From Candidatus Saccharimonadota bacterium (lineage in GTDB: Bacteria > Patescibacteriota > Saccharimonadia > Saccharimonadales > UBA4665), in NCBI GenBank assembly GCA_029288365.1, contig JARIHI010000003.1, positions 62,001 to 126,000 of the forward strand: a stretch of DNA of 64,000 bases, read 5' to 3'. The translations under genes were made by a program, and so were the position numbers. The notes under the pieces are model-generated. The model was given only the letters and a program-made list of their open reading frames with translations, ran no database searches and had not been told where the DNA came from. This document shows positions 1 through 64,000 of this stretch, piece by piece. How positions within the stretch are numbered: the stretch's first letter is position 1; each line of letters starts with the position of its first letter.

Positions 1-2
1 TT

Positions 3-1586
3 ACCATTCCACCCTCTTCTGTTTCTCCGAACAATACTCCACTACCTAATAATAAAAACGTACGCTCTAAAATAAAGCTTCTGCTCTTGCTGATAACAGT
101 CGTAATAATGTGCGGTGTAGCTGCCGTCATTTACTTTGTACTGAAAAATAGTGGTCAAGCAGTAGAGGCCACTAAAAAAGATATACCTTCTATAAGTTAT
201 GGGCTGCCTGATGGAGATCTAACCCAAATATACCCAGCAGGGGATACTGCTACAGCGTTTCAGGTGAACACACAATTGTTTGAAGGGTTAGTGCGCTACA
301 ACAAACAGACCAGAGTTGTGCCTGCATTAGCTACCAGCTGGACTAATTCCGATACAAGCACCTGGACATTTAACTTGCGTCATGATGTTAAGTTTCATAG
401 CGGCAGGCAATTTACGGCTCAAGATGTAAAACATAGTCTTGACTATGCCATTGCCCACAAGGATGACAATAGCTTAAGTAACCTTGCGTACGCTAGCACC
501 ATTAAACAAGTTGAGGTTATCAGTCCTTACCAAATAAAGATCACGACAAATGGCCCTGACCCTATACTCCTTAATCGTTTAACTTTTCTTTTCATTATGG
601 ATTCTAAAGCCAAACTAGGTGATGCAGAAGCAGGAACCGGTCCATATACAGTTAAGTCGGGCACAAAGCCCACCCCAGATACAATCAACCTAGTCGCTAC
701 ATCTAATTATTACGGCGGTCATATTTATACTCGAGCCGTAAAAATAAAGGTAGTGCATAACGCTGATTCTCTGGTGCAAGGTGTCAACAATGGCACTTTT
801 GACTTAGCAGGAAGTTTTGATACAAATAAACTGACTGAAATTACTCGCTCACATCAAACTATAGAGCGACAAAATCTTGGCGTTTCTTTCCTGGGGCTAA
901 ATACAGTTCGCACCGACTCACCACTTTCTACCGTGGAAGGACGACAAGCAGTAGCGTACGCTCTAAATATCTCGGAAATCATTAAAAAAAGAAATGCCCA
1001 TGGCATACAGGCAAGTCAAATCATACCCCCAGCTCTACCAGGTCATGATCCTACTATTAAAAATACACCCTATGAACCAGAAAAAGCCAAGGCACTGCTA
1101 GCAAAGACTAAAAGCGCTTCAACTCCTCTTGTTTTTGGCTATTTAAGCGACGGGACAGATGCGGAGTATTTTGGACAAATTACAAAAGACCTTCAGTCAG
1201 CGGGCTTTAACATCAAAGCAGAACCAGCAACCGACTTGAACGACCTGGTAAATAAAAGCTTTGGGGGACAAATAGATATCTTCTCTCTGACTGATGATAG
1301 CGCCACGCTTGACGGGCTTACTTTCTTTACCGATTTACTACAAGGTAACGAAATCTACCATAACGAGCAAGTGGACAACCTTATAGCACAAGCAAGTAGT
1401 GCACTAAACCCTTCAGAGCGAGTAGCCATTTTGCAAAAAATTTCCCAGATTGCATCTAAAGAACTGCCTATTATACCGCTGTATACACCCACGGACTCAT
1501 TTGTATTAACAAAACCGTATCATATGCAAATAGATATACCGAGCGCCTGGGCAGGAATTTATTTTTGGCAAGTTTACCAAAGCTAA
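3..1586 (+). CDS. ABC transporter solute-binding protein, peptide/nickel type (5' partial)
   Basis: Family 5 (SBP_bac_5) extracytoplasmic binding protein of a peptide or nickel-type ABC importer. The reading frame is open back to base 3, so the N-terminus lies outside the window; an internal TTG at 87 would be a false start because it falls inside a single hydrophobic anchor (about bases 72-145). After the anchor come typical family features: the segment NTQLFEGLVRY, then LRHDVKFHSGRQFTAQDVKHS, then a C-terminal half ending in WAGIYFWQVY. The single uncleaved-looking anchor suggests it is tethered to the membrane. No permease or ATPase genes are visible on this side; they may lie upstream of the window. 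Confidence 0.88.
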   Translation, partial: TIPPSSVSPNNTPLPNNKNVRSKIKLLLLLITVVIMCGVAAVIYFVLKNSGQAVEATKKDIPSISYGLPDGDLTQIYPAGDTATAFQVNTQLFEGLVRYNKQTRVVPALATSWTNSDTSTWTFNLRHDVKFHSGRQFTAQDVKHSLDYAIAHKDDNSLSNLAYASTIKQVEVISPYQIKITTNGPDPILLNRLTFLFIMDSKAKLGDAEAGTGPYTVKSGTKPTPDTINLVATSNYYGGHIYTRAVKIKVVHNADSLVQGVNNGTFDLAGSFDTNKLTEITRSHQTIERQNLGVSFLGLNTVRTDSPLSTVEGRQAVAYALNISEIIKKRNAHGIQASQIIPPALPGHDPTIKNTPYEPEKAKALLAKTKSASTPLVFGYLSDGTDAEYFGQITKDLQSAGFNIKAEPATDLNDLVNKSFGGQIDIFSLTDDSATLDGLTFFTDLLQGNEIYHNEQVDNLIAQASSALNPSERVAILQKISQIASKELPIIPLYTPTDSFVLTKPYHMQIDIPSAWAGIYFWQVYQS

Positions 1587-1655
1587 TAGATATAAATATA
1601 AGTTTGTGGTATTTGTTTATTTGCAGAGTAATATTCGGTGATTTATCATGCATAC

Positions 1656-2132
1656 ATGGTAGTAAACTACGATAGCCTAGCAGACATTCGCGCACGACAC
1701 CAAGACAAAAAAATTATATTAACTAGCGGTACGTTCGATTTATTTCATATTGGTCACTTGCGTTACTTGCAAGCAGCCAAATCTTACGGGGATATTCTAG
1801 TAATTATACTCAGTGGTGACGCTAGGGTTCGAGCCAGAAAAGGATTAGAGCGTCCGATTATTCCAGAAAACGAACGAGCAGAAATACTGGCTGCCTTAGA
1901 GATGGTAGATTATGTATTTATAGATCCTGCAAAATATAAAAAGGATCAAGTTGACCCAATTCATACAGATATAGTTAATGGCCTACAGCCCGATCTATAT
2001 GTAAACGATGGCGAAGATATACGCTTCTTTACTGTGATGGATAAATCCAAACTAGTTATTTTGCCTAGAAAGAAAGGCGGCAGCTACGGCTCAACCACAA
2101 ATATTATTAAACATATTTCTGATATGATGTAG
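1656..2132 (+). CDS. Cytidylyltransferase-like nucleotidyltransferase
   Basis: Small HIGH-superfamily nucleotidyltransferase, related to the RfaE C-terminal domain and glycerol-3-phosphate cytidylyltransferase, which activate sugar or polyol phosphates with CTP or ATP. The signature GTFDLFHIGHLRYL near the N-terminus carries the nucleotide-binding HxGH motif, and a late GSYGSTTNII segment fits the family's second nucleotide-contact region. The frame also allows a GTG start at 1638; the ATG at 1656 gives the usual start just before the first beta strand. It lies directly upstream of the lytic transglycosylase gene, so the two may be co-transcribed. The substrate cannot be told from sequence. 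Confidence 0.85.
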   Translation: MVVNYDSLADIRARHQDKKIILTSGTFDLFHIGHLRYLQAAKSYGDILVIILSGDARVRARKGLERPIIPENERAEILAALEMVDYVFIDPAKYKKDQVDPIHTDIVNGLQPDLYVNDGEDIRFFTVMDKSKLVILPRKKGGSYGSTTNIIKHISDMM

Positions 2133-2135
2133 GTG

Positions 2136-2834
2136 ATGAACAATTTTCCGCATACTACTCGAAAAAGATCGGCGAAACGTGATTGGCTTATGGTGCTACT
2201 GGGTGGTCTAATTGTGCTGGCTATCTTTGGAATTATTACTTTTATTAAAAATAGCCAGGTGCCACTCAAGCCGGAATCATCTGGTGTAACTACTCCTTGG
2301 ATCCCCGATACTGTTAAGAAATGGGAAGACCCTATAAATGAAATGGCCAAAAAATATAATATTGACCCTAACTTGATCGCTATTATCATTACTATGGAAT
2401 CGGGCGGTTACGCTCAAGCTCACAGTGAAGCTGACGCCGAAGGCTTGATGCAAATTACACCGTTAACCGGCAAAGATATTGCCAAAATGTACTTAAAAGA
2501 ACCACGCACAAATTACGATCTGCAAGATCCGCGTACTAATATTGAGTTCGGTACTGCATATCTGGCGCTTTTACGAAAAGAGTACGGCACCCCCAAGCAA
2601 GGCCCAAGTTGGGATAGTACCGTCGAGTTAATTGCAGCAGCTTACAACGGTGGCTTTGCGGCAGCCAATAGTATAGAAAAGGGCGAAGGCTTGCACGATA
2701 CACAAACTGTTGTGTATTCGCGTGACGCTTTCAATATGTGGCGTGAGCGTCATGCTGCCAAGAGTCCTACTTTTGACCGCTGGAAAGAACGCGGGGGCAT
2801 AGATCTGATCAATCTCGCTAAAGAAAACCAATAG
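2136..2834 (+). CDS. Membrane-anchored lytic transglycosylase (SLT domain)
   Basis: Cell-wall cleaving enzyme of the soluble lytic transglycosylase family, which cuts the MurNAc-GlcNAc bond of peptidoglycan. One N-terminal transmembrane helix (WLMVLLGGLIVLAIFGIITF) is followed by the SLT domain: the catalytic Glu lies in TMESGGYA, followed by AEGLMQITPLTG and later AAAYNGG, the three classical SLT motifs. It starts within a few bases of the stop of the preceding nucleotidyltransferase gene (GTG 2133 or ATG 2136). With the LCP protein downstream it suggests a small cell-envelope cluster, interrupted by GC-rich cassette A. Confidence 0.92.
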   Translation: MNNFPHTTRKRSAKRDWLMVLLGGLIVLAIFGIITFIKNSQVPLKPESSGVTTPWIPDTVKKWEDPINEMAKKYNIDPNLIAIIITMESGGYAQAHSEADAEGLMQITPLTGKDIAKMYLKEPRTNYDLQDPRTNIEFGTAYLALLRKEYGTPKQGPSWDSTVELIAAAYNGGFAAANSIEKGEGLHDTQTVVYSRDAFNMWRERHAAKSPTFDRWKERGGIDLINLAKENQ

Positions 2835-2889
2835 CTAATACCCGTACAGTAACTTATATCTGGAAAAGGTTTATATATTAATATAAATC

Positions 2890-3609
2890 ACACATGAAAA
2901 CACCCCATCAGCAAGCTGATGACTACTTAGGTGTAGTCAAACGTCTTGTGACGGGGCGGTAGTAACCCCTCGAAACCTAGAAGTCCTCCGCAACCCCAGC
3001 TTGGTAGACCGGGATGATGGCGTGAACCTTCGTAGGCACGCTTTCGCCTTGACCAAGCATCACCACCGTGGCGTCAAGCCACAGCCCTCTGCGCGTCAGT
3101 TGTACTGCTTGCTTGACAGAGGCGGGAAGCCAGTAGCTGTGTTGCGCCGCCTGTTGTGTGGCATCCGCACTGAAGTCTGAAGTATGTCTGCTCTTGCCTA
3201 CAACTCTCGTATGACCTCTCTTGCAGATCAGAAAGCGCAGGGATACCCGCATGCTCGCAAGAGCACGTGTGGGCTGAGACGTCAGTCCGGCCTGGCTCAT
3301 GACTCCGACCAGCGTAGATCTTGTGGACGAGAGATCGTTTGCATAAGGCCATTGGTACGAGATCGCCACCACCCCAAAAGAGGTAGTTTGTCGCGTTCCC
3401 ACGGTGTCAGGATTGCCAGTGGTGAGCACGCGAGACTGGGTGATTCTGTACGCCTTGGCGCACGGCATCTGGATGGCCTTGGCCGAGGGTGCGCTGCTCG
3501 TTGAAGCCGCTGCTGACGTTCCTCCACCGAAAGCGAGTCCAGCGAACAGCAAGCTGCAAAGTGCGAGGCTAAAACGCATTACGTTTCCTCCTGGAAGGGG
3601 TTTCAGTGT
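2890..3609. repeat. GC-rich cassette A with weak inverted ends
   Basis: The segment around the secreted-protein gene is clearly richer in GC than its neighbours. Its ends at 2890-2911 and 3591-3609 can be aligned as a gapped inverted repeat sharing ACAC, TGAAA, CCCC and CAG blocks. This is weaker than in the other cassettes and may be chance. The left side also holds two compact hairpins (CATCAGC/GCTGATG near 2905-2920 and GACTAC/GTAGTC near 2920-2938). Confidence 0.35.
2977..3579 (-). CDS. Secreted hypothetical protein in a GC-rich cassette
   Basis: Unknown function. The start is fixed at 3579 by a strong Shine-Dalgarno AGGAGG about 7 nt upstream; the longer frame reaching 3645 is not supported. 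The first about 30 residues form a signal peptide (MRFSLALCSLLFAGLAFGGG), followed by a Ser/Ala-rich linker and a soluble domain of about 150 residues with few Cys, so the product is probably exported. Codon use is rich in G/C at third positions, unlike the flanking transglycosylase and LCP genes. The transcript leader contains two small hairpins (GCCAT/ATGGC, CAGTGT/ACACTG). It may be a horizontally acquired or cassette-borne gene. Confidence 0.72.
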   Translation of the reverse strand: MRFSLALCSLLFAGLAFGGGTSAAASTSSAPSAKAIQMPCAKAYRITQSRVLTTGNPDTVGTRQTTSFGVVAISYQWPYANDLSSTRSTLVGVMSQAGLTSQPTRALASMRVSLRFLICKRGHTRVVGKSRHTSDFSADATQQAAQHSYWLPASVKQAVQLTRRGLWLDATVVMLGQGESVPTKVHAIIPVYQAGVAEDF

Positions 3610-3744
3610 TACACTGAGCCATAAATGGCTATTATATAATAACACTTTTGTAATTATTTTTCAAATTTACTTAATCAATATCTACACAGCTTTTAAGTTA
3701 ACCTGGTTTCTGCGATAATATAATGGTTTAAATTACTTATATCA

Positions 3745-4917
3745 ATGCGCACACCGAAGAAAAAACAACTCCCTACTAAAGCCCAGTCGTATCACGCGCT
3801 GGTCAATACTGCCTATCAACCAACCACCGCCAGGCGACAGACGGCTCCACGTGAGGTAACACAAAAAATTGAACCAGCAGAAAAAAAGCGATGGTTTACC
3901 TGGAAAAAAGCATTATTGCTACTTTTAGTACTCAGTGTCACGCCCCTCCTTGTAATAGGGGTATGGGATCTTAAAAATTTCACGAGCGCTACATCAAAAA
4001 TCTTTGGTACAAGCAATGGCTTTGGCATACTAGCCCAAACACCTCCAAAAAATACTGATGGACGAACTAATATTCTGTTGGTAGGTTATTCAGCGGACGA
4101 CCCCAATCACGGTGGCGCAACCCTTACTGACTCCATTATGATACTCAGTCTCGATAAAGATCAGAAAAATGGTTATATGTTAAGTGTACCGCGGGATTTG
4201 TATGTCGATATACCCGGTGACGGCAAAGCAAAAATAAACGAAGCCTATCAAGATGGGCAACGGTCTGGCTTCAACGAGCCAGGTTATGCACCGGGAGGTA
4301 TTGGACTTCTTGAAAAAACAGTCAGTGAAAAATTTGGGATTGAAGTTCATAATTACGCACTCATTAACTACGCGGCAGTACGAGACATCGTAGATGCACT
4401 CGGAGGCATAACTGTGAACATCCAAAGCTCCGATCCACGTGGTATTTACGATCCTAACTTTCAGCCGGTAGAAGGCGGCCCACTGAAACTCGCAAATGGT
4501 TCTCAAAAAATAGACGGCCAAACTGCGCTACGCCTCACTCGTGCACGTGGAGCTACGTATGGTTCGTATGGGTTTCCTAAATCTGATTTCAACCGTACCC
4601 AAAACCAGCAAATGGTACTTACGGCCATTAAAAGCGAGCTGAACTGGAAATTGGTACTTGATCCACGTACTAACGGAAAAATCTTCAGCGCCATTGGCAA
4701 CAACGTTCAAACGGATGTAAAACTTTCTGAAGTATTGCCACTATATCGTATGTTCACGAGCGTACCGAACGATCAGCTAAAGTCAGTAACACTTAACGAT
4801 ATCAATGGCCAAAATCTTTTACGTAGCTACCGTACCCCATTTGGACAATCAGCTCTTATCCCTGCCGCCGGTATTAATAACTACCAAGACATTCAAGCAG
4901 CAATTGCTAATTTATAA
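3745..4917 (+). CDS. LCP (LytR-CpsA-Psr) family protein
   Basis: Probable transferase that attaches undecaprenyl-linked glycopolymers to peptidoglycan, acting outside the membrane. A basic cytoplasmic N-terminus of about 50 residues precedes one membrane helix (KALLLLLVLSVTPLLVIGVW). The LCP domain follows with NILLVGYSADD, the DSIMILSL strand, SVPRDLYVDIP (the phosphate-binding Arg), and DALGGITVNI. The 390-residue length is normal for the family. It lies downstream of the lytic transglycosylase, which fits a wall-biogenesis role; cassette A separates the two. Confidence 0.93.
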   Translation: MRTPKKKQLPTKAQSYHALVNTAYQPTTARRQTAPREVTQKIEPAEKKRWFTWKKALLLLLVLSVTPLLVIGVWDLKNFTSATSKIFGTSNGFGILAQTPPKNTDGRTNILLVGYSADDPNHGGATLTDSIMILSLDKDQKNGYMLSVPRDLYVDIPGDGKAKINEAYQDGQRSGFNEPGYAPGGIGLLEKTVSEKFGIEVHNYALINYAAVRDIVDALGGITVNIQSSDPRGIYDPNFQPVEGGPLKLANGSQKIDGQTALRLTRARGATYGSYGFPKSDFNRTQNQQMVLTAIKSELNWKLVLDPRTNGKIFSAIGNNVQTDVKLSEVLPLYRMFTSVPNDQLKSVTLNDINGQNLLRSYRTPFGQSALIPAAGINNYQDIQAAIANL

Positions 4918-5001
4918 TCTGATATAAGTCGCTTGTGCGTTGAATGCATAGCCAGTATGGTATGCTGCTTATGTATATTAATTTCAACACAAGGAGATAC
5001 T

Positions 5002-5577
5002 ATGCTGGCAAGAATAGTAGACGAAGTAGCAAATACCGTAACCGCAGCGATACAAGGGGTAGACAATATCCTACAAGCACTTACTAACACTGTCAAAAAT
5101 CAGGTAGTAAATGTGCTCCAAGGCACAAGTGATGTCGCTGGCTCAAGTATAGAAGCTATAGCTTCAGTAGCTAGTGGGGCAATTAAGGGTGTTGGCCAAG
5201 TAGGAGCATCTATAACAGAAACTGCAGCCAGTACTATGAGCGGCGTAGTAAACGGCGTTAGTGAAGTAGGTGGCGATGTCATTGCTGGTGTACGCGGTGG
5301 CGCTCAAGGTATTGTCCAAGCTACGGCTGATACTGGCGGTGATATCGGTGGCGCAGCCGTAGGAGCTGTACAGGGTGCTATTAAAGCAGCTGGAGACGTT
5401 GGAGCAGATACTTCCGAAGCAGCCAAAGCAGCCGTCGGTGGTGCGCTTGATGCTGCTACAAGTGTTGGTGGTGACGCAGCCAATACTGTACGAAGTGCTC
5501 TACTTTCGTCAGCAGCGCTTCCGCGTGATGTCATTGAAGCTGCGCTCAAAGGCTCACAAGACAACGATAATCAATAA
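5002..5577 (+). CDS. Ala/Gly-rich amphipathic repeat protein (LEA-like)
   Basis: Low-complexity protein of 191 residues made of degenerate repeats rich in Ala, Gly, Val, Asp and Thr (for example GVGQVGASITETAASTMSG, then VSEVGGDVIAG, then AAGDVGADTSEAA). The pattern recalls late-embryogenesis-abundant or apolipoprotein-like amphipathic helices. There is no signal peptide or clear transmembrane span. The start at ATG 5002 is chosen because AAGGAGAT lies 6 nt upstream; the longer frame from 4933 lacks this. A 12-bp stem hairpin follows at 5591. No enzymatic function is suggested; a membrane- or stress-associated role is only a guess from composition. Confidence 0.7.
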   Translation: MLARIVDEVANTVTAAIQGVDNILQALTNTVKNQVVNVLQGTSDVAGSSIEAIASVASGAIKGVGQVGASITETAASTMSGVVNGVSEVGGDVIAGVRGGAQGIVQATADTGGDIGGAAVGAVQGAIKAAGDVGADTSEAAKAAVGGALDAATSVGGDAANTVRSALLSSAALPRDVIEAALKGSQDNDNQ

Positions 5578-5590
5578 GGGTTAATTAGTT

Positions 5591-5623
5591 AGCAAACCCG
5601 CTGCTTCAAGGAGCGGGTTTGCT
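5591..5623 (+). terminator. Hairpin terminator after the repeat protein
   Basis: Perfect 12-bp stem AGCAAACCCGCT / AGCGGGTTTGCT with a 9-nt loop, 13 nt after the preceding stop codon. The T-tract is poor, so termination efficiency is uncertain. Confidence 0.6.
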
Positions 5624-5661
5624 ATTGACGAACAGTATAGTTACGCTGCACAATAAGCTAC

Positions 5662-5982
5662 GTGGAGAACACTAAAAAACAACTAGCTCAACAGTTGTTA
5701 TATTACGATAGAATCGTTGCTATAGCTGTATTTTTTATTGTTTTTGGTGCGGTGTTTTATCATATTGTCGAAAAATTGAAGTGGATTGACTCATTCTATT
5801 TCACCGTAGTGACGCTTGCAACAGTAGGATATGGCGATATCACACCCAAGACAGATGCCGGTAAAATTTTTACCATATTTTATATTTTAGTGGGTATTTC
5901 AATATTTTTGGCTTTGGCACGAGCTGTCATCAGCCGGTTAGCCTACCGCCGTATAACGCACCATGACAAAAAAGACCGATAA
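5662..5982 (+). CDS. Two-helix potassium channel subunit
   Basis: Small ion channel of the KcsA-like 2TM type. Helix 1 (IVAIAVFFIVFGAVFYHIV) is followed by the pore loop with selectivity filter TLATVGYGD and helix 2 (IFTIFYILVGISIFLALA). At about 106 residues it has no RCK or ligand domain, so gating must be intrinsic or through a partner. The start is GTG. The last 20 bases overlap the next membrane-protein gene, suggesting translational coupling. Confidence 0.9.
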   Translation: MENTKKQLAQQLLYYDRIVAIAVFFIVFGAVFYHIVEKLKWIDSFYFTVVTLATVGYGDITPKTDAGKIFTIFYILVGISIFLALARAVISRLAYRRITHHDKKDR

Positions 5983-6769
5983 ACCTAGTAAATTAGACCG
6001 TATTGACACTTTCGTACTGGCTGGAGTTATTACTATCTTGGGTACCAGAGCATTTTTAGCAGTAGCTGGATATCCGCAGCTTGGCGATAACTCTGTCCAT
6101 ATTGCCCACGTGCTATTCGGTGGTGTTTTTTTAACCCTGGCATTTTTAATAGTACTGCTTTCTGATACACCCAACAAACTCTTTGCGGCACTTTTGGGCG
6201 GTATTGGCTTTGGATTGTTTATCGACGAAATTGGCAAATTTATCACTCAAGATAATAACTACTTTTACGAACCAGCGGTTGGAATCATTTACGTATCGTT
6301 TTTGTTGATTTGGTTTATCAGCCGGCTATTAATTGTACGTAATGACAGGCAACCATTTTTATCTCCGGCTGAGTGGCCTAACAAACAGTGGATGTGTCAG
6401 GTTATCGTTGGTTGGTCAATTATTCAGGTTATCGCTGGCCTAGTTATCTTGGGCCTGGTACTGACCGAAGGATTTGGCACTACAAATGATATTCTGCGCA
6501 TTACCGCGCTTGGAGTAGTGAGCGGCATTATTTACGCTGGAGCAGTAGCCAGAGGAATATATCAATATTACACAGGTAAAATTATTCCGGCTGCACACAC
6601 CTTACGCGGCGCAACACTGTTTTGTATCGTAGCTTTTTATCCTTTCTTGTATTTCGAATATCCACTTGAAGCTACCGTAGGTCTTATCCCGACTTTTCTG
6701 GTTGTGGTAGGGCTGTCAGAAGTATCGATTATGAGCTTACTTCGTAAACTTCTCGTTCGCCCTCATTAA
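5963..6769 (+). CDS. Multi-pass membrane protein of unknown function
   Basis: About seven predicted hydrophobic helices in 268 residues (for example TFVLAGVITILGTRAFLAV and LFAALLGGIGFGLFIDEIG). No family is recognised with confidence. It overlaps the K+ channel gene by 20 nt and is probably co-expressed with it, so a role in ion homeostasis or channel support is possible; this is inference from position only. Confidence 0.75.
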   Translation: MTKKTDKPSKLDRIDTFVLAGVITILGTRAFLAVAGYPQLGDNSVHIAHVLFGGVFLTLAFLIVLLSDTPNKLFAALLGGIGFGLFIDEIGKFITQDNNYFYEPAVGIIYVSFLLIWFISRLLIVRNDRQPFLSPAEWPNKQWMCQVIVGWSIIQVIAGLVILGLVLTEGFGTTNDILRITALGVVSGIIYAGAVARGIYQYYTGKIIPAAHTLRGATLFCIVAFYPFLYFEYPLEATVGLIPTFLVVVGLSEVSIMSLLRKLLVRPH

Positions 6770-6807
6770 ATTGGTATACTAATAACATACGTAAGTGGAG
6801 GGAAGTT

Positions 6808-7404
6808 ATGTTTACATTACCCGATTTGGATTATGGTTATGATGCACTTGGTAAATATATCAGTAAAGATATCATGGAGCTGCACCACGGCAAACATCAC
6901 CAAACGTACGTCGATAAACTAAACACTGCTTTACAGCAAGCAACCGACTTACAAAACAAACCTGTCACCGAACTTATCAGCAATTTAGAGGCCGTACCTG
7001 AGCCAATCCGTACTGCAGTGCGCAATCATGGCGGCGGGCATTATAACCACACATTGTTTTGGAAGTTTATGTCACCAGACGGTGGGGGCGAACCAAGCGG
7101 TGCTTTAGCGGAAGCACTGCAAAAAAAATATGGCAGCTTTCAGGAGTTTATGGACGCGTTTAGTGAAAAAGCACTTGGTATTTTTGGTAGCGGCTGGGCC
7201 TGGCTGCAGCCAGATTTGTCCATCGTAACCACTGCCAATCAAGACTCTCCTGTCATGAACGGTGGAGCTGCACCATTGTTAGGCCTCGATGTGTGGGAGC
7301 ATGCTTATTATCTAGACTATACGTACAAACGTGGTGATTACGTTAATGCCTGGTGGCATGTGGTCAACTGGCAAGAGGTAGCCGAACGGTTTCAACTAGC
7401 TTAA
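6808..7404 (+). CDS. sod: Superoxide dismutase, Fe/Mn family
   Basis: Converts superoxide to O2 and H2O2. N-terminal hairpin with LHHGKHHQTYVDKL (first metal ligand His26), then GGGHYNHTLFW (second His), and the C-terminal DVWEHAYYLDY supplying the Asp and third His ligands. Length 198 fits the family; Fe and Mn specificity are not separable here. A good Shine-Dalgarno (GTGGAGGGAAG) precedes the ATG, and a TATACT -10 box lies near 6774. It agrees with the aerobic respiratory genes in this window. Confidence 0.97.
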   Translation: MFTLPDLDYGYDALGKYISKDIMELHHGKHHQTYVDKLNTALQQATDLQNKPVTELISNLEAVPEPIRTAVRNHGGGHYNHTLFWKFMSPDGGGEPSGALAEALQKKYGSFQEFMDAFSEKALGIFGSGWAWLQPDLSIVTTANQDSPVMNGGAAPLLGLDVWEHAYYLDYTYKRGDYVNAWWHVVNWQEVAERFQLA

Positions 7405-7426
7405 GCGCTTATGTTACAATGCAGCC

Positions 7427-8332
7427 ATGCAATCGGTGATTGAACTTACCAATCTGACCAAAAATTACGGTAAAAGCAGGGGTGTAACTGATATATCTTT
7501 ATCCGTTCCTGAAGGTATGGTATTTGGGTTCTTAGGCCCAAATGGCGCTGGCAAAAGCACCACTATAAATACACTGGTCAATTTTACCCACCCTACTAGC
7601 GGTTCTATAAAAATATTTGGCAAAGATAATATAAAATACGGGCAAGAAATACGCAAAGATATCGGCTTTTTATCAAGCGACATGGCACTTGACAGTGGCT
7701 TAACTGGTTGGCAACAGCTCGAGTATTTCGGCAGCCTACGTGGCAATTTCGATAAAACTTACATAAAAACCTTAGCCAAGCGGCTTGATTGTAATTTGAG
7801 TCGTAAAATTAAAACTTTATCGCGTGGCAACCGCCAAAAAGTTGCCTTAATCACCGCTCTTATGCACAAACCAAAATTATTATTACTCGACGAACCAACC
7901 AGTGGCTTAGATCCGCTCATCCAAGCCGAATTTAACAAGATTATCCTTGAACACAAAACTGCCGGCCATACGGCATTTATTTCTTCCCATGTGCTTAGCG
8001 AAGTACAGGAGCTATGTGATCGGGTAGCGTTTATTCGGCAAGGTAAAATCATCGCTGATAAAACGCTGGATGAGCTAGCTGAAGCTGCCCCTAAGCAAAT
8101 CCGCATTATTTGTAAAGACGAAAAACTAGCCTCCCGCCTTAAAAAGCTATCTGGTGTAGCTAACTTAAAAGCTAGTGCTCGCCACGTTAGTTTTACCTAT
8201 ACTGGCTCCGTTAATGGTCTCCTGAAAGCACTCGCCACCTTTGACCTTGAAGATCTTGCCATACAAGAAGCTGACCTGGAGAGTACCTTTATGCACTACT
8301 ATGAAGACGATAATGGAGTCACTGATGTTTAA
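7427..8332 (+). CDS. ABC transporter ATP-binding protein
   Basis: ATPase of an ABC-2-type exporter. Walker A GPNGAGKST, the signature-loop region TLSRGNRQKV (SRGN rather than LSGGQ, common in this subfamily), Walker B LLLDEPTSGLD, and the switch His in ISSHVLSE. A C-terminal domain of about 80 residues follows. The -10 box TACAAT at 7415-7420 is only 6 nt before the ATG, so the mRNA is probably leaderless. It overlaps the permease gene that follows. Confidence 0.94.
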   Translation: MQSVIELTNLTKNYGKSRGVTDISLSVPEGMVFGFLGPNGAGKSTTINTLVNFTHPTSGSIKIFGKDNIKYGQEIRKDIGFLSSDMALDSGLTGWQQLEYFGSLRGNFDKTYIKTLAKRLDCNLSRKIKTLSRGNRQKVALITALMHKPKLLLLDEPTSGLDPLIQAEFNKIILEHKTAGHTAFISSHVLSEVQELCDRVAFIRQGKIIADKTLDELAEAAPKQIRIICKDEKLASRLKKLSGVANLKASARHVSFTYTGSVNGLLKALATFDLEDLAIQEADLESTFMHYYEDDNGVTDV

Positions 8333-9119
8333 TTCAATTCTTAGCAAAACGCTGTACGAAAAACGGATTTCAACACTTGTATGGACATTTGCGTTTTTTA
8401 CCTCGTTAATATTGATAGTAGTTTTGTTTCCCACCTTTAAAGACTCGTTTGGACAAGCGCTAAAAGACGTGCCGGAATCGCTGCAAAATCTCATTGGCAA
8501 TGCTTCGGACTACCAGACTATTAATGGTTATATCGATGTTCAAGGCATAGGCCAAATGGTCTTTTTAACTCTTATTTTAGGTATCATTATCGGCACTAGT
8601 TTACTAGCTGGTGAAGAAAATTCTCGTACACTGCATACCTTGTTGGCTCAACCTGTCAGCAGAACCCGTGTCTATATAGAGAAATATATCGCTATTATGA
8701 TTATTTTAGCTATAGCCTGTGTTGGTGGTATTTTTCTTGGCATTATTGCCGGAGCAATTCCGATAGGGGAGTTTCCAAACCTAGACCTCAAACGCTGTTT
8801 CGAAGCCTCAGTCATGACCTGGCTACTAACCTTATTCTTTGCTACGCTCGCCTATACTATTGGTGCGATCACTGGAAAGCGTGGCCTGGCAGGAATCATA
8901 GCCGGTTTTTATGCGTTTGCCACCTATATGATCACCACCTTAGCTTCTACTGCTACCGCTTTGGCAACTCTTGATCATTTTTCACCGTTTCATTACTTCA
9001 ATAAACCGAGCGTTATAAAAACCGGTTTTGACTTGGGGAATCTTGCGGTGCTTATAAGCGTCACGGTTGTGCTGTTTATTATCGGACTCATTATTTTCAA
9101 ACGACGAAATATTTACTAA
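8313..9119 (+). CDS. ABC-2 type permease
   Basis: Partner membrane subunit of the ATPase just upstream. About six hydrophobic helices, with an N-terminal helix, a long extracytoplasmic loop (to about residue 70), then the LAGEENSRTLHTLLAQPVSRTR segment typical of NosY/ABC-2 permeases that precedes the core helices. Start at ATG 8313 or 8325, overlapping the ATPase gene by 8-20 nt. The substrate is unknown; such pairs export drugs, peptides or lipids. Confidence 0.9.
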   Translation: MESLMFNSILSKTLYEKRISTLVWTFAFFTSLILIVVLFPTFKDSFGQALKDVPESLQNLIGNASDYQTINGYIDVQGIGQMVFLTLILGIIIGTSLLAGEENSRTLHTLLAQPVSRTRVYIEKYIAIMIILAIACVGGIFLGIIAGAIPIGEFPNLDLKRCFEASVMTWLLTLFFATLAYTIGAITGKRGLAGIIAGFYAFATYMITTLASTATALATLDHFSPFHYFNKPSVIKTGFDLGNLAVLISVTVVLFIIGLIIFKRRNIY

Positions 9120-9128
9120 AAATACCTG

Positions 9129-10067
9129 TTATATATATTTACGGTTTTGAACAAACAAAAAGGCAGCAATACCAGGTAAGATTGGTAACCAGTACTGTAC
9201 CAATCTATAGCTTAGTGCTATCGCTAAAGCGGTGCTGCCATCAACGTTATAAGTGATAAGTGCTGCAGTTAAAGCAGCCTCGGCACCAATGAGTCCACCC
9301 GGAGTCGGCGTTACTGTTGCAGCTGCTACACCTCCGGTGAGAATTACAAGTGAAGCAGCTAGAGGCAATTCTACTCCAAAAGCATGAATTACAAAGTTTA
9401 GTGCTATTACATGCAGAGATGTAGTACCTATGCAGCTTATATAGGCTACCAACAACGCGAGCTTACGACGCCGGAATAGTTTTAGTGTCTGGGTGACACT
9501 CCTAATAAACTTTGCTATCTTGTTGGGTTGCCGCACGTAATGTAGCAGTAACTTTATAGCGAAGAACACTACCACCACGCCAACCAGTGCCCATAAAAAT
9601 ACTCCGTAGGTTACGCCGGATAGCACAGTAAATCCCGTGGTTACAGCAGCAATTAACAAGAGTGTGAGATGCGCAGCAAAACCAAGTCCATTATTAACAG
9701 CTGCAATCGTCGACGCCCGTGCAAGAGTGTGACCCTGACGATATAAAAAATCAATAAACAGACTAATACCACCTATGCCGGCTGGCAATAGCCTGTTAGT
9801 AAACATACCAGCATATTGGATTAGTGCTATACGATGAAAGGGAATGGATCGGAAGCTAAGCTGACTATACGAAAGAGCGGCAGTAAGAGCAGCTCCCAAT
9901 ATACAAGCAAAAGCCAGAGCGAGAAGCTCTACATCTGCTGTTTTGACAGCCGTAAAGCTTAATTTAAACTGCCCGATTTGCGGCAACAAAACATATAAAG
10001 CTACGACGACAACTGTTAAAAACAACCCCTGACGCCATGTAAAATGATTTTTGTATGCAGACTTCAT
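9129..10067 (-). CDS. Flippase-like membrane protein (LPG synthase TM region / UPF0104)
   Basis: Integral membrane protein of 312 residues with about eight helices, resembling the transmembrane part of MprF/AglD-like proteins. Motifs typical of that family are visible: NRLLPAGIGGISLFIDFLY and the late TPTPGGLIGAEAALT and LSYRLVQYWLPILPG. Likely a lipid flippase or transporter; no soluble synthetase domain is present. It is convergent with the ABC permease gene, leaving only 9 bases between them. Confidence 0.85.
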   Translation of the reverse strand: MKSAYKNHFTWRQGLFLTVVVVALYVLLPQIGQFKLSFTAVKTADVELLALAFACILGAALTAALSYSQLSFRSIPFHRIALIQYAGMFTNRLLPAGIGGISLFIDFLYRQGHTLARASTIAAVNNGLGFAAHLTLLLIAAVTTGFTVLSGVTYGVFLWALVGVVVVFFAIKLLLHYVRQPNKIAKFIRSVTQTLKLFRRRKLALLVAYISCIGTTSLHVIALNFVIHAFGVELPLAASLVILTGGVAAATVTPTPGGLIGAEAALTAALITYNVDGSTALAIALSYRLVQYWLPILPGIAAFLFVQNRKYI

Positions 10068-10279
10068 AAATAATTACTATGTGTAAGTATACATAAGCAT
10101 CGTTAGCGTTGGAATTTCGGATTCAAAACACTATCTAGATATATTGTACCTACTGGTAAAAATTAGACTTTGTGCTTAGGGCTTATAAATAATAAATACT
10201 ATGGAGTTGATGTTTTTAAAATTTCATTATAAAGTAAATTATGATGTAGAGTACTTCAGACATATACTCCGTCGCATAT
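10068..10279. other. AT-rich intergenic region upstream of cassette B
   Basis: No convincing gene or RNA is seen. A frame starting at 10201 would give a 61-residue product without a Shine-Dalgarno or recognisable motif, and cassette B begins inside it. Confidence 0.4.
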
Positions 10280-10837
10280 TGACAAACAGACTACATGAGG
10301 TGAGTGTTAACGGTACAGTACGCACTGCATCTTTGGCCCTCATCTTATGTTACATCAGAGCAGTACGGCTAAACTTACAAGCCTGACGATCAAGTCTATC
10401 TCAGAGTGTCGTGGTCAAGACACGAGAGTCAGATAGGCATGCAGTACATCAACGAGCAAAACAAGAAGGTCTGAATCTACGGACCTACAATAACGTAAGT
10501 CCGCTACCGAAAGGTTATCGTGAATTTGCTCTTGTGGCTTACTATCTATCTCATCATCGGGGTGGTGTTTGCTTCTATTGCCAACGCCCCCATTGAAATG
10601 GATGAAACGAGATCCTCCGCCCTGAGATTCTCCCTGCTGCTCATAGGGTGGCTCCTGCTCCTGAGCTTGGCGGTACTGATCAGCTTTGGGCTTTTCATAG
10701 CCCAGCGGCAACAGCCGTTTGCCCAGGCAAGGAGCTACCGCACGTGACGCGAATTTGGCAAGCGGGCTGTCAGATGAATAGAGTAGTGGCTCTATGCTGC
10801 TATCTTTTGTTCTATTTCTCTGAGAGTCTGTTTGTCA
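10280..10837. repeat. Cassette B bounded by a 13-bp perfect inverted repeat
   Basis: TGACAAACAGACT at 10280-10292 is repeated exactly as its reverse complement at 10825-10837. The 558-bp interval holds a GC-rich small membrane-protein gene and about 225 nt of leader. No target-site duplication is evident next to the repeats. Confidence 0.6.
10520..10747 (+). CDS. Small two-helix membrane protein in GC-rich cassette B
   Basis: 75 residues, GTG start, with two hydrophobic helices (LLLWLTIYLIIGVVFASIA and LRFSLLLIGWLLLLSLAVLISFG) joined by a charged loop containing PIEMDETRS, and a polar C-terminal tail. No family recognised. GC-rich codon choice contrasts with the flanking flippase and cyoA genes. 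The Shine-Dalgarno is weak (AAAGG, about 9 nt upstream). The gene lies between the inverted repeats of cassette B; the 225-nt leader has several short dyads (for example GTGTC/GACAC near 10408-10424). Confidence 0.55.
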   Translation: MNLLLWLTIYLIIGVVFASIANAPIEMDETRSSALRFSLLLIGWLLLLSLAVLISFGLFIAQRQQPFAQARSYRT

Positions 10838-10931
10838 TGTTTCACCCATATAAATGACTAAATTATTTGATAAATCCCAAGAAGAAAAAGCAAAAACACC
10901 AGTAACAAATATGTTATTATAAACATAAGCA

Positions 10932-11858
10932 ATGGGTAGGAAATACAAGCTCTTTATTCTGGCTTTGCTCGTTATCGGAGCAGGGCTTTTAACGCTCATC
11001 GTTATGCATCGCAATAACTTTGCCGTGCTTAATCCAGAAGGCACCATAGCCGCTCAGCAACGCAACTTATTGGTGTTTGCCGCTGGGCTAAGCCTGGTTG
11101 TAGTCATACCAGTATTTATCTTGGTTTTTCACATAGCTTGGAAGTATCGCGCTAATAACACCAAAGCCACGTATATGCCCGATTGGAGCGGCAGTCGTAA
11201 GCTTGAATTTGTGTGGTGGGGCATACCACTGGTTTTGATTACTATTTTAGCGGTTATTACCTGGCAAAGCTCACACGCCCTGGATCCCTACAAACCACTA
11301 GCATCTACAAAAAAACCTATTACCATACAAGTTGTAGCGCTTGATTGGAAATGGTTGTTTCTCTACCCAGAGCAACGTATTGCTACCGTCAACTACATAG
11401 CCTTTCCTGAAAAAACACCTGTTAATCTAAAAATAACCTCCGACGCACCAATGAACTCGTTGTGGATCCCTAAACTCGGCGGCCAAGTCTATGCTATGGC
11501 CGGCATGCAAACGCAGCTTCACCTGATGGCCGATAAAGAGGGTGTATACAATGGATCATCAGCCAATATCAGTGGTGAAGGCTTCGCTGGTATGACATTT
11601 AAAGCGCGTTCTAGCTCTGCGAGTAATTTCACTGAGTGGGTACATGACGTACAACAATCCTCAAAAACCCTGACCGACGCTGAATACACCCGACTTGCCA
11701 AACCGAGCAAAAATAACCCTGAAAGTTTTTACGCGTCATATGAATCCGGCTTGTACGACACAATTATGATGAAGTACATGATGCACGGAGGAGCACACAA
11801 CGGCCACATGAGTCATGAATTAGCAGAGGGGACTAGCCATGAAACAATGCGTCATTAA
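10932..11858 (+). CDS. cyoA: Cytochrome bo-type quinol oxidase subunit II
   Basis: Subunit II of the haem-copper quinol oxidase. Two N-terminal transmembrane helices are followed by a periplasmic-type cupredoxin domain. It has the quinol-oxidase form of the domain: NSLWIPKLGGQVYAMAGMQT and a GEGFAGMTF segment, and lacks the Cys/His ligands of a CuA centre, so it uses quinol rather than cytochrome c. The C-terminus is His/Met-rich. A TATTAT -10 box at 10915-10920 lies 11 nt before the ATG. First gene of cyoABCDE. Confidence 0.96.
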   Translation: MGRKYKLFILALLVIGAGLLTLIVMHRNNFAVLNPEGTIAAQQRNLLVFAAGLSLVVVIPVFILVFHIAWKYRANNTKATYMPDWSGSRKLEFVWWGIPLVLITILAVITWQSSHALDPYKPLASTKKPITIQVVALDWKWLFLYPEQRIATVNYIAFPEKTPVNLKITSDAPMNSLWIPKLGGQVYAMAGMQTQLHLMADKEGVYNGSSANISGEGFAGMTFKARSSSASNFTEWVHDVQQSSKTLTDAEYTRLAKPSKNNPESFYASYESGLYDTIMMKYMMHGGAHNGHMSHELAEGTSHETMRH

Positions 11859-11873
11859 TATAAAGGACGCCCT

Positions 11874-13832
11874 ATGTTAGGAAGATTGACTTGGGATGCC
11901 TTACCGCACGGTATGATCGCTAGCGGTGGTGCGGTTTCTATGGTGCTAGGTGTGCTTGTGGTAATGCTGGTACTAACCTACTTCAAGAAATGGAAGTGGC
12001 TTTGGCAAGAATGGCTGACCTCGCTTGATCCAAAAAAAATCGGCGTTATGTATGCTATTGTTGCTGGTCTCATGCTGCTGCGTGGCGCAGTTGATGCCGG
12101 CATGATGCGCACCCAGCAAGCCCTATCTACCGGCAACTCACACGGCATATTGTCATCCGATCACTTTCAGCAAGTTTTTTCAGCACACGGTACGATTATG
12201 ATTTTCTTCGTGGCTATGGGCCTGGTATTTGCGGTAATGAACCTCATCATACCGCTACAAATCGGTGCTCGTGATGTAGCCTTTCCATTTTTAAACTCAG
12301 TAAGCTTTTGGTTATTCGTAGCCGGCATGATGCTCATGAATATCTCGCTTATTATTGGTGAATTTTCACCAGCAGGGTGGTTAGCCTATCCGCCGCTTTC
12401 AGAAGTTGCGTACAGCCCTGGCGTAGGAGTGGATTATTGGATATGGGCGTTGCAGATCGCAGGTATCGGCAGCTTACTTTCAGGCGTAAATTTTTTGGTG
12501 ACCATTATCAAAATGCGTGCACCTGGCATGACACTTATGAAGATGCCGATTTTTGTCTGGAGCTGCTTAGGAAGCCTTACATTGATACTATTCGCGTTTC
12601 CTATACTAACGGCTACGCTGGCCCTGCTGGCACTTGACCGGCTGCTTGGTATGCATTTCTTTACCTCCGAACTTGGCGGCAACCCAATGATGTATATTAA
12701 TTTGATTTGGGCATGGGGCCACCCGGAAGTATATATTTTGGTACTGCCGGCATTTGGCATATTTTCCGAAATTGTGCCTACATTTTCTGGAAAGAAATTA
12801 TTCGGCTATACCTCCATGGTGTGGGCAATTGCAGCCATTACCTTTTTGTCCTTCACGGTCTGGCTACACCATTTCTTTACCATGGGAGCCGGCGCGAATG
12901 TTAATGCGTTTTTCGGCATTATGACCATGATTATTGCCGTGCCTACTGGCGTGAAGGTCTTTAACTGGCTATTTACAATGTACCGCGGACGTATTCGTTT
13001 TACTACGCCAATGCTGTGGTTTATGGGCTTTGTGACTACCTTTACGATTGGTGGGGTGACCGGGGTGTTGATGGCCGTACCAGCAATTGACTTCCAGGTA
13101 CACAACAGCCTATTTTTGGTAGCGCATTTTCATAACATGATTATCGGCGGCGTAGTGTTTGGTATGTTTGCCGGGCTGACATATTGGTGGCCGAAATTCA
13201 CCGGCTTTACGCTGAACGAGACACTTGGTAAATGGGCTTTTGCGTGCTGGTTAATAGGCTTTTTACTAGCCTTTATGCCACTCTATGCGCTTGGCCTGAT
13301 GGGTGCCACGAGGCGGCTTGATCATTATGACGCTTCGCTCGGCTGGCAGCCACTCTTTATCGTGGCGGCTATCGGTGTAGCAATCATCGGCCTTGGCGTA
13401 GCCTTACAACTAACACAATTTGGTTATAGCATATGGAAACGTAAAGAAAACCGCGTAACTGGTGATCCGTGGAATGGCCGCACCCTCGAATGGAGCACCA
13501 CGTCACCGCCACCATTTTATAATTTTGCTACTACACCACATGTAGCTGAGCGCGATGCGTTTTGGGCAGTGAAACAAGCGGGTAAAACCACTTTGGCTCC
13601 TGCCGAAAACATATATTTGCCTAAAAATACCGGGGCAGGGATTATTATAGCTGCCTTTGCATTTATAGGTGGTTTTGCGATCATATGGCATATTTGGTGG
13701 CTGCTAGTCTTAGGCCTTATAGGAATCTTGGTAAGCCTGATTGTGCGTTTGTCGCAGGACGAAGTTGAATACGTAGTTACAGCAAGTGAAGTTGCCAAGC
13801 TTGAAACCCAACGAAGGAAACAGCCAGCATGA
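11874..13832 (+). CDS. cyoB: Cytochrome bo-type quinol oxidase subunit I
   Basis: Catalytic proton-pumping subunit with low-spin haem, high-spin haem and CuB. Visible ligands and residues: [11 protein letters not shown] (low-spin haem His), [12 protein letters not shown] (CuB His and the cross-linked Tyr), WLHHFFTMG (two CuB His), and [10 protein letters not shown] (haem His pair). [12 protein letters not shown] carries the D-channel Asp, and [16 protein letters not shown] carries the quinol-site Arg and Asp known from E. coli. Length 652 is normal. The stop overlaps the start of cyoC. Confidence 0.98.
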
Positions 13833-14425
13833 GCAACACCGCTACACCCACCACCCACTTGCCCCACGACACTACCGCTAAAGCTGCCTTTGGATTCTGG
13901 GTATATCTAATGACCGACTTGGTCTTGTTCGCTACATTGTTTGCTACCTATGCGGTACTACGAAACAATACAGCGAGTGGCCCGGCGGGCAAAGATATTT
14001 TTGATATGCCTTACGTATTAGTCGAAACCATGCTGCTGCTAACTAGTAGTTTCGTGGCCGGCCTGGCGATGTTAGCAGTATACAAAAAGCAGAAGAACCT
14101 CGTGCTGGCATTGTTGGTTGTTACTTTCTTGTTAGGGGCCGGATTTTTGGGAATGGAATTATACGAATTCAACCATCTCGTTCAGGAGGGGCATAGCTGG
14201 CGGATAAGCGCCTTTTTGTCGGCCTTCTTTACGCTCGTGGGCACGCACGGACTGCATATTCTCAGTGGCCTTACCTGGCTAGCGGTACTAATGGGGCAGG
14301 TGATACGTAAGGGCATTACCATGCACACCACCCGTCGGTTAATGTTGTTTAGTTTATTTTGGCACTTCCTTGATATTGTCTGGATATTTATTTTTACTAT
14401 CGTATATCTTATGGGGGTAGCTTAG
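13829..14425 (+). CDS. cyoC: Cytochrome bo-type quinol oxidase subunit III
   Basis: Non-catalytic subunit III, five hydrophobic helices in 198 residues. Family features: [21 protein letters not shown] near the N-terminus, [16 protein letters not shown] and the final [19 protein letters not shown]. The start overlaps the cyoB stop by 4 nt, which implies translational coupling within the operon. Confidence 0.97.
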
Positions 14426-14426
14426 T

Positions 14427-14813
14427 ATGTCACATCAAGCTAAACAATATACTTCTTCTGACAGTGGTGCTGGGCACGGCACGATTACAACCTACGCTAC
14501 AGGGTTTGTGCTATCCGTAATCTTTACACTATTAGCATACTGGGCAGTCGTGAATAAAATATTCGAACGCCGCGAGCTGATTGCCGTCATTGTAGGACTG
14601 GCCTTCGCTCAGCTAATGGTACAGCTACTGTTTTTCCTGCACTTGGGTCGCGAGTCAAAGCCCCGGTGGAACCTTACGGTATTCTTCTTTATGGTCATGG
14701 TAGTTTGTATAGTGATTATCGGTTCGCTGTGGATTATGAGCAACTTGGATTACCATATGATGCCGCAGCAAATGAACGAATATATGCTACAGCAAAATAT
14801 GAAAGGCTTTTAG
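14427..14813 (+). CDS. cyoD: Cytochrome bo-type quinol oxidase subunit IV
   Basis: Small subunit IV with three helices in 128 residues, including the typical AFAQLMVQLLFFLHLG and the hydrophobic FFMVMVVCIVIIGSLWIM followed by NLDYHMM. It assists CuB-site assembly in known bo oxidases. It sits one base after the cyoC stop and ends directly at cyoE. Confidence 0.95.
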   Translation: MSHQAKQYTSSDSGAGHGTITTYATGFVLSVIFTLLAYWAVVNKIFERRELIAVIVGLAFAQLMVQLLFFLHLGRESKPRWNLTVFFFMVMVVCIVIIGSLWIMSNLDYHMMPQQMNEYMLQQNMKGF

Positions 14814-15674
14814 TTGTCCTTGGTAAGACAATATTACCTGTTGACTAAGCCAGGCATCATCCGCGGTAACCTCATGACCGCCGCTGCCGGATTTTTATTT
14901 GCTTCAAAAGGCCATATTGACATAGGGTTGCTGGCTGCTTTGCTGGCTGGTACAGCTCTGGTGATTGCATCAGGCTGCGTGTTTAATAACTACCTTGACC
15001 GCACCATTGATAAAAAAATGGACCGCACCAAAAAACGCGCTTTAGTTACTGGAGCAATTTCTACCAAAAACGCGCTGCTTTATGGAACATTTTTAGGTAT
15101 TCTTGGCTTCACTATTTTGAGCGTTTACACGAATCTCGTTACGGTGATTGTAGGCGTTATCGGGATCGTTGATTATGTAGTTTTATACGGCATCGTTAAA
15201 CGAAAATCAGTCCACAGTACACTTATTGGCGGTATTTCTGGTGCCACTTCGTTAGTAGCAGGCTATACAGCAGTAACCAACTCCTTCGATACGATAGCTT
15301 TACTGCTGTTTCTTATTATGGCCTTTTGGCAAATGCCTCATTTTCATGCCATCGGCATATATCGCCGCAAAGATTATGCCGCTGCCGGATTACCCATTTT
15401 ATCGGTTAAGCGGGGTATAGCTGCTACCAAACAGCAGATTATTTTCTATACTTTAGGTTATATTGTTACAGTCGCACTGCTGAGCCTATGTGGATATGCG
15501 GGATATACCTACCTTGCAGTGATGTTGCTTATAACTGGATCGTGGCTCTACATCGCCTTGCAAGGCAGAAACGTCAAAGACAATGTCAAGTGGGCTCATA
15601 AAGTATTCGGTGTTTCACTTGTGGTACTGCTGGTGTTCTCTGTAATGATTTCCCTAGATGCATGGTTGCCCTAA
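14814..15674 (+). CDS. cyoE: Protohaem IX farnesyltransferase (haem O synthase)
   Basis: UbiA-family prenyltransferase that converts haem B to haem O for CyoB. Motif NNYLDRTIDKKMDRTKKR is the first Asp-rich site, and the family's later MAFWQMPHFHAIGIYRRKDY is present. About nine helices in 286 residues. The only in-frame start is TTG immediately after the cyoD stop (TAG TTG), so expression likely depends on coupling with cyoD. Confidence 0.96.
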   Translation: MSLVRQYYLLTKPGIIRGNLMTAAAGFLFASKGHIDIGLLAALLAGTALVIASGCVFNNYLDRTIDKKMDRTKKRALVTGAISTKNALLYGTFLGILGFTILSVYTNLVTVIVGVIGIVDYVVLYGIVKRKSVHSTLIGGISGATSLVAGYTAVTNSFDTIALLLFLIMAFWQMPHFHAIGIYRRKDYAAAGLPILSVKRGIAATKQQIIFYTLGYIVTVALLSLCGYAGYTYLAVMLLITGSWLYIALQGRNVKDNVKWAHKVFGVSLVVLLVFSVMISLDAWLP

Positions 15675-15692
15675 AACGTATATACTGTGCTT

Positions 15693-15944
15693 ATGATTTT
15701 GCTACTTCACATCATTATTGCGCTTGCAAGTATTGCATATACTACATATACCTATATTACTCCTTCAACAAACAGACTACGCATTGCTTATAGCCTGGTA
15801 GCAGCCACCTTAATAAGTGGTACTTATTTGGTTGTAAGCACTCATAGTCCATTGCTCAGTTCATGTGTAACTGGCCTAGTATATCTTATGTTCATTTCCG
15901 TAGGTATTATTGCTGCTTCTCGCAAATTAAAGCACTACGAGTAA
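15693..15944 (+). CDS. Small three-helix membrane protein after cyoE
   Basis: 83 residues, nearly all hydrophobic, with three predicted helices. Unknown function. The ATG at 15693 is preferred over GTG 15687 because a TATACT -10 box (15681-15686) sits 6 nt upstream, implying a leaderless mRNA separate from the cyo transcript. It may support the oxidase, but position is the only evidence. Confidence 0.6.
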   Translation: MILLLHIIIALASIAYTTYTYITPSTNRLRIAYSLVAATLISGTYLVVSTHSPLLSSCVTGLVYLMFISVGIIAASRKLKHYE

Positions 15945-15954
15945 TTTTGTCTCT

Positions 15955-15979
15955 AAAAAAGATTGCCCTCAAGGCAATC
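15955..15979 (-). terminator. Rho-independent terminator, minus strand
   Basis: Stem GATTGCC/GGCAATC with a 5-nt loop, followed on the minus strand by six Ts. It serves minus-strand transcription. It lies beyond cassette C, so it may once have directly followed the FAD dehydrogenase gene at 16563. Confidence 0.7.
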
Positions 15980-16026
15980 CAGACATATATAAGTTCACGT
16001 TCTGCGTCTATGATAAGTGAAAAATA

Positions 16027-16448
16027 TGACAGAGTAAAATCTAAAAAGGTTAAAGGGGTAAAGGGCATGGGCCCACCTGTACGTACACACTGTACAGTCC
16101 CTGTTTTTACTGTTCCTACTAGCTGTAGGGGTGGGTGTTGGAGATCACAAGGACGATTGTGATTATGCCCGCTATGCAGCCAGTGCCGATGGCCATGATG
16201 ATCGCCCAGATCTGTGCTTCATCTGCGTCCGTTAGAGTATTCGCTCTTCGAGCACTCCAGCCGCAGCAGAACAGGGCGAAAGAGGTCGTGGGAACTATGC
16301 CCCATGCCAGACTCTTCTTGCGTGACCATCTTCCTACGGTGCGTCCTTGCCAGTAGCCGAGGCTACCCAGCAGTACGTACATCGCCGCTATTCCAAACAT
16401 CAAGTGCTCGGACATTTGTCGCTTTCGTGTATAGGTTTTACTCTGTCA
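16027..16448. repeat. Cassette C bounded by a 16-bp inverted repeat
   Basis: TGACAGAGTAAAATCT at 16027-16042 and, on the other strand, TGACAGAGTAAAACCT at 16433-16448 (15 of 16 identical). The interval contains one GC-rich small membrane-protein gene. Its left outer flank (ATAAGTG-AA-A) resembles the left flank of cassette E. Confidence 0.65.
16119..16415 (-). CDS. Small three-helix membrane protein in GC-rich cassette C
   Basis: 98 residues with hydrophobic spans at about 5-20, 38-52 and 70-92 and basic loops (GRWSRKKS, SARRAN). No family recognised. GC-rich codons differ from the FAD dehydrogenase and cyo genes around it. The start ATG lies 33 nt from the right inverted repeat; only a weak GAAAG ribosome site is visible. 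The plus-strand frames across this region lack protein-like character and are treated as shadows. Confidence 0.55.
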   Translation of the reverse strand: MSEHLMFGIAAMYVLLGSLGYWQGRTVGRWSRKKSLAWGIVPTTSFALFCCGWSARRANTLTDADEAQIWAIIMAIGTGCIAGIITIVLVISNTHPYS

Positions 16449-16562
16449 AAGTGCTGCTCGGAGACAGAGACTTGCTCATAAAACTCTACGAACTGCATTT
16501 TATATTATAACATATCAGTCAATTTTTTTCAAAATTTTATCTTTAAACTTTAACTCTCCCAA

Positions 16563-18227
16563 CTAAAAATGATCACGAATGTGGTCAAAAGAGTAATCCC
16601 AGTCAGCGTTGGCTTTTTTATGGGGGTTAAAGATGTGTTGTGGATCAAAAATATCTTTTACTTCTCGGAATAGTCCGACGATCTCTTTGCCAAATTGCTG
16701 TTCAAGCCATGGTCCGCGAACGAGGCCGTCATTGTGCTCCCCAGAAAGAGACCCGCCATACTTTAAGACTAAATTATTAACTTCTTTCATAGCTGGCAAT
16801 ATCTTCTGGCGCTCTTGCTGGTCCTCAAGTTTCATTAACGGAATAATGTGAAAGTTACCGTCGCCCATATGCCCGGCAATGGTGGCAAATAACTTGTATT
16901 TTTTAATTATTTTACGCAGTTTAGGCAAAAACTCAGGCAAATACCCTGGGTTGACTATCAAATCATCAATAAAAGGCGCTGTGTGTTTATCCTTAACCTT
17001 GCTGCGCAGCAATTGAAAACTCTGCCTACGCATAATCCAAAATTTTTCACTCTTTATTTCACTTTCATCTTCTTCAAAGCCGTTAATCTCATAGTAGGCT
17101 CGTTTCACGCCCAGATCTTTGTGAAGAGCATGTATTTTGCTTTTTACTTCTTCAACCGTTTCACCGTTAAACTCAATCATCAGAATAAGTTTCGGTATCC
17201 CGCGAAGCAGCTGCAAACCATCAGGTATAAGATTAAAGAGCAGTCTGACAAACGCTTTCGTGCCAAGCATTTTATGAAATGCCGGCAAAAACTTTATAGA
17301 CAAATACAATGTTTGGTCGTCAAATGATTCAAACGTAGCCGGCTTGTGCTTGAGCACAACGTTAATAACTTCACCCAACCGATCAATGTCTTTCATAAAT
17401 AGTACTAGTAATCCAGAATGCGGACGAGTGGGGGTCAGACGAAAGGTAACTTCAGTGGTGAGTCCTAACGTGCCTTCCGAGCCGACAATCAGGCGGTTCA
17501 GATCAAATATACCAGTCTCGCGATCCCAAACATCCCATAGTCCATATCCCATGGAGTTTTTACTGACTTTCGGCTTGGCAGCCTTGATAGCGTCATAGTG
17601 CTTTTCACACAACTCATAGACTTTCTTATATACTTGGCCTTCAAAGTCTTTTTGTGCCATTTTTTTATCAAGCTGCTTTTTATTGAGTGGTTTCACAGTA
17701 CGTTCCACACCATCCGACCATACTACTTTTAACGATTCCACCCAGTCGGCAGTTTTGCCAAATTCAAGCGATTTTTCGCCACCAGAATTGTTATTAACTA
17801 ATCCACCTAGCGCTGCTAAGCTTTTACTGGCCGGATAAGTGGGCATTAGCGCATTATGCTTGAAAGTAGCCGCTTCGAAATCCCGATAAAACACTCCTGG
17901 TTGTGCAGTAGCTTTTTCACTGGTAACAGATTTGATGTTATTAACATATTTTGTAAAATCTACGATCACTGAGTCATTGATGGCGCCGCCAGCCATGTCG
18001 GTGCCAGCTGAACGACCCGTTAAAGATAACTGGGGCAAATGCTTTTTTTCTTCGGCAGCAATTTTCACTAAAAGAGAAACATCTTTGGCGTCTTTCGGAA
18101 ATACTATCAGCTCCGGAACAATTTCAAATAAACTGGCGTCATGGCTATAAAAGTCTTTGGCAGAAGCACTATCATCTAAGTCACCGCGAAATCCGGCGTC
18201 GCGCAGTTTCTGTTTGAAGCTGTCCAT
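16563..18227 (-). CDS. FAD-linked D-lactate/glycolate-type dehydrogenase
   Basis: Flavoprotein of the GlcD/Dld family, oxidising a 2-hydroxy acid (likely D-lactate) and passing electrons to quinone. The N-terminal FAD domain (PCMH) has LTGRSAGTDMAGGAI and ALGGLVNNNSGGEKS; the C-terminal cap has GHMGDGNFHIIP with metal-binding His, and SGEHNDGLVRGPWL. Length 554 with no Fe-S domain. Adjacent and divergent to NDH-2, it is probably a second electron entry point to the cytochrome bo oxidase. The substrate is not fixed by sequence. Confidence 0.88.
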   Translation of the reverse strand: MDSFKQKLRDAGFRGDLDDSASAKDFYSHDASLFEIVPELIVFPKDAKDVSLLVKIAAEEKKHLPQLSLTGRSAGTDMAGGAINDSVIVDFTKYVNNIKSVTSEKATAQPGVFYRDFEAATFKHNALMPTYPASKSLAALGGLVNNNSGGEKSLEFGKTADWVESLKVVWSDGVERTVKPLNKKQLDKKMAQKDFEGQVYKKVYELCEKHYDAIKAAKPKVSKNSMGYGLWDVWDRETGIFDLNRLIVGSEGTLGLTTEVTFRLTPTRPHSGLLVLFMKDIDRLGEVINVVLKHKPATFESFDDQTLYLSIKFLPAFHKMLGTKAFVRLLFNLIPDGLQLLRGIPKLILMIEFNGETVEEVKSKIHALHKDLGVKRAYYEINGFEEDESEIKSEKFWIMRRQSFQLLRSKVKDKHTAPFIDDLIVNPGYLPEFLPKLRKIIKKYKLFATIAGHMGDGNFHIIPLMKLEDQQERQKILPAMKEVNNLVLKYGGSLSGEHNDGLVRGPWLEQQFGKEIVGLFREVKDIFDPQHIFNPHKKANADWDYSFDHIRDHF

Positions 18228-18261
18228 ATATTAGTTTCAGCATAAACCTTATGCTTTACTT

Positions 18262-18304
18262 TTGCAACAAGGTTATGGTTAGTGATACAATCTGTCTATA
18301 GACA
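18262..18304 (+). promoter_or_regulatory. Promoter and palindrome upstream of NDH-2
   Basis: TTGCAA (18262-18267), 18-nt spacer, TACAAT (18286-18291), then the perfect 12-bp palindrome TGTCTATAGACA (18293-18304) at the expected transcription start. The palindrome could be an operator; no regulator is assigned. Confidence 0.5.
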
Positions 18305-18324
18305 GGAATATCTGAGAAACTAGA

Positions 18325-19515
18325 ATGGCGAAACAAAAAGTAGTAATTGTTGGCGGTGGATTTGGAGGCGTACGAGCAGCCCTAGAGCTCGCAAACGATG
18401 TCCGATTTGATATCACACTAGTGTCCGATAAAACTTACTTCGAATATCACCCCACACTCTACCACACGGCCACCGGGGGCTTAACTTGCCAATCACAAGT
18501 GCCACTATCTACCGTGTTTGCCGATAAATCCGTGGAAGTCATCGTAGACAAAGCGGCAAAACTTGACCGTAAAGCCCGTATACTTACTACCGCAAGCGGT
18601 AAGACACTGCAGTACGATACCGTCATATTAGCTCTGGGTGTGGTAACAAATTACTTTGGCATAAAGGGGCTACAGGAGTACGCATACGGCATTAAGTCAA
18701 TTTCTGATGTTACTAAATTCAAAGAACACATACATCAGCAGCTCATAGATGAGCGCAAGCCAGATATGCATTATATTATTGTCGGTGGTGGCCCAACTGG
18801 TATTGAGCTGGCTGGAGCTTTACCTTCGTACTTGCATCGAATTATGAAGAATCATGGCATCCGAGAGCGGAGCGTTAAAGTAAACCTTGTAGAAGGCGCG
18901 CCTCGTTTGTTGCCACGTATGCCTAAATCGACCTCTCGCGCTGTGCAACGACGCTTAAAGAACCTTGGTGTAAGGCTACACCTTGGCAAGCCCGTAGAGG
19001 GCGCGACGGCGGATGCTTTGGTAGTAGGGGGCAAGCCGATACGCAGTCACACCATTGTTTGGACAGCGGGCATGGCTAATAATCCATTTTTTAATGAAAA
19101 TGGATTTGCTTTCGGGCCGCGAGGTAAAGTGGCGGTTAATGTGTACCTACAAGCAGACGATAATACATATGTTATCGGTGATAATGCTAACACACCATAC
19201 AGCGGGATGGCGCAAACCGCTGTCTACGACGGAGCATTCGTCGCTAAAAATCTCAAACGAATACTAGATGGCAAAGACCCTAAGCCATACAAACCTGAAA
19301 AACCTGTTTATGTTACACCCGTAGGGCATGGTTGGGCAGCCGCTTTGTGGGGTAAAATTGAAATATTTGGTATATTTGGATGGTTTCTCAGAAGTGCAGC
19401 GGATGCAAAAGCCTTTAGCGAAATAGAGTCTCCAATGGAAGCAACAAAGCATTGGTTTACGGAATTTGGCGAACAAGAAGACTGCAAAGTTTGCAGTCAT
19501 GCTATGGCATCTTAA
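18325..19515 (+). CDS. ndh: NADH dehydrogenase type II
   Basis: Single-subunit, non-pumping NADH:quinone oxidoreductase. N-terminal FAD-binding fold VVIVGGGFGGVRAALEL, second NAD-binding fold YIIVGGGPTGIELAGALP, and the late TYVIGDNANTPYSGMAQTAVYDGAFVA flavin-contact region interrupted by the usual family spacing. A C-terminal part that is moderately hydrophobic (WAAALWGKIEIFGIFGWFL) fits membrane association. It lies next to the FAD dehydrogenase and 4 kb after the cyo operon, forming a minimal aerobic chain. Confidence 0.94.
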   Translation: MAKQKVVIVGGGFGGVRAALELANDVRFDITLVSDKTYFEYHPTLYHTATGGLTCQSQVPLSTVFADKSVEVIVDKAAKLDRKARILTTASGKTLQYDTVILALGVVTNYFGIKGLQEYAYGIKSISDVTKFKEHIHQQLIDERKPDMHYIIVGGGPTGIELAGALPSYLHRIMKNHGIRERSVKVNLVEGAPRLLPRMPKSTSRAVQRRLKNLGVRLHLGKPVEGATADALVVGGKPIRSHTIVWTAGMANNPFFNENGFAFGPRGKVAVNVYLQADDNTYVIGDNANTPYSGMAQTAVYDGAFVAKNLKRILDGKDPKPYKPEKPVYVTPVGHGWAAALWGKIEIFGIFGWFLRSAADAKAFSEIESPMEATKHWFTEFGEQEDCKVCSHAMAS

Positions 19516-19549
19516 AAAATTCTGCTAAATCTGATTTGCTATTATTCAT

Positions 19550-20107
19550 ATGATGAAACCAAAACTTATAATCATAAATGGACCGCTTGGTAGCGGCAAG
19601 TCAACTCTGGCCAAAAGGTATGCTGACGATCACCCTTTAACCTTGCTATTAGATATAGATCATGTGCGGTCTTTTATCAGTGGCTGGCGAGAATATGACA
19701 AAGAATCTGCCCAAACTGCAAAATATATGGCTACTGAAATGGCCAGGATAAACCTTGCAAAAGGTCATGACGTGATCATACCGCAGATTTATCGACACCA
19801 AGAACAGTACACAGTATTAGAGAATCTTGCTAATGACTGCCAAGCTAGCTTGTATGAATTCCTTTTAGATATCTCTAAAGAAGAAGCCATCAAACGCTTC
19901 ATTGACAGAGGCATAGCCTAGGGTAACCCTGATGGCTTCAGGCCTGAAAGTACCATTAAAAAACAAGGTGGTATTATCAAATTAGCTGAAATGTACGATG
20001 AAATGATGACAGTTACAGCCCTAAGACCTCGGACTCTACGCATAACGCCAGACTTAGGAAATATAGAAACAACCTATACACAACTCTTGAATAACCTACG
20101 TTCTTGA
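19550..20107 (+). pseudogene. P-loop kinase-like gene interrupted by an in-frame TAG
   Basis: AAA/adenylate-kinase-like protein with Walker A NGPLGSGKST and the downstream DIDHVRSF strand. Translation stops at TAG (19919-19921), yet the same frame continues for 61 more sensible codons (GNPDGFRPEST through to TYTQLLNNLRS) to a TGA at 20105-20107. The stop interrupts a segment, RGIA*GNPDGFRP, where such kinases keep the lid and following helix. It is best read as a nonsense mutation giving a truncated 123-residue product; sequencing error or amber suppression are alternatives. A TATTAT box lies just before the start. Confidence 0.7.
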
Positions 20108-20187
20108 AAAAATTCATAAACATTGTGTTTTATAGTAAAGTTATACTGGTAGACAGCTATGAGAGCTACACGCTATAGGTTTAGCAT

Positions 20188-20847
20188 ATGCCAGATCTTA
20201 AGATTGACCATGACAAACTAGCCTACGGGCTAGAGCAAGGTATGGGGAATACCCTTACTATTTTTGCTGACCTTGAGCCTGAGAGAAGGTTGCGAACAAC
20301 AGCTTGCGGATTAGCTTCTACGGCCATCCACCTTTATGCCCAACAAAGTGGCATACCCTCACGACTAGTAATATCAACTCCTCGACTTTCATTCGACCCT
20401 GAGATGCAGCACGTCATACCGCTTCTTGGTGATGACCAGCCCGTCGCTATAGAAACAACGCCAAGCCAATTTCTTATGTACGTCGGCCTAAGCATTGCAT
20501 ATGAAGACACTACAGGAGACAGTGTTTTCCCGCCAGAAAAAATATTAAGCTTCCCACTGCATGAGCGAGAAGTGGTAGTTAGTTGGCTCACAAAAGCGGC
20601 TCTTGACTTTCAACGAATTAATAAGCGGCCCCGCAGCAAATGGCATACCCAGCTTGGTAAAGGACCGTTAGCTACCAGTTCTGCTTCAGTCATACAAGAT
20701 GCTTACGAACAAATTTGGAATCCCGAGAATTTTACTCCATGGGTTCCACCAGATTATGTAGTAGAGGACGGAAGGATTGTGAGCCGATCAATCCCTGAGG
20801 ACGCCATTGCTGCGGTTAGTACGACACCTGAGTGCTTAGAGTGTTAA
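20188..20847 (+). CDS. Hypothetical protein with transglutaminase-like features
   Basis: 219 residues, soluble, no signal peptide. The order TACGLASTAIHLYAQQ (possible Cys nucleophile at a helix start), MQHVIPLLGDD (His) and AIETTPSQFL (acidic residue) resembles the Cys-His-Asp layout of transglutaminase-like cysteine peptidases, though the match is weak. It ends 11 nt before the helicase gene, so it may be co-transcribed. Function not assigned. Confidence 0.6.
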   Translation: MPDLKIDHDKLAYGLEQGMGNTLTIFADLEPERRLRTTACGLASTAIHLYAQQSGIPSRLVISTPRLSFDPEMQHVIPLLGDDQPVAIETTPSQFLMYVGLSIAYEDTTGDSVFPPEKILSFPLHEREVVVSWLTKAALDFQRINKRPRSKWHTQLGKGPLATSSASVIQDAYEQIWNPENFTPWVPPDYVVEDGRIVSRSIPEDAIAAVSTTPECLEC

Positions 20848-20858
20848 AATAAGGGTAT

Positions 20859-23800
20859 ATGGGGAGTGAGTTATTTGACGCTGCTTACGAATTGGTGAGC
20901 AAAAATGGAGGACAGAAAAAAGCAGTTGATACGACTGAGGGTCCGTTATTAGTTATTGCTGGCCCAGGAACAGGCAAAACCCAAATTTTGAGCGTGCGTG
21001 TTGGCAAGATTTTACAGAACAATCCCACCATTTTACCGAGCAACATCTTATGCTTAACTTTCACCGAAACCGGAGCCGCTAATATGCGGGAACGCCTAAC
21101 ACGCTTTATCGGCCAGGACGCCTATAACGTCACTATCAGCACCTATCACGCCTTTGGCGGTGACCTAATTCGTCGCTTTCCAGAATATTTTACCCAGACA
21201 CGCTTACAAAACCCGATCGACGAGCTAGGGAAATACCAGGTCGTATCTGAGATTGTCGAAGACATGAGCTATCGCAATCCGCTTAAGCAAACTCGTCATC
21301 ATTTGTATGATCTTATCAGCACTATTAGTGAAGTAAAGCGAGCGCTACTCTCTAGTGGTGATTTACGGGCAATTGCCGCAGAAAATCTTGATTCTATTCA
21401 CACTGTCAACGCACAATTAGCAGGTATTTTTTCAGATTTCAAAATCATGCCGCGCAAACTTGATGTAGCGCTACCGTATTTTGTGAAAACTCGTGAAGTG
21501 CTGGCAAAAAACATACCGGCCAAGCCTGCCAATTCACACTTGGGCAGCTTACTAGGGGTGGCAATACAACAACTTGATAAAGCCATTGACGAAGCGAGAA
21601 CGCTGGGCAAAACTACAGTACTGACGGCCTGGAAAAATAAATGGCTGGCTAAAAGTGCAAAAAACACTTTTGTGTTGGCCGGAGAGCTAGAAACCCGGCG
21701 CATCGAAGCGCTTGCCGACGTACTAGATACCTACGAAGCTTCATTACAAAAGCGAGGGCTGTACGACTTTGACGATATGATTCTTCGAGCAATTGATGTC
21801 CTGGAGCATAACAACGACCTCAAATACACCCTACAGGAGCAATACCTATACGTATTGCTCGATGAATTCCAGGATACCAACGCATCACAGCTCCGTCTTG
21901 TCCAGCTTTTAACAGATAACCCTGTGCACGAAGGTCGTCCCAATGTGATGGCCGTCGGCGATGACGACCAGGCAATTTATGCCTTCCAGGGTGCGCAGTA
22001 TTCCAATATGGTAGATTTTCACAGTATGTATCGTGAGGTTGAAGTAGTGAATCTCAGTGAAAATTATCGATCTCATAAAAATATTTTGCATGCTGCTGAA
22101 CAAATCGCTGAACAAATTGACGCAAGAGTATTTACTAGACTCGCCGGTATGACAAAAAAACTTATCGCTGCAAATGATGGCTTGCCAGAAGCAGAGATCA
22201 CTCGTACAGAATTTGCCAGTGGCATTGCCCAATATGATTGGATTGCCGATCAAGTAGAGCATAGAATCAAAGCAGGTGTGAAGCCTAGCGAAATCGCTGT
22301 ATTGGCCCCACGACACAAACAACTAGAACCGTTGGTAACATACCTGAATGCTCGTAATATTCCGTTGCGTTATGAAAAACGCGAAAATATTTTAGAAGCG
22401 CCAATCGTGCTCCAGATTATCACTATGGCTAAGCTCGTACAGGCCCTCAACCATCAGGATATAAGCCTAGCCAATACGTTGTGGCCACAGATTTTAAGTT
22501 TTGAATTTTGGGGCATACCTACCGGTGATATTTGGCAAATATCCTGGCAAATAGCTGCAAAAAATGGTCAAGAAAAACCAAATTGGAGCAAGGCGCTGCT
22601 CGAAAACAAAAATCCTGCATTTCACAACGCTGCCCTACTATTTTTGGCGATAGCTAATTATGCGCCACAGCAAACCTATGAAACCATACTCGACTACCTT
22701 ATCGGTAACACAAAGGTAGATACCGGTGAAGCAGATCTGCCACAAGCAGTATCCCCATTGAAAGATTATTACCTGAGTCAAACTATGCAGCGCCAAAATC
22801 CTAGTCTCTTTTATGAAGCTATCTCGCACCTAACGGTATTGCGAGCCAAGCTGCGAGAACATCAAGGCACCCAAGACCAAACCTTACTATTATCAGATCT
22901 TCTCCGGCTCATTGATCTGTACGAAGCAGCTGAACAACGCATGACCAACACTAGTCCGTACGTACAGGAAAGCAACGCTGTGCAGCTTATGACTGTCTTT
23001 AAGGCAAAAGGACTGGAGTTTGAGCATGTATTTTTGCCGTCTTGTCAAGACGAAGTGTGGGGCGGGTCAGGCAATGGCGGCAGCAATAAACTGACGTTGC
23101 CTGCAAACCTGGCTCCCATTCGACACTCTGGAGCTACTGATGATGAACGACTCCGTATATTCTTTGTAGCAGTGACTCGGGCTAAATATGGCCTGCACAT
23201 TACGAGCCACACCAACACTTACGCTGGCAAATTAACCAAGCGGCTAAAATACCTCAATGAACAACAGCAAGCAGATAAAACACTAAAAACTCTGATATTA
23301 CCTGAAGTAAACCAGCTTGTCGTGCAAGCCGACCACACTGCACCAACGATAGAAAATCTAGAACTTGATTGGCACACAAGACATATGCAATTCGCTGTAC
23401 AGCCAAACTTGTACGCACTTCTAAGAGAGCGACTCAGTACCTATCAGCTAAGTCCAACGCATCTTGCTACGTTTACCGATCTAATTTATGGCGGACCGCG
23501 AGCTTTCTTTTTCAATACACTGTTGCGGTTCCCTCAGGCTCCTACGGTAGACGGACAATTTGGTAACGCTATCCACGAAACCTTAGAATGGGTACAATAT
23601 CAGACTGATCAAGCTGGCTCAATACCTAAAATAAAAACGGTTGTGGACTTTTTTACTAACCGCCTTAAGGCCAAAAAACTAACAGCGGCTCAATTCAAAG
23701 TCGAACAGGAGCGTGGTGAAATAGCTCTACAGGCATATATAACTAGCCGAGGCTCTATCTTTAGGCCAGGAGATAAAGCAGAAACCAACCTTTATAGCGA

Positions 23801-24230
23801 AAATATAACCATAGACGATATACGTCTAACTGGCAAAATTGACCGAATGGAAATTAATAAAGAAGATAAGACGATTGTGGTCGTAGACTACAAAACAGGC
23901 AAAAGCTTTTCAAAATGGATGAGTGATGCCAAACTTCACAAATATAAACAGCAATTATATTGCTATAAATTGCTTATAGAACATTCGCCAACTTATCAGA
24001 GCTACACTGTCACAGAAGGTCGGCTGGAGTTTATTGAGCCGAATAGCAACAATCAAATAACGCCTTTGTCATTAACTTTTGAAAAAAAGGAGTTAGACCG
24101 CACCGTTCAACTGCTAAAAGCTATGTGGCAATATGTTCACACACTTCAATTTCCGGATACTAGCAAATATCAGCCAACAATAGCTGGCATCAAAGCATTT
24201 GAAGAAGATATTATAAATAGCTCAATCTAA
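20859..24230 (+). CDS. UvrD/AddA-like helicase fused to a RecB-type nuclease domain
   Basis: Superfamily 1A ATP-dependent helicase of 1123 residues. Motif I AGPGTGKTQIL, Ia LCLTFTETGAANMRERL, II LLDEFQDTN, III VGDDDQAIYAFQGA, IV NYRSH, VI FFVAVTRAKYGLHI. The C-terminal about 250 residues carry a PD-(D/E)XK nuclease core with VVVDYKTGK and an upstream NAIHETLEW. This organisation is that of AddAB/RecB-like end-processing enzymes used in double-strand break repair. No AddB partner is seen here, so it may act alone, or the partner may lie elsewhere. Confidence 0.93.
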   Translation: MGSELFDAAYELVSKNGGQKKAVDTTEGPLLVIAGPGTGKTQILSVRVGKILQNNPTILPSNILCLTFTETGAANMRERLTRFIGQDAYNVTISTYHAFGGDLIRRFPEYFTQTRLQNPIDELGKYQVVSEIVEDMSYRNPLKQTRHHLYDLISTISEVKRALLSSGDLRAIAAENLDSIHTVNAQLAGIFSDFKIMPRKLDVALPYFVKTREVLAKNIPAKPANSHLGSLLGVAIQQLDKAIDEARTLGKTTVLTAWKNKWLAKSAKNTFVLAGELETRRIEALADVLDTYEASLQKRGLYDFDDMILRAIDVLEHNNDLKYTLQEQYLYVLLDEFQDTNASQLRLVQLLTDNPVHEGRPNVMAVGDDDQAIYAFQGAQYSNMVDFHSMYREVEVVNLSENYRSHKNILHAAEQIAEQIDARVFTRLAGMTKKLIAANDGLPEAEITRTEFASGIAQYDWIADQVEHRIKAGVKPSEIAVLAPRHKQLEPLVTYLNARNIPLRYEKRENILEAPIVLQIITMAKLVQALNHQDISLANTLWPQILSFEFWGIPTGDIWQISWQIAAKNGQEKPNWSKALLENKNPAFHNAALLFLAIANYAPQQTYETILDYLIGNTKVDTGEADLPQAVSPLKDYYLSQTMQRQNPSLFYEAISHLTVLRAKLREHQGTQDQTLLLSDLLRLIDLYEAAEQRMTNTSPYVQESNAVQLMTVFKAKGLEFEHVFLPSCQDEVWGGSGNGGSNKLTLPANLAPIRHSGATDDERLRIFFVAVTRAKYGLHITSHTNTYAGKLTKRLKYLNEQQQADKTLKTLILPEVNQLVVQADHTAPTIENLELDWHTRHMQFAVQPNLYALLRERLSTYQLSPTHLATFTDLIYGGPRAFFFNTLLRFPQAPTVDGQFGNAIHETLEWVQYQTDQAGSIPKIKTVVDFFTNRLKAKKLTAAQFKVEQERGEIALQAYITSRGSIFRPGDKAETNLYSENITIDDIRLTGKIDRMEINKEDKTIVVVDYKTGKSFSKWMSDAKLHKYKQQLYCYKLLIEHSPTYQSYTVTEGRLEFIEPNSNNQITPLSLTFEKKELDRTVQLLKAMWQYVHTLQFPDTSKYQPTIAGIKAFEEDIINSSI

Positions 24231-24264
24231 AAATCCCGTCACTTTCTGTTAGTGACGGGATTTT
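24230..24264. terminator. Bidirectional Rho-independent terminator
   Basis: Perfect 13-bp stem AAAATCCCGTCAC / GTGACGGGATTTT with a 9-nt loop, between the convergent helicase and aquaporin genes. A and T tracts flank the stem, so it can act in both directions. Confidence 0.88.
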
Positions 24265-24279
24265 AATTGTAAGATATGC

Positions 24280-25011
24280 TTATTTCTTTTTCTTTGCAGC
24301 AGGCTTTTTAGCGCTACGTCGTGAAACAGCCTTTTTTGTAGAAGCTGCTTTTAGAGTAGCGGGCTGTTCTGCCGTTGCGACAACCGCTGCCTTGTAGCTC
24401 GACGCGAAGAGCAAATTATATAAGTTAACACCGATAACCGCACCTAATACCGGACCAAGCACGTAGCTACCCCATTCCCAAGAACGAGCAGCCAAAGCAA
24501 CTGCTGGGTTTATAAAGCCAGATGAACCAACAGACGCAATCATAATACCAAGCGTCAAAGAACCACCGATAACTATAGCCTTCGTTATATCGTTAAGCCT
24601 TTGGAATACCGCTGCCGCAACACCCATAGCAAATACTGCTGTACCGATGGTTTCAGATACGAGTACTTTGGTTTCAAATTCACCGTGATTACTCCAGTGC
24701 TTGCCACTGACATAGCTAAAGAGTGCGTAAGCAGCTAGACCACCTAGTATCTGTACGGCAGCATATAGCACTAGCTGGTAGGTAGTAAGTTTGCGTACAG
24801 TCCAGAGACCCAGTGCAATAGCAGGATTAAGAACCGCGCCTGAAACCCCACCAATAGCCAATACCATCAGAAGCAGCACAAGACCGGCTCCAAACGATAT
24901 GAAATAGCCAATCCCTATATTTGATGTGCTGATAGCAAGTACTGTGTACGCCAAAATTGCTGTACCCAGAAACTCAGCCACCAACATGGCAACTTTTTCT
25001 TTTGTAATCAT
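24280..25011 (-). CDS. Aquaporin / MIP-family channel
   Basis: Water or glycerol channel with six helices and the two signature NPA half-helices: VSGAVLNPAIALGL and SSGFINPAVALAAR. The arginine of the selectivity filter follows the second NPA. The C-terminus carries an unusual lysine-rich tail (SRRSAKKPAAKKKK). Start at 25011 is set by GGAGGG 5 nt upstream; the longer frame to 25053 is not supported. The wide-filter or narrow-filter type was not resolved. Confidence 0.94.
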   Translation of the reverse strand: MITKEKVAMLVAEFLGTAILAYTVLAISTSNIGIGYFISFGAGLVLLLMVLAIGGVSGAVLNPAIALGLWTVRKLTTYQLVLYAAVQILGGLAAYALFSYVSGKHWSNHGEFETKVLVSETIGTAVFAMGVAAAVFQRLNDITKAIVIGGSLTLGIMIASVGSSGFINPAVALAARSWEWGSYVLGPVLGAVIGVNLYNLLFASSYKAAVVATAEQPATLKAASTKKAVSRRSAKKPAAKKKK

Positions 25012-25071
25012 AAAACCCTCCGTTAGTTGTATAGCAAAATCATACCTGGACAAAAAAGGTTTGTAAAGAGC

Positions 25072-26052
25072 TTATGGTTTAATTTGTTGACGGGGCATAC
25101 GGAGAACGAATCTTTGGCTCCCATCGGTTAATGCCATTAGCGTTGCTACAGTAGTCATAACTCGAGCCATTACAAATCGTTTTCTATCTTGAGCGTCATC
25201 TTGGCGGGGCAGTAATTTCTTTGCCATTTCAAACGAACGCCATATATCATATCCGAAAGCCTGCATGCCGTTATGTTCCTCGGAAAATCGATTAGACGCA
25301 AAAGTTGTCTGAGGAACAAAATTTACAATTACAATGCATTCTTCGTGACTTCCTTGTAGAGTTGAGACACTTTTCTTGGAAGTTTTTTCCAAAATATCAA
25401 TAATTTTTTCACGATCTCGAAAGTAATCACTAGCTCTACCGTTTACGACTACTGCTGCGCCCATATTGCGCAAAAAAATGTCTCTGTCAAAATCCTTACC
25501 AAGTAAAACCTTAATGACACGCTTTTGATCATCAACCAGTGCTGGATCGGTCATCCGTGCAAGTACCACGTCCATAGCATCAATTGCTCCACACCCTACC
25601 GCTTCTTTATCTGTACTGTTCTCATCACGATGGCCGCCAATAGCCAGCCCATACCGCCCAAAGCTGTTGATCATGGCTTCGGCGTCTGCCAAAAAAGTAC
25701 CTCTAGTAAGATCATCTTTATCAACCCCTAAGCGATACGCAAGTGCAGCGCCTGGTGCGCCACCTGGTACTTGTGGCCCCAAGTTTGCTTCGTCCAACTC
25801 AGGGTCATGTCGCCCATCAATACACCGCATGCGGGCTTGGGGATTAACCGTAACGTAAAAATCATTTAAGTTTTTTACAGCTTTCGATATGGCAAGTGGA
25901 GTCGTTAATCCTGTTTCTGCCATCTTCTTAGCTGAAACCGGTCCCGGCCATGCTGAGGCACTTAAAATGCCGCAGTCGATAAGAATTGACTGAGTATTTT
26001 GTCCAATAAGTGATTTTGGTATAAGTTTTTGAGAGTTCATATTTTGTTCCAC
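25072..26052 (-). CDS. Carbonic-anhydrase-like protein (possibly cadmium-type)
   Basis: 326 residues, soluble. A metal-site pattern is visible: MRCIDGRHDPEL (Cys plus Asp/Arg dyad), GPQVPGGAPGAAL, AIGGHRDE (His) and VGCGAIDAMD (Cys). Cys/His/Cys ligands with a CxDxR dyad are typical of beta-class and cadmium-dependent carbonic anhydrases; the 13-residue His-to-Cys spacing is closer to the cadmium type. This is family-level inference. Start GTG 26052 or ATG 26040. It follows atpC by 35 nt and may be read through from the atp operon. Confidence 0.55.
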   Translation of the reverse strand: MEQNMNSQKLIPKSLIGQNTQSILIDCGILSASAWPGPVSAKKMAETGLTTPLAISKAVKNLNDFYVTVNPQARMRCIDGRHDPELDEANLGPQVPGGAPGAALAYRLGVDKDDLTRGTFLADAEAMINSFGRYGLAIGGHRDENSTDKEAVGCGAIDAMDVVLARMTDPALVDDQKRVIKVLLGKDFDRDIFLRNMGAAVVVNGRASDYFRDREKIIDILEKTSKKSVSTLQGSHEECIVIVNFVPQTTFASNRFSEEHNGMQAFGYDIWRSFEMAKKLLPRQDDAQDRKRFVMARVMTTVATLMALTDGSQRFVLRMPRQQIKP

Positions 26053-26087
26053 GTTTAAAATGCTTCTATTTGCTTTTCTTATTTTAT

Positions 26088-26513
26088 TTAGCGACGAGTA
26101 CGGCGTCGGAGTTGTGCCACGTGCAAACGGACTTCGTGACGATCTACCAGGCTTTGCGCATGCTCTAGACTAACCTGATCTTTGGCTTCATGCTGCATCT
26201 TGCGGGCTCGTTCTAGAGCTTTTTGTACTTCAGCTTCGTTCAACTCATCGGCATGATCGGCTTCATCGACAAGCACACGCAAGGTGTTGTTTTGCACCTC
26301 GATCACGCCGCCGTTGGTAGCAAAATATTCTCGGTCTCTGTCCGGATCTTTAGCATTACGGCGAACTGCAATTACACCGGTAGTAGCCGCACTAATAAGC
26401 GGCATATGGTCTTCAAGCACACCGATTTCACCATCAAGCGTCGGCAAAACAACCTCATAGACATCGTCGTCAAACTGTTTGCCGGTTAAACTAACAAGCT
26501 GAAAATGGATCAC
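26088..26513 (-). CDS. atpC: ATP synthase epsilon subunit
   Basis: Central-stalk regulatory subunit of F1. The N-terminal beta-barrel shows LPTLDGEIGVLEDHMPLISA, the hallmark of epsilon, and the C-terminal helical hairpin (EVQKALERARKMQHEAKD) is present. 141 residues. Last gene of the atp operon, 2 nt after atpD. Confidence 0.96.
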   Translation of the reverse strand: MIHFQLVSLTGKQFDDDVYEVVLPTLDGEIGVLEDHMPLISAATTGVIAVRRNAKDPDRDREYFATNGGVIEVQNNTLRVLVDEADHADELNEAEVQKALERARKMQHEAKDQVSLEHAQSLVDRHEVRLHVAQLRRRTRR

Positions 26514-26515
26514 TT

Positions 26516-28123
<1,608 letters not shown>

Positions 28124-28131
<8 letters not shown>

Positions 28132-28990
28132 TTAATGCCTCCGCTCCGCCTGAAATTTCAGCTAATTCTTGGGTAATTGCCGCTTGGCGGGCTGTGTTTA
28201 GTTCAAGCGTATAATCTTTGATAAGATCATTGGCATTATCAGTGGCGTTCTTAGTAGCAATCATACGCATCGCATGTTCGCTAGCTAGACTCTCCAATAC
28301 TGCTTGCCATAACTGTGCTTCAATTAAGCGGATTGTTACTTGCTGTACAACGGTTTCGACATCCGGCTCGAAATTAGTTACCGGTACTACTTGGTCGTCG
28401 GCCTGAGGTGCTGGAGCAGGCAAAAGCTGCACATTTTGTACTTGCTGGACAATAGTAGATTTGAATAACGTATATATAATACGTACTTCATCAGCAGCAC
28501 TAGTTTCGTATTGCTCCATGACCATGTTGAGTACTGGTCGAATATCGTTAGCTGTTGGGTTATCACCGAACGGCTGGTAAGCAGCCACTAGATTTGCCTC
28601 GTGTAAGCGACGCACAAATTGTGCACCCTTGCTGCCAACACTGATAACATGGGATTTAACCTTATTATCACGATCTTCGCGCAGATTAACCGTGAGTTGT
28701 TTCAGCACATTGGCATTATATGCGCCAGCCAAGCCAGTATTGCTTGTTACGATAATGTATAGGCGGTTCTTAATAGTTCGTTTGCGAAACAATGGCTGAC
28801 GCTCCACTTCACCCTGAGCATTCAAACGCTTCAAAAGATCGTAGGCAATTTGGCCGTATTCTCGGCTTGATGCAGCATGTTCCTGGGCGCGGCGCAACTT
28901 ACTGGCCGAGACCAGCTCCATAGCTTTGGTAATCTGGCGAGTATTGCTGATTGACCGGATCTGGCGCTTAAGTGTAATTGTGCTGGCCAC
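28124..28990 (-). CDS. atpG: ATP synthase gamma subunit
   Basis: Rotor shaft of F1. N-terminal helix LKRQIRSISNTRQITKAMEL and C-terminal helix AMRMIATKNATDNANDLI with ITQELAEISGGAEAL are the conserved coiled-coil partners. 288 residues. It is followed by the small extra gene rather than directly by atpD. Confidence 0.98.
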
Positions 28991-28996
28991 TAACTA

Positions 28997-30556
28997 TTAC
29001 TCCTTGGTTACCTTTTTGGTAACTTTATAGGTGCCGGCAACTGACTTGGCGACTTTCAGGATGGTTTCGTTTTGAGTATCGGTAGGTTTATCGCCGGTGT
29101 TTACTGCCTCAATAACTTTGGCATGTTTACTTTTAAGCTCGCGGTGCAAAGCTTCTTCGGCAGGCTTGATCTTCTCAAGGGGCACTTCATCGAATATACC
29201 TTGAGTTACCGCATATAGGCTAGCGTACATTTCCCAAATCGCATAGGGGCTAAACTGGTGTTGCTTTAGAAGTTCGGTCAAACGCTGGCCACGCTCGATA
29301 GTATGACGAGTTTCGGGGTCAAGGTCGGTAGAGAACTGGCTAAAGGCTGCAAGCTCACGGAATTGCGCTAGGCCAAGCTTCAAACCACCACCAACCGCTT
29401 TAATAGCTTTGGTCTGCGCGCTACCGCCTACACGTGATACCGAAAGACCAACTGAAATTGCTGGACGGATACCCTGGTAGAATAGGTTGGTCTCCAAGAA
29501 AATTTGACCGTCGGTAATAGAGATGACATTCGTTGGAATATACGCCGAAATATCGCCAGCTTGGGTTTCGATAATTGGCAGGGCAGTGAGAGAGCCGCCA
29601 CCAAGCTCATCATTCAACTTCGCTGCGCGCTCAAGCAAGCGAGAATGTAGATAGAACACATCACCCGGATATGCTTCACGCCCCGGTGGACGACGAAGCA
29701 AGAGTGACATCTGGCGGTAAGCTGCGGCATGCTTCGTCAGATCATCATAAATAATCAACGCATGTTGTTTATTATCACGGAAATATTCACCCATAGCCGC
29801 ACCAGCATACGGCGCAAGATAGAGCATAGCTGCCGGATCAGACGGGCTGGTAGCCACAATAATTGTCTGATCCATCACACCTTCGCGCTTCAATCGTTCT
29901 TGCAATGCTGCAATTTTGGACAATTTCTGTCCAATGGCTACGTATACGTTAATTACACCGGTTTTCTGACGGTATTGGTTAACCATCGTGTCCACAGCAA
30001 TAGCAGTTTTACCGGTTTGGCGATCACCGATAATTAGCTCGCGCTGGCCACGGCCAATTGGCACAGTGGCATCAATCGCCATCAGGCCAGTCATCAGTGG
30101 TTCATGCACGCTTTTACGTGACAGTACATCTGGAGCAGGGCGCTCTACGCGACTGCGCTCTTTCGCCTTGATCGGATCGCCGCCATCAAGTGGATTGCCG
30201 AGCGGGTCTACAACGCGCCCAACAAGCTCCGGGCCTACTGGCACTTCAAGGACCGAACCGCTCAAGCGAACAGTGGCACCGGCTTTTACTTGCGTATCAT
30301 CGCCTAGAAGCACCGCACCAATTTCGTCTTCGCCCAAGTTGAAAGCAAAGGCAGTGATTTTTTGTCCGTTGGCAGCCTCTATTTCAAGCATTTCATTATA
30401 GCCGGCAGCGCTTAAACCATAAATCCAGGCAATGCCATCGCCGACGCGGGTTACGACACCCACATTTTCAATTTCCGGGCGCTGCTTGAGTTCGGCAATA
30501 GCCGCCCGAATATCTTCTGAAAGTTCTGTAATTGATAAATCTGTGCCAGACTTCAT
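28997..30556 (-). CDS. atpA: ATP synthase alpha subunit
   Basis: Non-catalytic nucleotide-binding F1 subunit. P-loop [15 protein letters not shown], the Walker B strand [13 protein letters not shown], and [15 protein letters not shown] near the arginine-finger region. 519 residues. Six nt before atpG in the minus-strand operon. Confidence 0.99.
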
Positions 30557-30564
30557 GCTTTTAT

Positions 30565-30972
30565 TTAATAATCCTTTCCTACAGCGGTAAGTTGTTTAAA
30601 TTTATTCAGCGTTGCTTCAATCGACAAATCAAGCTGCTTATCAGCTACCTGTAAGCGCACGCCACCGATGATAGTAGGGTCATGCACTTCGATAACGTCC
30701 ACTTGCTTGGCTTGCGGATATATCTTTTTCGCTTCTTTGATAATGTCTCGCCTTACTGCTTCTGTAAGGAGATGAGCACTTTTAGCCACTACTTGCACGT
30801 AGCCGGCCTTTGCCCAGTCGCTCTGTACGTCGCGCGCTATTGAATCAAGGTCGTTTACCCGGCGTTCACTCAGCAAATAAGCCGCAATTTCTTTGGTCAG
30901 CTTCTTTGAAACCCCCTTTGAGAGAGTTTTATCAGCAATAGTGCGGGCAATACGAGTGCGTGACTGTTTCAT
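30565..30972 (-). CDS. atpH: ATP synthase delta subunit
   Basis: Peripheral-stalk F1 subunit (OSCP-like) of 135 residues; shorter than the usual 175-180, suggesting a trimmed N-terminal domain. The C-terminal [21 protein letters not shown] segment is diagnostic of the family. It sits between atpF and atpA as in standard operons. Confidence 0.9.
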
Positions 30973-30975
30973 CTT

Positions 30976-31512
30976 TTAGGCGTTTTGTCCTTTCAGAGCA
31001 CGTTCGATAATCTCAGCGTCTTTCTTGGTATCGACTTTTTCTTCGATAATCGCTTCGGTTGCGTCCGAAATAAGCCCGACCAGCTCTTTTTTGAGTTCTT
31101 TGCGAGCCCGAGCAGTATCCTGACTAATGCGTGCTTCGGCTTCGGCTAAAATGGCTGCTGCTTTTTCTTTGGCTTTGTCTTCAGCCTCACGGATAGCTTG
31201 GCGACTGGCGTCTTGAGCATTGACGATGATGCTATCGGCTTCCTGGCGAGCGTTATGAAGCATATCAGCAACTTTTTCTTCCAGGTCAGCTTTTTCTTTT
31301 TGCATTTGCTCGCCAAGTTTCACGCCGCTTTCGATAGTTTCACGCCGTTCACGTAACACCTTCAAAATCGGTGCAAACGCATAGCGTTTGAGCACCAAAA
31401 AAGCCAGCACAAAAGTAATAAGCTGGATAACAAAAGCCTTGCCATCCACGCCCAGCGCACCCAGTCCCGAAGAAGAACTCTCCGCCCCAAATTGTGTAAA
31501 TAATGTAATCAT
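30976..31512 (-). CDS. atpF: ATP synthase b subunit
   Basis: Peripheral-stalk subunit of Fo. One N-terminal membrane helix (FVIQLITFVLAFLVLKRYAF) is followed by a long charged coiled coil rich in Glu, Lys and Ala (for example KADLEEKVADMLHNARQEAD). 178 residues. The gene is separated from atpE by a 149-nt gap filled by a long hairpin. Confidence 0.95.
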   Translation of the reverse strand: MITLFTQFGAESSSSGLGALGVDGKAFVIQLITFVLAFLVLKRYAFAPILKVLRERRETIESGVKLGEQMQKEKADLEEKVADMLHNARQEADSIIVNAQDASRQAIREAEDKAKEKAAAILAEAEARISQDTARARKELKKELVGLISDATEAIIEEKVDTKKDAEIIERALKGQNA

Positions 31513-31539
31513 ACTTTTAAACGTTTACTCCTGAGATGG

Positions 31540-31660
31540 AAATATTGGTATATGAGTGCAGTTTGGCAATTTTTTCGAGAATCGCACCGCAGCGTACTTT
31601 ACGGTACGTGAGGAGCGAGTCGGAGAAAAATTGTTCAAAATGTACCATATACAAATATTT
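31540..31660 (-). repeat. Long imperfect hairpin between atpE and atpF
   Basis: The arms pair over about 50 bp: outer ends AAATATTGGTATATG (31540-31554) and CATATACAAATATTT (31646-31660) match 14 of 15, and the middle (CAATTTTTTCGAGAATCGC with GCGAGTCGGAGAAAAATTG) continues the stem. An inner CGTAC-TTTA-GTACG-like hairpin caps it. It begins 1 nt after the atpE stop. It could protect or attenuate the operon mRNA, or be a small repeat insertion. Confidence 0.72.
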
Positions 31661-31661
31661 C

Positions 31662-31895
31662 CTATTTGACGATGAAGATTGATGCAAAGGCTAACAACCC
31701 AAACAACTCAACAATAGCCACAAAAATCAAAGCCTGACCCAAAAACTTTGCAGCTTCAGGGTTACGGCCAACTGCCTGTAAATAGTTACCGCCGATAAGA
31801 CCAATACCGATAGCCGGACCGATGAAACCGCCGCCAATCATAAGGCCTTTACCGATAATCGCTGTATTTACGGTTTCTGCCAAAATGTCTACCAT
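31662..31895 (-). CDS. atpE: ATP synthase c subunit
   Basis: Proteolipid of the rotor ring, two helices in 77 residues. The N-terminal helix has GGGFIGPAIGIGLIGG, the loop has GRNPEAA, and the ion-binding Glu63 lies in FVAIVELFGLLAF. The Gln and Ser/Thr ligands typical of sodium-type rings are absent, so proton coupling is inferred. Confidence 0.97.
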   Translation of the reverse strand: MVDILAETVNTAIIGKGLMIGGGFIGPAIGIGLIGGNYLQAVGRNPEAAKFLGQALIFVAIVELFGLLAFASIFIVK

Positions 31896-31935
31896 TATTT
31901 TATATAACTCCTTATTTATTTACTTTATTACATGC

Positions 31936-32799
31936 TTAAACTTGCCCACGTACGCTCCCAGAGGTCTGTACCCCTATTGTTTCAGGAACGTCTTGCTCGG
32001 TCAAGTACTCGTCATCGGTGTGCTCAGACGCGTGGTTGACCGCTATTGCAAGATACATGGTACTCAGGATGGTAAAAATATAGGCTTGTAGCGCCGCCAC
32101 AAACAACTCAATAAGGAAAAAGGGCAAGGCAGTCAGGGGTGCAACGGTATGACCCAGGTAGGCAAACACGGCTATTACGATTTCGCCGATAGTGATATTT
32201 AAGAAAAGTCGAAGCGACAAGCTCAACACACGGGTAAGGTCAGTAAATATTTCGAGCAATCCTATACCAAAATACAATGGATTTTTCGGGCTGCCGATAA
32301 AGAAATGGCGGATGTATTTAAGCGGGCCGCCAGCTTCAACTATAGAAGCTGCATATACCATAATCATCGTTACTACGCCGATAGCCAAAGTGCCGTTCAG
32401 ATCACCGGTAAAAGGTCTGAGCAAGGGGTTTTCGCCCGAACGAAATCCTTCGCCGACAAACGGCAGCAGCCCCAGCCAGTTATTAAGCAAGATGAAGAAA
32501 AATATCGTCACAAAAAACGGCACGTACTTGCGGCCTACCTTTTTGTCATCAAAGGCACCCTCTACCAGATTGGTAATAAAATCTACGCCTATCTCGATGA
32601 ACTGTATCAAGCCGCCTTTAGGCTTCACTGTCACACGACGAGCTACAAAAATAAGAAGCGCGGCGATAACAAGCCCACATATCCAACCATACAAAATAGA
32701 GTTGGTGATGGTTACGCCACCAATTTCCAAGACCCCAGCCGGTGCGACGTGTACGCTGGGTCCGCTTTCAGCTACTTGTTTAAATATACCTACTATCAC
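31936..32799 (-). CDS. atpB: ATP synthase a subunit
   Basis: Stator half-channel subunit of Fo with about six helices. Typical segments: LNNWLGLLPFVGEGF, and the conserved Arg helix VLSLSLRLFLNITIGEIVI, followed by ALQAYIFTILSTMYLA. 287 residues. The start overlaps the end of the AtpI-like gene by 4 nt. Confidence 0.97.
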   Translation of the reverse strand: MIVGIFKQVAESGPSVHVAPAGVLEIGGVTITNSILYGWICGLVIAALLIFVARRVTVKPKGGLIQFIEIGVDFITNLVEGAFDDKKVGRKYVPFFVTIFFFILLNNWLGLLPFVGEGFRSGENPLLRPFTGDLNGTLAIGVVTMIMVYAASIVEAGGPLKYIRHFFIGSPKNPLYFGIGLLEIFTDLTRVLSLSLRLFLNITIGEIVIAVFAYLGHTVAPLTALPFFLIELFVAALQAYIFTILSTMYLAIAVNHASEHTDDEYLTEQDVPETIGVQTSGSVRGQV

Positions 32800-33107
32800 T
32801 TCTTATCTTTCTTTGGTGGTGGTATGTTGTTGGCCACCTGCAACGTGCGCCATAACACAAGCGCTACGCCTCCCATTGCCAGGATAAAACCTACAATCGT
32901 TAACAGTGGCGTCGTATGAAGCGCGTCATCAAGTTTAAAGCCTCCGATGATGGGCACCAGTACCACTATTGCTAAACGCCAGCTCATATCCAAGGCCATA
33001 CTTACAAATACCGAACTCGGGCTTTGATTAGCGGAGGGTTCGGTACGTTGATTGGCCAGCTTATCTTGAGGCGAAGGCGTCGATTTCGGCGCTACCGTCT
33101 GCTTCAT
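32796..33107 (-). CDS. AtpI/AtpZ-like membrane protein
   Basis: First gene of the atp operon, 103 residues. A polar Ser/Pro/Gln-rich N-terminus precedes two helices (LAIVVLVPIIGGFKLDDALH and LLTIVGFILAMGGVALVLW). Proteins of this kind assist c-ring assembly or Mg2+/Ca2+ supply in other bacteria. The assignment rests on position, size and two-helix topology. Confidence 0.75.
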   Translation of the reverse strand: MKQTVAPKSTPSPQDKLANQRTEPSANQSPSSVFVSMALDMSWRLAIVVLVPIIGGFKLDDALHTTPLLTIVGFILAMGGVALVLWRTLQVANNIPPPKKDKK

Positions 33108-33115
33108 TACACCTT

Positions 33116-33145
33116 AGTATAACATTTGTGATTTATATCGCGCAA
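33116..33145 (-). promoter_or_regulatory. Probable promoter of the atp operon
   Basis: On the minus strand TTGCGC (33145-33140), an 18-nt spacer and TATACT (33121-33116), 8 nt before the first start codon, again giving a very short leader. Confidence 0.5.
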
Positions 33146-33194
33146 TAGCCTCTTGTAACTCCTTACAGAAGTATGCGTGATATACTGTATACAT

Positions 33195-33443
33195 ATGAGT
33201 AAAGTGGTAGTTTATAGTGCGGATTGGTGTGGTTTTTGCCACGCCGTGAAAGAGTACTTGAAAAAGCTTGGTGTTGCATACACCGAAAAAAACGTAGAAA
33301 ACGACCTCGCTTTAGCCCAAGAAGCTGTCACAAAGTCTGGCCAAATGGGTATACCGGTGGTAGATATAGATGGCGAAATTATTGTGGGATTTGATCGCCC
33401 CAAAATCGATGCAGCCCTTCGTGACAAAAATCTCATTCTATAA
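33195..33443 (+). CDS. Glutaredoxin-like thiol-disulphide oxidoreductase
   Basis: Compact thioredoxin-fold protein of 82 residues with redox motif WCGFC near the N-terminus, the cis-Pro segment GIPVVDID and a C-terminal GFDRPKID. The start ATG 33195 is chosen over an upstream in-frame start because a TATACT box (33181-33186) lies 8 nt upstream, indicating a leaderless mRNA. It is a NrdH/Grx-like reductant; the partner reductase is not visible here. Confidence 0.9.
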   Translation: MSKVVVYSADWCGFCHAVKEYLKKLGVAYTEKNVENDLALAQEAVTKSGQMGIPVVDIDGEIIVGFDRPKIDAALRDKNLIL

Positions 33444-33489
33444 CGGTTCACATTGGACCTTCTTTCAGAGATAATAGTAGGAGAAGCCT

Positions 33490-33930
33490 ATGGAAACACC
33501 GACAGGAAGCGCCCCAGAACGCCAGGAATTACAAGATTTTACCGTCGACCAAATCTTTGAAGTATTCACGCGTGAAGAAATTTTGGAAATAGATGCGTAC
33601 TTTGATGACCATATTGGGACAGACCAAAGTGACGAAGAGGGGAGCGCATTTACACTTTTGTCACAACCCTTGCCACCAGGTTTTGCTCCAGATAGAGCTG
33701 ACCGACATCATATGCTGCTCTATAACAGACTTTCAGCCAAACCAGCAGGTCTTCATAAGCGATTCCAAGAAGATATACCTGCTAATACTTTACGAGGACT
33801 ACGCACACATCATTCTCCCGAATCGCAAAGAGCACTTCGTTTACGGTTTGTGATTTTGGCGTGTGTTATGCGCCTTGAGCAAGAAGCAATTGAAGCGCGA
33901 CTACTAGAAGAAGAGGCCGGATCCGTCTAA
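33490..33930 (+). CDS. Hypothetical acidic protein
   Basis: 146 residues, soluble, acidic at the N-terminus (FTREEILEIDAYFDDHIG) and more basic later (LRFVILACVMRLEQEAIEARLLEEEAG). No family recognised. A good ribosome site (TAGGAGAAGCC) precedes the ATG. A coiled-coil C-terminus is possible. Confidence 0.65.
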   Translation: METPTGSAPERQELQDFTVDQIFEVFTREEILEIDAYFDDHIGTDQSDEEGSAFTLLSQPLPPGFAPDRADRHHMLLYNRLSAKPAGLHKRFQEDIPANTLRGLRTHHSPESQRALRLRFVILACVMRLEQEAIEARLLEEEAGSV

Positions 33931-33948
33931 ACGATATATACTATTCCT

Positions 33949-34518
33949 ATGGCGTTTGAGGATTTCAAGACCAAAGAATCGGTGGTCATTGTTTATACCG
34001 GCGAAAACAAGGGCAAAACCAGCGCTGGGCTTGGTTTACTTATGCGCACCCTGGGCAATCGTGGCCGGGTGGCATTTATCCAGTTTATAAAATACTGGGG
34101 AGTCAGCGAACATATTTTTATACGTGATATCCAACCGCTTTTTAAAGATCAGCTTTATTTTTATAAAGGCGGAAAGGGGTTTTACAACGCCGGCGAACTC
34201 AGCGAAACCTTTGTGACACCCGAACAGCACCAGCAAGCTGCCGCCGAAACTTATCAAGAAGCCTTACAAGCCGCCCAAAGCGGTGCATACAATATGGTAA
34301 TCTGCGATGAAATTAATAATGCCGTACACGATGGGCTGCTTACTGTTACACAACTCAAAACCCTTATTGAATCTCGAGCACCAAAGACTAGCCTTTGCTT
34401 CACCGGGCGTAACTTCCCAGAAGAATTACTAACACTTGTAGATATTGCTACCGATATGAAAAAACTCAAACACCATTTCGACGAAAAGTTCATAGCTCAA
34501 AAGGGTATTGATTATTAA
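33949..34518 (+). CDS. Cob(I)alamin adenosyltransferase-like ATPase (CobO/BtuR family)
   Basis: P-loop protein of the CobO family that transfers adenosyl from ATP to cobalamin. N-terminal VIVYTGENKGKTSAGLGLLM (P-loop with the family's inverted GxxKGKT pattern), FIQFIKYWG, and the Asp/Glu strand MVICDEINNAVHDGLL. 189 residues. A TATACT box lies 6 nt before the ATG. No other B12 gene is in the window; salvage of host corrinoid or another nucleotide-related role is possible. It converges with the deaminase-like gene, overlapping by 4 nt. Confidence 0.85.
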   Translation: MAFEDFKTKESVVIVYTGENKGKTSAGLGLLMRTLGNRGRVAFIQFIKYWGVSEHIFIRDIQPLFKDQLYFYKGGKGFYNAGELSETFVTPEQHQQAAAETYQEALQAAQSGAYNMVICDEINNAVHDGLLTVTQLKTLIESRAPKTSLCFTGRNFPEELLTLVDIATDMKKLKHHFDEKFIAQKGIDY

Positions 34519-35279
34519 ACTTCTAGTTCAAATTCCGTTGACATGGCCGCCCGAGCTAGCTTGACTCGTTCTCGATGACGCGAAATATCCCCCCTAAAGT
34601 CTGCGGGATTCGGAAGCTGAAGTCTATCACGCTCACGAAGATAAAATTGTAGTCTTTCGATCCATTCGTATGGTACGTATGGGGCTGCGGGTGGGTCTCT
34701 AAATTTCTTTAAGGGCTGCTGGTAACGTCTTAAAAGATTTTTTAAACTTTGCGATTGAAACACATTCTCATCAGATCCAACTGTCATAATTTGAGTGCCC
34801 TGGCCAACCAGCGGAGAGTGATACAAAACGTTCCGACACTCTTCACATGGATGTAAAGTTCGAGTTCGACGATACATTACAGCCGCGATCTTCTTCGGAT
34901 CGGCGGTAGCTGCCACCACAATTGCTAACAATCGCGTAAAACCCATGTCTTCGGCCGTGGCAATAACGTTCATCTCGGCACAAAATTTAGGAATATCTTC
35001 AACGTCATGTTCGTCTATTTCATCTTCGTCGAGACGCAGTTTCATATTTGCAGCTGAGATTGCGGCAGTTTCACCAGTTTCGGCATTAAATACATACCCA
35101 GTAGCACCTACGTCGAATCTTCGGTACGATTCTGCAAGCATGTCGGCAGCATGGCGCGCACGCTCTACGCCTACCACTATATGGCCCAACATCAGGGCAA
35201 ACGGGTCACGCTCACGTTCACTCGTAAGATACTCTACAGTCGGTTCACCAGTGAATCCATCTGGTTTCTGATAAGCCAT
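34515..35279 (-). CDS. Cytidine-deaminase-like zinc protein
   Basis: 254 residues with the zinc signature of the cytidine deaminase superfamily: CAEMNVIA (Cys ligand plus catalytic Glu) and PCEECRNVLYHSP (two Cys ligands). The central fold includes LLAIVVAATADPKKIA. Long N- and C-terminal extensions, with Arg-rich stretches (RRYQQPLKKFRDPP) at the end, are unlike free cytidine deaminases, so substrate could be a free nucleoside or a nucleic acid. No partner gene is evident. Confidence 0.75.
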   Translation of the reverse strand: MAYQKPDGFTGEPTVEYLTSERERDPFALMLGHIVVGVERARHAADMLAESYRRFDVGATGYVFNAETGETAAISAANMKLRLDEDEIDEHDVEDIPKFCAEMNVIATAEDMGFTRLLAIVVAATADPKKIAAVMYRRTRTLHPCEECRNVLYHSPLVGQGTQIMTVGSDENVFQSQSLKNLLRRYQQPLKKFRDPPAAPYVPYEWIERLQFYLRERDRLQLPNPADFRGDISRHRERVKLARAAMSTEFELEV

Positions 35280-35321
35280 CTATATATTATATCATTTATA
35301 TATAAATAATTCAATGTTGTA

Positions 35322-36188
35322 CTACGCTTTAACTTTGGTAGGATCTACACGTGCAGACTCAAGACGTGAGGTAAATACGCGCGACCAAGAAAAGCTGTCT
35401 GCCAGAGGGTCATAACCACGATACAAAATACGAGCTGGAACATACGCCACCAAAGCCAACGCTACGACGCTATACATGTGCTTACGACTATTTAGTTGGT
35501 GTTGGGCATAGGTGTGCGGACTCATAAATACATAGTTTGCAAACTGTAAAAATCCTACATCAGTACGGCGTGCCGAAATAGTAGCATGTAGACGCTCGTC
35601 AAATACCACTTCATGGCCATGTTCTTGCAGATGAATTGCTAAATCAAAATCTTCGTGCATATTGCCCTTACGGCACAGCACGTGTCGAATTCGCTGCCAA
35701 GCCGAACGACGCATAGCCATACTGGCCCCCTGTAAAAATACCGTGTCTGATTCACCCAACAAGCGGGCAAGCCGGCGACGGAAAAACAGATCCAAATTAT
35801 CTACAGTTTGTGACAATGCCACATCATAATGCATCACACCAGAAACCGCAGCTACTGGTGAGTCTTGGAAAATTTTCTGTACGTTCATAACCCAGTCAGC
35901 AGTTAGCAGTGTATCCGCATCAATTCGTCCTATGATGTCGCCGCGAGCTGCGTTAAACCCTCGATCACGCGCAAATACCACGCCCTGGCGGTCTTCACGG
36001 ATAAGTTTCACAAATGGGAAAGATTGCGCGATTTTGGCAGTTTTATCGGTAGAGTTATTATCTACCACGATAACTTCGTAAGGCTTGGTGGCTTGTTTCT
36101 GGATTGCTGTCAGGCACTGTGCCAAATGATGCGCTTCGTTATACGCCGGAATAACAATGCTGACCCGTAATGTACTTTTCATGTACAT
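35322..36188 (-). CDS. Glycosyltransferase family 2
   Basis: GT-A fold enzyme using a nucleotide-sugar donor. VSIVIPAYNEAHHLAQCL, then VVDNNSTDKTAKIA, the DXD-type motif GRIDADTLLTADWV, and an acceptor region (NMHEDFDLAIHLQEHGHEV). No multi-span polymerase domain, but a short hydrophobic segment near residue 255. It is divergent from the glycosidase-like genes and may act on the same envelope polysaccharide. Confidence 0.92.
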   Translation of the reverse strand: MYMKSTLRVSIVIPAYNEAHHLAQCLTAIQKQATKPYEVIVVDNNSTDKTAKIAQSFPFVKLIREDRQGVVFARDRGFNAARGDIIGRIDADTLLTADWVMNVQKIFQDSPVAAVSGVMHYDVALSQTVDNLDLFFRRRLARLLGESDTVFLQGASMAMRRSAWQRIRHVLCRKGNMHEDFDLAIHLQEHGHEVVFDERLHATISARRTDVGFLQFANYVFMSPHTYAQHQLNSRKHMYSVVALALVAYVPARILYRGYDPLADSFSWSRVFTSRLESARVDPTKVKA

Positions 36189-36220
36189 ATTATTTTAGCG
36201 TATGCGACAATATATGTGCA

Positions 36221-37333
36221 GTGCAGATACAAACTACTTATAAACAAGTAAAAACTTTTTTCACCAAACTATGGCACAAATTTATCTGGTGGTGGCGAAA
36301 AGGGTGGTGGGCCAAAACTGTTACTGTGCTTGTTGGGCTAGTACTTATATCCCTTTTGAGCTTGTACGGAGTATCCCGCTGGTATGTGACGTCAAACGCA
36401 GATAAGCCTTTACAACTTGGCGTTACGTTTGTGCCAGATTATGCTCGTAGCCTCGGCGTTGACGCCAACCAAACAATGGACGCCCTTATAAATGACGTTG
36501 GGGTAAAGCGATTTCGCTTGGTAAGTTACTGGAACAAGCATGAATATCAGCGAGGGACTTACGATTTTAGCGACCTGGACTGGCAATTTAAAAAAGCCGA
36601 GAAAGCTCATGCTAAAGTTTCTTTGGCGATAGGGCTTCGACAGCCGCGTTGGCCAGAGTGTCACATGCCGGATTGGGCGCAAAACCAGCCAGCTTCTGTG
36701 TGGCAACCAGCACTTGAGAAGTACATTAGTACAGTAGTTGACCGGTATAAAGACTCGTCAAGCCTAGAAAGTTGGCAGCTGGAAAACGAATATTTTAACG
36801 ATTTTGGGAAATGCCCAGATCATAACCGTAGTCGTCTTGATAAAGAGTTTGCTGTGGCCAAAAAGCACGACTCTAAGCACCCGATCATCTTGTCACGCAG
36901 CAACAATAGCTTTTCACTAGTACTTGGTGAGCCGCAGCCCGACATTGTGGGTATGTCTGTGTACCGTAAAGTATGGGATGCAAAAATTACTAAGCAATAC
37001 TATACCTATCCCTTTCCCGACTGGTATTACGCAGGATTAGCGGGACTGCAAAAAATATTCACGGGCAAAGATAGCATGATACACGAAATGCAAATGGAAG
37101 CCTGGCCGCCGGATGGCAAGTTTATAGCTGACATTTCTACTAAAGAACAAAATAAATCTATGAACGCTGATATGTTCGCTGGGCGCATACAATTCGCCAA
37201 AAACACTGGTATGCGTACGATTGATTTATGGGGCGCCGAATGGTGGTATTGGCGGCTGGTAAAAGCCCATGACCCAAGCATCTGGAACGAAGCCAAGAAG
37301 ACATTTGAGCATACTTCCTCTCCTTCAAGCTAA
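36221..37333 (+). CDS. Membrane-anchored glycoside-hydrolase-like protein (copy 1)
   Basis: 370 residues; the GTG at 36221 is preferred because an ATG at 36170 would overlap the divergent glycosyltransferase start. One N-terminal transmembrane helix is followed by a TIM-barrel-type domain: FRLVSYWNKHEYQRGTYDFS, SLAIGLRQPRWPECHMP, and SWQLENEYFNDFG, where the NE pair fits the acid/base Glu of clan GH-A glycosidases; a later IHEMQMEAWPPDG may hold the nucleophile Glu. Family number not assigned. Paralogue of the gene at 37849. Confidence 0.78.
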   Translation: MQIQTTYKQVKTFFTKLWHKFIWWWRKGWWAKTVTVLVGLVLISLLSLYGVSRWYVTSNADKPLQLGVTFVPDYARSLGVDANQTMDALINDVGVKRFRLVSYWNKHEYQRGTYDFSDLDWQFKKAEKAHAKVSLAIGLRQPRWPECHMPDWAQNQPASVWQPALEKYISTVVDRYKDSSSLESWQLENEYFNDFGKCPDHNRSRLDKEFAVAKKHDSKHPIILSRSNNSFSLVLGEPQPDIVGMSVYRKVWDAKITKQYYTYPFPDWYYAGLAGLQKIFTGKDSMIHEMQMEAWPPDGKFIADISTKEQNKSMNADMFAGRIQFAKNTGMRTIDLWGAEWWYWRLVKAHDPSIWNEAKKTFEHTSSPSS

Positions 37334-37355
37334 AAGCTTTAGCTCACAGGAGAAA

Positions 37356-37770
37356 AGGCAGAACAAAATGTATGTGTAAAAAGGCGAGCAAATGCTCAAG
37401 CACATTTTACAGCCGCCAAGGGGTATGAATCGTCGGTGTTCACCCCCTGTATATAGTTGCATTCGTCAGGCTTGTGGGGCCTGTGGCTCTGAAGAAGTAC
37501 GACCACGGTGACGCGTCGCCAGCCAAGCTGGAAGGATGTCGCCCAAGAAGACCACGGTCCACCAGACAACAGCCAGCAACCCGAAGATGATGTACGACCA
37601 GTCCATAGGGGGTATGGGTTGACGTTGCACCACCCGGCGCAGGATGACCACCCACAGCCCTACGACCAGCGAGCAGATCGCCCACACGACCAGGATCTCG
37701 TCCCAGCCCGCTTGACGCGGATGACTAAAGTCCAGTGACACAACTGCCTCCTTGCGGCTTTGTTCTGCCT
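37356..37770. repeat. Cassette D bounded by a 12-bp perfect inverted repeat
   Basis: AGGCAGAACAAA at 37356-37367 is repeated as its reverse complement at 37759-37770. The interval contains one GC-rich membrane-protein gene. The sequence outside the right repeat (CGTA-TCTCATA-G-GAG-AT-CGT when read on the minus strand) closely resembles that of cassette E. Inside the left end are a GAGCA/TGCTC hairpin and an AAAATGT/ACATTTT dyad. Confidence 0.7.
37466..37741 (-). CDS. Small two-helix membrane protein in GC-rich cassette D
   Basis: 91 residues, GTG start with GGAGG 5-6 nt upstream. Two strongly hydrophobic helices (ILVVWAICSLVVGLWVVILR and IIFGLLAVVWWTVVFLGDIL) and a basic, Ser/Pro-rich C-terminal tail. 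The spacing and architecture recall phospholipase_D-nuclease N-terminal-like membrane proteins, but no motif confirms it. High GC and codon choice differ from both glycosidase paralogues on either side. Confidence 0.68.
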   Translation of the reverse strand: MSLDFSHPRQAGWDEILVVWAICSLVVGLWVVILRRVVQRQPIPPMDWSYIIFGLLAVVWWTVVFLGDILPAWLATRHRGRTSSEPQAPQA

Positions 37771-37848
37771 AAACGTATCTCGTATGAGACTACGCATTTC
37801 CATAATAACATTACTTACGAAGAGAGGTGTACATGCAATAATACACCT

Positions 37849-38748
37849 ATGACACGTACTCCTACTGATTTTGGTGTGAGCTTTTCCCTGAAACAATGTC
37901 GAGGTTTTGGGTTAAACCCAAAAGAAACTTTAGGATGGCTGATCAACGAAGCAGGATTTCGCAGATTCCGTTTAATGAGCTACTGGAATGAGCATGAAAA
38001 AGAGCAGGGGAAATATAATTTTAGCGAATTAGACTGGCAAATTGCTATGATCCGAAAATCCGGTGGTGAAATCTCATTATGCCTGGGTGTCAAACAACCA
38101 CGCTGGCCGGAATATCATTGGCCAAAATGGACCGAAGGTCTAACGGAAAAAGAACGGAGCGAGAGGTTACTTGCATATATCGACACAGTGGTAACACGCT
38201 ATAAAGATGAGACTTCTATCACAAGTTGGCAGCTAGAAAACGAAGCGCTTTTGCAAAACTTTGGTGTCTCTATACATATTGATAGAAAACGTCTGCGCAA
38301 GGAATTTAATCTGATCAAACGCCTTGATCCGACTCGCCCGATCCTTATGAGCACCAGTAATGGCTGGGGTATTCCACTTCGGCGGCCCATACCCGATAAA
38401 GTCGGATTTTCCTACTACCCGATTATGTATAAAAACGGCGCATACCATAAAACTGTCCAGAAACCGTGGTTGCACCGATGGCGCAAAAGACTTATTTACA
38501 TTGTCTGGCGGCGATCTAGCTTCATTCACGAATTACAACTAGAACCCTGGGGGCCAACAGCTATCTGGAAAATGTCTATTGAAGAGCAGAATAAATCTAT
38601 AAATATGAAGCAAATTAAGAACAATATCACTCAAGCCAAAGCTATCAATGCCTATCCGATAGATTTATGGGGCGGAGAATGGTGGTATTGGCGTCTAAAA
38701 AAGGGCAATGATTCAAGTATCTGGGATGCTGTTAAAAAATCTTTATAA
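37849..38748 (+). CDS. Glycoside-hydrolase-like protein (copy 2, cytoplasmic form)
   Basis: 299 residues, clear paralogue of the gene at 36221 but without the membrane anchor. Shared blocks: FRRFRLMSYWNEHE, SLCLGVKQPRWPEYHWP, TSWQLENEALLQNFG, SFIHELQLEPWGP, and IDLWGGEWWYWRL. The putative catalytic Glu residues are kept. The ATG at 37849 is chosen because the upstream frame runs through cassette D. A tandem duplication with later divergence in localisation is likely. Confidence 0.76.
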   Translation: MTRTPTDFGVSFSLKQCRGFGLNPKETLGWLINEAGFRRFRLMSYWNEHEKEQGKYNFSELDWQIAMIRKSGGEISLCLGVKQPRWPEYHWPKWTEGLTEKERSERLLAYIDTVVTRYKDETSITSWQLENEALLQNFGVSIHIDRKRLRKEFNLIKRLDPTRPILMSTSNGWGIPLRRPIPDKVGFSYYPIMYKNGAYHKTVQKPWLHRWRKRLIYIVWRRSSFIHELQLEPWGPTAIWKMSIEEQNKSINMKQIKNNITQAKAINAYPIDLWGGEWWYWRLKKGNDSSIWDAVKKSL

Positions 38749-38868
38749 GTGTAAGAAGACAGAGCAGAGATCATAAGTGGTGATGGTTGCCCATTGGCAG
38801 TCTGTATGTCCGCAAGAGACAAGATCATCGGCGTCTCGTCTCTGTGTATCGTGTAATTAGCCCTCTGA

Positions 38869-38976
38869 CTAGTACATGCCTTGCATGCAGTAGAGGATGT
38901 AGCCAAAGCCGGCGATCACGGCCAGGCCGACGACCAATATTCCAGTCGCTATAGCTATGGGCTTGATTTTTTGCAT
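38869..38976 (-). CDS. 35-residue single-helix membrane peptide in cassette E
   Basis: Very short gene, ATG at 38976 with GGGGAG 8-9 nt upstream. The product is a basic N-terminus (MQKIKP) plus one hydrophobic helix (IAIATGILVVGLAVIAGFGY) and a short tail. It lies 26 nt after the stop of the 69-residue gene of the same cassette, so the two form a small operon. Size precludes family assignment. Confidence 0.5.
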   Translation of the reverse strand: MQKIKPIAIATGILVVGLAVIAGFGYILYCMQGMY

Positions 38977-39002
38977 GAGTCTGTGCTCCCCTTGTTGGAG
39001 TT

Positions 39003-39212
39003 TCAAGGCTCGGAGTAGTTCTGGAAGAACCATGTCAAGAGTGTCATGAAAGCTACTGACACCGGGCCAAGCAAGAACATCACGACCACGATTACTGCCA
39101 CCACTGACGTCCAGTAGTGCTCGTCTGCACCAGCGGGAAAGTTGTGACTTCGGATGAGCAAAAGCCAGACAACGGCGAATGCTCCCAAAGCCAGCCAAAT
39201 GCCTATCAACAT
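39003..39212 (-). CDS. Small two-helix membrane protein in cassette E
   Basis: 69 residues, start 39212 with AAGG 6 nt upstream and GGAGG slightly further. Two helices (IGIWLALGAFAVVWLLLI and SVVAVIVVVMFLLGPVSVAFM) separated by a loop with PAGADEHYW. No family recognised. GC-rich codons contrast with smpB, which lies about 120 bp away on the other strand. Confidence 0.65.
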   Translation of the reverse strand: MLIGIWLALGAFAVVWLLLIRSHNFPAGADEHYWTSVVAVIVVVMFLLGPVSVAFMTLLTWFFQNYSEP

Positions 39213-39272
39213 TGTGACCTTGGAAACCTCCGCTCTGTCGGTACGATCCTCCCTATGAGAATACGTAGCTTA

Positions 39273-39301
39273 AAAATAGAATAAAAACTCATAATTGTCA
39301 A
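39273..39301 (-). promoter_or_regulatory. Sigma-70-type promoter driving cassette E
   Basis: On the minus strand TTGACA (39301-39296), 17-nt spacer, TATTTT (39278-39273). It lies outside the right inverted repeat, so the cassette genes are read from a promoter beyond the repeat. Confidence 0.65.
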
Positions 39302-39332
39302 TTGCATTTATCCGGTTTACAATAAAGTGGTT

Positions 39333-39788
39333 ATGGCCAGGAAAAATCAGCAAACAAAGCAGATCACCAATCGGCGAGCTCGACATGACTATGAGCTTGG
39401 CGATAGTTTGCTGGTGGGCATAGAACTAACTGGCCCAGAGGTAAAAAACCTGCGACTTGGACACGGTCAACTACGCGGTGCATACGTAACCGTAAAAGAC
39501 CATGAATTATTCCTAATAAACGCTACTATCAATGGCACTAGCGGAGCACCTATGAGCGAAGCGGAGCAAACCCGTACGCGTAAACTCTTAGCCAAACGTC
39601 GTGAAATAGACAAGCTGATAGAGCAAAAACAACAAGGGAAAACCATCGTACCTCTCGAAATGCTCGTAAGCGGACGCTACATAAAAGTCCGCATATCCGT
39701 AGGCAAGGGCAAGAAACGTTATGACAAACGTCAAACCCTTAAAGCCCGTGATCAATCACGTCAAATCAACCGTGCCCTAAAACCCTGA
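39333..39788 (+). CDS. smpB: SsrA-binding protein SmpB
   Basis: tmRNA partner for rescue of stalled ribosomes. Conserved blocks: ARHDYELGDSLLVGIELTG (start of the beta barrel), GPEVKNLR, GAYVTV and the late LVSGRYIKVRISVGKGKK followed by YDKRQTLKARD tail. 151 residues. ATG 39333 preferred over GTG 39327; a TACAAT box (39318-39323) lies 9 nt upstream. Confidence 0.96.
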   Translation: MARKNQQTKQITNRRARHDYELGDSLLVGIELTGPEVKNLRLGHGQLRGAYVTVKDHELFLINATINGTSGAPMSEAEQTRTRKLLAKRREIDKLIEQKQQGKTIVPLEMLVSGRYIKVRISVGKGKKRYDKRQTLKARDQSRQINRALKP

Positions 39789-40520
39789 TTATCGATACTC
39801 GGGATTTGGCGGGATGAAGCCAGTTTTGTTGCCTTTGTCCCACTCGCTGCGCTGGTTACCATAGGCCGGGATACCACTATTGCGCTTAAGTATGTCAGCC
39901 ATATGCATGAGATTCCACGACATAAAGGTGGTATTGCGGTTAGTAAAGTCGTTTTCCGGTCCGCCAGAGTCCTCGTCGAGGTAACTCGGGCCTGGACCAA
40001 TTGCACCGATCCAGCCGGCATCAGCTTGCGGCGGAATTGTGTAGCCAATGTGCTGCAAGCTGTACAAAATATTCATCGTACAGTGCTTTACGCCATCTTC
40101 GTTACCGGTTACCAGCGCGCCGCCAACCTTCCCGTAAAATACATATTGACCTTTCTCATTGACGCCGCCAGATTGCGCATAGAGCCGTTCAATAATTTGC
40201 TTAGTAACGGAGCTGTTGTCGCCCAGCCAGATCGGCCCTGCGATAATTAATATGTCCGCTGCCTGGACTTTCTTCCAAATCTCTGGCCACTCGTCATAAT
40301 CCCAACCTTGTTCGCGCATATCAGGATACACACCAGTGGCAATTTTATGATCTATTGGGCGGATGACCTCTACCTTTACGCCTTGCTTCTCCATGATGGA
40401 TTGGCTGAGCTTAATAAGGCCTTCGGTATTGCTTTTTTCAGGGGATTTTTTGAGCGTGCAGTTAAAAATAAGTGCCTTCAAATTACTGTAGTCAAAGTCA
40501 TTTTCCTGTGCATCTGCCAT
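39789..40520 (-). CDS. Flavodoxin-fold NAD(P)H-dependent oxidoreductase
   Basis: FMN-dependent reductase of the NADPH-dependent FMN reductase family, 243 residues. The N-terminal strand ALIFNCTLKKSPEKSNTEG forms the phosphate-binding loop, ILIIAGPIWLGDNSS matches the second flavin loop, and GGALVTGNEDGVKHC the third. A C-terminal extension (TGFIPPNPEYR) is added. It converges with smpB with no gap. Substrate not known. Confidence 0.9.
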   Translation of the reverse strand: MADAQENDFDYSNLKALIFNCTLKKSPEKSNTEGLIKLSQSIMEKQGVKVEVIRPIDHKIATGVYPDMREQGWDYDEWPEIWKKVQAADILIIAGPIWLGDNSSVTKQIIERLYAQSGGVNEKGQYVFYGKVGGALVTGNEDGVKHCTMNILYSLQHIGYTIPPQADAGWIGAIGPGPSYLDEDSGGPENDFTNRNTTFMSWNLMHMADILKRNSGIPAYGNQRSEWDKGNKTGFIPPNPEYR

Positions 40521-40573
40521 ACATGCCCTCCGTTAGCTTTAGATTCATTTTACTCCAAAAAGACGCGTGAACT

Positions 40574-40744
40574 ATGAAACTATTTACAGACACCCCTAAA
40601 AACGCTAGAATAACGGGGTTGTATTCTTTTGATTCATCAAAGGAAAAGAGCAATCCAAGTCGGCGAATTTACTTCGCGACCTGGTACGATGAGAAAAACC
40701 TTGGTTTGTCTCATTACGCGTATTCCGGGGTAGCTCAGCGGTAG
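40574..40744 (+). CDS. Short open frame running into tRNA-Asn (possible gene remnant)
   Basis: A 56-codon frame begins at ATG 40574 and stops inside the tRNA D-arm region. The first about 45 residues look protein-like (YSFDSSKEKSNPSRRIYFAT), and the end is simply the tRNA 5' sequence. It may be a truncated gene or chance; no ribosome site is convincing. Confidence 0.25.
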   Translation: MKLFTDTPKNARITGLYSFDSSKEKSNPSRRIYFATWYDEKNLGLSHYAYSGVAQR

Positions 40745-40798
40745 AGCGGGTGGCTGTTAACCACTAGGTCGCTGGTTCGAATCCAGTCCCCGGAGCCA
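40724..40798 (+). tRNA. tRNA-Asn (GUU), insertion target of the island
   Basis: Full cloverleaf: acceptor TCCGGGG/CCCCGGA, D-stem GCTC/GAGC, anticodon loop CTGTTAA (anticodon GTT), T-loop TTCGAAT, discriminator G and encoded CCA. The 3' 42 bases also encode, on the other strand, the last 13 codons and stop of the serine recombinase. Confidence 0.97.
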
Positions 40799-42394
40799 TG
40801 ATAGAGACCCGTGCTGAAAAGCAGGGGTTTTTATCTGTAAATCGTTGGTTCTAACCATTTCTTGAGCATTATTCTGTCGCTCATTCATTTGCTCAAGCGG
40901 AATGAAGTATTTATTAGGGGTGAATTGAATGGTTCGATCTTTGATCGTCAATACTTCACCTAGCTTCACAACCACAGTTCGCTTTTTCTCCAAATCACCG
41001 CTATCAAAGTCTTCCTTTGCATATCTAGCAAACGTGAACACCTCATCCGCCTTTGCACGCCAGTCACGTGCCTTGTACTCGTCCTTATTACGTTGATTTT
41101 GTAGTTCTTCTAACTTATCTTCGAGTGTACTCATTTCTGCATAGAACCATGAGTCATCATCAGCTTCACCGCTATAACGCATTCTCCGCAGATTGTTAAT
41201 AGAGTTCTGAGCTTTCTCAATCAATTTTTCATGTCGGGCACTTTTATCTTGGAATTTCTCTACAACCTCATCTTCTTCTTGTGCAAGTGCTTCGATTGCC
41301 AGCTTGTAAAAATCTGGGTCGATAGTGAATTTATTTAGCTTGTCTTTGATCTGTTCAATTAGTAAATCTTCATTCACATGCTTAGTAGGTTGTGAGCACT
41401 TCATAGTCTTGTTCTTGCCAGTGCAGTGATAGTAGACATATTCCTTTTGCTCACCAGTAGACTTAATTGTTTTACGCTTTTGCTCTGCTGTAATAGCAAA
41501 ACCACACTCACCACATCTGAATAAATTTCTGAGTTGGAAGTTATAGGTCTTGTCTTTGGGGCGAGTTGTATGAGTAGGATCAATTATTTGTTGAACCCGT
41601 TCAAATTCTTCGTCAGTGATCATGGCAGGGTGATTGCCTGGATAGAGCGTTCCTTTGAATGAAATCTTGCCACAATAGAAAGGGTTCTTAAATAAAGCAC
41701 AAATGCTTGAGTAAGCGATAGGACCACCACCAGTTTTTCCACGAACTGGTGTAGTTAAATGTAGCTCTTTGTCTGCAACATGTACTAGCTGTGCCATTGA
41801 GTAAGTACCAGTGAGCATCTTGTCCCACAACAATCGCATAGCATAAAAGCGATCAGGATCAGCAATTATGATCTTCTCAAGTCGGTCATTCAAATAACCT
41901 ACAGGTGGTACACCAGGCTTGTTTCCTTTTTCGACTTTAGATAGCATTCCACGCCTTGTATTACTGCTTAGTTCACGAATGTACTGATTAGACATTCCAG
42001 CTTCTACACTGAACACAATAGCGTTATCTTCGGGGAAGTAGCTTTTTTCAGCAGTTAAAATATGTTTCAGTTTTCCATCTTGCAGCAGTTGCTGTATACG
42101 TCCACTGTCGGTTGGGTTGCGGGATAAGCGATCTAATTTCCAGCAAATGATGCCATCAATTTTACCGTTTTCTATTTCTTGTAATAATTCTGAAAAGACA
42201 GGTCTTGCTTCAGGTCGTTTTGCAGACTTACTTTCTCTAAGCGGTTCACCGAGAATGCGTACATTCTCTCGTTTTGCCGTTGCTTTCATAAATGACACTT
42301 GATCATCTAATAATTGCACTTGCTTGTCTTCGGTATCTGTAGACTTCCTTGCGTAAAGTCGATAACGATACGATTGTAAATTTCTTGAGTTCAT
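40757..42394 (-). CDS. Large serine recombinase (integrase)
   Basis: Site-specific recombinase that probably integrates the island. N-terminal resolvase domain with the catalytic Ser18 in LYARKSTDTEDKQ, conserved Arg in WKLDRLSRNP, then the recombinase domain, a zinc-ribbon (CGECGFAIT with a later HCTGKNKTMKCSQ) and a coiled coil (about residues 370-430). The last 13 residues, WLRGLDSNQRPSG, are the antisense translation of the tRNA, so the gene's 3' end is completed by the attachment site. It follows a 58-residue gene whose stop is next to its ribosome site. Confidence 0.93.
   Translation of the reverse strand: MNSRNLQSYRYRLYARKSTDTEDKQVQLLDDQVSFMKATAKRENVRILGEPLRESKSAKRPEARPVFSELLQEIENGKIDGIICWKLDRLSRNPTDSGRIQQLLQDGKLKHILTAEKSYFPEDNAIVFSVEAGMSNQYIRELSSNTRRGMLSKVEKGNKPGVPPVGYLNDRLEKIIIADPDRFYAMRLLWDKMLTGTYSMAQLVHVADKELHLTTPVRGKTGGGPIAYSSICALFKNPFYCGKISFKGTLYPGNHPAMITDEEFERVQQIIDPTHTTRPKDKTYNFQLRNLFRCGECGFAITAEQKRKTIKSTGEQKEYVYYHCTGKNKTMKCSQPTKHVNEDLLIEQIKDKLNKFTIDPDFYKLAIEALAQEEDEVVEKFQDKSARHEKLIEKAQNSINNLRRMRYSGEADDDSWFYAEMSTLEDKLEELQNQRNKDEYKARDWRAKADEVFTFARYAKEDFDSGDLEKKRTVVVKLGEVLTIKDRTIQFTPNKYFIPLEQMNERQNNAQEMVRTNDLQIKTPAFQHGSLSWLRGLDSNQRPSG
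40807..40833 (+). terminator. Terminator after tRNA-Asn
   Basis: Stem ACCCgTGCT/AGCAgGGGT with a GAAA loop followed by TTTTAT, starting 8 nt after the tRNA end. It lies inside the antisense recombinase coding sequence. Confidence 0.75.
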
Positions 42395-42402
42395 ATTTCT
42401 CC

Positions 42403-42579
42403 TTAAGTTGTAATAGCTTCTGAATTATTTAATTTTTTAATGTAGTTTCTAAATGAATTGATCTGCTGCGTTTCAGCAGGGAATTTCTTATCGAATTTAC
42501 TTTCAGGGGGTCTAACAATTAGTATGTAATGCTGTCCGCCGTTGTTGATGGTTACGAACTTCAGCTTGTGTATATACAT
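42403..42579 (-). CDS. Small basic protein upstream of the recombinase
   Basis: 58 residues, ATG 42579 with AAGGAA about 6 nt upstream, stop next to the GGAG ribosome site of the recombinase gene. Sequence begins MYIHKLKFVTINNGGQHYIL, mixed beta-like then basic helix with FRNYIKKLNNSE. It could be a recombination directionality factor or a small DNA-binding protein; position only. Confidence 0.5.
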   Translation of the reverse strand: MYIHKLKFVTINNGGQHYILIVRPPESKFDKKFPAETQQINSFRNYIKKLNNSEAITT

Positions 42580-42660
42580 ACTATTCCTTTTTATGGACTG
42601 TTAGACAATTAGATGTCTATATTATAGTTCTTTCCCTGTTATATGTATATCGTTATATTC

Positions 42661-42719
42661 ATCTTTATATGTAGGTAGCTTTATATAAAGATACCTGTAT
42701 ATAGAGGTATCTTTATATA
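42661..42719. promoter_or_regulatory. Iteron-like repeats and perfect 15-bp palindrome
   Basis: TATATAAAGATACCT (42682-42696) and AGGTATCTTTATATA (42705-42719) form a perfect 15-bp stem with an 8-nt loop. The motif AGGTA(G/T)CTTTATAT recurs at 42673-42686 and 42705-42718, with a partial copy at 42661-42670. It may be an operator, a replication or excision site, or a terminator of the gene at 42744. Confidence 0.6.
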
Positions 42720-42743
42720 TAAAGGTCATTTAATGTAAAGATA

Positions 42744-43079
42744 CTAGAAAGGAATATCATCTAAGTTGATTGGACCGTCTGGAATATCCTCAATTACGAC
42801 ATCTTGCGTATTTGAATGCTCGATCTGAGCCACTTCAATACACCTTTCTTCGATCTCTTGCCATAGCGGTAGTTTCTTATTAAATTCCACTAAGAACTTA
42901 CCTGGGACTCTGGGCACTCCTGGTGGCACGACACCCCACTTATCGTATTTAGGATTTGGTGGGTAGACCATCATTCCATTGATGTATATTCCCATTTCTT
43001 TGTCCCACACTTTTACACGGTAACCGAACTTTACATTTGAGGGAGTAACCTCAGCATCTATGTTAAATAGCTTAGGCAT
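42744..43079 (-). CDS. Small protein ending in an SSB-type tail (DDIPF)
   Basis: 111 residues from ATG 43079 (GGAGAG upstream). Central part KFGYRVKVWDKEMGIYING could be a small beta domain, followed by a Pro-rich loop (VVPPGVPRVPGKF). The acidic C-terminal tail ends in INLDDIPF, the same tip used by single-stranded-DNA-binding proteins to recruit repair and replication enzymes. It may be a divergent SSB or an SSB-tail mimic. It overlaps the preceding small gene by 8 nt. Confidence 0.7.
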   Translation of the reverse strand: MPKLFNIDAEVTPSNVKFGYRVKVWDKEMGIYINGMMVYPPNPKYDKWGVVPPGVPRVPGKFLVEFNKKLPLWQEIEERCIEVAQIEHSNTQDVVIEDIPDGPINLDDIPF

Positions 43080-43233
43080 CTTGGCTCTCCTCTGCATCTG
43101 TCGATGCAGTTAGTCTGACTAATTCAGCTAATTCAGAAAGCTGCGATTCTGCTTCTGTATAACCAATTACTTCACCATACTTATTGACGTAGACAGCTTG
43201 AAAGCGTTCTACTAATTTCTTACTTAATGACAT
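43072..43233 (-). CDS. Small helical protein, partner of the SSB-tail gene
   Basis: 53 residues from ATG 43233, with AAGGA 7 nt upstream. Helical and charged (LVERFQAVYVNKYGEVIGYT, then AESQLSELAELV). The overlap with the next gene shows they are an operon. Unknown function. Confidence 0.55.
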   Translation of the reverse strand: MSLSKKLVERFQAVYVNKYGEVIGYTEAESQLSELAELVRLTASTDAEESQDA

Positions 43234-43376
43234 ATTGAATCCTTGATTCAAGCTCAACCAACGGGACGATTAAAGTTAGATGAGCTTGGATTATTCGTCC
43301 TGCTCACCATTAAAGATCTTTAGATGCTTTAAGTCGCTGTATCGGTTTAATGTTGTTTCAAATAGTTCTTTTCGGT

Positions 43377-44228
43377 TCAGTTCGGTTCAAACACGACTCG
43401 ACAAATAGCACCGTTTTCTCTAAGCTGTAAATCTAGTTCAGTCCTGTCTATCCGCTCTAAATCCGCTTGATGTTTCGATACATAAGGACGAAACAAGATT
43501 GTGTCACCACTGACAGTAGGGAAAAATAAATCCCTGAGTACAGGTGTGAAGCCAGCACTACTAATAATGGTGCTGATATTTCTTGATGTCTTTCCTAAAT
43601 CTGGCTTGAATTTCTTATTGGGATTTTTCATAGATTGTTCTAATAATTTTTCAGTGATTGATCCAGCATGAACTTTTTTGAGCTTAAGAGCATGATTTAT
43701 TAGAATAGTTCCATCTGGCTTATAGGTCAGACCGTATTCAAAAATCTCCCAGCCATATTCAACCTTTTTTGAACTATTTTTATTGTGGGTATCCTTAAGT
43801 ATTTCAACGTATTTAACAGTGAGATCATGTGCAGTTTTTACTATCTTTTGTTGATCATCTGTATAGCTAGGTTCTTCTGCACCAGAAATGATACAGAGTT
43901 TTTCCACCCTTAAATTATGATTCTCTCCAAAGTCATCAGTATCATTGATATGATCTGCCAGTGCCTCAGTTGAGCCTTTGATTACATCGAAATGCTTCCA
44001 TATTGGATCAGGTTTGATTTCCTGTAATTCTGGATAACGTGAGTATATTTTTTCAAGTTCATTTGTTAAGAGGATATATGCACGATTTAACCCATCAATA
44101 TCGCTGTCTTTAGACAAATCCTGTCCTATTCCTACATATATCAGAACTATGATTCCTTTTACTGAATCGTTCAGTGCCTTTGCTACTGCGAAATCGTTAT
44201 TTCTGGCTGAATACTCGTTTGCTTTCAT
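43377..44228 (-). CDS. Hypothetical island protein
   Basis: 283 residues, soluble. The helical N-terminal half (SVKGIIVLIYVGIGQDL, then RAYILLTNELEKIYSRYP) and mixed C-terminal half (VFEPN end) are recognisable in general character only; no conserved motif was identified. The C-terminal domain with repeated Lys/Leu pattern resembles some abortive-infection C-terminal domains, but this is weak. AT-rich codon use matches the rest of the island. Confidence 0.55.
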   Translation of the reverse strand: MKANEYSARNNDFAVAKALNDSVKGIIVLIYVGIGQDLSKDSDIDGLNRAYILLTNELEKIYSRYPELQEIKPDPIWKHFDVIKGSTEALADHINDTDDFGENHNLRVEKLCIISGAEEPSYTDDQQKIVKTAHDLTVKYVEILKDTHNKNSSKKVEYGWEIFEYGLTYKPDGTILINHALKLKKVHAGSITEKLLEQSMKNPNKKFKPDLGKTSRNISTIISSAGFTPVLRDLFFPTVSGDTILFRPYVSKHQADLERIDRTELDLQLRENGAICRVVFEPN

Positions 44229-44319
44229 AGGTTGCTTTCAATTATAGGTGATTACTTCTCGTTAGAGCCAATTTGAGATAATAGTAATAGAGACTAATAC
44301 AAAAAAGTGAGGATAAGAA

Positions 44320-44553
44320 ATGATTAGTAAAACAATAGGGAGACGTAACAAAGTAACATACCTGACGTTAATCAGGTTAGCTCGTGATATTCAGAATAAT
44401 TACACAGTAAGTGCTGCCTGTCGTAACGCAAAAATTAGTCGTATGACTTTTTATCGTTATCTCAATAACGAGCCAGAGTTTACCGAAATGATTATTGAAG
44501 CGTACAAAGGGCAATCCTACATACCATTATATTTCGATAGTATTCGCATGTGA
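44320..44553 (+). CDS. Helix-turn-helix protein
   Basis: 77 residues with a homeodomain-like HTH, YTVSAACRNAKISRMTFYRY, as seen in phage terminase small subunits, transposon proteins and regulators. Ribosome site GAGGATAAG precedes the ATG. It is divergent from the gene at 43377 and could regulate it or the island. Confidence 0.7.
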   Translation: MISKTIGRRNKVTYLTLIRLARDIQNNYTVSAACRNAKISRMTFYRYLNNEPEFTEMIIEAYKGQSYIPLYFDSIRM

Positions 44554-44611
44554 CAGTTATGAGAAAACTCAGCTACTTTCGCTTAGATTTTTGCATTTTT
44601 CTGTAACATGA

Positions 44612-45865
44612 CTATGCTCGCTTTAGCAGTAGCTCAAAGTATTTTGTGCCACCAAATGGAATCTTTTGTTTGACCTTATGTTTACCCTCAAGTGCATTGG
44701 CAGAGAATAAAATAAAGTTTCCATAACGTTCATTGATTTCATCTATTGCTGTCGTAAGCCACTCTTGTTTATTTACTTCATCGAAGATACTTTGTTGGCT
44801 TCTAGTAGATGGTTCAAGTTTATATAGTGTAATTCCCATAGCTGTGATGATCAGATGTTTTGGACGTTGATTGAATAAGTAGAGTGCTTTGGCATATATG
44901 TCACGATCAGTGAAGAACGGTTGCTTGTGCATCTTACGAACATACCAATGATCACCAGTTTGAAACATAGCCCAGACATACACACCTCGTGCATCTACAT
45001 TGTTATATCTGAGCTTTTTGCCTGTCGTCTCACATAGATATTGAAAGCGAGGAAGTATGACACTGTCATCTGCTGAACGCACATCAAGTACAAATTGTCG
45101 TCCTACATTACCGAGTTTCGTGATTACATTATCGACTTCATAGCCTCTAAGTCGTTGATACCAGTCTTCACCGATCACACTACGAAATACCAGTCGTCTG
45201 AGTGTATCGCTAGAAGCATTTAAGAATTGCATCGGCGAAAATATACCAGCAGCGTTTAACCTAGCTTCAAAGTGACTAGCGATACCCGTCAGATCAGTGA
45301 GTTGTTGCTCAGCATAGTATTTCTTGATGTTGCGAAAATCAATCACGTCCAACCCGTCTGGCTTGTGCCAGCCAGCAGCTTCTTTAGCTAGAAAGCGATT
45401 AGTGCCTATACCAACATTGATACGCATGTGACTGCCTATTTCTTTTCGGACACGCTCTTTTATTTCCATTCCTATTTCTGTCAATGGGCGTTTATGTAAG
45501 TCAGCAGTACCGTGAAAATCAATAACTCCTTCATCGATACTTTTCATCTTCACATCAGGAGAATAATCTTTCATTATTCGACATAATGCCTGGTATACAT
45601 GATGGTATTTAGGAGGGTCGGTTTCTAACATAATAAAATCTGGTATGAACTGCTGCACCTCGTCTAATCTCATTCCCACTTTTACGCCTAAAGCCTTTGC
45701 TTCGTAAGATGCTGCAATTACACAGCAGTGTTTTGATATACGATTTGTAACGCCTATTGGTCTACCCCTAAGACTCTTGTGTGCTTGCTGTTCAGCAGTT
45801 GCATAAGCACTGTTAAGATCAATGTGCATAATTTGTGCTTCTTCTTTGCTAATCTCTAGGTTCAT
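44612..45865 (-). CDS. Y-family DNA polymerase (UmuC/DinB-like)
   Basis: Translesion polymerase of the ImpB/MucB/SamB family, 417 residues. MHIDLNSAYATAEQQ holds the first metal-binding Asp, and MKSIDEGVIDFHG the SxDE catalytic pair; GIGTNRFLAKEAAGW and a helix-hairpin-helix-like LTDLTGIASHFEARLNAAG follow. The start overlaps the 94-residue gene before it by 17 nt. With SRAP and LexA it forms a DNA-damage set within the island. Confidence 0.93.
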   Translation of the reverse strand: MNLEISKEEAQIMHIDLNSAYATAEQQAHKSLRGRPIGVTNRISKHCCVIAASYEAKALGVKVGMRLDEVQQFIPDFIMLETDPPKYHHVYQALCRIMKDYSPDVKMKSIDEGVIDFHGTADLHKRPLTEIGMEIKERVRKEIGSHMRINVGIGTNRFLAKEAAGWHKPDGLDVIDFRNIKKYYAEQQLTDLTGIASHFEARLNAAGIFSPMQFLNASSDTLRRLVFRSVIGEDWYQRLRGYEVDNVITKLGNVGRQFVLDVRSADDSVILPRFQYLCETTGKKLRYNNVDARGVYVWAMFQTGDHWYVRKMHKQPFFTDRDIYAKALYLFNQRPKHLIITAMGITLYKLEPSTRSQQSIFDEVNKQEWLTTAIDEINERYGNFILFSANALEGKHKVKQKIPFGGTKYFELLLKRA

Positions 45866-46133
45866 AATGTCCCTCCAATAACGCCACTAGCGTCCAAGTT
45901 AATCCCTCTGCATCAAATTCCAAACGGTAGTCGTTTGTACCATCACCAACATCAAATACATGTATCATTCGATGCCCCTTACTCGTAGGGTGTCTAAGGC
46001 AGAGTTCTGTGAATATAATTTCTTCGTTTTTGTATTTCATTTTGTACGGAAAACAGAGCGTACTAACATCACCACTCTTGCGATAAAGAGTGACCACATC
46101 AACACGTTCATTTAAGTAATGAGTTGGGTCCAT
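45849..46133 (-). CDS. Small protein co-transcribed with the Y-family polymerase
   Basis: 94 residues from ATG 46133, beta-rich (RVDVVTLYRKSGDVSTLCFP, then RMIHVFDVGDGTNDYRLEF). Small proteins of this type accompany many UmuC/ImuB-like genes in mobile elements. It overlaps the polymerase by 17 nt and diverges from SRAP by 35 bp. No enzymatic motif is visible. Confidence 0.68.
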   Translation of the reverse strand: MDPTHYLNERVDVVTLYRKSGDVSTLCFPYKMKYKNEEIIFTELCLRHPTSKGHRMIHVFDVGDGTNDYRLEFDAEGLTWTLVALLEGHYEPRD

Positions 46134-46168
46134 TAGAGTTTTCCTAGTTTTGGATTTAGAATGAATAT

Positions 46169-46837
46169 ATGTGCGGAAGATACTTGTTAGATGAAGCAGA
46201 CCAAATTGCACCACGTTTTCATGTTGAAGACTGGGATGAAGCGAAGTTGAAACCGAACTATAATGTAGCTCCAACGATGGTAATGCCTGTGATTACGCAG
46301 TCAGATGACGGCAAACCCCAAATCGAAATGATGCAGTGGGGTATCACTAGGTTCTTTGGTAAGGATGCTAAGAAGATGCTTATTAACACAAGGGCGGATA
46401 AAGCATTTGGTGGCTTTTGGAAAAAGACTGTATGCAGCAGACGTTGCCTTATCCCAGCTAACGGATTTTACGAGTGGAAAGGCAGTGCTGGAAACAAAAC
46501 GCCTTACTTCATTCACCCGAAAAATGAGAAGCTGTTCGCTTTCGCAGGTATTTGGGATACATGGAAAAACGATGACGGTCATGAAATTAAGACTTTCTCG
46601 ATAATGACCACTGAACCAAACGCAGAAATGCGGGAGATTCATAATCGAGAGCCTGTGATGTTACACCGAGAAGACGAAACTTCTTGGCTTGAGCCATCGA
46701 ATGATAGTCCAGACGCTCTAGAGCGTTTCTTCTATCCATACGAAGACAACGGTTTAGAAATATATGAGGTTAGTAGGGACGTGAATGTCGTCAAGAACAA
46801 TAACGGTAAGCTATTCCTCCCAATCAACAGTCAGTGA
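46169..46837 (+). CDS. SRAP-family DNA-protein crosslink protein (YedK/HMCES)
   Basis: Protects abasic sites in single-stranded DNA by a covalent crosslink through Cys2. MCGRYLLDEA puts Cys2 right after the initiator Met, which is removed; LKPNYNVAPTMVMPVI, CLIPANGFYEWKG (Asn and Glu), and REPVMLHREDETSWL (His) are the other conserved blocks. 222 residues. The TAGAAT -10 box (46157-46162) lies 6 nt before the ATG, so the mRNA is probably leaderless. Divergent from the polymerase operon, sharing a 35-bp regulatory gap. Confidence 0.95.
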   Translation: MCGRYLLDEADQIAPRFHVEDWDEAKLKPNYNVAPTMVMPVITQSDDGKPQIEMMQWGITRFFGKDAKKMLINTRADKAFGGFWKKTVCSRRCLIPANGFYEWKGSAGNKTPYFIHPKNEKLFAFAGIWDTWKNDDGHEIKTFSIMTTEPNAEMREIHNREPVMLHREDETSWLEPSNDSPDALERFFYPYEDNGLEIYEVSRDVNVVKNNNGKLFLPINSQ

Positions 46838-46920
46838 GTGTGCCACCTCTGATGTGTTAATAAGCCTGTGGACGATGGAACACAAGAACTCATGACCACA
46901 CGACTAATTTGATTGTAGCA

Positions 46921-47169
46921 CTAGATTTTATTGTCGCTGTTATTTTCTAGTCTCTTTTTGTCTTGATAAATGTCGTAAATCAAATTTGCTAAGTCCCTAG
47001 CATCTCGCTTCATTCGTAAATTGGTTCGAGCTGTATCAAGTGCATCTTTAGCTAAAATATCAAGCGTTGATATGACTTCAATGATCTCTTCATCGCTCAT
47101 GCTAAGAGCATCATCACCTAGTATATTTCGTGCTTCTTCGACACTAACAGGAAGCTGATTTTTACTCAT
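46921..47169 (-). CDS. Small helical protein of unknown function
   Basis: 82 residues, acidic and helical (SVEEARNILGDDALSMSDEE, later RMKRDARDLANLIYDIYQDK). The N-terminal region resembles antitoxin-like acidic helices, but no toxin gene is next to it. Unassigned. Confidence 0.55.
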   Translation of the reverse strand: MSKNQLPVSVEEARNILGDDALSMSDEEIIEVISTLDILAKDALDTARTNLRMKRDARDLANLIYDIYQDKKRLENNSDNKI

Positions 47170-47551
47170 AGAATTATATTATCAGCATTAGTCCTGTTAG
47201 GATCAGAGTGTGAAGCGAACGAAAAATAATAAACCACCGATAAGCACAGAAGAAATAGTTACAGTCATATTGCCTATTGTTAGCAACAATAAATAACGTT
47301 GGCAGCGTAAATATAGCTAAAAAAATTTGCGTAGCGTTACTCAAATTAAATTATCACAAAAAGATGAACGGTATTCCTGTAGATAATGCCCCCTGAGACC
47401 TCACAGGAGGTCGTAGAAGCGGTTTTAGAGCAAAAGATGAGTATATGTATAGTATGGACAAATTAGCTATTTTCTTGTGACATAAATTTTTCGAGTAATA
47501 ACATGATACTCGCTTATTTTCAAATGGGTCATTACAGAGTAGAATAAGGCT
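47170..47551. other. Intergenic region before the defence operon
   Basis: 382 bp. It holds a hairpin GACCTC-acag-GAGGTC (47397-47412) without a T-tract, and a TAGAAT -10 box (47540-47545) 6 nt before the ATPase ATG. A short hydrophobic minus-strand frame (around 47210-47330) lacks a good start and is not called. Confidence 0.5.
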
Positions 47552-49003
47552 ATGAAAATTAAGCAAAGTCCTCCGTATGCACCTCTACTTATTGAATCAA
47601 TGCGGTCACTTGGCTATTCATTTGATACTGCTATTGCTGATCTCATAGATAATAGCGTTAGTGCTCAGGCTAAGAACATCAACATTTTGCTAGACCCGTC
47701 TGATGATCCGCAACTAATTATATTCGATGATGGTAATGGAATGGATTCAGCATCACTAGAAGAAGCATTGCGGTTCGGTAGTCGAGGTCCATTAGAGTCT
47801 CGTAGCGAATTTGACTTAGGACGATTTGGGTTAGGTTTGAAGTCTGCATCTTTATCTCAATGTAGACGTTTAATCGTAGCAAGTAAGCATGATGGCAAGG
47901 TCTGCTGTTTTTCATGGGACTTAGATGAAGTCGAAAAGACTGGTGACTGGTCTGTACTTGAGTATGCTAATGATGAAATAAGCCAGCTTCCATCTATTGA
48001 CCTATTCGATTCGGTTAATTCTGGTACTTATGTTTTGCTTCAGAATTTTGATCGCATTGCAGCATCATCGCATGACGTAAAAAAGACGTTGGACACGCTA
48101 ATTGAGACTGCTGAAGATCATCTTTCATTAGTATTTCACCGAATTATTAGTGAAGATCGAGTCAGTATTGCAATAAATGGCAGACCTATCGAACCTAAAG
48201 ACCCTTTCTTGGAGAATCACAAGTCTACTCAAAGACTCCGTGAGCAAAGCATCAGTATTGATGACAATAAGATCACTTTACAGCCATACATTCTTCCTCA
48301 TCGAAATAAGCTATCGAGAGATGATTTGAAGAAAGTAGGTGGTTCTGATGACCTACGAACTAATCAAGGCTTTTATATTTACCGTTGTAAGCGATTGATC
48401 ATTTGGGGTACATGGTTCAGGTTGCTGAGTAAAGAAGAGCTTAATAAATTGGCTAGGGTTAAGGTGGATATACCAAATTCACTTGATGAAATTTGGAGCA
48501 TTGACGTAAAGAAAAGCACAGCCAATCTACCAGATAAGATTCGAAAGAATCTGTACGGTAGCATTAAAGAATCTGTGTTTGGAAGTAAGAAAGTTATCGA
48601 GTATAGGGGTAAGTTACACAGAAATGAAGACATTAGCTACATTTGGCAAAGACTGACTGAACGTGATGGTGGAGTTACATATTCAATAAATAGAGACCTC
48701 CCTCAGATTCAGCTTCTGACGAACAGTCTAAACCAGACTGGACAGCGTGTGCTCGAAGCATTACTAAAGAATGTTGAAGAGAATTTTCCATCAAGTAGCC
48801 TATATCTAGATGTAGCAGACGGTGAGATAAGTACAGTCATTAAAGATAGCCAGAAGATATTAGATGAATTTGAAGTTCAGTTAAGTTTTGCAGAGCAACT
48901 TGGGTTATCACGAGATGAATTGATTGGTATGCTCGTTAAGACAGAACCATACGCTAGCAATGAAGAAATTAAGTCTAAGCACAATAATCGACAGGAACAG
49001 TAA
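47552..49003 (+). CDS. GHKL ATPase of a Mza-like defence operon (MutL/MORC-like)
   Basis: GHKL-superfamily ATPase of 483 residues. Bergerat motifs: DTAIADLIDNSVSA (N box), FDDGNGMDS (G1) and LGRFGLGLKSASLSQ (G2). Related MutL/MORC-like ATPases are known to sit with Z1 helicases in restriction-type systems (Iyer, Abhiman and Aravind) and in the Mza set (MutL, Z1, DUF, AIPR). The middle and C-terminal regions have no nuclease motif. First gene of a compact operon; it ends directly at the Z1 gene. Confidence 0.88.
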   Translation: MKIKQSPPYAPLLIESMRSLGYSFDTAIADLIDNSVSAQAKNINILLDPSDDPQLIIFDDGNGMDSASLEEALRFGSRGPLESRSEFDLGRFGLGLKSASLSQCRRLIVASKHDGKVCCFSWDLDEVEKTGDWSVLEYANDEISQLPSIDLFDSVNSGTYVLLQNFDRIAASSHDVKKTLDTLIETAEDHLSLVFHRIISEDRVSIAINGRPIEPKDPFLENHKSTQRLREQSISIDDNKITLQPYILPHRNKLSRDDLKKVGGSDDLRTNQGFYIYRCKRLIIWGTWFRLLSKEELNKLARVKVDIPNSLDEIWSIDVKKSTANLPDKIRKNLYGSIKESVFGSKKVIEYRGKLHRNEDISYIWQRLTERDGGVTYSINRDLPQIQLLTNSLNQTGQRVLEALLKNVEENFPSSSLYLDVADGEISTVIKDSQKILDEFEVQLSFAEQLGLSRDELIGMLVKTEPYASNEEIKSKHNNRQEQ

Positions 49004-51697
49004 ATGACAGAGGACGCAAAAACATTCAAAAGAATCGTACAAGACTTACTCGATAAGCACAGTGCTAAGGATTCAATAAGTGACACTCTTATAGATGATG
49101 AAGTAAATAAGGCATTCTCAGCAATTAGTGTACTGGGACTAACAGTGACTGATGAAGAGAAAACCTCTGTACGAAATGAATTGCTTGCGGACAATAAAAT
49201 TCGGTTAGAGCCAGGTATTGCGATTGTACCTAGAACACATAAGAAATGGTTCGCTGACAAAAAAGCAGAACTAGATTTAGATTATTGGAATCGATTCAAA
49301 GAATTACTGATCAAAGATAAAGGCTTCCCCGTAAATGTTGTAGCTGAAATGGACAATGTTTCTGACGAGATTGTTGATTTAATTGGTGATCCATCAAGAA
49401 CTGAAGAACGTGAGCAAAGGCGTGGGCTGATAATCGGAGATGTCCAGTCAGGGAAGACAGTTAATTATAGTGGCATTATTTGTAAAGCAGTAGATGCCAA
49501 ATTCCGTGCTGTGATTCTAATGACTGGTACGACTAATGATCTCCGCAAGCAAACACAGATTCGTTTAGATGAAGCATTCACTGGCATTGATACTGGCAGC
49601 GAAACACTAAATTTCATTGGTGTAGGTCAGTACAACAAAAAGCTAAGACCAATTTCTTTCACTACAGTTGATAAGGATTTCAGCAAGAGTGCAGCTAAGC
49701 AGTTAAGTAGTGCCTTATCTCAAAGTGACGGTGATCGTCCTATGCTATTTGTGATTAAGAAAAACGTATCAGTTCTAAAAAGTCTTTTAGATTGGATCAA
49801 GACTCACAACCAGTATGGCGAGAACAAGATAGATGGTTCTGTTCTTATGATCGATGATGAGGCAGATTATGCTTCGGTCAATACAAAGGCTGCTGGTGAA
49901 GATCGTAGCAAGACAAATGCGTACATTGAAGAACTACTAAATGTATTTAGATTCGCAAGCTATGTAGGCTTTACAGCGACACCATACGCCAATGTTTTTA
50001 TTGATCCTGAATCTGATGAAGATATGGAGAAAGAGGGTTTGTTCCCTAAGGATTATATTTATACCCTAAATGCACCTACGAATTATATTGGTGCTAGAGA
50101 TATTTTCCCGAATGATGGTAAGTACCATAAAATGCTTCGGACTATTGATGATGGTGAAGATTATTATCCTTTAAGGCATAAGAAAGATGATGATCTTGGA
50201 GAAATTGCTCCAAGTCTTCGAGCTGCTGTTAATACATTTTTAGTAGCGAATGCTATTCGTGATTTACGAGGAGATCAGAATACTCACCGCTCGATGATGA
50301 TCAATGTCACTCGTTTTGTGAATACACAGCAACTTATTCGCAAAGCTGTGAATGAATACGTAGATGACGTAAAGCGTTCCATTAAGAATTACGCTTCATT
50401 ACCTACTGCTAAGGCGTTAAGAGATAAGAATATCAGTTCTCTGCACGAGACATTTAAGCGTGAATATAGCCACAAAGAATTTACTTGGGAACAAGTTCAG
50501 GCGATTCTTTTTGATTCAATTCTACCTATTCAAATCTACGCTGCACATGGTGGTGGAGATGACTTGAATTATGAAGAGTTCAATGACGGTCTACGAACGA
50601 TTGTAGTTGGCGGACAAAGGCTCTCACGAGGCTTAACACTCGAGGGTCTTATAGTCAGTTACTTATACAGAAATTCAATGGCTTACGACACTTTAATGCA
50701 GATGGGGCGTTGGTTTGGTTATCGCAATAACTATGATGATTTATGCAGGTTATGGATGGATGATGTCAGTCAAGATTGGTACGCATTCATTTCAGAAGCT
50801 ACTGATGAATTGCGTGAAGAGGTGAAAAGGCTACGAGACCTGGAAGCCACTCCATTAGACTTCGGTCTGAAAGTTAGAAATGATCCTGATATACCACTCA
50901 TTGTGACAGCAAGAAATAAGATGCGATCTGCACAGTCTAGAACAATCAGTAAATCGCTAAGCGGTAAGGCTGTTGAAACGCCTTTCATTTTCAACAATGC
51001 ACGCAAAAATGACACAAACCTTAAGGCTGTTCTGAGCCTGACTGACTCAATAGAATTTAAGCCATCGGACAATCAATATGCAGCGTATTCAGTACCAAAA
51101 GAACGAGTTCTTTCATTCTTGGGTAAGATCGAAGTGCCAACTGCGAACGCTCAGTTTAATCCAGAATCCATTGCACAGTTCATACAGCAGTATGCAGGTG
51201 CTGAATTAAATGAATGGGACATCGTTATTCTTTCTGGTAAGGCTGAAACGAAATACGATCTTGCACAGAATATATCTGTGACCCCTAACATTCGAAAGTT
51301 CGACTTCCTCAAAGGTGATGGAAGCGTAATTCGAATGAGTGGTTCCAAAAGACGCTTGGGTAGCCAGGGCAATACAAGATTTGGGCTTACGAAAGAGCAG
51401 ATCGATCTAGCTAAAAAATTAGTACACGACAATCCTGAGCGTGGTGCTGTTAATGACGATGACTATTTTGCGATAGACAGGAAACCCTTGTTAATGATTT
51501 ATTTCGTAGAGCCTAGTCAGGAAAGTAATGCAGAGGACTTATCTAAGCTAGATGACTTCAATGGGCAACCGCTAATCGGTTTTGGTTTAGGTATTCCAAA
51601 GTTAGGAAACGTAAGCACGAAATACATTCGTTACCAGACCAATAAGATACATCAGGAGTTTGGTGGCATTGATGAATACGAGGACGAAGATGACTGA
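49004..51697 (+). CDS. Z1-domain helicase/ATPase of the Mza-like operon
   Basis: Superfamily 2-type translocase of 897 residues. Walker A GDVQSGKT at residues 145-152, Walker B VLMIDDEADYASVNT, and helicase motifs V/VI in RLSRGLTLEGLIVSYLY and MQMGRWFGYRNNYDDL. The Z1 architecture fits proteins that move on DNA as part of phage restriction. It follows the GHKL ATPase without gap and overlaps the nuclease-like gene by 8 nt. Confidence 0.92.
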   Translation: MTEDAKTFKRIVQDLLDKHSAKDSISDTLIDDEVNKAFSAISVLGLTVTDEEKTSVRNELLADNKIRLEPGIAIVPRTHKKWFADKKAELDLDYWNRFKELLIKDKGFPVNVVAEMDNVSDEIVDLIGDPSRTEEREQRRGLIIGDVQSGKTVNYSGIICKAVDAKFRAVILMTGTTNDLRKQTQIRLDEAFTGIDTGSETLNFIGVGQYNKKLRPISFTTVDKDFSKSAAKQLSSALSQSDGDRPMLFVIKKNVSVLKSLLDWIKTHNQYGENKIDGSVLMIDDEADYASVNTKAAGEDRSKTNAYIEELLNVFRFASYVGFTATPYANVFIDPESDEDMEKEGLFPKDYIYTLNAPTNYIGARDIFPNDGKYHKMLRTIDDGEDYYPLRHKKDDDLGEIAPSLRAAVNTFLVANAIRDLRGDQNTHRSMMINVTRFVNTQQLIRKAVNEYVDDVKRSIKNYASLPTAKALRDKNISSLHETFKREYSHKEFTWEQVQAILFDSILPIQIYAAHGGGDDLNYEEFNDGLRTIVVGGQRLSRGLTLEGLIVSYLYRNSMAYDTLMQMGRWFGYRNNYDDLCRLWMDDVSQDWYAFISEATDELREEVKRLRDLEATPLDFGLKVRNDPDIPLIVTARNKMRSAQSRTISKSLSGKAVETPFIFNNARKNDTNLKAVLSLTDSIEFKPSDNQYAAYSVPKERVLSFLGKIEVPTANAQFNPESIAQFIQQYAGAELNEWDIVILSGKAETKYDLAQNISVTPNIRKFDFLKGDGSVIRMSGSKRRLGSQGNTRFGLTKEQIDLAKKLVHDNPERGAVNDDDYFAIDRKPLLMIYFVEPSQESNAEDLSKLDDFNGQPLIGFGLGIPKLGNVSTKYIRYQTNKIHQEFGGIDEYEDEDD

Positions 51698-52613
51698 GAT
51701 TACTGAACGCATTCGCAAGCTACTCGAAAATCAAGAGTCAGAATCTTATAGTCGTTATGACGGTGAGCATCCCTTTGATGTATATCTAGGTGTTGATCAG
51801 TCTGGTCGGAAGAGCCTTGCATTAGTAATGAACGCTAGGAGAGAAAGTGTAACTTCGACTAAGACTATTGATGCCCAATTTTACAGGCGTGAGGACGGTC
51901 AGTTGATGCTTTGTTTCTCATTGGTTGATGACCAGCTCAGAGATATTTTCTATAAGTTCTGTGAAGATATAATTGAAAGCTCTCGACTTCATCATAAGGA
52001 AGATGGCTTTGCACCCGTAATCGAACGCTGGGAGACTTGGATCAAATTCTTTTCAAAGACTTCTTTGCCTTTGTCTGAGAATGAAATACTAGGTCTGATA
52101 GGTGAAGTTTACTTCTTGCAAAATGTAATGATACCTAAATTCGGTCAGGACATAGCATTAGATTCCTACATAGGCACTGACCGTGCACATAAAGACTTTG
52201 AAGTACAAGATACTTGGCATGAAGTGAAGTCGATACATAATGGTGTTCGATCTGTGAAAATCAGTTCAATCGAACAATTAGACTCTGAATTAGTTGGCAA
52301 TTTAGATATTCTGACATTCGATCAAAGCACTTCTACTTATGAAAATAACATTACACTCAATAGCATTATCAGCAATTTTAGGGAATCACTTGATCGTAAA
52401 TGGCAGTTAAAATTTGATGAGAAGATGCGTAAAGCTGGTTATATCGAAGATGAGAGATACGATGAATATAATTACCTGTTTGTGAGTTTAGACGAATATC
52501 ATGTATCTGATTCATTTCCTAAATTAAGTAAATCTGATCTGCCAAACGGTATAACCAAAGCCAGCTATGAGATTGATATTTCAGCAATACAAAAATTTAA
52601 GGCAGTAAAATGA
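51690..52613 (+). CDS. PD-(D/E)XK motif protein (DUF4420 type)
   Basis: 307 residues. Nuclease-like core DFEVQDTWHEVKS supplies the Asp and the ExK pair, preceded by EILGLIGEVYFL with the helical Glu. This matches the DUF4420 family found in Z1-containing systems. Start ATG 51690 (overlap 8 nt with the Z1 gene) with GAGGACGAAG as ribosome site. Likely the DNA-cutting subunit. Confidence 0.88.
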   Translation: MTEITERIRKLLENQESESYSRYDGEHPFDVYLGVDQSGRKSLALVMNARRESVTSTKTIDAQFYRREDGQLMLCFSLVDDQLRDIFYKFCEDIIESSRLHHKEDGFAPVIERWETWIKFFSKTSLPLSENEILGLIGEVYFLQNVMIPKFGQDIALDSYIGTDRAHKDFEVQDTWHEVKSIHNGVRSVKISSIEQLDSELVGNLDILTFDQSTSTYENNITLNSIISNFRESLDRKWQLKFDEKMRKAGYIEDERYDEYNYLFVSLDEYHVSDSFPKLSKSDLPNGITKASYEIDISAIQKFKAVK

Positions 52614-54721
52614 ACCTAGAAGACTTTCGTGCAGATTGGGTTGGTGATCTACGAGTTGCAGCAGAAGCTAATCAGAGTGATCCTCACAGCGAATTTGTAA
52701 TAGATGCAGTAGACCAGCTTCAAGAAGCAGAAGAAGTTGAGAATGTCGAACTTGGTTACTTTGAGGGTATAGGACCAAAGGGTAAAAAGCTAATGACAGA
52801 TGGATACGCTTTTGATTCTGTCGATAAGTCGTGCGTTGTACTAATCAGTGATTTCTCGAATAGTGATGAAATGGAGACATTAAATAATACAGACATTGAT
52901 AGACTGTATGATCGTATGAGTAATCTTGTCGAGGCTGCTCTTAGCGGATATATAGTCGATAATAAGTTCGAAGAAAGTAGTATAGGCTATACCTTTGCAG
53001 TAGATGCTAAAAGACTTTTCGATAATGGTGAAATATCTAAATTTAGGTTCTATATACTCACGGATAAAAAGCTGAGTGAGCGAGTCAAGAACATTCAAAA
53101 GAGTCCTATAAATGGTAAAAGGGTTGATCTTAATGCTTGGGACATCAACCGCTTCTACCAGCTTTATACATCCACTCAGGGTAAGGAAGAAATTGAGATA
53201 GATGCGAGTTCAGTTGATGGAGGTGGCATACCTTTTGTAAGTGCCACTCAAGGTGATGATTATTCATCTTATCTAGCTGTAGTACCAGGCAGGTTCTTAG
53301 CTGACATTTATCTTCTTTACGGTTCTAGACTACTCGAAGGAAACGTTCGGTCATTCTTGAGTATTCGTGGAAAAGTGAATAAATCTATCCGAGGAACGAT
53401 ACTGCAAGAACCTGATATGTTCTTTGCGTATAACAACGGTATCGCAGCAACTGCCACAGCCATTGAGACTACTTTTGAAGACGGTAAGCACCTCATCACA
53501 AGAATCAATGACATGCAGATCATAAATGGCGGACAGACTACTGCTTCGATTGCTAATGCGGTTATACAAGATAAGGCAACACTAGATAACATATTTGTTC
53601 CAATGAAGTTGTCTGTAGTGAACCATGACAAGGCAAAGGAAATGATCCCTGTTATTTCTAGAAGTGCCAACAGCCAGAATAAAGTTGATGAAGCGGACTT
53701 CTTCTCAAATCACCCTTATCACGTTCGTATTGAAGAATACTCACGCAGAGTCTTAGCGCCACCAATAGACGGTAATCAGTATCAGACTACATGGTTCTAT
53801 GAGCGTGCACGAGGTCAATATGTTCAAGAGCAAATGAAGCTGACACGTTCAGAGCGAAAGCGTTACCAACTCAAGAATCCTAAAGCACAATTATTACGGA
53901 AAGTAGACGTTGCTAAATTCATAAATTCATACGAGCAAAAGCCACATATTGTTAGTCGTGGTGCTCAATTTAATATGAGAAATTTTGCTGAATCTATTTC
54001 AAAGGATTGGAAACCTTCAGATCAAAATACTAGCTTTAATGAATACTATTTCAAAAAGTTAATAGCACTGGCAATCTTATTCAAATCAACCGAGAAGATA
54101 GTTTCAGCTCAACAGTGGTATCAAGAAATTAAAGCATACCGTGCCAACATAGTGACTTATAGTATTGCAGTAATAATCAATCAAATAGAGAAAAAATATC
54201 CAGGCAAGACTATCGACTTTCTTCGTATCTGGAACACTCAGGAAATTAGTCCAGAGCTTGAAGCTCAGCTCGTGAAGACTACTCGTGAAGTTTTCGATTT
54301 CATCACCCGTGATGACCGTACAACATTGAATGTTACTGAGTGGTGCAAAAAAGAAGATTGCTGGAAGCGTGCCCAAGACTATGACTTTACCTTGTTGGAC
54401 AGTTTTGCTTCAACATTGTTAAAGAATGATGATGAGCAAGAAGAAAAAGAGATTGCTCAAAAAGAACAAAAAGTTACTAATCAAATTAGTGCAGAGATTG
54501 AATTAATAAATCTTGGAGCTGATTATTGGAAAAAGGTATTAGACTTTGGCAGGAATGACAGATTACTGAGTGAAATGGAAGATGGTCTACTAAGCGTAGC
54601 TGCTAATTTTGATACCACTGGAAGAGTTCCATCAGATAAGCAAGCTAAGTTAATTATGCAAATCAGAAGTCGGCTGTATGAAGAAGGTTTATCTCGTAAT
54701 TTAGACAGCAGCGTAAAGTAA
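52610..54721 (+). CDS. AIPR-family protein of the Mza-like operon
   Basis: 703 residues. AIPR domain with the conserved FFAYNNGIAATATAIE and DMQIINGGQTTASIANAV blocks and then ISRSANSQNKVDEADF. AIPR proteins accompany phage-abortive and restriction systems. The start overlaps the nuclease gene by 4 nt (ATGA). The C-terminal 200 residues include a charged linker (DDEQEEKEIAQKEQKV). Confidence 0.92.
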   Translation: MNLEDFRADWVGDLRVAAEANQSDPHSEFVIDAVDQLQEAEEVENVELGYFEGIGPKGKKLMTDGYAFDSVDKSCVVLISDFSNSDEMETLNNTDIDRLYDRMSNLVEAALSGYIVDNKFEESSIGYTFAVDAKRLFDNGEISKFRFYILTDKKLSERVKNIQKSPINGKRVDLNAWDINRFYQLYTSTQGKEEIEIDASSVDGGGIPFVSATQGDDYSSYLAVVPGRFLADIYLLYGSRLLEGNVRSFLSIRGKVNKSIRGTILQEPDMFFAYNNGIAATATAIETTFEDGKHLITRINDMQIINGGQTTASIANAVIQDKATLDNIFVPMKLSVVNHDKAKEMIPVISRSANSQNKVDEADFFSNHPYHVRIEEYSRRVLAPPIDGNQYQTTWFYERARGQYVQEQMKLTRSERKRYQLKNPKAQLLRKVDVAKFINSYEQKPHIVSRGAQFNMRNFAESISKDWKPSDQNTSFNEYYFKKLIALAILFKSTEKIVSAQQWYQEIKAYRANIVTYSIAVIINQIEKKYPGKTIDFLRIWNTQEISPELEAQLVKTTREVFDFITRDDRTTLNVTEWCKKEDCWKRAQDYDFTLLDSFASTLLKNDDEQEEKEIAQKEQKVTNQISAEIELINLGADYWKKVLDFGRNDRLLSEMEDGLLSVAANFDTTGRVPSDKQAKLIMQIRSRLYEEGLSRNLDSSVK

Positions 54722-54747
54722 GTCCTTATGCTATTATTACATCAGTT

Positions 54748-56043
54748 ATGATTAAAGTAATAGAAACATTTAGTGGTATTGGTGCTCAGTCTAAAGCACT
54801 TAAAAACATAGGGTGTGATTTTCAGATCATCGGTACTGCCGACTGGGATATTCATGCCATTATCGCTTATGATCTCATCCATAACGGCAAACAAGACCTT
54901 TCGAAGTATGAAAACGCTACTCGTGAAGAATTACTTAAGAAATTAGAAAATTCTACTCTTAGCATGGACGGAAAGGTTCCAACCGATTGGAAGAATATAA
55001 AGATACTGAATGTTGAAGTTCTACGAAGACTCTGTGCTGCAATTGATAGGACTAACAACTATGTGAGCGTAACTGACATGAATGGTGCACTTTTGCCCGT
55101 TGATATGGACGCTCTCACTTATTCATTCCCATGCCAGGATTTGTCGGTAGCCCATGCTTGGCATGGAAAGACAGACGGTATAGACCGTAGTGCAGCTAAC
55201 CGCTCAAGTCAGTTGTGGGAAATTGAACGAATCCTCAAAGAACGAAAAGCTAGTCCACGACCAATGCCTAAGTTCTTGTTAATGGAAAATGTTCCGAACA
55301 TAATTTCTCGATCACACAGCAAGAATTTCGATGATTGGAAGCAGTCTCTTATAGATTTAGGTTACTACAATCGATTCAATGTTCTTGTATCAAGCAATTT
55401 TGGTACTCCTCAAATTCGCAAACGTGCTTATCTCATGAGTTTTTATACTGGTGGCAATAAGAAGCTCGAAGCAAAGCTAGATAAGTATTTTGCTGCGAAT
55501 AATCTTGAAGATGTTCGCATGAAGCCTTCCGAGCTCTCGAAGTATCTAAGGGTCGACTACGACAAGGAAACTTTTCGACAAGAAGCTAATGAGGCACAGC
55601 CCAATGACACTCCTTCTCGTCGAGACATATTTATCAAAAGCGTTAAATTGTTTGACGGAAGTAATTATTCAAGTTATGTACCGACAATTACCACAAAGCA
55701 AGACCGTAGACCTAATTCTGGTGTGATCGTGTATGATAGCAAGCGTCCAGGTAAAAGTACATTCAGATACCTAACAGCACGTGAAGCATTACTTCTTATG
55801 GGTTTTGAAGATAGTGATTATGAAGCATTAGTTGATGGCAACTTCAAGAAGAACATCACGACCAATTTCTTCACTACAACCAAGATAGTTAAGATGGCGG
55901 GTAACAGTATTGTTGTGCCAGTTTTGGAAGCAGTATTTACTCAGATGCTGTATGTAGATCAACATTTCTTGTCTAAAGTAACAAACGAAGAAACAGAAGA
56001 AGTAACACAATTAGCAGGAGAGCTTAGCCTCGCCACATCCTAA
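54748..56043 (+). CDS. DNA cytosine-5 methyltransferase
   Basis: Modification enzyme of 431 residues. Motif I IETFSGIGAQSKAL, motif IV SFPCQDLSVAHAW with the catalytic Cys, motif VI LLMENVPNI, motif VIII PQIRKRAYLMS, motif X KMAGNSIVVPVLEAVF. The variable region between VIII and X would read the DNA target. A TATTAT box (54732-54737) lies 10 nt upstream of the ATG, so it has its own promoter apart from the four upstream genes. It is the self-protection partner of the restriction genes. Confidence 0.96.
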   Translation: MIKVIETFSGIGAQSKALKNIGCDFQIIGTADWDIHAIIAYDLIHNGKQDLSKYENATREELLKKLENSTLSMDGKVPTDWKNIKILNVEVLRRLCAAIDRTNNYVSVTDMNGALLPVDMDALTYSFPCQDLSVAHAWHGKTDGIDRSAANRSSQLWEIERILKERKASPRPMPKFLLMENVPNIISRSHSKNFDDWKQSLIDLGYYNRFNVLVSSNFGTPQIRKRAYLMSFYTGGNKKLEAKLDKYFAANNLEDVRMKPSELSKYLRVDYDKETFRQEANEAQPNDTPSRRDIFIKSVKLFDGSNYSSYVPTITTKQDRRPNSGVIVYDSKRPGKSTFRYLTAREALLLMGFEDSDYEALVDGNFKKNITTNFFTTTKIVKMAGNSIVVPVLEAVFTQMLYVDQHFLSKVTNEETEEVTQLAGELSLATS

Positions 56044-56060
56044 GGAGCTGAAAAGCATTT

Positions 56061-57260
56061 ATGAGCGTTTATGAATTTGATGACCTGCAGAACGCTCCAC
56101 TCATCATAGATGCAGTTTATAAAAGTAAAAGCACTCTGTTTGGAGATGGTCCGCTTGGTAAATTATTGCCTAAGATAGGTAATCAAGGTGGTTTTAGGAC
56201 TGTTAAAAGACAAGATGGTAGCGGTCAACTTGCGTACATAGTTTTGTACACCTCAGGGACGGAAATAGATTGGCCCGATTCCCTTGATGTAGAAACTGGC
56301 ATATGGCGATATTTTGGTGACAACCGCACACCAGGAAAGTCGTTACATGATACTCCTGCCAAAGGTAATCGTTACTTAAGTGATATTTTTGCCAAGATTG
56401 ATTCACCAACTGAAAGGGCCGATATACCTCCATTTCTAATTTTTCAATGGGCTGGCAATCAATTTGATGCGAAGTTCCTTGGAGTAGCCGTACCAGGCAA
56501 TCCAAATATTCCTCCTGATAAAGAATTGAATGCGATATGGAGATCGAAAAAAGGGAACAGATTCCAGAATTATGAAGCCTATTTCTCTGTACTAGATACA
56601 AGCCGTGAAGAAATATCAAAAGAGTGGCTTAAGCTCTTGATTAGCGACCACAAAAATAGCATTTCGTATGCACCCGCAGCATGGAGACAATTTATTGAAT
56701 TTGGGAGACAGGGAGTAAAACCCCTACTTTCCCCACGAGGCTCTGAAATTCCAAATAAAGAGCAACAATTACCCCACGACGTAGATGGTAAGAAATTATT
56801 ACAGAAGATTCGTGATTACTACAAAGACAATCCTTTTGGCTTTGAATTATGTTCAACGAAGATAGTGCAAATGATGGACAATAATTTTGAACTATTTGAA
56901 CTAACTCGCCCTTGGCGTGACGGTGGTAGAGATGCAATCGGAAGATATAAAATCGGAAGTAGCCACAATCCTTTATTAGTAGAATTTGCACTGGAAGCAA
57001 AATGTTACTCTGCCGATGTATCAGTCGGAGTTAAGTCAATGTCACGACTGATTTCTAGGTTACGGTATCGTCAGTTCGGCATACTTGTCACTACAAGCTA
57101 CGTACATTCACAGGCATATAAAGAAATTATTGAAGACGGGCACCCAATCCTAGTTATTAATGCTTCGGACATTGCAAAAATTCTTAGGGCACAAGGAACT
57201 AATCACCAAAATGTTGATGTCTGGTTAGATCAGATTGAGCAAGATAATATAGCAAATTGA
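56061..57260 (+). CDS. Mrr-like restriction endonuclease
   Basis: 399 residues. Nuclease core near the C-terminus: RPWRDGGRDAIGRYK (catalytic Asp), FALEAKCYSADVSVGV (ExK), and RYRQFGILVTTS, as in Mrr_cat-type restriction enzymes. The N-terminal about 250 residues are probably a DNA-recognition or modification-sensing module (WPDSLDVETGIWRYFGDNRT). It follows the methyltransferase by 17 nt and is likely its cognate nuclease. Confidence 0.85.
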   Translation: MSVYEFDDLQNAPLIIDAVYKSKSTLFGDGPLGKLLPKIGNQGGFRTVKRQDGSGQLAYIVLYTSGTEIDWPDSLDVETGIWRYFGDNRTPGKSLHDTPAKGNRYLSDIFAKIDSPTERADIPPFLIFQWAGNQFDAKFLGVAVPGNPNIPPDKELNAIWRSKKGNRFQNYEAYFSVLDTSREEISKEWLKLLISDHKNSISYAPAAWRQFIEFGRQGVKPLLSPRGSEIPNKEQQLPHDVDGKKLLQKIRDYYKDNPFGFELCSTKIVQMMDNNFELFELTRPWRDGGRDAIGRYKIGSSHNPLLVEFALEAKCYSADVSVGVKSMSRLISRLRYRQFGILVTTSYVHSQAYKEIIEDGHPILVINASDIAKILRAQGTNHQNVDVWLDQIEQDNIAN

Positions 57261-57300
57261 TTAACAGATAAGACTACTAAGTGACTTAGTACGATAATAA

Positions 57301-57397
57301 GGCTAAATCGACCTTAATTGTGGTTATAACTTCCTCTATTGTGGTGAGCCAAAGTTAGAACCAAATTAACAGAGACGAAAGTCTCTGTTTTATTTTT
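57301..57397 (+). ncRNA. Repeated RNA-like element, copy 1
   Basis: GGCT (57301-57304), the 33-nt block 57320-57352 that contains TTATAACTTCCTCTATTGTG and ends GTGAGCCAA, and a terminator AACAGAGAC-GAAA-GTCTCTGTT (57368-57389) with T-tract to 57397. GGCT can close with the AGCC at the block end. It lies after the Mrr-like gene, same orientation. Confidence 0.65.
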
Positions 57398-57442
57398 GGG
57401 TTAACTCCATGAACCATTTTCTCGCTTTGCTATTATTAATTT

Positions 57443-58363
57443 ATGAGTAATAAACAGTGGCAAGAGTACTTTTATACAGAAGTCCAATTAGCTTGTACTG
57501 CAATTGCCATTCGAGATGACGAGGGAACTGAATTTATAGGTTCAGCAGCCTACTTAGCACCAGGTCTATTTATTACTGCAAAGCATGTCGTTGAACACCC
57601 ATTAATCAAAGTAGGCATATCGAAAGAAATATATGAAAATCGAAAGTTTGGTCAGATAGATGGAAACTATGGTACAGATAAATTTAGAATAGAAGCAGTT
57701 CAACTCTTAAAGATAGAAGAGAAAATTGCTCAGCGTTGGCCACTTGAAAAAATGCGATTTTCACATGATTTTGATTTCGCCATTTGTACTACTAGTCTCA
57801 CTGACGGCCCAATTACCGACCTGATAGACAGCTTACCAGTAATTTCAGTAAACATACATCCGATTCCATTCGAGCCAGACATTATATCGTGTGGCTTTTT
57901 TGGAAAATCAACTCATACAAATGATGCAGCCGGCACAGACAACCATGATCTAACATATCAGGGAAGAAAAGGTAAGTTAGTTAATTTTCATTTAGATACT
58001 GCATCGGTTGCGGGATCGGCGGTATATGAGGCAAATAATAAAATTGAACATATGATGAGTGGTGGACCGACCTTTAATCATGAAGGTTCAATATTAGGTG
58101 TTAATAGTGCAGGGTTAGAGCTAGTTGAAAATGGTGTTACGAACAGAACTGTAATTACTCCATTGATTAGGGCTATGTTTATGGATTTCGATTATTGGAT
58201 AGATGGATCATGGGGCAGGACTACTTTATTCGAGCTAGCCTCCAACGGTACTATTGAAGTAATTGGCTATGAACATCTTAGTCAGAATGAAAAACATATA
58301 GTATGGTCTCCTAATGCCACCTGCGATTATTGTAAAAGAGGTACTGAGTTCCATAGCCAATAG
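57443..58363 (+). CDS. Trypsin-like serine protease
   Basis: 306 residues, no signal peptide, so probably cytoplasmic. Catalytic His48 in FITAKHVVEHP, Asp in SHDFDFAICTT, and Ser in HMMSGGPTFNHEG, the last a short form of GNSGGP. A C-terminal extension holds a CDYCKRG pair. Trypsin-like proteases occur in several defence islands as effectors; here it stands alone between two copies of the repeated element. A TATTAT box (57431-57436) lies 6 nt before the ATG. Confidence 0.85.
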   Translation: MSNKQWQEYFYTEVQLACTAIAIRDDEGTEFIGSAAYLAPGLFITAKHVVEHPLIKVGISKEIYENRKFGQIDGNYGTDKFRIEAVQLLKIEEKIAQRWPLEKMRFSHDFDFAICTTSLTDGPITDLIDSLPVISVNIHPIPFEPDIISCGFFGKSTHTNDAAGTDNHDLTYQGRKGKLVNFHLDTASVAGSAVYEANNKIEHMMSGGPTFNHEGSILGVNSAGLELVENGVTNRTVITPLIRAMFMDFDYWIDGSWGRTTLFELASNGTIEVIGYEHLSQNEKHIVWSPNATCDYCKRGTEFHSQ

Positions 58364-58372
58364 TCATTTAAT

Positions 58373-58479
58373 GGCTCAATCTGACATATCCATTTTAATA
58401 GTAGTTATAACTTCCTCTATCGTGGTGAGCCAAGCCAAGAAAGACAAAGTCAGAACTGTAGATATGGTTCTGACTTTTT
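58373..58479 (+). ncRNA. Repeated RNA-like element, copy 2
   Basis: GGCTCA (58373-58378) pairs with TGAGCC of the conserved block 58401-58433; terminator AGTCAGAAC/GTTCTGACT (58448-58475) plus T-tract to 58479. It lies after the protease gene and converges with lexA. Confidence 0.65.
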
Positions 58480-58517
58480 CATACCCTAAGTAGAATTGAA
58501 ACCATCAATGGAAGCAG

Positions 58518-59123
58518 CTATACCGATCTGACTAAACCAACGAGTACACCACGGATTTCAAATTCACTTGAGTCAACAATAATCGGGTTCATCGTAGAGT
58601 TTCTTGGCAATAATGTAACTTGTCCGTTTTCATCTATGCCACCGAATTTCTTTAGCGTAGCACCGCCATTCACAATAGCTACTATTGTATCTTTTGGGCT
58701 ACTCATATAGTTTTGAGACTTAATAATAACTGTGTCGCCATTCTCAATGTTATCTTCTATCATTGAATTCCCGCAGACTTTTAGAGCGTAATGACCATGT
58801 GGTGATTTAACTAAATCGGTCGATACAAATATTGGCTCTGGGTCTTCAAGCGGTTCTATTGGCAGGCCGGCCGCGATCTCTCCAAGAAGAGGTATTCTAA
58901 TGAGCTTCGGAATGTTATGTACCCTAGTATTCCTATCTTTTCTGGAGACGCTATCGATGAGGCCTTTACTGCGAAGCGCAACAAGATGTTGATGAACGGT
59001 TGATACAGCACCAAGACCCATATGGTCGGCCATTTCTCTGAGTGAGGGGGCATAACCGTTGTGGGTCGTATACTTCTTTATGTACGAAAGTAATGCTGCT
59101 TGTTTTTCGGTAATATTACTCAT
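58518..59123 (-). CDS. lexA: LexA repressor
   Basis: SOS repressor/autoprotease of 201 residues. N-terminal winged HTH with APSLREMADHMGL and STVHQHLVALRSKG; Ala85-Gly86 cleavage site in GEIAAGLP; Ser120 in CGNSMIEDN and Lys158 in GATLKKF as the catalytic dyad. Spacing matches E. coli LexA. It lies in the island with its own operator candidate, and probably controls island damage-response genes and perhaps excision. Confidence 0.97.
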   Translation of the reverse strand: MSNITEKQAALLSYIKKYTTHNGYAPSLREMADHMGLGAVSTVHQHLVALRSKGLIDSVSRKDRNTRVHNIPKLIRIPLLGEIAAGLPIEPLEDPEPIFVSTDLVKSPHGHYALKVCGNSMIEDNIENGDTVIIKSQNYMSSPKDTIVAIVNGGATLKKFGGIDENGQVTLLPRNSTMNPIIVDSSEFEIRGVLVGLVRSV

Positions 59124-59139
59124 TTTGTATCTGTCTAGT

Positions 59140-59173
59140 ATTATAGCACAGACTGTATACCGAAAATATATAC
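59140..59173 (-). promoter_or_regulatory. lexA -10 box and candidate LexA operator
   Basis: TATAAT on the minus strand (59145-59140), and an inverted repeat GTATA-CCGAAAATA-TATAC (59155-59173) covering the -35 position. Such placement suits autorepression. The same box was not found upstream of the Y-family polymerase. Confidence 0.5.
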
Positions 59174-59181
59174 GAATATGT

Positions 59182-59210
59182 TTGACAGTAATTCTTGTGT
59201 GTCATATTAT
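59182..59210 (+). promoter_or_regulatory. Consensus promoter of the GIY-YIG/TIR operon
   Basis: TTGACA (59182-59187), exactly 17-nt spacer, TATTAT (59205-59210). It is back to back with lexA and 9 nt from the operator candidate, so LexA could influence it. Confidence 0.8.
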
Positions 59211-59286
59211 AGTTGTAATCCAGATCCCTCGTATACTGAGAGACTAACGCGGGAGCAGGTGTTAATCATTTATAAGAGAGGGAAAT

Positions 59287-59601
59287 ATGACACTCAGAAC
59301 TACTACGCATCTCGGCAATCACTTATTCGCCGGTCCACACACAACTAACGGTACGCTTCCGTCTATATCCGGCGTATACATAATCACAACCCTAGCCCCG
59401 AATCAGCAGCACAGCGTTATAGATGTTGGTGAGTCAGAGAATGTACGTGAGCGTATCTCAAGCCATGACCGCACTAGTCAGTGGCAAGGAGCGCAACAAA
59501 ATGGGCTATACGCTTGGGTGTTGGCAGCAGAGGAAGCCTCTCGTATGTTAATAGAGCGGGCGCACCGCCTGGCTTATAACCCCGTCTGTGGAGTACGTTA
59601 G
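59287..59601 (+). CDS. GIY-YIG-like nuclease domain protein
   Basis: 104 residues. The GIY-YIG fold is suggested by SGVYIITTL (first strand), VIDVGESENVRERISSH (the YIG-equivalent plus catalytic Arg) and MLIERAHRLAYNPVCG (Glu helix). The Tyr/Gly of the second motif is altered (DVG), so activity is uncertain. GAGAGGGAAAT precedes the ATG. It is 2 nt from the TIR gene, so the pair is one operon. Confidence 0.7.
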   Translation: MTLRTTTHLGNHLFAGPHTTNGTLPSISGVYIITTLAPNQQHSVIDVGESENVRERISSHDRTSQWQGAQQNGLYAWVLAAEEASRMLIERAHRLAYNPVCGVR

Positions 59602-59603
59602 CC

Positions 59604-60323
59604 ATGGCAAGATGCACAGCGCCCTATCAAGGACATCGCACATCAAGTGGAAGGGCCAGCTGTCCAGCTTGCGGAGGCCGTGGTCGTTACGGTGGTTATA
59701 GCTCTTATTCTTATCCAAGCTACCGAACGTCTTACGCTTCTCCAAGCTCTGGCTACTCAGGTGGGGGCTCTAGCTCTGCGAGCAGAGGCAGCAGCAGGTC
59801 TATGAAGCCTAGATGGTCAAGTCCTAGTTCGGGCGCTTACTATACCCCGGAAGAAATTAGAACCCTTGAACCCGTTCGCAAAAACTATGAAGAGCGCATG
59901 GTAAAGCCCGATCTTCGAGATGTCTTCCTTTGCCATGCCTGGGATGATCGAAGTGGCGTAGCAAAAGAGCTCCATGACATACTAGAGGCAAAAGGTGCAT
60001 CTGTTTGGTTTAGCGAAAAAGACGTAGCATTAGGCTCCCTATTACTCAGGGAAATTGACAAAGGTCTAGCCAATTCACGAATAGGAATCGTTCTGGTTAC
60101 ACCAGCATTCCTAAGACGAGTTGCTGGAGCTGGCATTGCCGATAAAGAGCTCGCAGCATTATTAGCACGGGATCTACTTATCCCAGTTGTTCACGACACA
60201 ACTTTTGAAGAGCTTCGTGATGTAAGCCCACTGCTTGGCTCAAGGAGCGGGCTAAGCACAACGGAAGAATCATTAGCTGATGTTGCGCTTAAGATAGCTG
60301 AGCTAGTAAGCAATACCCAATAA
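59604..60323 (+). CDS. TIR-domain protein with zinc-binding and low-complexity N-terminus
   Basis: 239 residues. N-terminus CTAPYQGHRTSSGRASCPAC could bind zinc; then about 45 Ser/Gly/Tyr-rich residues; then a TIR domain (about 105-239) with RDVFLCHAWDD, KGASVWFSEKDV, IGIVLVTPAFLRR and ADKELAALLA, where the Glu aligns with the NAD-cleaving residue of active TIRs. A likely NADase effector of an immune pair with the GIY-YIG gene. Start ATG 59604, no ribosome site needed if coupled. Confidence 0.88.
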   Translation: MARCTAPYQGHRTSSGRASCPACGGRGRYGGYSSYSYPSYRTSYASPSSGYSGGGSSSASRGSSRSMKPRWSSPSSGAYYTPEEIRTLEPVRKNYEERMVKPDLRDVFLCHAWDDRSGVAKELHDILEAKGASVWFSEKDVALGSLLLREIDKGLANSRIGIVLVTPAFLRRVAGAGIADKELAALLARDLLIPVVHDTTFEELRDVSPLLGSRSGLSTTEESLADVALKIAELVSNTQ

Positions 60324-60336
60324 ATCATAGAGATAA

Positions 60337-60443
60337 GGCTGAGTCCTGTTTGATTGTAGTTACAACTTCCTCTATCGTGCTGAGCCAAGATCATATATTA
60401 CAGAGAATCCACTAAGCATATAAGCTGGTGGATTCTTATTTTT
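60337..60443 (+). ncRNA. Repeated RNA-like element, copy 3
   Basis: GGCT (60337-60340), conserved block 60356-60388, terminator AGAATCCAC/GTGGATTCT (60404-60436) and T-rich tail. Four positions of the 33-nt block vary among the three copies. It lies after the TIR gene. Confidence 0.65.
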
Positions 60444-60483
60444 GCTATCATTAATTAGGCATGACAAAAAATGACAAAAAAAA

Positions 60484-61179
60484 ATGAGTGTAGCCGATGA
60501 ATATAAAGAGCGAACCGCCAAAATATTCGATGAACTCGGCAAATGTCTTGAGGGGCAGTTTAGAGACCTCGATAATCCGAATGATTACTACAAATCTCTG
60601 ATGGGGCTGAACTATATTATCCAGCAGAATGTCTATCACATACTCAGTGATTTCAATATGAAGTATAGAACCTATCAGACGGCAAGCTCTGTAAGACTTG
60701 TGTTCGAGTGTGTAGCTGATGCGACATATCTGCAAAAGAACACTACTGAATCTGTCGAGTACTATAGTGCTCAACAGAAAATCCAAACAGATCTAAAAGC
60801 AGCAATTTCTCATGCAGATAAATGGAAGGTGTTTAAAAAGGGTGACATAAATACATATGGCAGTCTCGACAAAAAAACACTTTCACGAATAAAAGGTGCG
60901 TATGGCAGTGATGGTCTAGGCGCTTACAATTTCCTATGCTTCTATACCCATCCAAATATTGCAGGTGCTTTTTGGCACAAGGTAGACGAAGAAAAGGGAT
61001 ATATAAACCTATACTTAATTGAAATATTAAATGGAGCAGTCCTACAGTGGCTTACTGTATTGAATAACAGTATGCTCCCTGACTTCAATGGCGCAGAATG
61101 GTCGGGGTGTCTTGGAGAAGTTTACGGCACTACGTTAGCCAGGATAAACAATGGAAAAGAGCAAAAAACAGGAATGTAA
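60484..61179 (+). CDS. Hypothetical helical protein (DUF5677-like)
   Basis: 231 residues, mainly helical, with CFYTHPNIAGAFWHK resembling DUF5677-type proteins often found in defence loci. The start is unclear: the TATCAT box (60446-60451) would make an mRNA beginning near ATG 60461, which is out of frame and ends after 8 codons at a run of nine As. ATG 60484 gives the full frame without a ribosome site; slippage in the A run would join the two. Confidence 0.6.
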   Translation: MSVADEYKERTAKIFDELGKCLEGQFRDLDNPNDYYKSLMGLNYIIQQNVYHILSDFNMKYRTYQTASSVRLVFECVADATYLQKNTTESVEYYSAQQKIQTDLKAAISHADKWKVFKKGDINTYGSLDKKTLSRIKGAYGSDGLGAYNFLCFYTHPNIAGAFWHKVDEEKGYINLYLIEILNGAVLQWLTVLNNSMLPDFNGAEWSGCLGEVYGTTLARINNGKEQKTGM

Positions 61180-61255
61180 ACATCCAGTAAAGTTCGTGAG
61201 CGATATGGGAAGCAAGATCTTGTAAAATATTACATTTTGTGGTATTTTATGTTGA

Positions 61256-62209
61256 ATGGGTCGTGTTTTCCAATATTCTGAAATTGAGGCGGGCTTAGTA
61301 CCTGAATTAGCTGACTTTCAGGCTGCTGCTGACGCCTTTAGCGCGCAGTGCTCTGATGCTATAGAACAGGGACATATTGATGGTGCTTTCATATACGGCT
61401 CAGTAGCAGGCATGCTTAATGCCAGTGCACGAGCAATACCAAATCGACGAAGCGACATGGATTGCTTCATTGTTATCACAGACTATGACACTGCGTCACT
61501 CGCTACGCTAAGAGGAATCGCTAGATCTGTTGAAGATGCTAGTAATCAAACAGTTGTGGCGCAGCCAATTGTATATCGACGGGATCAGTTAGCAAACGGT
61601 CACATTCCAGGTGCACACGAAATGGACCCAATGTTTGGGACAGATTTAACGGGTAGCGGACGCTTTGTTATAGGCGAAGACCCGGCTGAGTACATGCGAT
61701 TCCCAAATATACCTCTTTTCGATGCATACAACTCTTTTGTCGCGCAAAAGAGACGCAAACTTCATAATGGTCTCGCGCAAGAACCTGAAACCGAAGAAGG
61801 CGTCCGCACCGTACAAAGATTTTTAGAACTACCTGTATCTATGGGTCGCAAAGCTGTACAAGCATTGATTCTGGAAGAGCAGTGTGATGAAGATGGTTTT
61901 TGGGCTGCCGACAAAAAACAGGTGCTCGAAATGACAATCCAGGCCTTATTTTCCGGCGAAGATCATCCTGCCAAGCTTATGGAAAGGATCCTGGGCTATG
62001 ACAAGCAATATAACGACTTATTAAGCCAGGCACTCTCAGGCCAGCTCACCCAGGCGGAATACACCGCGGCCTTAAGGAATCTGGCCGATTACAAAACAGG
62101 CATTGAATGGCTGGACTACGTTCACAAAGCAATTAGTATGAAACTCGGTAATCCCGAAGACGTAGTACGGCCATGGTCCCAACGTACACCTACTAGTGAG
62201 ACCGTATAA
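61256..62209 (+). CDS. Nucleotidyltransferase-fold protein
   Basis: 317 residues. Pol-beta-type signature: FIYGSVAGML followed by NRRSDMDCFIVI (GS plus DxD). The C-terminal part is helical (TVQRFLELPVSMGRKAVQAL). Could be a nucleotidyl-transferring enzyme on a small molecule or tRNA; no partner gene visible. Composition is closer to the chromosome than to the AT-rich island. Confidence 0.72.
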   Translation: MGRVFQYSEIEAGLVPELADFQAAADAFSAQCSDAIEQGHIDGAFIYGSVAGMLNASARAIPNRRSDMDCFIVITDYDTASLATLRGIARSVEDASNQTVVAQPIVYRRDQLANGHIPGAHEMDPMFGTDLTGSGRFVIGEDPAEYMRFPNIPLFDAYNSFVAQKRRKLHNGLAQEPETEEGVRTVQRFLELPVSMGRKAVQALILEEQCDEDGFWAADKKQVLEMTIQALFSGEDHPAKLMERILGYDKQYNDLLSQALSGQLTQAEYTAALRNLADYKTGIEWLDYVHKAISMKLGNPEDVVRPWSQRTPTSETV

Positions 62210-62340
62210 CTACCTTATTAATTTGAGATTATGCCTACTAAATCGCGGCGGTTTTTTTATAATAAATGAATAAATGTGCTTGCAATATTTTATAAAATAT
62301 ACTATAATTATATAGCTGAATATCCAATTGGGTCTATGCC

Positions 62341-63119
62341 CACAGAGCGGAAGGATTCACAAATGAGCCTCTCCAGCACAGTCTGGGAGCGTGAAAACGA
62401 CTACGCCTATCACGCCATGAGCAAGAACCTGTATGCCTTCGCGGTGTGCGTGTTCACGTTCCTCGGCATCGGCGCGAGTCTCGCAGCCTCCATCGTCTCA
62501 CATGACTGGAAGCTCGAGACCACGTGGGATCTCGTCTGGCTGTTCCTGCCGACCTTCGTGGTCGCGATCACCGGCTGCATCATCGCCATGAAGAGCGACA
62601 ACCCCCTCGTCTCGATGCTCGGCTACGCGATGGTCGCGATCCCGTTCGGGCTGATGCTCGGACCAGTGCTCGCGGAGTACACCACGGCCAGCATCGTCAA
62701 AGTCCTGGTCATCACCACGGCCATCGTCGCCATCTTCGGCGTCGTCGGCGCAGTGATCCCGGACAATCTCGAGGGCCTCGGTTCGTGGGTCTCCGGCGCG
62801 CTGCTGATCCTCCTCCTGGGCTACTTCTTCGTCCCCATCGCACACTTCTTCGGTGTCGAGACGGTGACGGCGCTGTCGGTCCTGGACTGGGTCGGGATCG
62901 TGCTGTTCTGTGGGATCGTCGTGTTCGACTGGAACCGAGCGATGCACCTGCCGCGGACCCTCGACAACGCCATCGACTCGGCGCTCGCGGTGTACCTCGA
63001 CTGGTTCAACATCTTCATCCGGCTCCTCTCGATCATGGGCAACTCCAGCTCTAGCTCGAGTGACTAGGGATAGGAAGCTCCAGGAGGGGGAAAGACTTGA
63101 GTGCAGTTTTGCTCTCGTC
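62341..63119. repeat. GC-rich cassette F with weak inverted ends
   Basis: CACAGAGCGGAAGG at 62341-62354 resembles cassette E's right end, and a gapped match (GACGAGAGCAAAA, minus strand) lies at 63107-63119. The body has by far the highest GC of the window. Confidence 0.4.
62363..63067 (+). CDS. BAX inhibitor-1 (YccA)-like membrane protein, very GC-rich
   Basis: 234 residues, about seven helices. The C-terminal signature FDWNRAMHLPRTLDNAIDSA followed by YLDWFNIFIRLLSIMG is typical of the BI-1/YccA family (Ca2+ leak or protease-modulating membrane proteins). Start ATG 62363, with GGAAGGA upstream. Third codon positions are almost all G or C, unlike the flanking genes; this also explains long spurious frames on both strands. 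Strong sign of recent acquisition from a high-GC donor, or cassette origin. Confidence 0.85.
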   Translation: MSLSSTVWERENDYAYHAMSKNLYAFAVCVFTFLGIGASLAASIVSHDWKLETTWDLVWLFLPTFVVAITGCIIAMKSDNPLVSMLGYAMVAIPFGLMLGPVLAEYTTASIVKVLVITTAIVAIFGVVGAVIPDNLEGLGSWVSGALLILLLGYFFVPIAHFFGVETVTALSVLDWVGIVLFCGIVVFDWNRAMHLPRTLDNAIDSALAVYLDWFNIFIRLLSIMGNSSSSSSD

Positions 63120-63133
63120 CGAACCCTTCCTGG

Positions 63134-63176
63134 CAGTCCCTAAACATACTATGAGGAATAGTATGTTTAGGGACTG
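63134..63176. repeat. Perfect 19-bp palindromic stem after cassette F
   Basis: CAGTCCCTAAACATACTAT and its exact complement ATAGTATGTTTAGGGACTG, with a 5-nt loop. No T-tract follows on the plus strand. It may be a terminator, a recombination hairpin or a miniature element end. Confidence 0.75.
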
Positions 63177-63253
63177 AAATTTATAGAAAATTTAAAGCAC
63201 GCCTGGTGGGCCAATGTTTGTTAAATACCACAATTTGATGGTATTTTTATTTT

Positions 63254-64000
63254 ATGAAAATCCTTGGACAAGGCCATACGGGAGTAGTGGTCGCAGACAC
63301 TCCACATACTGTTAAAAAATTCTACGTATCCAAGCCTTATGCCGCTGAAGAACAAGCAAGTCTCGCTTTCCTTGGAGAAATGCAAGACCAAGGCTTCAGT
63401 ATAGGCTGTACAATCCCAAAGCTAGTAGAAGTCGTAGGTAAAGGAGAATGGACAATACGCGACAAAGTATATACCTACTCCAACCGCATGGAACGTGTTC
63501 CTGGTACTTGTGCCCACCTCTCAGTTGCTAGTTTCACTGAAAAACAAATAAAAGTACTTGGCCAAGCTTTAGGTGCTATCGGGTTTGCTATGCATTCGCA
63601 ATCCAAAGCCTATATAGCTATCTATAAGTCTCGATTTGGCGAGGAAGATAACCCTCTCTTGGTGCATATTGTCAAAGATAAAGTCGCACAAATCTTACGC
63701 GAAGAAACTGACCAGAGTATTACTGAACGAGTAAAAGCGGCCTCTGACTATCTGCAAAAACGCTGTCGATCACTTGTAGCTGAAAATACTCTCAGTCACC
63801 TGGATTTTACTTTATCGAACACGCAAATTGACGACAACACACAGGTTATGGGTATCGTTGACTGGGGTGGTTTCGGACTAACACATCCTTCGCTTAGCCT
63901 ATATCAGTTGGCTATTTACCCCATATGGCCACATTTTAAGCAGCAGTACCAGCAACAAGGAGCAACAATACGTGAAGATATCGTCTACGCCGCAGCCGCT
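63254..64000 (+). CDS. Phosphotransferase (APH/choline kinase-like), 3' partial
   Basis: Kinase-fold protein cut by the window end after 249 codons. Catalytic loop SHLDFTLSN and metal-binding IVDWGGFGLTHPS are those of aminoglycoside or choline phosphotransferases. N-terminal QGHTGVVVAD resembles the glycine-rich loop. The hairpin TACCA-caatttga-TGGTA lies just upstream. Substrate not inferable. Confidence 0.82.
   Translation, partial: MKILGQGHTGVVVADTPHTVKKFYVSKPYAAEEQASLAFLGEMQDQGFSIGCTIPKLVEVVGKGEWTIRDKVYTYSNRMERVPGTCAHLSVASFTEKQIKVLGQALGAIGFAMHSQSKAYIAIYKSRFGEEDNPLLVHIVKDKVAQILREETDQSITERVKAASDYLQKRCRSLVAENTLSHLDFTLSNTQIDDNTQVMGIVDWGGFGLTHPSLSLYQLAIYPIWPHFKQQYQQQGATIREDIVYAAAA

Follow-up and report, generated by a model that had tools for sequence, protein, structure and literature searches.

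Restriction operons centred on GHKL ATPases of the MORC/paraMORC type were delineated by Iyer et al. in 2008, and bring together an SF2 helicase, an RE-fold protein, an AIPR protein, DCM and Vsr (PMC2292703). A comparable arrangement was reported in 2022 as a putative defence system (Nat Commun; PMC9523054), whose Type II, as characterised in the description of that system, has a core of a ~925 aa Z1 protein, a PD-(D/E)XK DUF protein and a cytosine methylase, together with AIPR and a MORC-like ATPase. This Type II Z1/DUF4420/C5-methylase system is stated there to be only ~20% identical to mzaBCDE of the Mza system (MzaABCDE), which is represented by NCBIfam and PADLOC models; by the same account, just a few of the systems described contain mzaA.

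Modification-dependent restriction relies on enzymes of another kind. Type IV enzymes have been noted by Loenen and Raleigh to be under selection to spare co-resident methylases (PMC3874153), and in AspBHI of the MspJI family, alanine mutants of D71, Y82 and D85 abolished cleavage (PMC4499157). Both kinds of system meet in a six-gene operon within the window, as the whole 64,000-nucleotide stretch of DNA analysed is called here. The operon is a variant of the known putative restriction system joined to a methyl-dependent nuclease, and its host is unusual.

A six-gene operon and its closest described relatives

The sequence-only reading had placed a GHKL-Z1-DUF4420-AIPR set, followed by a C5 methyltransferase and a nuclease, at 47552–57260, and these gene calls stand with exact coordinates, in that order and all on the + strand (Table 1). 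Pfam assigned all six proteins far above its cut-offs, including the Z1, DUF4420, AIPR and C5 methyltransferase profiles on which the reading depended. Successive genes are spaced by 0, −38, −4, +26 and +17 nt, and a gap of 182 nt separates the nuclease gene from the next gene. The proposal of one operon is borne out by the shared strand, the gaps of −38 to +26 nt and the terminator after the last gene. A separate promoter for the methylase, which had also been suggested, found no support, as the gap before that gene is 26 nt and no sigma70-like promoter was seen on the + strand across 52241–55276. The DUF4420 gene starts at a TTG, or alternatively at an ATG at 51672. Judged from its sequence, the operon is real and intact, and no part looks decayed.

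Table 1. Positions in the window of the operon genes and of the surrounding island and repeat features
Feature	Position	Strand	Support
tRNA-Asn(GTT), apparent integration site, left island end	40724..40798	+	ARAGORN, Rfam
Large serine recombinase (Resolvase N-terminal + Recombinase + Zn ribbon)	40757..42394	-	Pfam
GHKL ATPase (paraMORC/MzaB-like)	47552..49003	+	Pfam HATPase_c_3 5.9e-35; PADLOC MzaB 262 bits
SF2 helicase-like ATPase with Z1 domain (MzaC-like)	49004..51697	+	Pfam Z1 4.2e-72; PADLOC MzaC 399 bits
DUF4420 PD-(D/E)XK nuclease-fold protein (MzaD-like)	51660..52613	+	Pfam 3.5e-55; PADLOC name MzaD
AIPR_N + AIPR protein (MzaE-like)	52610..54721	+	Pfam AIPR 7e-100, AIPR_N 5e-31; PADLOC MzaE 248 bits
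C5-cytosine DNA methyltransferase	54748..56043	+	Pfam DNA_methylase 1.4e-47
MspJI-family (AspBHI-like) nuclease: SRA-like 5mC-recognition + Mrr-type catalytic domain	56061..57260	+	RE_AspBHI_N 1.6e-50, Mrr_cat 7e-11
REP1, cassette-end repeat directly 3' of the nuclease gene, closing the array's first segment on the right	57297..57353	+	
Intrinsic terminator hairpin 3' of the operon, perfect 9-bp	57368..57389	+	
REP2, after trypsin-like protease gene (57443-58363)	58378..58434	+	
REP3, after ThsB-like TIR gene (59604-60323)	60333..60389	+	

The motifs of the core proteins are intact. In the GHKL ATPase these are the N box ADLIDN, DDGNGM and GRFGLGLKSAS, with key residues invariant across 20 homologues; the best fold-search matches of its AlphaFold model (pLDDT 81) are the MORC3/MORC2 ATPases, and a profile search matched MORC2 at E 1.1e-11. 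The Z1 protein has a Walker A (GDVQSGKT), a Walker B (IDDEAD), TATP and QMGRWFGYR, with invariant catalytic residues. The DUF4420 protein carries the E-D-ExK motif of the RE-fold protein, and the residues concerned, E149...D179...E188-x-K190, are invariant in an alignment of 18 homologues. AIPR appears to be an orphan fold, as neither sequence nor fold comparison turned up a solved relative; assigning it a function through its fold was attempted and rejected, because its confident model (pLDDT 85) matched nothing in the PDB at E <0.001.

The match to Mza that had been claimed holds for domain content and for the B-C-D-E gene order, and fails at the level of the families themselves. Scores against the NCBIfam equivalog models were 331 bits against a cut-off of 850 for MzaB, 507 against 1500 for MzaC, 97 against 420 for MzaD and 332 against 1050 for MzaE, so that all four were missed, by factors of 2.6 to 4.3, and the operon is classed as Mza-like, not as Mza sensu stricto. 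No gene for a sigma-factor-like MzaA was seen within it.

A closer fit is found with the Z1/paraMORC/C5-methylase system of Iyer et al. and the "Type II" of PMC9523054, as far as the latter is described, and the operon is a putative anti-phage system. It has the Z1, DUF4420 and cytosine methylase genes by which Type II is recognised, with AIPR and a MORC-like GHKL protein. It differs from that system in adding an MspJI-family nuclease as the last gene, which the description of Type II does not include, and in residing in a reduced, CPR-like genome. With the operons of Iyer et al. it shares the GHKL protein, the distinct SF2 helicase, the E-D-ExK nuclease, AIPR and the cytosine methylase; those operons include Vsr, whereas here the genome is without Vsr and the MspJI-like nuclease is added (PMC2292703).

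The host genome, which is presumably of the CPR type, is 908 kb in size at 97% completeness; genomes of the phylum among the matches listed range from 0.4 to 1.6 Mb. That such an operon is notable in a reduced genome was confirmed: Z1 is rare in the phylum, being found in five of 380 genomes, and the operon nuclease is the sole AspBHI_N protein among the same 380. One phylum member from another family (G354) has a methylase-GHKL-Z1-DUF4420 locus (L105).

A cytosine methylase beside a predicted methylcytosine-dependent nuclease

The methylase retains intact motifs (FSGIGA, SFPCQDLS, MENVP, QIRKR and GNS), and its nearest solved relative is 4dkj (E 1e-44), which we take to be the CG-specific M.MpeI. 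The recognition loops of M.MpeI (F302, S304, E305; G322, A323, N324, S325) are not conserved in the operon methylase, whose loop-2 region reads TTKQDRRPNS against TASGANSR in M.MpeI, and the chromosome has a CpG observed/expected ratio of 1.01, showing no CpG depletion. CG specificity by analogy with M.MpeI was therefore rejected on both grounds.

The methylase had been regarded as an addition to the core set, a view that comparison with relatives reverses. A Z1 profile scan of viral contigs and a nuclease scan of named genomes yielded 19 loci with all four core genes (GHKL, Z1, DUF4420 and AIPR), and since all 19 carry a C5 methylase, this enzyme is the rule in the Z1 system, not an extra. 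The Type II description in PMC9523054 likewise includes one. In several relatives Vsr also adjoins the Z1/methylase system. Vsr is the repair partner of 5mC, and no Vsr mismatch endonuclease was found in the entire genome to which the window belongs, despite its C5 methylase.

The last gene of the operon had been called an Mrr-like nuclease, which is correct for its catalytic domain and too general for the protein as a whole. This is an MspJI-family, AspBHI-like enzyme that is predicted to be 5mC-dependent. Its closest PDB entry is 4oc8, AspBHI, at 325 bits over the full length and with 44% identity, and it has the two-domain layout of the family (AspBHI, LpnPI, MspJI). The catalytic residues D291, E312 and K314 (Mrr-type D...E-x-K) are kept, as are the equivalents of the AspBHI pocket at W71, D73, Y84, F85, G86, D87 and R89, with S in place of N63 and F in place of Y83; the kept pocket and catalytic residues are those required in AspBHI and LpnPI (compared with PMC4499157). 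The loop residues that set sequence context differ from AspBHI, so the AspBHI site cannot be transferred to the operon nuclease.

Relatives of the nuclease were sought in 84,980 species genomes, which gave 42, and with one viral contig made up 43 loci. A C5 methylase lies ≤10 kb from the nuclease in 28 of these 43, a count that leaves out locus L024, where the methylase match was rejected because the greater part of the matched protein is unlike a methylase. The methylases beside AspBHI-like nucleases belong to several subfamilies (SPECT type, AGCAPCQPFS type and PCQDLS type), and the pairing therefore appears to have arisen more than once. In L009, L011, L013, L015–L017, L034 and L046, motif IV of the methylase is SPECT (or SPECS) in place of PC, and the gene is immediately beside the AspBHI-like nuclease. 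The idea that these methylases are catalytically dead, for want of a PC dipeptide, was dropped, because SPECT contains the cysteine of motif IV.

The settings of the pair vary. The sequence-only reading had suggested a variant joining Mza with modification-dependent restriction; such a nuclease is indeed joined, the core is only Mza-like, and the combination is not confined to this genome, with the full Z1 set and the nuclease also occurring together in Rhizobium (L008), Myxococcus (L012), Hyphomicrobiaceae (L016) and a viral contig (L092). The Hyphomicrobiaceae locus comprises the full Z1 set, a methylase and Vsr, and its nuclease shares 94% identity with AspBHI, an enzyme characterised biochemically, so that, to judge by this homology, an enzyme type that depends on methylation does occur at the same locus as a C5 methylase. 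Such sharing would require non-overlapping specificities or some form of regulation. In Nocardia (L045) the nuclease is found with GHKL-Z1; in L014, L019 and L042 with a methylase, Vsr and a MORC-like GHKL protein; and in L029 with a MutH-like type II pair. A Halomonadaceae locus (L035, 2557–17832) has an AspBHI-like gene inside a class-1 DISARM operon, in the order DrmD-DrmMI-AspBHI-like-DrmA-DrmB-DrmC, and likewise unites a C5 methylase and an AspBHI-like nuclease in a multi-gene defence operon, with a core (DrmD, DrmMI, DrmA, DrmB and DrmC) different from that of the operon described here. Gene sizes similar to those of this DISARM locus were also observed in L018, together with a GHKL gene.

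The tRNA-Asn island and its apparent repeat-ended cassettes

The operon is the cargo of a low-GC serine-recombinase island at tRNA-Asn. The C-terminus of the serine recombinase is encoded across the 3' half of the tRNA gene, GC content falls from ~0.45 in the flank to 0.39 over roughly 41–58 kb, and dinucleotide values are shifted relative to the flank (GG 0.79 vs 1.00; GC 1.13 vs 1.36). In the Rfam search, tRNA alone reached a significant score. Three relatives (G005, G007 and G014) likewise have large serine recombinases immediately 3' of tRNA-Asn, and as these recombinases are divergent, at 23–24% identity, the 3' end of tRNA-Asn is a shared hotspot for such enzymes. Upstream of the serine recombinase, at 42666–42744, are four near-tandem TATATANAGGTANC-like units with a spacing of 16–18 bp, possibly operator sites. 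The island also carries a Y-family polymerase and a SRAP gene, and SOS-type genes (Y-family polymerase, SRAP and LexA) lie around the operon at 44612–46837 and 58518–59123.

The most surprising feature of the neighbourhood is an apparent tRNA-Asn cassette array, marked by a conserved repeat, named REP here, of about 45–56 nt with the core GTTATNACTTCCTCTATYGTKGTGAGCCA, which is present in three copies in the genome and at which the island ends. Across the order, 78 copies were found in 50 of 393 genomes, against 0 for a reversed control pattern; the loci studied were the window, L063, L064, L066–L069 and L119–L152. A same-strand tRNA-Asn lies upstream in 20 of 42 arrays (≤10 kb; 16.5 kb in the window), a count that is an underestimate as array flanks of ~10 kb or less were fetched, and 20 of the 22 tRNAs seen at arrays are tRNA-Asn. 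A same-strand stop codon precedes REP in 53 of 65 copies, mostly at ≤75 nt, and the genes concerned are diverse, including DUF1697, LD-carboxypeptidase, Shedu SduA, TIR and MFS. Just 3' of REP the sequences fall into a few shared families, with terminator hairpins. The sequence after REP2 was initially taken for native chromosome 3' of the tRNA-Asn, an interpretation that was revised when it proved common to 11 copies, and it is now seen as a cassette 5'-end family. The 3' end of tRNA-Asn, GGAGCCA, resembles the end of the REP site.

Within the window, the trypsin-like protease gene between REP1 and REP2 has a weak match to the protease domains of RT-Protease defence proteins, and at 59287–60323 the ThsB-like TIR protein (PADLOC 2.5e-107) is preceded by a 104-aa protein that is weakly like PDC-S14.

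Taken together, the repeats may mark an undescribed Patescibacteria-like cassette platform with the operon as cargo at its head, a proposal that stands at about even odds. Cassettes would end in REP, mostly with a 5' terminator hairpin of their own, and all would face the same way, following one another head to tail on the 3' side of tRNA-Asn. The platform would be integron-like, with cassettes that end in a site and the tRNA end as the entry site, but it differs from an integron in that its sites are unstructured double-stranded DNA and its arrays contain no integron integrase. Identification of REP with integron attC was rejected: there is no hairpin, five copies folding no better than shuffles, and there is no adjacent tyrosine recombinase. 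No recombinase of the phage-integrase type was found at the REP array in any of eight array genomes searched, and in six of these eight the sole such recombinase is on another contig; the genome of the window has a single Xer-type recombinase. A tie between REP and the serine recombinases was also discarded, since the latter are present in genomes with and without REP and two REP genomes have none. REP was not found in viral contigs. A search of the available literature retrieved no paper describing the array, which is not proof of novelty, and the array is possibly new.

A proposed pair of weapons in one operon

The favoured interpretation, with a probability of roughly 0.6, is that the operon encodes a multi-subunit restriction-modification system which was acquired by horizontal transfer, has a second weapon built into it and is carried as cargo of the tRNA-Asn serine-recombinase island. 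The C5 methyltransferase would mark the cell's own DNA. The paraMORC-type GHKL ATPase, the helicase-like Z1 ATPase, DUF4420 and AIPR would form an ATP-driven complex that engages and destroys DNA lacking the mark. The MspJI-family nuclease would cut incoming 5-methyl- or 5-hydroxymethylcytosine DNA in contexts other than those methylated by the operon's own enzyme, and would in this way also catch phages whose DNA was modified elsewhere. Survival of the cell would demand that the specificities of methylase and nuclease do not overlap, and the entire operon would travel with the island.

A distinctly less likely interpretation, still worth weighing, is that two independent modules share one address: a complete methylase-protected Z1/paraMORC system and, acquired in a separate event, a solitary MspJI-like nuclease of type IV, the two tolerating each other with no functional coupling. 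Among 16 unbiased complete Z1 loci (from viral contigs) the nuclease is present in one and missing from 15, which makes it a rare accessory of the Z1 system that may be an independent neighbour. Elsewhere its strand varies, as does the side of the core on which it is found, and it occurs with no methylase in sight in L005, L010, L021, L026, L027, L032, L037 and L041; at the locus of its closest relative (L004, 54%), the available flank contains neither a methylase nor Z1. The operon, moreover, reads as a mosaic, as its six genes have differing nearest relatives. Against independence, the nuclease gene begins 17 nt past the methylase gene and before one shared terminator, and its family recurs next to several kinds of methylase.

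The repeated pairing of a C5 methylase with a 5mC-reading nuclease across lineages, and the membership of AIPR in a family annotated for abortive infection, would also suit a guard that kills cell or phage when methylation fails, through over-methylation or a phage acquiring the host mark, as an abortive or addiction module; solitary nuclease loci exist, however, and across the Z1 system the coupling is not maintained, which leaves this improbable. Least credible of all is a nuclease that has lost 5mC dependence and now works as an ordinary restriction enzyme, with the partner methylase blocking its cleavage. Although the adjacency of the two genes recalls type II systems, and the MspJI gene was at first misread in this way as it too adjoins a cytosine methylase (PMC3874153), the 5mC-pocket residues are intact and the L016 nuclease, 94% identical to AspBHI, sits in the same neighbourhood.

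It is a paradox that a C5 methylase shares an operon with a nuclease predicted to depend on 5mC: either the specificities are tuned apart or one enzyme controls the other. Since such pairs are also known from otherwise unrelated defence systems, namely Z1/paraMORC, DISARM and Vsr/MORC clusters, and a close homologue of AspBHI lies in such a locus, there are now concrete cases in which specificity avoidance in modification-dependent restriction can be examined. The setting of the island, with its shared tRNA-Asn hotspot and apparent cassette array, suggests a route by which the tiny genomes of epibionts acquire defence genes; if true, the array would give one of the largest bacterial radiations a gene-capture platform of a new kind.
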